Shown here one piece after another: positions 1 to 21,846 of a stretch of 21,846 nt of DNA (the first letter of the stretch is position 1; each line of letters begins with the position of its first letter). The translations under genes were made by a program, and so were the position numbers. The stretch covers positions 1-21,846 of IMG/VR virus record IMGVR_UViG_3300049629_001331. One strand, written 5' to 3'. This DNA comes from a virus. A model generated the notes under the pieces. It searched no databases and was not told where the DNA came from. It saw nothing but the letters and a program-made list of their open reading frames with translations.

Positions 1-219
1 TTACTCGAATTAATCAAGGGTTAAAAGCTTAAGATTGGAGCAAATCTAATCCATGAGCTCTTAGATTCTAGATATTTGCTAGCGGTATTTTGGTGTATTA
101 TAGGGTATACCCCCTCCCCCACCCAAGAGCTGTTCATTCCAACTAATCTAGGGATGCTCGATTTTCTTGGGTATTGATATCACCTGCTTCAAGTAGGCGA
201 TGGTATGGCATTAATAATA
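1..219. other. Noncoding left edge
   Basis: No convincing gene is visible before the first ORF. The stretch holds a short palindrome (GGGTATACCC, 103-112) next to a C-run. A TTGCTA (76-81) and a TATTAT (96-101) look like promoter boxes, but the 14-nt spacer is too short to support a sigma70-type promoter. The window may cut off an upstream gene or regulatory region. Confidence 0.4.
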
Positions 220-267
220 GGGCCTGCGGGCCCCTTTTTCCTTCTGGTGAATTTTAGTCCCAGGAGG
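220..267 (+). promoter_or_regulatory. Intergenic unit 1: hairpin, T-run, CTTCTGGTGA, SD
   Basis: Stem GGGCC/GGCCC (220-224/229-233), T-run 235-239, conserved motif CTTCTGGTGA (241-250) and Shine-Dalgarno AGGAGG (262-267), 8 nt before the ATG at 276. First of twelve related units in the left half. The hairpin plus T-run looks like an intrinsic terminator; the role of the motif is inferred (candidate promoter). Confidence 0.8.
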
Positions 268-275
268 ACAATTCC

Positions 276-2207
276 ATGTCTAAGTTTATAAAATCTGCCA
301 AAACCAAGGCGGCCCGCCTTCAGCTTGCCCACTCCCTTGAATGGGAGATGCAAGCTGAGTTGGGAGCTGACCCCGCTCTCTACTATTCCTCTCTTTCTAA
401 CGTTCTACTTGAGTTACGGGAGTGGATGGAACTCAATCCATCCACTCACTGGATTGGATGGATGGATTGGAATAATCTATCCAGCTCCCAACAATGGATT
501 ATCTCTCGGGTCATCCTCCGAGAAGTAACCTTGGAGGAGGCAATAGAAACAAATAAAGTGCGCCTCCACCTTATCTGGTACCTCAAGTTAAATGAAGATA
601 TCGGACTCCCCTACGAGAAAGAGGGGTTTTGGTTCGAGGAGCTAAGAACTCCTCAGTTAGCTGAACGCCTAGTAAATCTAGGTGTTAAACACTGGTGGGA
701 AGTAAAGCGCTTTCTCCCTCTATGGGAGGGTGTCCGCGCCCGGGAGTGCGAATGGAACTCTAGTCGCCAACCGTACCACAGTACGGTATTGACAATAGCC
801 CTTACCCCAAACTATAACCGCCTGCCCATTCGGGTTAAGCGGGTACTGGTTCGTATGCCTGTTCCCACCCGCATTGGGAATGTCTGGGATCTAATTCCAG
901 CTGCGCGAGTATGGCAGTATAATACAGAGATTCCTAAGTCTCTGGCTGTACGGCTGGGAACTATGTACAAGTCCCGTCCAGACCTCCGAGCCCTTGCTGG
1001 AATCATATGGAAAGAGGAGGGGGGACAATGGGATCGAGCGCGCCGTCGTTCCCGTACCGAACGCATCGTTGCCTTCTGGCAGCGCTTTAATGAGATGTGC
1101 CGCTCGGGGCGCACGGCCATAGCTCAATACCTATGGGTCAATGGCCATGAGCACCTAGCCCTCCGTAAACTCTACGGGGAACTTAGTTGTGCTATTGAGC
1201 GCCCTTTGCTCAAAGCCTTTAAAGAGAACAAAGAAACTATATTTGGGGAGGGCGGGTATATACCTACCTTGAAGGTAGCAGTAGCTAATAAACTACTATT
1301 ACGTGAGAATCCTCCAGAGTACCTAATTCCACTGGTAATCACTTTCGGAAGCCGCTCTGAGGAGTGGCTTAGTAAGATGGCCAAGCTCGGCTACAGCGAG
1401 CATGACGCCACCTATTGGCTACCCCTCGGCGGGCAGGGATTGAGCGAGTTCCTATTCGCTCAGGGGGAGCGCCTACGCCAGCGCTCCACTTCAGTTTCTG
1501 AACTCGGCTTAATATGCCGAGTCTGGCACAAACTAAGTGTGGAAGAGCGCTCTCTGCCATTTCGTCAATTAGTGACGGTATGTAAAGCACGTAAGTACCT
1601 GGTGATTAATCATTGGGAGTTTGCTTTTGAGTGCGCCTATTGGGGCGTATCTACCCCGGATTTCGAGTACTACGAGGATCGTTTTATACGTTCCCTACAA
1701 GTACCAAACTTCCTCCCAGAGATTGATGCTACTCGGGATGGAATACGGGCTTACTTCCTCCCCCGAGAAGATACGCGAGGGCTCTTCCTCGGTGAGTATA
1801 CCAACTGCTGCCAGCACCCAGACGGGGAAGGAGAGGCCTGCGCCTGGTATGGACAAGAAAAGCCCAACTCCGGATTCCTCGTATTTGAGAATGATTCAAG
1901 AACCATAATAGCCCAGTCCTGGACCTGGATTAACCAGTCCGGGGATCTGTGCTTCGACAATTGCGAAGCACTTGGGTTAGGGCAACAAGAGCCCACGGTT
2001 ATTCTTCTCTACGAAGAGATAGCCCAGAAGATTCTTGAGATGCACCCCGTCAATCGGGTGCTCCTCGGAGCAAACGGGGATCTCTATGGTGCCCCCCCCG
2101 CATGGGGCAAGGTACATAAGGTAGGACGGTCTCTTCTACCAGAAGATTACCAAGATTACACGGATGCTGAGCGTGTTCATGTGATCAGACGTCGCATATC
2201 GAGATGA
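276..2207 (+). CDS. Large protein with C-terminal PcfJ-like (CCQ...AQSW) domain
   Basis: A 643-residue protein with a clear SD (AGGAGG, 8 nt spacing). The first ~480 residues are Trp-rich, helical and unassignable by eye. The C-terminal part (about 485-600) resembles PcfJ-like domains of conjugative plasmids and large phages: LGEYTNCCQ with C511, C512 and Q513, a further C522, then PNSGFLVF (530-537) and IIAQSWTW (544-551), followed by a LCFDNCEALG segment. PcfJ-like proteins are known from plasmid transfer regions, but their biochemical role is poorly defined, so no reaction is proposed. The Cys/His cluster (C511, C512, H514, C522) could bind metal; that is inference. No signal peptide or membrane segment is evident. 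It is followed directly by unit 2 and looks monocistronic. The CDS is near certain; the family assignment is moderate. Confidence 0.85.
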   Translation: MSKFIKSAKTKAARLQLAHSLEWEMQAELGADPALYYSSLSNVLLELREWMELNPSTHWIGWMDWNNLSSSQQWIISRVILREVTLEEAIETNKVRLHLIWYLKLNEDIGLPYEKEGFWFEELRTPQLAERLVNLGVKHWWEVKRFLPLWEGVRARECEWNSSRQPYHSTVLTIALTPNYNRLPIRVKRVLVRMPVPTRIGNVWDLIPAARVWQYNTEIPKSLAVRLGTMYKSRPDLRALAGIIWKEEGGQWDRARRRSRTERIVAFWQRFNEMCRSGRTAIAQYLWVNGHEHLALRKLYGELSCAIERPLLKAFKENKETIFGEGGYIPTLKVAVANKLLLRENPPEYLIPLVITFGSRSEEWLSKMAKLGYSEHDATYWLPLGGQGLSEFLFAQGERLRQRSTSVSELGLICRVWHKLSVEERSLPFRQLVTVCKARKYLVINHWEFAFECAYWGVSTPDFEYYEDRFIRSLQVPNFLPEIDATRDGIRAYFLPREDTRGLFLGEYTNCCQHPDGEGEACAWYGQEKPNSGFLVFENDSRTIIAQSWTWINQSGDLCFDNCEALGLGQQEPTVILLYEEIAQKILEMHPVNRVLLGANGDLYGAPPAWGKVHKVGRSLLPEDYQDYTDAERVHVIRRRISR

Positions 2208-2240
2208 CGTTCAACTACATCCTTGTTAAGTAGTTAATAG

Positions 2241-2292
2241 AAGGGGCACTGCGCCCCTTTTTCTTCTAGTGAACACTAACTCCTAGGAGGAG
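2241..2292 (+). promoter_or_regulatory. Intergenic unit 2: hairpin, T-run, CTTCTAGTGA, SD
   Basis: Stem AAGGGGC/GCCCCTT (2241-2247/2253-2259), T-run, CTTCTAGTGA (2263-2272), then CCTAGGAGGAG (2282-2292) as SD just before the ATG at 2295. Confidence 0.85.
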
Positions 2293-2294
2293 AT

Positions 2295-2438
2295 ATGAAG
2301 CTAGATAAATATGATATCACCTACATTGTATCTGTGATAGTGTTGGTATTTACCTGCTCCGCTATTGCTGGTGTAGTAGCTGTAGAGGCATGTTACGGAG
2401 ACCCAAAGTCTCCACTCTGTGAGGAGGTGAATAAATAA
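2295..2438 (+). CDS. Small single-span membrane protein, CX8C family copy 1
   Basis: A 47-residue ORF starting after a strong SD and ending TAA. One hydrophobic segment (residues ~8-31, including FTCSAIAGVVAV) is followed by a short polar tail, EACYGDPKSPLCEEVNK, with two cysteines eight residues apart. First of four consecutive paralogues with the same plan. The tail probably lies outside the membrane with the cysteines disulfide-bonded (inference). The Cys inside the hydrophobic stretch is not in a convincing lipobox. Function unknown. Confidence 0.75.
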   Translation: MKLDKYDITYIVSVIVLVFTCSAIAGVVAVEACYGDPKSPLCEEVNK

Positions 2439-2441
2439 TAA

Positions 2442-2497
2442 ATAAGGGGCCTTACCAAGGCCCCTTATCTTTTAGTGATCTTTATACCCAAAGAGGG
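2442..2497 (+). promoter_or_regulatory. Intergenic unit 3: 12-bp hairpin, CTTTTAGTGA, SD
   Basis: Perfect stem ATAAGGGGCCTT/AAGGCCCCTTAT (2442-2453/2457-2468), CTTTTAGTGA (2469-2478), SD GAGGG (2493-2497) 4 nt before the ATG at 2502. Confidence 0.85.
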
Positions 2498-2501
2498 TGT
2501 C

Positions 2502-2636
2502 ATGAATACCAAATTATTAATTGCCATTGCTGTCAGTGCCGTTTTAATAACATGCTCTGCCATCATTGGCGGAGTATACGCAGGCATTTGTCACGGTAAC
2601 TACCCCGTGACGGCGTGCGAAGTAGATAAAGACTAA
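2502..2636 (+). CDS. Small single-span membrane protein, CX8C family copy 2
   Basis: A 44-residue ORF ending TAA. Hydrophobic segment ~4-27 containing ITCSAIIGGVYA, then GICHGNYPVTACEVDKD with a CX8C pair and an acidic/basic end. The C-S-A-I core of the membrane segment is shared with copy 1. It has its own hairpin/motif unit upstream and another downstream, so it appears to be a separate transcription or processing unit. Function unknown. Confidence 0.75.
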   Translation: MNTKLLIAIAVSAVLITCSAIIGGVYAGICHGNYPVTACEVDKD

Positions 2637-2641
2637 AAGAT

Positions 2642-2700
2642 AAGGGGCCTGGGTGGGGGCCCCTTTTTTCCTTTTGGTGTACATCAATCTCCAGAAAGAG
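2642..2700 (+). promoter_or_regulatory. Intergenic unit 4: hairpin, T-run, CTTTTGGTGT
   Basis: Stem AAGGGGCC/GGCCCCTT (2642-2649/2658-2665), T-run, motif variant CTTTTGGTGT (2671-2680), weak SD-like AAAGAG before the ATG at 2706. Confidence 0.8.
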
Positions 2701-2705
2701 ACATT

Positions 2706-2861
2706 ATGCAACGACACATCAACAACACTGTAGCCGCCTTTGTAGTAGCTACCACCGCCGTTCTCGGTAGTAGCTACTACATCGCATATATTGTCGCCCG
2801 TGACGGTATATGCGTACGCCCTCTACCTCACAAGGTAGAGGCTTGTGAGCGTCTACGATAA
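2706..2861 (+). CDS. Small single-span membrane protein, divergent copy 3
   Basis: A 51-residue ORF ending TAA. Hydrophobic segment ~8-31 is followed by ARDGICVRPLPHKVEACERLR. The cysteine pair is spaced CX10C rather than CX8C and the membrane segment lacks the C-S-A-I core, so this is the most divergent member. The SD is the weakest of the four. Function unknown; same position, size and topology as its neighbours. Confidence 0.7.
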   Translation: MQRHINNTVAAFVVATTAVLGSSYYIAYIVARDGICVRPLPHKVEACERLR

Positions 2862-2869
2862 GTAAGTAG

Positions 2870-2917
2870 GGGGCCAGCGGCCCCTTTTCCTTCTAGTGAT
2901 CTATAACCCTAGGAGGG
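2870..2917 (+). promoter_or_regulatory. Intergenic unit 5: hairpin, T-run, CTTCTAGTGA, SD
   Basis: Stem GGGGCC/GGCCCC with triloop AGC (2870-2875/2879-2884), TTTT, CTTCTAGTGA (2890-2899), SD AGGAGGG (2911-2917) 3 nt before the ATG at 2921. Confidence 0.85.
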
Positions 2918-2920
2918 ATT

Positions 2921-3055
2921 ATGAAATACACATTATCTTACATAGCAGCTATTGTGGTAATTCTTGGCGCATGCGGCGCCATCGTTGGCCTTGTATACCA
3001 TGAGGCCTGTTATGGACCTCTACCTACCTCACTATGTAAGGTAGACAAAGAGTAG
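2921..3055 (+). CDS. Small single-span membrane protein, CX8C family copy 4
   Basis: A 44-residue ORF ending in tandem TAG TAG. Hydrophobic segment ~5-26 (VVILGACGAIVGLVY) then HEACYGPLPTSLCKVDKE with CX8C. The tail EACYG...P..LC..V.K closely matches copy 1. ILGAC could pass as a lipobox here, but the other copies do not support lipoprotein processing. Function unknown. Confidence 0.75.
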   Translation: MKYTLSYIAAIVVILGACGAIVGLVYHEACYGPLPTSLCKVDKE

Positions 3056-3060
3056 TAGTT

Positions 3061-3114
3061 AAGGGGCCTGGGCGAGGGCCCCTTTTTCCTTCTAGTGATC
3101 TATAATCCTAGGAG
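3061..3114 (+). promoter_or_regulatory. Intergenic unit 6: hairpin, T-run, CTTCTAGTGA, SD
   Basis: Stem AAGGGGCC/GGCCCCTT (3061-3068/3077-3084), T-run, CTTCTAGTGA (3089-3098), then TATAAT and SD AGGAG (3110-3114). The TATAAT touches the SD, so transcription from it as a -10 box would remove the SD. It is probably not a sigma70 promoter. Confidence 0.85.
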
Positions 3115-3120
3115 TACATC

Positions 3121-3636
3121 ATGAATGGTTTACAGATGGAGAAAGTAGTGTTGCGTGTAATCGAAGAGTTAGGTTTTAAATGTCCCAAGCCCCGTGAGGT
3201 ATGGGGTGAGGGTTACTTGTATGGCGCCGCCCGTGATCTCGCGAGTAAGCATCTAGAGCTCAACTCCCGAGGCGGTGTCCTTCGTCGTCTCGTCCCCACC
3301 GATGATTGGGGAGTCCTAGACCGGGTGTACAAAGTAGATGTAATAGTCCGCCAGTATACTGAGGAGTTGTGGGCTCTTCAGCTCACTACTGACGCAGACG
3401 CAGTATATAAGAAGCTGGGACAGCTCTATAGTACCGACAGTCTTCGTCTGGCTGTTGGCATCACCAAGACCTGCTTGGTTGAAATTAAACCCCCTCAGCC
3501 TACCTGGGAGGGGCTCGGTTTGACTAGCCGGGCGGACCACGACCAAATAGAGGAGCGCCTCTATGAGATGTTCGAGATGATAGAGAAGAGTGACAAACTT
3601 CTTCACTATCAGTTAGACCTAAGCTGGTTAAAGTAA
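3121..3636 (+). CDS. Unknown protein, possible PD-(D/E)XK-like nuclease fold
   Basis: A 171-residue soluble protein with SD AGGAG. After a helical N-terminus (MEKVVLRVIEELGF) the middle shows a strand-like pattern VYKVDVIVRQY...ELWALQLTTDADAV (about 69-98). This is reminiscent of the D...(E/Q)xK core of PD-(D/E)XK nucleases, with D in VDVIV and Q in LQLT. The catalytic Lys position would be Thr, so an active nuclease is doubtful and the fold itself is only a suggestion. The C-terminal helix is acidic (QIEERLYEMFEMIEKS). It stands alone between units 6 and 7, with a structured noncoding stretch downstream. Confidence 0.6.
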   Translation: MNGLQMEKVVLRVIEELGFKCPKPREVWGEGYLYGAARDLASKHLELNSRGGVLRRLVPTDDWGVLDRVYKVDVIVRQYTEELWALQLTTDADAVYKKLGQLYSTDSLRLAVGITKTCLVEIKPPQPTWEGLGLTSRADHDQIEERLYEMFEMIEKSDKLLHYQLDLSWLK

Positions 3637-3638
3637 TA

Positions 3639-3781
3639 GGGTATAGGCAAGTCCTAGTTACTGAGGAGTCTATTAATCGAATACTCCTCAAAGTAAATGT
3701 GATGCCTATGCTACCTGGGTGGAGTCACGGCTGTGGTTCCACTCGCTCGATTACATAGGCGCTAAGTGCATCTATGTAATC
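3639..3781 (+). ncRNA. Candidate structured RNA between genes
   Basis: No ORF fits here, but several stems do: ATAGGCA/TGCCTAT (3643-3649/3703-3709) closing over TGAGGAGT/ACTCCTCA (3662-3669/3683-3690); then GTGGA/TCCAC (3719-3723/3738-3742) and a perfect 10-bp GATTACATAG/CTATGTAATC (3749-3758/3772-3781). This is denser pairing than simple termination needs. It is not a tRNA, as no T-loop or anticodon arm fits. Could be a small RNA or a leader of the next gene. Confidence 0.4.
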
Positions 3782-3792
3782 AATTAATACTC

Positions 3793-3843
3793 AGGGGGCC
3801 CACTCCCCCTTTTCTTTCTAGTGAACCCTTACTCTAGGAGGAG
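3793..3843 (+). promoter_or_regulatory. Intergenic unit 7: hairpin, T-run, TTTCTAGTGA, SD
   Basis: Stem AGGGGG/CCCCCT (3793-3798/3805-3810), TTTT, TTTCTAGTGA (3815-3824), SD AGGAGGAG (3836-3843) 7 nt before the ATG at 3851. The stem sequence differs from the GGGGCC type but the layout is unchanged. Confidence 0.8.
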
Positions 3844-3850
3844 TAAATTC

Positions 3851-4003
3851 ATGTGCCCTTACCACACTTATCTTCACGTATTAAATCGTCAAACAATTCA
3901 ACGTCGGTCTGTAGATGGGCCGGCATGTCATCTAGACATTGATGGTCATCGTTGGTATGTTCTACCAGATGGTGACTTCGAGGTCATCACGCTAATCGAG
4001 TAG
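3851..4003 (+). CDS. Small unknown protein, 50 residues
   Basis: The start is taken at ATG 3851, which follows the strong SD. A GTG at 3821 in the same frame belongs to the conserved TAGTGA motif and lies upstream of the SD, so it is rejected. The product is rich in His, Tyr and Asp (CPYHTYLHVLNRQ, then CHLDIDGHRWYVLPDGDFEVITL). The second half looks like a small beta-hairpin unit. No known motif; ends TAG. Confidence 0.65.
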   Translation: MCPYHTYLHVLNRQTIQRRSVDGPACHLDIDGHRWYVLPDGDFEVITLIE

Positions 4004-4011
4004 TACTTACT

Positions 4012-4064
4012 GGGGAGCTATATGCCCCCCTTTTTTCTTCTGGTGATTCATCAGTCCCAGGAGG
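4012..4064 (+). promoter_or_regulatory. Intergenic unit 8: hairpin, T-run, CTTCTGGTGA, SD
   Basis: Stem GGGGaGC/GCcCCCC with one mismatch (4012-4018/4024-4030), T-run, CTTCTGGTGA (4037-4046), SD AGGAGG (4059-4064) 4 nt before the ATG at 4069. Motif and SD spacing closely match unit 1. Confidence 0.8.
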
Positions 4065-4068
4065 ACAC

Positions 4069-4821
4069 ATGTACAAAATCCTAGCGGCGTCAATCTACAC
4101 TGCACTACAGGCGGCGGGCGTATACGTCCACCCAACGACGTGGGCATTCATCTCGTATTATTTCATGGGGGGCTCTCAGCCACCGACCTTGTCTGAAGCC
4201 GACATCGCTGAGACACGCGATGCGGTAATAGCAAACCTCAAGGCTCGTCTTAAGGACAAAGAAATGAGCCGCCGCACCTCTCTCGTTACTTTCGTGGACA
4301 CAACAGAAATCGATTGGTGGTCTTCTTTAGCCGGGGCCATCGGTAACTTCAACTACCGCATTCTGGCGGTAGGTCCCGACACCATCAAGGTGGAGTGTCG
4401 TGACACGTGGAACTTCAATCCCAACTCCTATTACATGAAGCTACCTTGCCCGCCTCGTCTAGCGGGTATCCTATCTTCTCTGGCTAAGAAGGTAGGTATA
4501 GAGGTCTCCTACAATGGAGGAGAGCTAATTACCCGTGAAGAGCAGCTGGCCAAGCTCAATCCTGGTCGTGCCTTCACGACCGTGTGGGAAGTAGAGATAC
4601 CCACAGCGGAAGTAATTCCTGAGTGGGCTACTTACTGGGAGGTGGGTACTTGGAATGACGGTAATTACGCCTTCATTCGGCCTCTTAAGTATGTACCATT
4701 ACCCCTCTGCCGCTACCAGCGGGGTGAAGGAGTTTATGTTGGACGGGTCTACCATCCCGACATCGATTACGTGTCGATGTTAGAGGCGGGGTGGGCTCCC
4801 TCTGTAGATTTACCTGAATAA
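4069..4821 (+). CDS. Unknown protein, 250 residues
   Basis: Strong SD. The N-terminal ~35 residues are moderately hydrophobic (ILAASIYTALQAAGVYV...WAFISYYFMGG) and could associate with membrane, but they are interrupted by Pro and Tyr. A helical stretch follows (residues ~44-68), then a mixed alpha/beta region with several Trp/Tyr motifs (FNYRILAVGPDTIKVECRDTW; WEVEIPTAEVIPEWATYWEVGTW). No catalytic motif is recognised. Flanked by hairpin/motif units on both sides, so apparently monocistronic. Ends TAA. Confidence 0.85.
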   Translation: MYKILAASIYTALQAAGVYVHPTTWAFISYYFMGGSQPPTLSEADIAETRDAVIANLKARLKDKEMSRRTSLVTFVDTTEIDWWSSLAGAIGNFNYRILAVGPDTIKVECRDTWNFNPNSYYMKLPCPPRLAGILSSLAKKVGIEVSYNGGELITREEQLAKLNPGRAFTTVWEVEIPTAEVIPEWATYWEVGTWNDGNYAFIRPLKYVPLPLCRYQRGEGVYVGRVYHPDIDYVSMLEAGWAPSVDLPE

Positions 4822-4827
4822 TATTAG

Positions 4828-4864
4828 GGGGCTGTGGTTAACAGCCCCTTTTTCCTTCTAGTGA
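4828..4864 (+). promoter_or_regulatory. Intergenic unit 9: 8-bp hairpin, T-run, CTTCTAGTGA, no SD
   Basis: Stem GGGGCTGT/ACAGCCCC (4828-4835/4841-4848), T-run, perfect CTTCTAGTGA (4855-4864). No CCTAGGAGG follows, which separates the motif from ribosome binding. Confidence 0.8.
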
Positions 4865-4881
4865 CAACCTGCCTCGCTCTA

Positions 4882-5031
4882 ATGATAGAAGAGGTTACGT
4901 GCCTCCGCAATCTCTCTATATTTCTCACGGTCGAGGGATATGCGGTAGATGCTGACAACCTATGGGAGGAAGCTTGCGCTCTCTCCCATCGAGTAGAAGA
5001 GAAGGGGCACGCTCTCTTGCGTAGTCTGTAG
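4882..5031 (+). CDS. Small unknown helical protein, 49 residues
   Basis: The in-frame ATG at 4882 gives an acidic, probably helical peptide (MIEEVTCLRNLSIFLTVEG...NLWEEACALSHRVEEKGHALLRSL). Upstream in-frame codons run into the hairpin, so a longer form is unlikely. There is no SD before the ATG, unlike most neighbours. Support comes from its place between two hairpin/motif units and its protein-like composition. Ends TAG. Confidence 0.5.
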   Translation: MIEEVTCLRNLSIFLTVEGYAVDADNLWEEACALSHRVEEKGHALLRSL

Positions 5032-5045
5032 CTAGTCGTGTAGTT

Positions 5046-5084
5046 AAGGGGCTGTTGGGTGGGCGGCCCCTTTTCTTTTAGTAG
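5046..5084 (+). promoter_or_regulatory. Intergenic unit 10: hairpin, T-run, CTTTTAGTAG
   Basis: Stem AAGGGGC/GCCCCTT with a 13-nt loop (5046-5052/5066-5072), then TTTT and CTTTTAGTAG (5075-5084), the most divergent motif copy. No SD precedes the ATG at 5108. Confidence 0.75.
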
Positions 5085-5107
5085 TTTTATACACCCAAGT
5101 ATACACA

Positions 5108-5839
5108 ATGAGAAACAACAACAACCAAGCCCCCAACCCCTCTAACCAACCCACCATGAACAACACTAACCCCACCAACTCCAAAAACTACGTATTTACC
5201 CTTAACGTAAGTCGCACTGCCAGCACTAAGCCTGGCGTTCTTGCTTACGTGCACAATGGCGCTATCAAGCGCCGCCTGGATCAGTCTAGCTACTGGCTGG
5301 AGTTCCGGCTGATATCCAATAAGAACGGGGAGGTACCTCTCACTACCTCCAATGGCTATAGCTTATCTACGTCCAAGTTTGTAGAGCTTCTGTCCGGAGA
5401 CACCAGCGATGACGTGATAATGTCTGTAGAGTTATCTACAGATTTCGAGGACGAGTGGGACTCGTCATGGGGGAGTGTAAGAGTTAGCTTCAGCGCGGAA
5501 GACCTTCGCGTTGGACGCGAAACAGAGTATAAGGGTGCGATAACCCAGTACTTTCACCTCGAAGGTGCGGAAATCCAACTTCATCGGGAAGTCATGCGTC
5601 CGAAAATAGACCCGTCTATACTAAACGGGTTTGAGGGTATCGCAAAGCCTAACGTGGTAACTGCAGAACAGTTACATAGTAAAGCGGCCGCCCGCAAACG
5701 CAAACGGGGGGCTGCTGTAGCAGCTCGTGCAGCAGCAACAGAAGCAGCCGCAGCCGCAGCAGCTCGTGAAGCAGCAACAGAAGCAGCAGCAGGTACTGTT
5801 GATAAAGCAGCTGCAGATATAAACAATATACTTGACTAA
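5108..5839 (+). CDS. Unknown protein with Asn/Pro-rich head and basic Ala-rich tail
   Basis: 243 residues. Residues 1-25 are an Asn/Pro/Thr-rich disordered head. Residues ~28-165 form a compact beta-rich domain (YVFTLNVSR, YWLEFRLIS, VIMSVELSTDFEDEW, SVRVSFSAEDL). The tail has a basic patch (AAARKRKRG, ~195-203), then an Ala-rich helix with a 13-residue imperfect duplication (AARAAATEAAAAA / AAREAATEAAAGT, DNA copies at 5721-5748 and 5760-5787), ending DINNILD. A beta core with a flexible tail would suit a nucleic-acid-binding or structural protein, but no family is recognised. It sits directly upstream of the polymerase-like gene. No SD; the start is the first ATG after the motif. Confidence 0.8.
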   Translation: MRNNNNQAPNPSNQPTMNNTNPTNSKNYVFTLNVSRTASTKPGVLAYVHNGAIKRRLDQSSYWLEFRLISNKNGEVPLTTSNGYSLSTSKFVELLSGDTSDDVIMSVELSTDFEDEWDSSWGSVRVSFSAEDLRVGRETEYKGAITQYFHLEGAEIQLHREVMRPKIDPSILNGFEGIAKPNVVTAEQLHSKAAARKRKRGAAVAARAAATEAAAAAAAREAATEAAAGTVDKAAADINNILD

Positions 5840-5842
5840 GTA

Positions 5843-5880
5843 AAAAGGGGCCCTGCTTGGGCCCCTTTTCCTTTTAGTGG
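5843..5880 (+). promoter_or_regulatory. Intergenic unit 11: 11-bp hairpin, T-run, CTTTTAGTGG
   Basis: Stem AAAAGGGGCCC/GGGCCCCTTTT (5843-5853/5859-5869), then CTTTTAGTGG (5871-5880). Precedes the polymerase-like gene. Confidence 0.85.
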
Positions 5881-5897
5881 CTCTACATTACCACTAA
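5874..5897 (+). promoter_or_regulatory. Hairpin overlapping the motif in the polymerase leader
   Basis: TTAGTGG (5874-5880) pairs with CCACTAA (5891-5897) across a 10-nt loop, ending 4 nt before the ATG at 5902. No SD is present. The conserved motif is therefore one arm of a second hairpin here, possibly a translational or autoregulatory site. Confidence 0.45.
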
Positions 5898-5901
5898 CAC
5901 C

Positions 5902-8900
5902 ATGAATGTCAACTTTGTCTTCTTCCAATCTTTTGTAGCCTCTATCAGCGCCGTTATCGCAGGTACTCGCACTACTGCACGACGTGTAGGCCCTGGTCGC
6001 CGCGCCCAGCAGATAGCGAGCCGTCGCGCTAATCGCGTAGTACGCCGTCGCTCTCGTCGTATAGCGTCAGCCGGCCGCCCCATCCGCTCCTTACCTCAAA
6101 GCCAACGCCCCTGCGTTGTAAAATCAGCACGACGTGCGCTACGTCGTAGTACTGTCGTTACTAATAACACTCAACCTATTCGTACTAACAGTGTTAGTGC
6201 CCCTATCCGTCGCTGTAGTAACGACGTCGCGCCTCGTCCCTATCAGCGCCCTACCAAAGCTGCTGTTACTGTTAAATCAGTAGTTAAAGATAAGGCTGCC
6301 GCCTCTATATATGCTGCCCTCGACCAAGGGCGCCTAAACTATCGTGGCAAGGGCCGTACTTGTGTGGGCAAGAAGTACAAAACTAAAAACAATAAAACGG
6401 CTTTAGCGCTAGCTAAAGCTGCCAATAAAGCAACACGCGTTAAACGCTGTATGAGCGTTGTAGTACCAGAATTACCAAGTGACGTACTGGCTATCCGCAT
6501 GATAGCCATAGGCAAACTATGCGGTGTCACTTTTGTACAAGGGGACATAGCGTCTTATTGTGACGGTGTCGTTACTGTACCTTCATTCGAAGATACATAC
6601 GCGATAACTCACGAACTTGTCCACCACTGCCAAGCACTAGGTCTTACTGAAGACCTAGATATAGCTCTGGTGTCTGAGGCTGCTATTGGCGCGGGCTCGG
6701 CCCAATGGGACGCTACTAAATCCTACTACGAAGGTACGGAGCACGAGAATGACGAATACGAAGCAGCTCTGCTTATGTACGACCCGGCGTTAGTGGCCCG
6801 CCTTTTATGCACTCACTACCTCATGGCTGCGTTTGTAGAAAGCGGGGCACCTGGTCCTGATGATGCGTGGATGGATGTAGTAGATAGTTTAGATCCTGCG
6901 ATTTGTCGTGAAGTCGTAGGTCTCGATGATCGCGTACTCGATTATAAAACCTATGGCGAATATGCTGAAGACGTTGGATATGATGACACTAATACGTTAT
7001 TAGACTGGGAATTTGTCTTTAACAGTAGTGTCAACAACAATGATGCTGTTGCGTTAACCATTCAAGCAATTGATGGTCTTATTGGTGCGGCGCCCGCAGC
7101 AGTAACTCCTACCCGCCCGCTCTCTAACATAGGAGCCCCTACTAAGGGGTTAGAGAGTGATAGCTCCTCAATCAATACCACCAACACTAGCACTGCCATG
7201 AAAAGCATTATCGAGATGTTAATTCCTGACCCTAGTACTCTCGGTGGAGTCGTGTCTCCTAATCAGGTAGCGCGCATCACAGCAGCTCGTAAAGAGCTAA
7301 CCCGCCTGTTTGGGGCTAATAACTTCGACCTTCTGCCTGAAGGTCCGATTCTCTATGTCGTGTCTCCTAACAGCCGTATGTGTAAGAAGTTCCTTGCGCT
7401 TCTAGACCACCGTGTTGTTTACACCACAGACCCTAAGATGAATCCTAAGGTCATTAACTTAGGTGTAACTAAGTCTATACCCTACGAAGCCGACAAGCAT
7501 ACCTATGCTACTAAGACCGAATGCTTAGTTAGCATGTATAGTGAGCACTTCCTCACTAAGTTAGCTACGTGGTCTGGTGACGATTTAGCCGCTCTCGTAG
7601 GCTGTCTGTGTGTCAAGCAGCACCGTATTGTTAGTGTTGAGGGTCCCTGTGTGGTTATCAAGGGTAATAACCGCAACACTACCTTCAACTTTAGTAGCTG
7701 TACCGTCAATGATGGTCGTCAGAGTCGCATCGCTAACGAACTAGTTAAAGTAGGAGGCAAAGACTACAGTGGTCGTGTAGCCCTCGTAGCGCTCTGTATG
7801 AAGGTAGCGTATAATGCTACTGGCGCGCGCGCCATTCTCAATGAGATAACCAACCTGTGGCGCGAAGACATTAATTACGGTGCTCAGCCTAAAGAAGGCC
7901 AGTCTCTGTTTGAGATTAATCGCGGTACGACTCGTCCTATCGTGTTCAAGCCTTGGGATAAGGCCTTCCCCTTCCTGCAAGTAGAGAACACTAGCCTCGC
8001 ACCCAGCGATCTTGAATTGTCGCTCAAAGCCGGCGTTATAGCCGCGCCGGATAAATACAATTCAGAATGGATCGCTGTAGGGCCGGGCGCCAAGGCCATG
8101 TTTCTTGGGCTTGAGGATGATAAGATATACTCCATCCATGACTTTAGCAAACCCACTAAGGTGTACAACCGTCCACCTAGCTCGGGTAAATACACCCGTG
8201 CTGAGATCAGAGATCGTCGTGATAGCCTACTTCGCGTTGATTTAGGTGATGGTAGCTATAGTTGTGGTGGTGGCCTCTATCTACGCACCGCATTCACCAA
8301 TAGCCGCTTTGGCTTTGGCAGTGGTGTTGCTGCTATACGTCGCGACCTCGAATTCGAATACACCGTACCTAAGACCATAACTAAAGAGTTTCACGTACTT
8401 CGTATTCCTAGCGGAGTCCGCGCTCTTATGGCTGCTGATCTAGATGACGTTGTGAGTAAGCTCATGGAAGTCATAGAAGGTAAGATAGCGAAGGCAGAGG
8501 GCCAGGTTTATGCTCCTGGTAGCCCTATCATCAGTATTATGCAGGGCAAGTACTGCATAGTTAAGAATGAGACCTTCGCGCAGGACATCCGCGTAATAAG
8601 CGGGACTGTCACGCGTAATGGCGTCGAGGGCCGCGCTGATAGCGTCACTATTCGGCTTGAGACTGAAATGGTGGGGCGTGACCAGGTCCTCAAACTTCGT
8701 GGTCTAGGTAAGAAGCTTACTACTCTTCCCTATGACGTTAAGGGACTATCTCAACCCTGGGATATCATTCTAAATAACGAGACCACTAAGGGGTGGCCCG
8801 CGCTCATCGAGATGTTTGCCATTGAGAAGGGGGGCTGCACCTATACTCCTGAGGGTGCGCTTCTCACCATCGATAATACTCGTGAAGTCATTGATCTTAT

Positions 8901-10947
8901 GACTGAGAGTAATAGCTTTACTGAGTGGGCTCGAGCCAAACTGGCTACTGATGATACTGGGGCCAGTGTTAAAGAGGTCATCTCTTTTGATATGGCCCGT
9001 GACCTGTGGGATTCTATCTCGTCTGTAGTCGCTAACGATGACATCAATGTAATCTATATCGACGATACCAGCGTCCGTATCGAAGAAACCGTAGAAGTTA
9101 TATACGGCTATCTGCCGTACGATATCGAGATAGCCACTCCTCGTGAGTCCGTAGCATTCTCCAAGATGACTATGGAGCAGATTGGTATTGTGGCCCTACA
9201 GAACCGCGCTTGGGGCGAAGCGCTCATGGAGGAGGTTAAGTACGATAACGTTATGTCCATAGTTAGCATGATCACGTCTAAAGACTGTGCTGATTACATT
9301 AACATCAGCACTACTGAGGGGCGTGACCATCTACGGGACATTATCGGTGTAGTTAACAACTACGTTTCTGATAGCTCCCCCGGCAGTGACCGCAACCTGC
9401 TAGATCGTTTCGCTATTGTCTACCCCAATGGAGTGGATATTGTTGCCCAGAACAACGGCAATGAAGTCTCTCTTCATATTAATGGTAAGGCCTTAAGTGC
9501 ATTCGGTACCTTCTCTGGCGCCTCCGCTACTGGTATTATGTTAGACCTCCTTACACTGTTGGCCTACGTTACTGATGAAGGGATTGAAGACCAGAGCGGT
9601 TTGGATAGTAAAATCTACTCCATGACCGCTAAGGTCAGCCGTGGTTTACGCACATGGTGTAACACTATGGTTAAATCCAAGGGCATTCTGAAAAGTATGG
9701 CCCGCGCCGGCGATGTGGTTGTTGGTAAGGTCAAGACCAGCTATAGCCCGCTGCTCCATAGCGCTGATGGCGTGCCTGTAATTCTCATGCACCCCGATTG
9801 CCCTATGGTGCGTATGCTTGGCATCGAAGAGAACCAGATTATTGGGATACAACGTACTCCTATGGGTTTCATCCTATGCGGCCGCGTTAAGTTCTCTACT
9901 ACTGATGCCTTCGTCGCACACTATACGGTCAACCCTCTCCTATGGCACGCCGTTAACGAAGGCGATGGTGATGGTGATCAGTGCGGCGGCATTAATGCTC
10001 ACAAGTATGGTATTAACACTGAAAGTGCCCTCACTATCAATGCTAGTCTCATGGGCATGGGCGGCTACTTCTACTGCTACGAAGCAGATGACCTGCCGTT
10101 CTTCGCCTTCATGAGCTATGAAGATAAGATGGGTAAGAAATCCCTTACTAAGTGGGATAAGGCTGTAGCTACTGCTATCGCTGTCGATAAGTACGTCAGC
10201 GACGCTGCTGAGGTGCATATGCACTACAAAGTAGCTGTAGGTGTTGGCTATGGTATCTGTTCCGCACTTGCCTTCCAGACATGGGATAGTATGTATCGCG
10301 CTAGCGGCGTTGATACCGATGCACTTAAGGCGTGCGTTATCGCCTGGCGGTTTGTCTATGAAAGCATGGGTCTTGGGGGCTATACTCCTGAGGCTAAGAT
10401 CTTCATGGCGACCCTAGTACAAGCCGCTCGCGCCTGGGCTGCTGGCGTGCCTATGTATAAGTCGTTGCAAGACGGGTTATACTACTCTGCCAACTCCACT
10501 AAGCTTGCGGATACGGATCGCCAAGGAGGTGGTGTACCTCCTGCTCGGGCTATAGCTAACCTTATGCCCGCTAAACTGGCTAAGGAACCCAACGTAATCT
10601 ACCAGCTTATAAAAGCTCGTGCCCGTACTCTCACTTACGGTGCTCTCGAACGGGGTGACTTCGCTAGCGATAGCCTTATAAAGTCATCTACTATCTACGG
10701 AGCCTTCCGTCGTACTGGCCAGGGCCATGATCCTGTGGCTCCTATGACCCAGGATGACGCAGCCAGTTATGGTGCTGATGATATCGTTCCCGTTAGCGTG
10801 TTTCATATGGTAAGTGAGTTCCAACTCTCTAACTATGTCAGGAACCCCCAACTCAAGCAGCTGTTGGAAATCGCAACTGCTGTACATCTCGACCTCGGCG
10901 ACTACAAACTAGAGCTCGCTGAAGCTGAAGATCATCCTGATTTCTAA
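5902..10947 (+). CDS. RNA polymerase-like protein (beta'-type DxDGD double-psi barrel) fused to a zincin-like domain
   Basis: 1681 residues. Residues 1-22 are hydrophobic, ~23-85 strongly Arg-rich, ~130-165 Lys/Ala-rich. A HELVHH motif (H237, E238, H241) is followed by an acidic EHENDEYEAALLMY segment (E285/E287), as in zincin metalloproteases where a downstream Glu completes the zinc site. A Ser/Thr/Asn linker lies near 416-433. The C-terminal third carries the polymerase signature: R1318 in QRTP, then NPLLWHAVNEGDGDGDQ with D1355, D1357, D1359. In E. coli beta' the matching parts are R425 in NRAP and HPLVCAAYNADFDGDQ; Arg to first Asp is 35 there and 37 here. KLRGLGKK (931-938) may be the beta-type barrel lysines, and a helix near 1437-1455 may match the bridge helix. 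Single-chain DxDGD polymerases are known in phages (YonO, crAss-like). No SD. DNA- versus RNA-template use is unknown. Confidence 0.85.
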   Translation: MNVNFVFFQSFVASISAVIAGTRTTARRVGPGRRAQQIASRRANRVVRRRSRRIASAGRPIRSLPQSQRPCVVKSARRALRRSTVVTNNTQPIRTNSVSAPIRRCSNDVAPRPYQRPTKAAVTVKSVVKDKAAASIYAALDQGRLNYRGKGRTCVGKKYKTKNNKTALALAKAANKATRVKRCMSVVVPELPSDVLAIRMIAIGKLCGVTFVQGDIASYCDGVVTVPSFEDTYAITHELVHHCQALGLTEDLDIALVSEAAIGAGSAQWDATKSYYEGTEHENDEYEAALLMYDPALVARLLCTHYLMAAFVESGAPGPDDAWMDVVDSLDPAICREVVGLDDRVLDYKTYGEYAEDVGYDDTNTLLDWEFVFNSSVNNNDAVALTIQAIDGLIGAAPAAVTPTRPLSNIGAPTKGLESDSSSINTTNTSTAMKSIIEMLIPDPSTLGGVVSPNQVARITAARKELTRLFGANNFDLLPEGPILYVVSPNSRMCKKFLALLDHRVVYTTDPKMNPKVINLGVTKSIPYEADKHTYATKTECLVSMYSEHFLTKLATWSGDDLAALVGCLCVKQHRIVSVEGPCVVIKGNNRNTTFNFSSCTVNDGRQSRIANELVKVGGKDYSGRVALVALCMKVAYNATGARAILNEITNLWREDINYGAQPKEGQSLFEINRGTTRPIVFKPWDKAFPFLQVENTSLAPSDLELSLKAGVIAAPDKYNSEWIAVGPGAKAMFLGLEDDKIYSIHDFSKPTKVYNRPPSSGKYTRAEIRDRRDSLLRVDLGDGSYSCGGGLYLRTAFTNSRFGFGSGVAAIRRDLEFEYTVPKTITKEFHVLRIPSGVRALMAADLDDVVSKLMEVIEGKIAKAEGQVYAPGSPIISIMQGKYCIVKNETFAQDIRVISGTVTRNGVEGRADSVTIRLETEMVGRDQVLKLRGLGKKLTTLPYDVKGLSQPWDIILNNETTKGWPALIEMFAIEKGGCTYTPEGALLTIDNTREVIDLMTESNSFTEWARAKLATDDTGASVKEVISFDMARDLWDSISSVVANDDINVIYIDDTSVRIEETVEVIYGYLPYDIEIATPRESVAFSKMTMEQIGIVALQNRAWGEALMEEVKYDNVMSIVSMITSKDCADYINISTTEGRDHLRDIIGVVNNYVSDSSPGSDRNLLDRFAIVYPNGVDIVAQNNGNEVSLHINGKALSAFGTFSGASATGIMLDLLTLLAYVTDEGIEDQSGLDSKIYSMTAKVSRGLRTWCNTMVKSKGILKSMARAGDVVVGKVKTSYSPLLHSADGVPVILMHPDCPMVRMLGIEENQIIGIQRTPMGFILCGRVKFSTTDAFVAHYTVNPLLWHAVNEGDGDGDQCGGINAHKYGINTESALTINASLMGMGGYFYCYEADDLPFFAFMSYEDKMGKKSLTKWDKAVATAIAVDKYVSDAAEVHMHYKVAVGVGYGICSALAFQTWDSMYRASGVDTDALKACVIAWRFVYESMGLGGYTPEAKIFMATLVQAARAWAAGVPMYKSLQDGLYYSANSTKLADTDRQGGGVPPARAIANLMPAKLAKEPNVIYQLIKARARTLTYGALERGDFASDSLIKSSTIYGAFRRTGQGHDPVAPMTQDDAASYGADDIVPVSVFHMVSEFQLSNYVRNPQLKQLLEIATAVHLDLGDYKLELAEAEDHPDF

Positions 10948-10954
10948 TTACAAT

Positions 10955-11002
10955 GGGGTCATATGACCCCTGGGGCCACCTGGCCCCTTTTTCTTTTAGT
11001 GG
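10955..11002 (+). terminator. Unit 12: double hairpin terminator with CTTTTAGTGG
   Basis: A perfect palindrome GGGGTCATATGACCCC (10955-10970) is followed by GGGGCC/GGCCCC (10972-10977/10982-10987), a T-run and CTTTTAGTGG (10993-11002). Last copy of the unit in the window. No ATG follows closely, so here the motif faces the repeat array. Confidence 0.8.
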
Positions 11003-11444
11003 AGCTCTCCCCTCCATATGATAGGTAGTATCCAGTATTGCTCATGACAGCGAATGTTACTAGCGGCGGCTTATGCTCGTGACGGCGAATTCTATTAGCG
11101 GTGGCAATAAACTATCTGTTGAGTACTCCCTAAGGATACAGCAAGAGCTGCGTTAGTTCCATTAGCCACTCCCTTTCAGAAGAGCTATTGTCGCGATAGT
11201 TACAATAGCTATACTAGCCACTCCCTTTCGGAGGTACTTAAGCTACGATAGCTACCATAGCCGCCCTAGCCACTCCCTAACGGAGGGGCTTGTGTCGCAC
11301 TAGTCGCGATAGCTACCATAGTTGCGCTAGCTGCTCTAACCACTCCCCAGCGGAGGGCCTATGGTACTCGAGCTGCGAAAGTAGCCGATGCCACTCCCCA
11401 ACGGAGGGACATAACCTCTAATTAATCACTATTACCTATTAGAT
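11003..11444 (+). repeat. Noncoding direct-repeat array (candidate origin or partition region)
   Basis: Two 31-bp repeats start at 11040 and 11075 (core TGAC(A/G)GCGAAT...TAGCGG(C/T)GGC). Then CCACTCCC boxes begin at 11166, 11218, 11270, 11340 and 11391, with a decayed TACTCCC near 11124. Spacing is 52, 52, 70 and 51. Most boxes read CCACTCCCnnnCGGAGG and can fold as a CTCC...GGAG mini-hairpin. Three interiors share a CGATAG(C/T)TAC(C/A)ATAG motif. No ORF fits. Iteron-like spacing suggests replication or partition, but there is no initiator gene or clear A+T-rich unwinding element beside it. Confidence 0.6.
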
Positions 11445-12110
11445 ATGAGACCATCACGCACTGCCAAAACCACCACCAAAACCACTACCCGCTCAGCTAT
11501 AGAGACATTTAAAGCGGAACCTAAACCACAGGAATCAGTCAAAGCGCAACTACTATACTCAATCGCGTTTACAAATAAATTCTTACCACATCGCATGTGG
11601 AACAAACCGTGTACCGATGGAACCGTCCGGCTAATCGGCACAGTTGAGCAGACTAACAATGTTACCCGCCAAGGTTTCCCGATTAGCAATGACCAACTCG
11701 CTGGTCTCTCAGTTGAAGTCCGGGTAAAACCGGACCAATTTGAGTTTATCTCTGATGGCGTTGAAGGCATGATAGGAGGGGGCGTATCCATTCTCTTTGA
11801 GGTCGGGGAGCCCATTTTATCCGAACTCACCGCAAACGGCGAAGAAGTCAATAGCATTGTCTTCTACGCATCCTCCTTATTAGGCATGGAAGTCAATCAG
11901 GCCGCTATTAGCGGCCTAGGCTTTGATTCAAAGAATGAGATGGATAATTGGTTCTTAAAGGCGCGGTCTCAGAATAATAATCGGCAGAAGCGCCGGCAGG
12001 TAGAGCGCACTGCTCAGCTACAAGCTGCTCGTGCAGCAGCGGATGCAGCAAGTAATAATACAGAGTGGGCGGCGGTGCCCCCTGCCGCAAGCGCCAATTC
12101 TATGGACTAG
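11445..12110 (+). CDS. Unknown protein with basic Ala-rich tail
   Basis: 221 residues. Thr/Lys-rich head (AKTTTKTTTRS), then a beta-rich core (~38-150: TVRLIGTVEQTNN, LSVEVRVKPDQFEFISDGVEGMIGGGVSILFEVGE), a helix, and a tail with a basic patch (NNNRQKRRQVERT) followed by an Ala-rich stretch ending SANSMD. The plan of disordered head, beta core, basic patch and Ala-rich acidic end parallels the protein at 5108-5839, although sequence identity is not evident. There is no SD; the leader is the repeat array. The antisense ORF over it looks like a shadow. Ends TAG TAA. Confidence 0.75.
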   Translation: MRPSRTAKTTTKTTTRSAIETFKAEPKPQESVKAQLLYSIAFTNKFLPHRMWNKPCTDGTVRLIGTVEQTNNVTRQGFPISNDQLAGLSVEVRVKPDQFEFISDGVEGMIGGGVSILFEVGEPILSELTANGEEVNSIVFYASSLLGMEVNQAAISGLGFDSKNEMDNWFLKARSQNNNRQKRRQVERTAQLQAARAAADAASNNTEWAAVPPAASANSMD

Positions 12111-12115
12111 TAATT

Positions 12116-12139
12116 AGCTGACCTTATCGGAGGTCGGCT
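12116..12139 (+). terminator. Hairpin after the 11445-12110 gene
   Basis: AGCTGACCT pairs with AGGTCGGCT (12116-12124/12131-12139, one G-T pair). No T-run follows, so termination is only plausible. Confidence 0.4.
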
Positions 12140-12140
12140 G

Positions 12141-12174
12141 ATATACGCCTCTCTATTAATAGAGAGGCGTATAT
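12141..12174. repeat. Perfect 34-bp palindrome
   Basis: The left half is ATATACGCCTCTCTATT and the right half is its exact reverse complement. It lies where element-like sequence gives way to host-like sequence. No T-run follows. It could be a strong hairpin, an operator, or a recombination or telomere-resolution site. Confidence 0.8.
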
Positions 12175-12199
12175 ATCGTTCTACTACAGAGAGAAGGAA

Positions 12200-13210
12200 A
12201 TGACTACACTACACACAATTCTGTTATCTAGACAGGGCGTCGAAAATAGAAGACAGTTTAAAGAACAACCCTTCGGGGAAGATTTGGGCAATGGCATCAC
12301 CTTAGATATGGTTGCCATCCCGGGGGGAACTTTTACGATGGGTTCATCGCCAAATGAGGAATATAGTTTTGATGATGAATACCCTCAACATCAAGTAACT
12401 GTCCCATCTTTTTTCATGGGTAAATACCCCATCACCCAAGCCTAGTGGAGAGAGGTCGCCTCTCGCACAGATTTAAAAGTTGAAAGAGACCTTGATCTCA
12501 ACCCGGCCCATTTTAAAGACCGCCCCAATAGTGATCGCCGCCCCGTAGAACAAGTCAACTGGTACGATGCCGTTGAATTTTGTGCGAGATTATCAAAACT
12601 GACGGGAAGGGAATACCGACTACCGAGTGAAGCGGAATGGGAATACGCTTGTCGTGCTGGAACTACTACCCCATTCTACTTTGGGGAAACCATTACAGGG
12701 GAATTGGCTAACTATGACGCCAGCGAAACAACTCCCGTGGGACAATTTACACCCAATGCCTTCGGACTGTACGATATGCACGGCAATGTCTGGGAATGGT
12801 GTGCTGATACTTGGCATGATAACTATGACGGTGCGCCTAGTGACGGTAGTGTTTGGCTTGATAATAATCAAGAGGAAAATATTGATGGAAAGAGCAGATT
12901 CGGCACATATTCTGTCATGCGGGGCGGTTCCTGGGGCAACAATCCTAATCTCTGCCGTTCCGCGATTCGCTACGACACCTACTGCCGCGTCAACCGCTAC
13001 TTCCTTAACGGTTTTCGGGTAGTCTGCGTCGACCTTGATCGCGAAGGTGCTGATTCCCCTCGATTTTGGGATAAAGCTGATCACCTGATGGTGGTAACGG
13101 TGGGAGGTGCAGCACTAGGTGGATCGATTGCGGGAGTTTACGGTGCGGTTATTGGTGCGATATTAGCGGCGGGCTGCGGATGGTATATTACCTTTAGGAA
13201 AGCAAAATGA
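12200..13210 (+). pseudogene. FGE-sulfatase/C-type-lectin protein with variable-region-like end, broken by TAG
   Basis: 336 codons in one frame, interrupted by TAG at 12443-12445 where the family reads TQxQW (here KYPITQA-stop-W). FGE-sulfatase landmarks: MVAIPGGTFTMGS (~37-49), PVEQVNWYDAVEFC, YRLPSEAEWEYACRAG, FGLYDMHGNVWEWC, RGGSW (241-245) and GFRVVC. The segment 241-275 (12920-13023) has the form of a diversity-generating-retroelement variable region: surface codons ATT, TAC, GAC, ACC, TAC, TGC, GTC, TAC, TTC, CTT all end in C or T, as expected from AAY template codons, and it ends GGTTTTCGGGTAGT. A C-terminal Gly/Ala-rich membrane segment follows (about 295-328). No reverse transcriptase or template repeat is in the window. 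It may be dead, or made as a fragment, or read through. Confidence 0.8.
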
Positions 13211-13249
13211 AAACTTTGTTATCAGCAATCAAATAATAGAGGTTATGTT

Positions 13250-13618
13250 ATGTTGTCATTTGAAGAGCTTCAGAATAGCGTATTAGCAGAAAAACAATTG
13301 CTGTCATATGAGGAGTTTCAGAGTCACGTTTTAAAGGTATTTAATGCCTCCAAAGAGGAGTGTGATTTCAGTGATTTCCCGTATGCTTTCTTCGCAGAAG
13401 TTAGTTACACTAATTGCCAGTGGCTCCAGTTCGGGGTAAGATACATCACAGACCCTCAGAACTCTAATTATGGAAGCTGGCTTGTCAGTAAAAAGTCTAA
13501 AGATTGTAAAGCTTTGTCGGATTCCTTAGATCAAGGAATAAAGGCCCTTGAGCAGCAGGTAGAGAAGAGTATCAAAGAGGAAATCGGTGTTTTTAAACGC
13601 TTAGAGAAGTTAAAATAG
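13250..13618 (+). CDS. Unknown 122-residue protein, paralogue 1 of 3
   Basis: Starts MLSFEELQNSVLAEKQLLSYEEFQ, preceded by AGAGG. A helical N-terminus is followed by a beta section (FFAEVSYTNCQWLQFGVRYITDPQ) and a long C-terminal helix (LDQGIKALEQQVEKSIKEEIGVFKRLEKLK). Paralogues lie at 14572-14937 and 14990-15355. Members alternate with the FGE-like genes, suggesting a shared role or joint duplication. It does not look like the four-helix Avd accessory protein of retroelements. Ends TAG, followed by a 12-bp hairpin. Confidence 0.85.
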   Translation: MLSFEELQNSVLAEKQLLSYEEFQSHVLKVFNASKEECDFSDFPYAFFAEVSYTNCQWLQFGVRYITDPQNSNYGSWLVSKKSKDCKALSDSLDQGIKALEQQVEKSIKEEIGVFKRLEKLK

Positions 13619-13624
13619 TTGAAG

Positions 13625-13659
13625 TCATCCCCCGACCGTCGCGATCAGTCGGGGGATGA
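13625..13659 (+). terminator. 12-bp hairpin, host-like
   Basis: TCATCCCCCGAC pairs perfectly with GTCGGGGGATGA (13625-13636/13648-13659), 6 nt after the stop codon. There is no T-run. Unlike the left-half units it has no CTTCTAGTGA motif. Confidence 0.6.
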
Positions 13660-13674
13660 AATAGCCTAGGGTTT

Positions 13675-13961
13675 CAGTTATCAGTTACCAGACAAATTAC
13701 TTATCTAGGAGCAAAAAAATGTCGTATCAAGATGAATTAATGAAAGATTGGGACATTGAAAGACAAGTACAAGCCTTAAAGGTAGTAGCTTGTGAGTATC
13801 CTCTTATCGCTGGATATAGCCAAGAAGAGTTATTGCAGTTTGCAAAAACCGACAAAGATGCTTTTGACCTTTTTGCGGCGATACAAATGGACACAGCAAT
13901 TAAAAATATGGAACAAATAAAATGTAATTAGCTGTCAGTTATCAGTTATCGGTTATCAGTA
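13675..13961 (+). repeat. Short tandem ATCAGTT-type repeats
   Basis: Runs of TTATCAGTTATCAG flank the small gene at 13719 (13675-13691 and 13933-13961) and recur near 14522-14543, 14940-14960 and 17490-17502. Heptameric short tandem repeats of this kind are familiar from cyanobacterial intergenic DNA. They occur only in the host-like segments of the window. Confidence 0.6.
13719..13931 (+). CDS. Small unknown acidic protein, 70 residues
   Basis: SD TAGGAG upstream. An all-helical, acidic, cytosolic-looking product (MSYQDELMKDWDIERQ...YSQEELLQFAKTDKDAFDLFAAIQMDTAIKNMEQ). It lies between the first 122-residue paralogue and the second FGE-like gene, inside short tandem repeats. A+T-rich codon use matches the host-like cassette. 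No motif recognised. Ends TAG. Confidence 0.7.
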   Translation: MSYQDELMKDWDIERQVQALKVVACEYPLIAGYSQEELLQFAKTDKDAFDLFAAIQMDTAIKNMEQIKCN

Positions 13962-13985
13962 AGCAAAACTATTAGAAGTAAGGCA

Positions 13986-14540
13986 ATGATTGAGATTGAA
14001 ATGGTAGAAATTCCTGGCGTAACTTTTAAGATTGGAAAATATCCAGTCACTTAGGAACAATATGAAGCGGTAATGGAAGTTAATCCTTCTTATTTCATAA
14101 ACAAACCTCAAAATCCGGTAGAAAGTGTTAGCTATAACGACGCTATAGGTTTTTGCATAAAATTAAATAGAATGACTGGTAAAACCTATCGCCTACCTAC
14201 AAATTCAGAATGGGAATATGCCTGTCGTGCAGGAACTGAAAGCCTATTTAGCTTTGGTGATGATTTCGAGCATCTAAAAGACTATGCTTGGTACGAAAAT
14301 AACTCTGGATTTATAACCCATCCTGTAGGACAAAAATTACCTAACGATTGGGGATTGTACGATATGCACGGTAATGTCTCGGAGTGGTGCCAAAACGTTC
14401 CTCGTGGTGGTGCATTTAACACTTGCCCTTATAATTGCCGTTCAGGAGTAGACATTTACGCTTATGACAAAGAATTTTACAGGCATGATATTGGTTTTCG
14501 GGTAGTTTGTGATTATCAATTAGCAATCAGTTATCAGTAA
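13986..14540 (+). pseudogene. Second FGE/C-type-lectin protein with variable-region-like end, broken by TAG
   Basis: One frame of 184 codons plus stop, with TAG at 14052-14054 (KYPVT-stop-EQYEAVM) where the family has Gln in TQ.QY. It starts near EMVEIPGVTFKIGKYPVT, so it lacks most of the usual leading region and is shorter than copy 1. Domain landmarks: PVESVSYNDAIGFC, YRLPTNSEWEYACRAG, WGLYDMHGNVSEWC, then RGGAF (from 14403) and GFRVVC. The region 14403-14506 again has many C/T-ending codons at the variable positions and ends GGTTTTCGGGTAGT, exactly as in copy 1. From ATG 14073 a 155-residue domain remains open. The tail runs into the ATCAGTT repeat (QLAISYQ). Probably a retroelement target or a relic of one. 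Confidence 0.75.
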
Positions 14541-14571
14541 TCAGGATTTAATCGTATCAACAGGAGATGTT

Positions 14572-14937
14572 ATGCTGTCATTTGAAGAGCTTCAGAATAG
14601 CGTATCAGCAGAAAAACAACTGCTGTCATATGAAGAGTTTCAGAGTCAGGTCTTAAAAGCATTTAAATGCACCAAAGAAGAGTGTGAGTTTTGGGATTCT
14701 TCTTATTATTTCTCGGCATTAATTAATTACACTAATGGCCATTATTTATTCTTTAGAGTCAGATATGTAACAAACCCTGAAAACTATAATTATGGTCGTT
14801 GGATCGTTATAAAAGAATACGACAAAGCTTGTAGAGACATTTCAGATTCTTTGATGCAAGCAATAAAAGTTGTTGCACAAAAAACAAAAGAAAGCATCAA
14901 GGAAGAAAATGCTATCTTTGAAAAAATAGAAAAGTAA
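14572..14937 (+). CDS. Unknown 121-residue protein, paralogue 2 of 3
   Basis: SD CAGGAG, start MLSFEELQNSVSAEKQLLSYEEFQ. Same plan as paralogue 1, but the middle has diverged (SSYYFSALINYTNGHYLFFRVRYVTNP) and the tail is more basic (VVAQKTKESIKEENAIFEKIEK). The leader, from the tandem repeat through AGGAGATGTTATG, and the first ~20 codons are nearly identical to those of paralogue 3, indicating a recent duplication of leader plus N-terminus. Ends TAA. Confidence 0.85.
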   Translation: MLSFEELQNSVSAEKQLLSYEEFQSQVLKAFKCTKEECEFWDSSYYFSALINYTNGHYLFFRVRYVTNPENYNYGRWIVIKEYDKACRDISDSLMQAIKVVAQKTKESIKEENAIFEKIEK

Positions 14938-14989
14938 TTAGTTATCAGTTATCAGTAATCAGGATTTAATCGTATCAACAGGAGATATT

Positions 14990-15355
14990 ATGCTGTCATT
15001 TGAGGAGCTTCAGAATAGCGTATCAGCAGAGAAACAACTGCTGTCATTTAAAGAATTTCAGAGTCAGGTCTTAGGGACATTTAATGCCTCTAAAGAAGAA
15101 TGTGATTTCTCTCCTTTATCATATGCCTTCTTAGCAGAAGTCAGCTACCATAAATACCAATGGTTACAATTTGAGGTTAGATACATAACAGACCCTGAAA
15201 ACTGTTACTATGGCCAATGGATTTGTGTTAAAAGGTACAATAAGGCCTGTAAGACTATTTCGGATTCCTTAAATCAAGGAATAAAGGCCCTTGAGCGGCA
15301 GACAGAGGAGAGCATCAAGGAAGAAATCGGTGCTTTTAAACGCTTAGAGAATTAA
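14990..15355 (+). CDS. Unknown 121-residue protein, paralogue 3 of 3
   Basis: SD CAGGAG, start MLSFEELQNSVSAEKQLLSFKEFQ. Its middle and C-terminus are closer to paralogue 1 (FNASKEECDF, LAEVSY, WLQFEVRYITDPE, LNQGIKALERQTEESIKEEIGAFKRLEN), whereas leader and N-terminus match paralogue 2, so it may be a recombinant of the two. Ends TAA. A truncated next gene follows at 15387 (ATG AGC TAA behind a good SD). Confidence 0.85.
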   Translation: MLSFEELQNSVSAEKQLLSFKEFQSQVLGTFNASKEECDFSPLSYAFLAEVSYHKYQWLQFEVRYITDPENCYYGQWICVKRYNKACKTISDSLNQGIKALERQTEESIKEEIGAFKRLEN

Positions 15356-15373
15356 TCGGTTAGTAAAACTTAT

Positions 15374-15389
15374 TAGGAGTAAAACAATG
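15374..15389 (+). repeat. Direct repeat, left copy (orphan leader)
   Basis: TAGGAGTAAAACAATG, an SD plus start codon, leads only into ATG AGC TAA. The identical 16-mer at 17517-17532 leads into a real gene. The pair brackets the element-like membrane cluster. Confidence 0.8.
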
Positions 15390-15416
15390 AGCTAAAGATC
15401 AGGATCCATGTATGGG

Positions 15417-15472
15417 TCAACTCAGTGATGGGCACTACTACTGGGGAACCCCAGTAGTCCAATCCGAGTTGA
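15417..15472 (+). promoter_or_regulatory. Nested hairpins upstream of the membrane cluster
   Basis: Outer stem TCAACTC/GAGTTGA (15417-15423/15466-15472) encloses a perfect 10-bp stem ACTACTGGGG/CCCCAGTAGT (15437-15446/15449-15458). A small GTACC/GGTAC stem follows (15478-15482). Could be a leader structure, or a scar or attachment structure at the left junction. Confidence 0.5.
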
Positions 15473-15530
15473 AGAAAGTACCGTCTTGGGTACGGGAAAA
15501 GGAAGTATATTCCGTAGAAGAGTGTACCCG

Positions 15531-16172
15531 ATGGAAAGAAGACCCTACGTAAGTAGCTTAATATTCTATGTAGTAGTACTGGCCGGCGCAGCTGCATTCG
15601 CTGGCGTAGCATTTAACCTATCGAAGGCAAGGCCCTCTATTTGTGGTGCTAATAATGGCGCTAAGGTAACAGACCGCGTCAAGGTGATCACATCCACTGA
15701 TCCCCTGTTAGTAGTTAACAAACCCGGTTGTTACGTATATGTACCCGTAGATGGGGCGCCGCCTGCAGTAGGCGAGCGGTTAACTATACGAGGTAGTATC
15801 AAGAATGGTAAGCTAGATGGCACCTATCGCCGTACTTATCTAGACTACGATAGCGAGAGTAGCCCTAGGCTCAAGAAGCGGTTCCTCCGGATAGAGGAGC
15901 CCCTACAAGAGACCGCGCCCGGTTACTATGCTATAACTAACCTCAGCCTACGCGTCGATGAGCTCGACGTACGGGCTGTCCGCAATGCGCTACAACACGG
16001 CAGTGTCGTATACGCCATTATCGAGTGGGACCAGGGCATAGTGTATAGTATGACCCTGGTTAACGAGACTGAGTTCAATAGGGCAATGAATGCTAGATAC
16101 AATACTCACCCTTATACTAGGAGAGGGGCCCCCGCCCATACCAGTGGGCCTATGCGATATAAGGCTCCATAA
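15531..16172 (+). CDS. Membrane-anchored unknown protein
   Basis: 213 residues from ATG 15531; an upstream in-frame TTG at 15486 is less likely. MERRPYVSS is followed by one hydrophobic segment (about 9-30, LIFYVVVLAGAAAFAGVAF), then a large polar domain with beta character (VKVITSTDPLLVVNKPGCYVYVPVDG, ERLTIRGSIKNGKLDG, YYAITNLSLRVDEL). Two Cys (ICG, GCY) may pair outside the membrane. The C-terminus is basic and Pro-rich. It overlaps the next small ORF and heads a cluster with the polytopic protein at 16403. Codon use (many CTA, GTA, TAC, frequent CTAG) matches the left-half element genes, not the flanking host-like genes. Confidence 0.75.
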   Translation: MERRPYVSSLIFYVVVLAGAAAFAGVAFNLSKARPSICGANNGAKVTDRVKVITSTDPLLVVNKPGCYVYVPVDGAPPAVGERLTIRGSIKNGKLDGTYRRTYLDYDSESSPRLKKRFLRIEEPLQETAPGYYAITNLSLRVDELDVRAVRNALQHGSVVYAIIEWDQGIVYSMTLVNETEFNRAMNARYNTHPYTRRGAPAHTSGPMRYKAP

Positions 16173-16389
16173 TGGCGCCTACGTGATAATTAGAAGGGCC
16201 TGGGTTAATAGCACTACATACTCTAACCCTCTCCTACCCGACCATGCCTATGCCGTTCTACACGAGGACGCAGGCACTAGCAGATGCAGCGTACTTATAT
16301 CAATTAAAGGAGTACGCAGCCGTAGGTTTATACGGATAACGGGTAAAGTTAGTAACGGCACGTTAATTAACATTAAAGTATTACCCTAG
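16090..16389 (+). CDS. Small unknown protein overlapping its neighbour
   Basis: 99 residues if the ATG at 16090 is used, overlapping the previous gene by 83 nt; a later start is possible. The C-terminal two thirds look protein-like and beta-rich (YVIIRRAWVNSTTYSN, RCSVLISIKGVRSRRFIRITGKVSNGTLINIKVLP). The end resembles the ERLTIRGSIKNGKLDG strand pattern of the upstream protein (RFIRITGKVSNGTLINI), so the two may be distant relatives. It ends TAG 13 nt before the next ATG. Confidence 0.55.
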   Translation: MLDTILTLILGEGPPPIPVGLCDIRLHNGAYVIIRRAWVNSTTYSNPLLPDHAYAVLHEDAGTSRCSVLISIKGVRSRRFIRITGKVSNGTLINIKVLP

Positions 16390-16402
16390 GCAGGTAAGTC
16401 GC

Positions 16403-17458
16403 ATGATAACAATGCTCATATTAGGGGCGCTGGCCCTCATAGTATCTCTGATACCATATCTGAGTATTGAGATACTGCTAATGGCCCTTATGCCGCTTAT
16501 TAGCGGCGATAACGCGATGGGCGTATTAGCTATAGTGATAATTGGCACTATAACCAGTGAGGCCCGCATGAGTAACCCGGCCTTTACTGGTATGCGAGTA
16601 GTTACCGCTACTAGCGGATATGACGCATCGGCTTCGCTGCTAATACGCATCAGCAGCCTAATCGGCGGCATAGTAGCCAGTCTAGGCATAATAGTTATGG
16701 ACCAATACCTCAGTGTATCTCATATGTGGATAACGCCATTAATGATGGCCATCTTCATATTAGTGCAGTGCTGGGGCCGCGCCAAGATGGTAGGTCTAGC
16801 TGTTATCACGGCTATCTTCCTGTGGTTCCTGCATAGTCAACCCCACGCCACTACTATCCTGGGTATGGGGGGCTACGTTATGGCCAGCCTAATATGCCCT
16901 GCTAGACGTAAGACTGAGGAGGACTGTAAGACGAGCAATGCACTGGGCATCACTATGTCACTAGGACCATTCTTCGCTATTGGGTTACCTGTAGCCGCAG
17001 CCGCCCCCGATGGTAAGACTGAGTCTTATCTCGAAGCGGTTGTGCGGGGCATATCACTAGGGCTAGTCATGTTAGGTAATAGTAGCGGGCGAGATGCCAT
17101 GAGTTCCTATCTAGCCCTAACGGATGTAAACCAGTTGAATTGGCCTGCCTTCGTCGGCGCAGTAGTGTTACTGACGCCCCTATTCTTATCAGCCTATTGG
17201 CTGACCATCTGGATGATAAGGAGCGCTATATGGCAGCGCTGGTTACACGCCGGCCCCACTCGCCTTATCAATCTAGGTGTAACGGCGGCCGCGCTGGTCG
17301 TGCTGATAACATCAGCTCACGTTAGTGTTATATTCCTACCGGGGGCCGTATGTCTAGGACTGATGTATATGGTAAAGGAGGAGCTATCAGGGGTAGATAA
17401 GATGCTACCCTTCCCCATACTAATAGTCGTCAGTTATATAAGCCAATGGGTCTCCTAG
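16403..17458 (+). CDS. Polytopic membrane protein, about 10 spans
   Basis: 351 residues with hydrophobic segments spread over the whole length (for example 1-24, 25-50, 82-104, 108-125, 130-145, 150-165, 180-200, 240-265, 285-305, 308-330). Some stretches weakly resemble TctA/DUF112 permeases: a Gly/Ser-rich ATSGYDASASLLIRISSLIGGIVASLGI in the first half and GITMSLGPFFAIGLPVAAAAPDG...LVMLGNSSGRDAMSS in the second. The match is by eye only and the usual PG motifs are not clear, so no substrate is proposed. Last gene of the element-like membrane cluster. Ends TAG at the right-hand compositional junction. Confidence 0.75.
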   Translation: MITMLILGALALIVSLIPYLSIEILLMALMPLISGDNAMGVLAIVIIGTITSEARMSNPAFTGMRVVTATSGYDASASLLIRISSLIGGIVASLGIIVMDQYLSVSHMWITPLMMAIFILVQCWGRAKMVGLAVITAIFLWFLHSQPHATTILGMGGYVMASLICPARRKTEEDCKTSNALGITMSLGPFFAIGLPVAAAAPDGKTESYLEAVVRGISLGLVMLGNSSGRDAMSSYLALTDVNQLNWPAFVGAVVLLTPLFLSAYWLTIWMIRSAIWQRWLHAGPTRLINLGVTAAALVVLITSAHVSVIFLPGAVCLGLMYMVKEELSGVDKMLPFPILIVVSYISQWVS

Positions 17459-17516
17459 TGCCCCCTGTAGAATTATTTGATCGTGATTCTATCAGCTATC
17501 AGCAAACAATGATTAA

Positions 17517-17532
17517 TAGGAGTAAAACAATG
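17517..17532 (+). repeat. Direct repeat, right copy (functional leader)
   Basis: TAGGAGTAAAACAATG, identical to 15374-15389. Here the ATG opens the chimeric gene. The preceding ~45 nt contain a decayed ATCAGCTATCAGC tandem repeat, again host-like. Confidence 0.8.
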
Positions 17533-18033
17533 GTAAATGAAAAAATGCTAATGGGTCGTGATGATTTATTAGAAGAATCAAGAAAAACACAAAAAGTTAG
17601 AATAGCGTGGCGTCATTCTAAACTTGAACTAGCAGAACATATAAATCGTGAAAAAGAATTATCTGGACACGGAGAGTGGTTTGATTATAGCGAAATAGCT
17701 ATTCTTGAAGCTTGGATTCGTAGAATGAATAAGGAGCATGACGACATATTCTATTATCTTCAATTTTGTGAGAAAACATCGACTGCACCGGAGAGCAATA
17801 TGAAGCCTATAGAACTAGATGCGCGTTACGTGGCGTATCTATCACTGTACATGTTTATGGTGGCTGTGCTGGTCATCACGCATAGTGTAGCGGTATTACT
17901 AGTAGTAATATTCCTGGCCCGCGCGCTCTACCTGAGCAGTAATAAACAGAGTGTGGCACGCATCATTGTATCTCGTAGTGGTGTAAAGAGCTACGTAGGT
18001 AACTCAATTTACTGGGAGGTAGGGAATGTTTGA
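17530..18033 (+). CDS. Chimeric protein: host-like soluble head, element-like membrane tail
   Basis: 167 residues from ATG 17530 (SD TAGGAG). Residues 1-90 are A+T-rich, charged and helical (MVNEKMLMGRDDLLEES...IAWRHSKLELAEHINREKELSGHGEWFDYSEIAILEAWIRRMNKEHDD). From M91 (ATG at 17800, with its own GGAG SD 7 nt upstream) codon use switches to the element type, and two membrane segments follow (about 101-115 and 118-135) with a basic tail. The internal ATG suggests the tail was once a complete 77-residue element gene (MKPIELDARYVAYLSLYMF...) that the insertion joined in frame to a host fragment. Both forms may be made. Confidence 0.7.
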   Translation: MVNEKMLMGRDDLLEESRKTQKVRIAWRHSKLELAEHINREKELSGHGEWFDYSEIAILEAWIRRMNKEHDDIFYYLQFCEKTSTAPESNMKPIELDARYVAYLSLYMFMVAVLVITHSVAVLLVVIFLARALYLSSNKQSVARIIVSRSGVKSYVGNSIYWEVGNV

Positions 18034-18202
18034 TTATCCAATTTATCTGTATGGCCTGGCAATTAAACCACGCCATCGAGAGCTAGTAGTCAGGGTGTAC
18101 TTTGCACACCCGCAGATGTTGAAGGCCCCCGCGGGGGGAACGAGCCGTCAAGTATGGCCATACCACGGAGCCCGCCGCATAGAAGAGTGGCCGCACCACT
18201 AA
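18026..18202 (+). CDS. Small unknown basic protein, 58 residues
   Basis: ATG 18026 follows GGGAGG (18014-18019) by 6 nt and overlaps the end of the previous gene by 8 nt, a typical coupled arrangement. Product MFDYPIYLYGLAIKPRHREL...QVWPYHGARRIEEWPHH is basic and aromatic, with no membrane segment. Function unknown. Ends TAA. Confidence 0.6.
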   Translation: MFDYPIYLYGLAIKPRHRELVVRVYFAHPQMLKAPAGGTSRQVWPYHGARRIEEWPHH

Positions 18203-18258
18203 GGGACCCCGGCCCCCGCCTTATTAATTAATTCAAGACCAACTAACCGAGGTGTAAT

Positions 18259-18786
18259 ATGAAGCTCAGAATCAAATTGACACGCAGCAACAAAACCCAG
18301 CAAGTAAGACTTACTACTAGTCCTAAGAATGGCAACACGGTGCTAACTGGCACCTGTGTGGGAGCCAGTGACTATCGATTGAACCTGTCGAATGGTAGCT
18401 TCGTTGATGCCAGTGAGCTGGCCATTGGGCTGACTGTTAATCTAGTATTCAGACCACAAGATACTGATACTATAGCCAAGGACGTAGCTGATGGTTACCG
18501 TATCCATGGAAATGGCAGTCCATTCATTACAATGGTAGTTGATTGTAAAACTAAGAAGCCCTCAGCCGAGGGCAATATAATCATCATGAGGAACGACATT
18601 GCATCAATTGACTATGAAACATGGAATGACGATACCTTCGTTCACGAAGACGAGTTAGATATGCTCTTCAGTAAGAAGGCAGGAAGTAAAGGGGTAGGAG
18701 CTAGTGGAGCAGCGCGTGAAGCAAGTGTTCCTGAAGCAGGTGTTCCCAGTTGGTTTAACCGTAAGGTAACTCTCCAGGAGAGATAA
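18259..18786 (+). CDS. Unknown beta-rich protein with Ala/Gly/Ser-rich tail
   Basis: 175 residues, SD GAGGTG 4 nt before the ATG. A beta-rich core: MKLRIKLTRSNKTQQVRLTTSP, TVLTGTCVGASDYRLNLSNGSFVDASELAIGLTVNLVFRP, ITMVVDCKTKKPSAEGNIIIM. An acidic segment follows (DYETWNDDTFVHEDELDMLF), then a Lys/Gly/Ala tail (SKKAGSKGVGASGAAREAS). The core pattern could be a small barrel, but no family is identified. The beta core plus low-complexity tail recalls the products at 5108 and 11445. Ends TAA, followed by a CCCGC/GCGGG hairpin (18820-18824/18833-18837). Confidence 0.75.
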   Translation: MKLRIKLTRSNKTQQVRLTTSPKNGNTVLTGTCVGASDYRLNLSNGSFVDASELAIGLTVNLVFRPQDTDTIAKDVADGYRIHGNGSPFITMVVDCKTKKPSAEGNIIIMRNDIASIDYETWNDDTFVHEDELDMLFSKKAGSKGVGASGAAREASVPEAGVPSWFNRKVTLQER

Positions 18787-18871
18787 AGAGCTAGAGTAGC
18801 CTAGCTATAAATTACACGGCCCGCCGCTACTAGCGGGTCAACCCCGCCCATAGCAGAGGGCGCGTAATACA

Positions 18872-19282
18872 TTGAGTAAATTAAACATAGCACTAGAGGT
18901 AATAGCAGATTGGTTAGAGGAGTATGGCCAGGCCCATCTCCCCATTCTAATGCGATACGCCTTACTAGAGAGATACACATTAGTGAGGGCCCGAGAGATG
19001 GGGCACGATATTAATATATGTACGACAGCGTTCAAGAGTCTATGGATAGAGGCCAATGAGGAGGGGATACAGATAGCGAGATTACTGACGAGGTATCTAA
19101 AAGGAGGAGGGAAGGTGCTCTACTTCCGAGAGAGGCCCGAGTTAGTAGAAGCGATGGGCTACTTCATGGCCCTAGGAGATATAGAGTACTTTCGAGGACT
19201 AGACGATAATATAATGAAGGCTGCTGCAGAGAGAGCAGCGAGAGCAAGCAGTACAAGACTAAATAAATCATATGCAAACTAA
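18872..19282 (+). CDS. Unknown all-helical protein
   Basis: 136 residues if TTG 18872 is the start; GAGGG (18856-18860) lies 11 nt upstream. The first ATG in frame (18949) would remove a well-formed helix. The sequence is mostly amphipathic helix (LNIALEVIADWLEEYGQAHLPILMRYALLERYTLVRAREM; AFKSLWIEANEEGIQIARLLTRYLKGG) and ends with a basic/Ala-rich piece (AAAERAARASSTRLNKSYAN). Overlaps the next gene by 11 nt, suggesting translational coupling. No known motif. Confidence 0.65.
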   Translation: MSKLNIALEVIADWLEEYGQAHLPILMRYALLERYTLVRAREMGHDINICTTAFKSLWIEANEEGIQIARLLTRYLKGGGKVLYFRERPELVEAMGYFMALGDIEYFRGLDDNIMKAAAERAARASSTRLNKSYAN

Positions 19283-19541
19283 ATATACAATACGAGCCAC
19301 AGATGGCAGATACCTAGCCCCCATTACTATAGAGGAGGCAGAGGAGCTAGAGAGGAGCAGCATAATCAGGCCAGATGGAGAAGGGGGTTACATCATGGTG
19401 GCAGACAGCGCGTTTGCCGTCAGTCAATACGTGATGTATTGTTGTCAGGACTTATGTGATGACCTATTCGAGGAGGCGGGGCCCGTCGTAATTGAGAGAA
19501 CAGCATCACAGCGTGCAACAGTGCAACAGCGTCACGCGTAG
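19272..19541 (+). CDS. Small unknown protein, 89 residues
   Basis: ATG 19272 lies inside the end of the previous gene. Product MQTKYTIRATDGRYLAPITIEEAEELERSSIIRPDGEGGYIMVADSAF... is acidic. A TIEEAEELERS helix precedes a short strand and a Cys pair (YCCQDLCDDLFEE). The tail overlaps the convergent HNH gene by 10 nt. No family recognised. Ends TAG. Confidence 0.65.
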   Translation: MQTKYTIRATDGRYLAPITIEEAEELERSSIIRPDGEGGYIMVADSAFAVSQYVMYCCQDLCDDLFEEAGPVVIERTASQRATVQQRHA

Positions 19542-20218
19542 GCGGCCCGCTCCCTCCTGAAGATATCAAGTAGGGGATCGATAGTAGATCTAAGGCCAGC
19601 CAAGAGATGGCGAGCTGCATTCTGAGGGAGGGCCCGCCACCAGCGCTGCACCTTCTCCTGAGCCCAATCGAGGCCCAATCGTGTCATAGTGCGCTGTAGT
19701 GTGAGCTCAAGCAGGTGGGTGAACTGAGCGAAGGGGCGTATATCGCCACTATCGGTACCATAGTGCACTACCCACTGAGCGGGGTCAGCGATAACCTCAG
19801 GATTCTGAGTAGCGTGGGCCAGGAGCTTATTCTCGATAGGGCTCACGTACCAGAGATTACCATAGTCGTTGTTAGAGGTATCACCATCGAGGTGATGTAC
19901 TTCCATGAGGCCCGCGCGGCAGACCTCACCGCGGCGTTCTCGTCTCCAACCAGCGGCGGGCCGCCTATCAATGTAGAGAACTATCTGGTGAACATATACC
20001 AACTCCTTACGGACGTTAGAGCAATGGAACACGAAGAAGCGGCACTGCTCGAGATAGTCGAATAGTCGCTTGTTCTCCTTAGCGAGGACGTACTGGTAGC
20101 CACTGGCGTTGGTATGAATAGTGGCAGCCGCGAGATAACGGCGGGCCCCACCTAGCATAATATGCATAGCGTGGTAAGATGGACGAGGTTCGAATCCGCT
20201 ACTTGATTTTAGTTCCAT
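19532..20218 (-). CDS. HNH endonuclease (homing type, HNH_3-like)
   Basis: 228 residues on the - strand, the only clear gene on that strand. The HNH core is MEVHHLDGDTSNNDYGNLWYVSPIEN (about 105-130): H108, H109, D111, then N116, N117, N121 and N130. This matches the HH-D-G-x-x-x-N-N...N-L-x-x-x-(S/T)-x-x-E-N pattern of phage and intron HNH homing enzymes. Upstream, GYQYVLAKENKRLFDYLEQ and VYVHQIVLYI fit the strand-turn lead-in common in these proteins. The C-terminal ~90 residues are helical and unassigned. The ATG at 20218 has GGAGG only 3 nt upstream; ATGs at the HAM or HIM codons are alternatives. Such enzymes cut DNA and help their own spread. Next to it lies a tandem hairpin region that might be its mobile context or target. 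Confidence 0.85.
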   Translation of the reverse strand: MELKSSSGFEPRPSYHAMHIMLGGARRYLAAATIHTNASGYQYVLAKENKRLFDYLEQCRFFVFHCSNVRKELVYVHQIVLYIDRRPAAGWRRERRGEVCRAGLMEVHHLDGDTSNNDYGNLWYVSPIENKLLAHATQNPEVIADPAQWVVHYGTDSGDIRPFAQFTHLLELTLQRTMTRLGLDWAQEKVQRWWRALPQNAARHLLAGLRSTIDPLLDIFRRERAAYA

Positions 20219-20260
20219 GTGCCTCCATGTGTTATAATAGAGAGGTTTTCATGTGTAATT

Positions 20261-20296
20261 ATGCCGGGCAGCCTCCACGAGATGGGCTCCCGGCAT
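20261..20296. repeat. Stem-loop A of the tandem hairpin region
   Basis: ATGCCGGG/CCCGGCAT (20261-20268/20289-20296) extended by AGCC/GGCT across a one-base bulge. Its right arm shares CAT with the next stem, so the two structures are mutually linked or exclusive. Confidence 0.65.
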
Positions 20297-20383
20297 TTAC
20301 TTATCCCTGCGACCCTCCTCAATCCCCCCTCCATCGGAGGCCGGGAGCAGGGGGGGGAAGGGGGCCCCAGGGATAAGTAAATG
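20294..20383. repeat. Stem-loop B with conserved CTCC/GGAG box
   Basis: Perfect 16-bp stem: left arm CATTTACTTATCCCTG (20294-20309), right arm CAGGGATAAGTAAATG (20368-20383). The loop contains the conserved box CCCCCCTCCATCGGAGGCCG (20324-20343), itself a CCTCC-ATC-GGAGG mini-hairpin. Confidence 0.75.
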
Positions 20384-20384
20384 A

Positions 20385-20447
20385 AAATGCCCTACAGATG
20401 CATATCCCCCCTCCATCGGAGGCCGAGACGCCATCTATAGGGCATTT
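20385..20447. repeat. Stem-loop C with the same box, different stem
   Basis: AAATGCCCTACAGATG (20385-20400) pairs with CATCTATAGGGCATTT (20432-20447) at 15 of 16 positions. The same 20-base box (20406-20425) sits in the loop. The stem sequence differs from stem B, but pairing is kept. Confidence 0.75.
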
Positions 20448-20450
20448 AAT

Positions 20451-20509
20451 TATCCGTTGATCGCGGGTCCCCCCCTCCATCGGAGGCCGGGGTCACAATC
20501 TAGGGATAG
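20451..20509. repeat. Stem-loop D with the same box, weaker stem
   Basis: TATCC/GGATA (20451-20455/20505-20509), then GAT/ATC and CCCC/GGGG inside, around a third copy of the box (20470-20489). Pairing is interrupted, so this unit is the weakest. Confidence 0.55.
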
Positions 20510-20514
20510 GTTCA

Positions 20515-20575
20515 ACCTACTGGCCAGATATTCAGTAGGTCTAGATCATGCTCACTGACCAGATATTCAGTGAGC
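20515..20575. repeat. Twin hairpins with identical loops and compensated stems
   Basis: ACCTACTG/CAGTAGGT (20515-20540) and GCTCACTG/CAGTGAGC (20550-20575), both perfect 8-bp stems around a 10-nt loop (G or A)CCAGATATT. Three stem pairs differ between the two, each with a matching change on the other arm. Confidence 0.8.
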
Positions 20576-20593
20576 ACTAGCATATATACATTA

Positions 20594-20885
20594 TACATCG
20601 AAATTATCGTCGTGGCAATAATGCCGATGTACTAATTAGCGAGGAAGGCCCGGGCTCTAGGAGGTAATTACCGTTACCTAGTACAACCCTCGATGGCCAT
20701 AAGTGGTGCTATCTGGGCGCCGGCCGCATCTCTGTGAAGGGGGGTGATTATTAAGGCTAATTTTGTGGATATGCTAGCAAGATGGGCCTAAATAGTCTAG
20801 CGGCCGCATCTCTATAATCCAATACATCCATTATACCACGCCCCTGCAGTGGTGTCAACCCCAATATTGAGTAGTCAACTAACAT
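20594..20885. other. Noncoding stretch with hairpin and short direct repeats
   Basis: TACATCG/CGATGTA (20594-20600/20625-20631) closes a hairpin. Then CTAGGAGGTAATTACCGTTA forms local pairing near 20657-20681, and CGGCCGCATCTCT occurs twice (20721-20733 and 20801-20813). No convincing ORF is seen. Confidence 0.45.
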
Positions 20886-21230
20886 ATGGCCCGCGCCGTG
20901 GGCGGTATGACGGTACGCGGTCGGTGTAGCTCAGCATTGAGGTCATACTGTCACGATGGTGTGCCCTACTACGGTATAAGGAACCGGGGTATAAGCGCAG
21001 CTACTGTCATATACCAATGCATATGGGGCCCGCGATGTTATAACACAGTGGGCCCTGCGGTAGAGGGGGGCCCGCTCTATAATCAGGCGGCCCCTTCCCT
21101 CCTCGTGGACTATCAATATAACAGCCCCCTTATAACCACTCCCATAAGAGCGAGGGGCAGAGCAGGTATAGAACAGGGACTATCCGCGGGCCCCAATGAG
21201 AATAATGCGCACAATAATGCCATACGATAG
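20886..21230 (+). CDS. Doubtful ORF, 114 residues
   Basis: An open frame from ATG 20886 without an SD. The product (MARAVGGMTVRGRCSSALRSYCHDG...) is rich in Gly, Arg, Tyr and Asn and shows no clear hydrophobic core, secondary-structure rhythm or known motif. High G+C in this stretch makes chance frames more likely. Listed because nothing else occupies the region; it may be noncoding. Confidence 0.25.
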   Translation: MARAVGGMTVRGRCSSALRSYCHDGVPYYGIRNRGISAATVIYQCIWGPRCYNTVGPAVEGGPLYNQAAPSLLVDYQYNSPLITTPIRARGRAGIEQGLSAGPNENNAHNNAIR

Positions 21231-21268
21231 TCTAGGCGGCCAAATGATAGTATATATATGCCAATATA

Positions 21269-21502
21269 ATGAAACAGCTGATGAATAATGAAAGCAATGC
21301 TATAGATTACGCTAAGGCGCGACTAGATGCACACGGCATACCCTGGGCGCCTATCAGCGATGAGTGTCTCCGCATCACAGTGGGAGAGCGCTCCTACTAC
21401 TACTACCTGCGCCGGGGGAGGTGGCGGGCCAGAGGGAGTAATAAGGAATATAATATACACTCTATTGACCACCTAATAAAATTCCTCTCCAGGATCCCTT
21501 AA
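21269..21502 (+). CDS. Small unknown protein, 77 residues
   Basis: No SD, but the product looks real: a helix (NAIDYAKARLDAHGIPW), then strands (ECLRITVGERSYYYYLRRGRWRARG) and a final helix (HSIDHLIKFLSRIP). The pattern suggests a compact alpha/beta domain with a basic face. No family recognised. Ends TAA, 9 nt before a G+C-rich hairpin. Confidence 0.55.
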   Translation: MKQLMNNESNAIDYAKARLDAHGIPWAPISDECLRITVGERSYYYYLRRGRWRARGSNKEYNIHSIDHLIKFLSRIP

Positions 21503-21511
21503 TTAACTAAC

Positions 21512-21535
21512 GGCCCCCTTATGGGAAGGGGCCCC
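21512..21535 (+). terminator. G+C-rich hairpin after the last small gene
   Basis: GGCCCCCTT pairs with AAGGGGCC with one bulged C (21512-21520/21526-21533). It resembles the left-half stems in reverse order but has no T-run and no CTTCTAGTGA motif. Confidence 0.45.
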
Positions 21536-21846
21536 TCTGATTAGCTGTTGTAAGCCTGTGGCGGGCCCTCCCCGATAACGCGGGGCGGCCCAATAAATTA
21601 TTGGTTACAGCGTCTAATAAACAGCTTCACCCGATTGGGGGAATCGCCAAGGGCGGTTTATATGTCATCCTGAGGAGAGGATAGGCCTAACTCCCGTAAG
21701 GGAGTCCCTCCCCCAGTCGGTCGCTGCTCCGTGGCTCTCATTACCTGCGTGCGCTGCCCCCTCCCGCCTGCAAGGGGTCATCCCCTCCGCCCCGTGTGGG
21801 GCCACATACCTATCGGTATGCCGTTTGACTTACCTGCCATCATCAC
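21536..21846. other. Hairpin-rich noncoding right edge
   Basis: No gene is seen. Short stems include CCCCG/CGGGG around 21571-21586 within GGGCC/GGCCC arms, CGATT/AATCG (21633-21647), ATCCT/AGGAT (21667-21682), ACTCCC/GGGAGT (21690-21705) and CATACC/GGTATG (21805-21820). The density suggests a structured RNA or a replication-related region, but I recognise no RNase P, tmRNA or rRNA signature. The window ends inside it. Confidence 0.45.

Follow-up and report, generated by a model that had tools for sequence, protein, structure and literature searches.

Four tiny open reading frames (A–D) stand in tandem in a stretch of viral DNA of 21,846 nucleotides, an IMG/VR virus record (IMGVR_UViG_3300049629_001331) referred to here as the window. 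The question they raise is whether they are genes and, if so, what their products do for the phage. The best nucleotide matches of the window, at ~87% identity, are Microcystis myophages of the genus Fukuivirus (MaMV-DH01, MaMV-DC, MaMV-CH/DL, and Ma-LMM01), and the window comes from a member of this genus that stands close to Ma-LMM01 and MaMV. Microcystis is a bloom-forming cyanobacterium and a heavily defended host. The 171-residue gene next to D was found in ten further IMG/VR contigs, and the island was compared across IMG/VR relatives, GenBank phages, and the 162-kb Ma-LMM01 genome. The comparison covers 17 loci, some of which are near-identical (L017/L018; CH02/DL01).

Table 1. Coordinates of the features discussed, in the window unless a locus is named. 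Hairpin energies were obtained by folding the 40 nt that precede each motif.
Feature	Position	Strand	Description
Accessory cassette array	241..5902	+	Ten hairpin and motif units; ends at the start of the last cassette's ORF
Hairpin GGGGCACTGCGCCCC and T-tract before A	2243..2262	+	Terminator-like, −15.1 kcal/mol
Motif CTTCTAGTGA of cassette A	2263..2272	+	Proposed promoter element; starts 32 nt from the ATG
ORF A	2295..2438	+	47 aa, one span, CX8C (C33/C42)
Hairpin before B	2444..2466	+	Terminator-like, −18.9 kcal/mol
Motif CTTTTAGTGA of cassette B	2469..2478	+	Sequence pattern
ORF B	2502..2636	+	44 aa, one span, CX8C (C30/C39)
Hairpin and T-tract before C	2644..2669	+	Terminator-like, −18.0 kcal/mol
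Motif CTTTTGGTGT of cassette C	2671..2680	+	Sequence pattern
ORF C	2706..2861	+	51 aa, one span, CX10C (C36/C47)
Hairpin and T-tract before D	2869..2888	+	Terminator-like, −15.2 kcal/mol
Motif CTTCTAGTGA of cassette D	2890..2899	+	Sequence pattern
ORF D	2921..3055	+	44 aa, one span, CX8C (C30/C39)
171-aa gene	3121..3636	+	Directly downstream of D; phrog_28304, function unknown
ORF70	L020 (MaMV-DC) 8412-8816	−	Published holin-like gene
STIV_B116-like (DUF1874) gene copies	L021:9070-9420; L009:3191-3538; L015:915-1235; others	− (L021)	Annotated hypothetical in DH01

Short frames with a membrane span and a cysteine pair

Hydropathy identifies one strongly hydrophobic span in each of A–D, together with a Cys pair near the C-terminus. 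The window holds 30 ATG-initiated frames of 40–55 residues, four of which combine a span with a terminal Cys pair, against a mean of 0.015 (maximum 1) in 200 second-order Markov copies of the window. The original prediction of four tandem frames with single spans, three carrying CX8C and one CX10C, is thus confirmed. No intact frame of this kind occurs anywhere in the Ma-LMM01 genome. The frames had also been said to lie below gene-calling length; this holds for A and D, neither of which is annotated in any GenBank record containing it, but not for C, which is annotated in MaMV-DH01 as MaMV-DH010081 and left without annotation in MaMV-DC. Searches of Pfam, PHROGs, NCBIfam, and PADLOC gave no convincing match to A–D. 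Viral scans with the D and A alignments recovered the same contigs again and no homologues outside Fukuivirus, while those for C found nothing.

Conservation in relatives, on which the original prediction had staked itself, came out in favor of the genes. Five types (A–E) are found there, and none of the 21 distinct proteins has lost the frame or either tail cysteine. Measured against the window, dN/dS is 0.11–0.24 for A (relatives L015–L018 and MaMV-DC; Fisher p 1.5e-6 to 1e-3), 0.18–0.32 for B (L009, L011–L013, and L015), and 0.21–0.39 for D, which is present in all ten IMG/VR relatives and in five GenBank phages. Each gene offers about 32 synonymous sites for these values, and many of the pairs tested for A, B, and D are significant. 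Judged by these substitution patterns, A, B, and D are real coding genes under purifying selection (dN/dS 0.11–0.39), in keeping with the selection suggested beforehand. The relatives of C, in MaMV-DC and MaMV-DH01, have an almost invariant tail; its dN/dS of 0.55–0.66 is non-significant, with only these two close relatives to compare.

The proposal of repeated duplication and divergence applies to part of the set. Hhalign relates A to D at 3.8e-12 and B to D at 3.6e-13, and block-shuffle z scores among A, B, D, and E reach 8.0 (5.7 for D with E), so that by profile and shuffle comparison these four types are homologous, a duplicated and diverged family. Against the other types, C gives shuffle z scores of −0.2 to 1.7 and hhalign probabilities of 2–7%, and its resemblance to A, B, and D is seen in these comparisons only in architecture.

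The anatomy of the A–D cassettes and their products can be described with considerable confidence. An AlphaFold model of D, built with the family alignment, comprises a helix (residues 2–31), a short turn, and a second helix (37–43) at a mean pLDDT of 78, with one tail cysteine at the end of the first helix and the other in the second. In A, B, and D, the charge bias favors an N-in/C-out topology; in C and E, it is ambiguous. If translated, A–D would be single-pass membrane proteins, most likely N-in/C-out. The invariant Cys pair is most simply explained by a disulfide that probably closes the short tail in the periplasm or thylakoid lumen. Small-xxx-small stretches (SAIxG/GAIxG), which lie within the span or at its edge in A–E, are suited to helix packing and may promote oligomerization.

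A further cysteine inside the span varies between relatives, unlike the tail pair. It invites a reading of A–E as lipoproteins or release proteins, with the span cysteine as a lipobox and a mature lipopeptide of ~27 residues, and LGAC does occur at residues 15–18 of the window D. However, the −1 residue is A, T, or V among D orthologues, and the span cysteine gives way to L in the MaMV-DC copy of A and is missing from C and E. The tail pair, by contrast, is invariant. This reading was dropped on the variation of the span cysteine and its −1 residue; its probability is minimal.

In a cyanobacterial host, A–E could also mimic small single-span photosynthetic or respiratory subunits and tune host energy metabolism. 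Psb/Pet/CydX-type subunits resemble A–E in size and topology; they are not known to have a paired-Cys tail. A profile search of the PDB, which includes many such subunits, gave no match to the family up to E 10, and a pattern scan of bacterial genome contigs for D-type proteins found no homologue, host included. Mimicry of this kind is, on balance, very unlikely.

A reshuffled array of hairpin and motif units

Each of A–D had been credited with its own hairpin and motif unit. This is true of all four, although the same unit also precedes unrelated genes of the array. It consists of a GC-rich hairpin and a T-tract (interrupted before B) followed by a CTTYTRGTG-type motif and stands before all ten array genes, which encode, in order, a 643-residue protein (at 276), A, B, C, D, proteins of 171, 50, 250, and 243 residues, and a 1681-residue protein (at 5902). 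The motif starts 31–36 nt from the ATG in all ten, and a Shine-Dalgarno sequence also precedes most of them. By pattern count, the window has ten units on the plus strand and none on the minus strand, and the Markov copies have none. The 162 kb of Ma-LMM01 contain the T-tract and motif combination at six sites, every one of them within the gp064–gp067 array and on its coding strand.

By eye, CTTYTRGTG contains no −35/−10 pair. Its distance to the ATG fits a promoter with a short leader, and we infer that it may act as one. A transcriptome study of Ma-LMM01 by Morimoto et al. found no phage-specific motifs and host sigma-70-like sites throughout, and its early genes are gp054–gp063, adjoining the array (PMC5780444). 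Repeated CCACTCCC..CGGAGG units lie before the early region of the window (11100–11410), matching the place of the 42-bp repeats annotated in Ma-LMM01.

The strong conservation of the hairpins and motif could mean that the regulatory units themselves are what is conserved, as spacing or RNA, with the frames left untranslated. Purifying selection at the codon level in A, B, and D, with significant Fisher tests, the correctly spaced Shine-Dalgarno sequences, and the invariant cysteines all argue against this, as does an Rfam search of the units that returned no family. This alternative is highly improbable.

Cassette order and copy number differ across the 17 loci. MaMV-DC carries A and C, and DH01 carries D and C together with F, which is another kind of small span protein; in CH01, CH02, L010, and L014, D is the only one present. 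Longer series occur in L015 (E, B, A, D), L016 (E, D, A), and L017/L018 (E, A, D, A). Intact A–E copies thus range from none in Ma-LMM01 to four in the window, L015, L017, and L018. In every one of the 17 loci, the homologue of the 171-residue gene directly follows a TM/Cys cassette, if the broken A of Ma-LMM01 is included, and gene shuffling between related phages is seen at the units. The Ma-LMM01 copy of A is frameshifted by a net 20-bp deletion relative to MaMV-DC, and no further A–F copies were found in that genome. Barring a sequencing error in that record, the A–E family is, on this genomic evidence, dispensable.

The arrangement recalls known mobile units. The promoter-early stem-loop (PeSL) elements of T4-type phages, reportedly described by Arbiol et al. 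in 2010, are said to be mobile regulatory cassettes in which a stem-loop terminator is joined to a promoter. In the array, too, single genes are separated by a terminator-like stem-loop followed by a promoter-like element, and the region is plastic and shuffles small accessory genes; however, CTTYTRGTG is not among the known sigma-70 or T4 early promoters and, in Ma-LMM01, is confined to the gp064–gp067 array. Phage morons and small membrane accessory proteins, of which T4 Imm is an example, share with A–E their organization as autonomous, dispensable single-gene units and their small membrane products without wider homologues. They differ in that A–E are duplicated in tandem with an invariant Cys pair, and no sequence relationship was found. 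The "ORFanage" of cyanophage S-PM2, a phage ORFan cluster that can be lost under laboratory passage (PMC4503421), is similar as an ORFan cluster in a cyanophage but belongs to another phage group.

Several further features of the window were recorded. The 50-residue gene of the array (3851–4003), with a remnant near 4834–5031, belongs to a family of one to four copies per phage. The 1681-residue protein (5902–10947; Ma-LMM01 gp064) carries D[GA]DGD preceded by HPDC...GIxRTP, a stretch also present in a protein of a distant giant Microcoleus phage and reminiscent of the RNA polymerase DFDGD motif. An hhalign comparison with E. coli RpoC gave nothing and the AlphaFold model is unusable (pLDDT 33); an RNA polymerase is a lead only. 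An A-T-richer stretch (12200–15360) looks host-derived or imported; it contains stop-interrupted formylglycine-enzyme-like frames and three paralogous ORFs (13250, 14572, and 14990), each about 121 residues long. A CCCCCCTCCATCGGAGGCCG-like sequence occurs three times in apparently non-coding DNA at 20320–20500.

Lysis and the ORF70 span

The main rival reading concerns lysis, since the endolysin genes gp068/gp069 border the island. A–E could be tiny class III holins, antiholins, or modulators of lysis timing that act with these endolysins. Their single span, seen by hydropathy and in the AlphaFold helix of D, their N-in/C-out tendency, and their position beside the endolysin genes agree with this. 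On the other hand, they are encoded on the opposite strand to those genes, and several diverged paralogues in one genome are ill-suited to a single timing-critical pore. Since Ma-LMM01 is lytic with only a frameshifted A, the family appears dispensable for lysis, and the need in endolysin release that characterizes a class III holin is not found. An essential holin is rejected on this frameshift, which likewise argues against the lysis function first proposed insofar as a required role is meant. Overall, the lysis reading is rather unlikely.

The published holin-like gene of these phages, MaMV-DC ORF70, has a single predicted span at residues 2–24 (PMC12843271). It shares with A–E one predicted span and a place in the island beside the endolysin genes; A–E differ in their 44–51 residues, their Cys-pair tail, and their dispensability in Ma-LMM01. 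Nearly all of ORF70 residues 2–24 correspond to a translated hairpin, T-tract, CTTCTGGTG, and Shine-Dalgarno unit, and the window has closely similar DNA at 205–264, in front of an unrelated gene. In DH01, DL01, L015, and L017, the ORF70 homologue has a different unit upstream, and its ATG lies just after its own Shine-Dalgarno sequence, at or near the position of Met23. Met23 is very likely the native start of ORF70. The native protein would then lack the span, which is likely an annotation artifact. The toxicity data of the ORF70 authors concern the long form (PMC12843271). Read-through of such a unit can fake a membrane span, a point relevant to the published holin assignment; an artifact of this kind would leave the holin of these phages effectively without assignment, and this speaks for the lysis reading of A–E.

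Proposed accessory membrane effectors and a candidate ring-nuclease neighbor

In 13 of the 17 loci, a cassette encoding a STIV_B116-like protein lies just upstream of the TM cassettes. The protein matches PF08960 (E 8.7e-10) and AFV3-109 (E 3.5e-11) and has an invariant GH. The anti-CRISPR ring nuclease AcrIII-1 is one of the DUF1874 proteins (PMC7293037), and the STIV_B116-like protein is a candidate AcrIII-1-type ring-nuclease homologue, a likely anti-CRISPR. This window, MaMV-DC, L016, and Ma-LMM01 lack the homologue.

The best overall explanation, to which we assign a probability of roughly 0.45, is that A–D are accessory membrane-effector cassettes. They would be Fukuivirus-specific micro-genes, each an independently transcribed cassette of terminator hairpin, CTTYTRGTG promoter-like element, Shine-Dalgarno sequence, and ORF, located in a hyperplastic island between the endolysin genes and the early region. 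Their products would act as host- or competitor-dependent membrane effectors in counter-defense, host takeover, or superinfection exclusion, and each phage would keep the subset of cassettes that pays on its hosts and lose the rest.

Counter-defense or exclusion at the membrane is the function class favored, tentatively and at somewhat less than even odds, because A–E are accessory, shuffled, and dispensable and because the STIV_B116-like cassette adjoins them in most loci. Counter-defense is thus guilt by association with that neighbor, and the defense evasion first suggested gains circumstantial support from the AcrIII-1-like ring nuclease encoded beside the cassettes in relatives. A bolder version, which is quite unlikely, would make the whole array an anti-defense island in which each cassette, the ring nuclease of relatives included, is switched on alone from CTTYTRGTG, and A–E a new class of disulfide-headed membrane inhibitors of the membrane-acting defense effectors of Microcystis.

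The shared unit offers a testable phage-specific regulatory motif where the published transcriptome study found none. A–E also represent a conserved class of micro-genes that had been overlooked in the most thoroughly studied phages of a harmful bloom-forming organism, and their compact island is a place to seek anti-defense genes against Microcystis.
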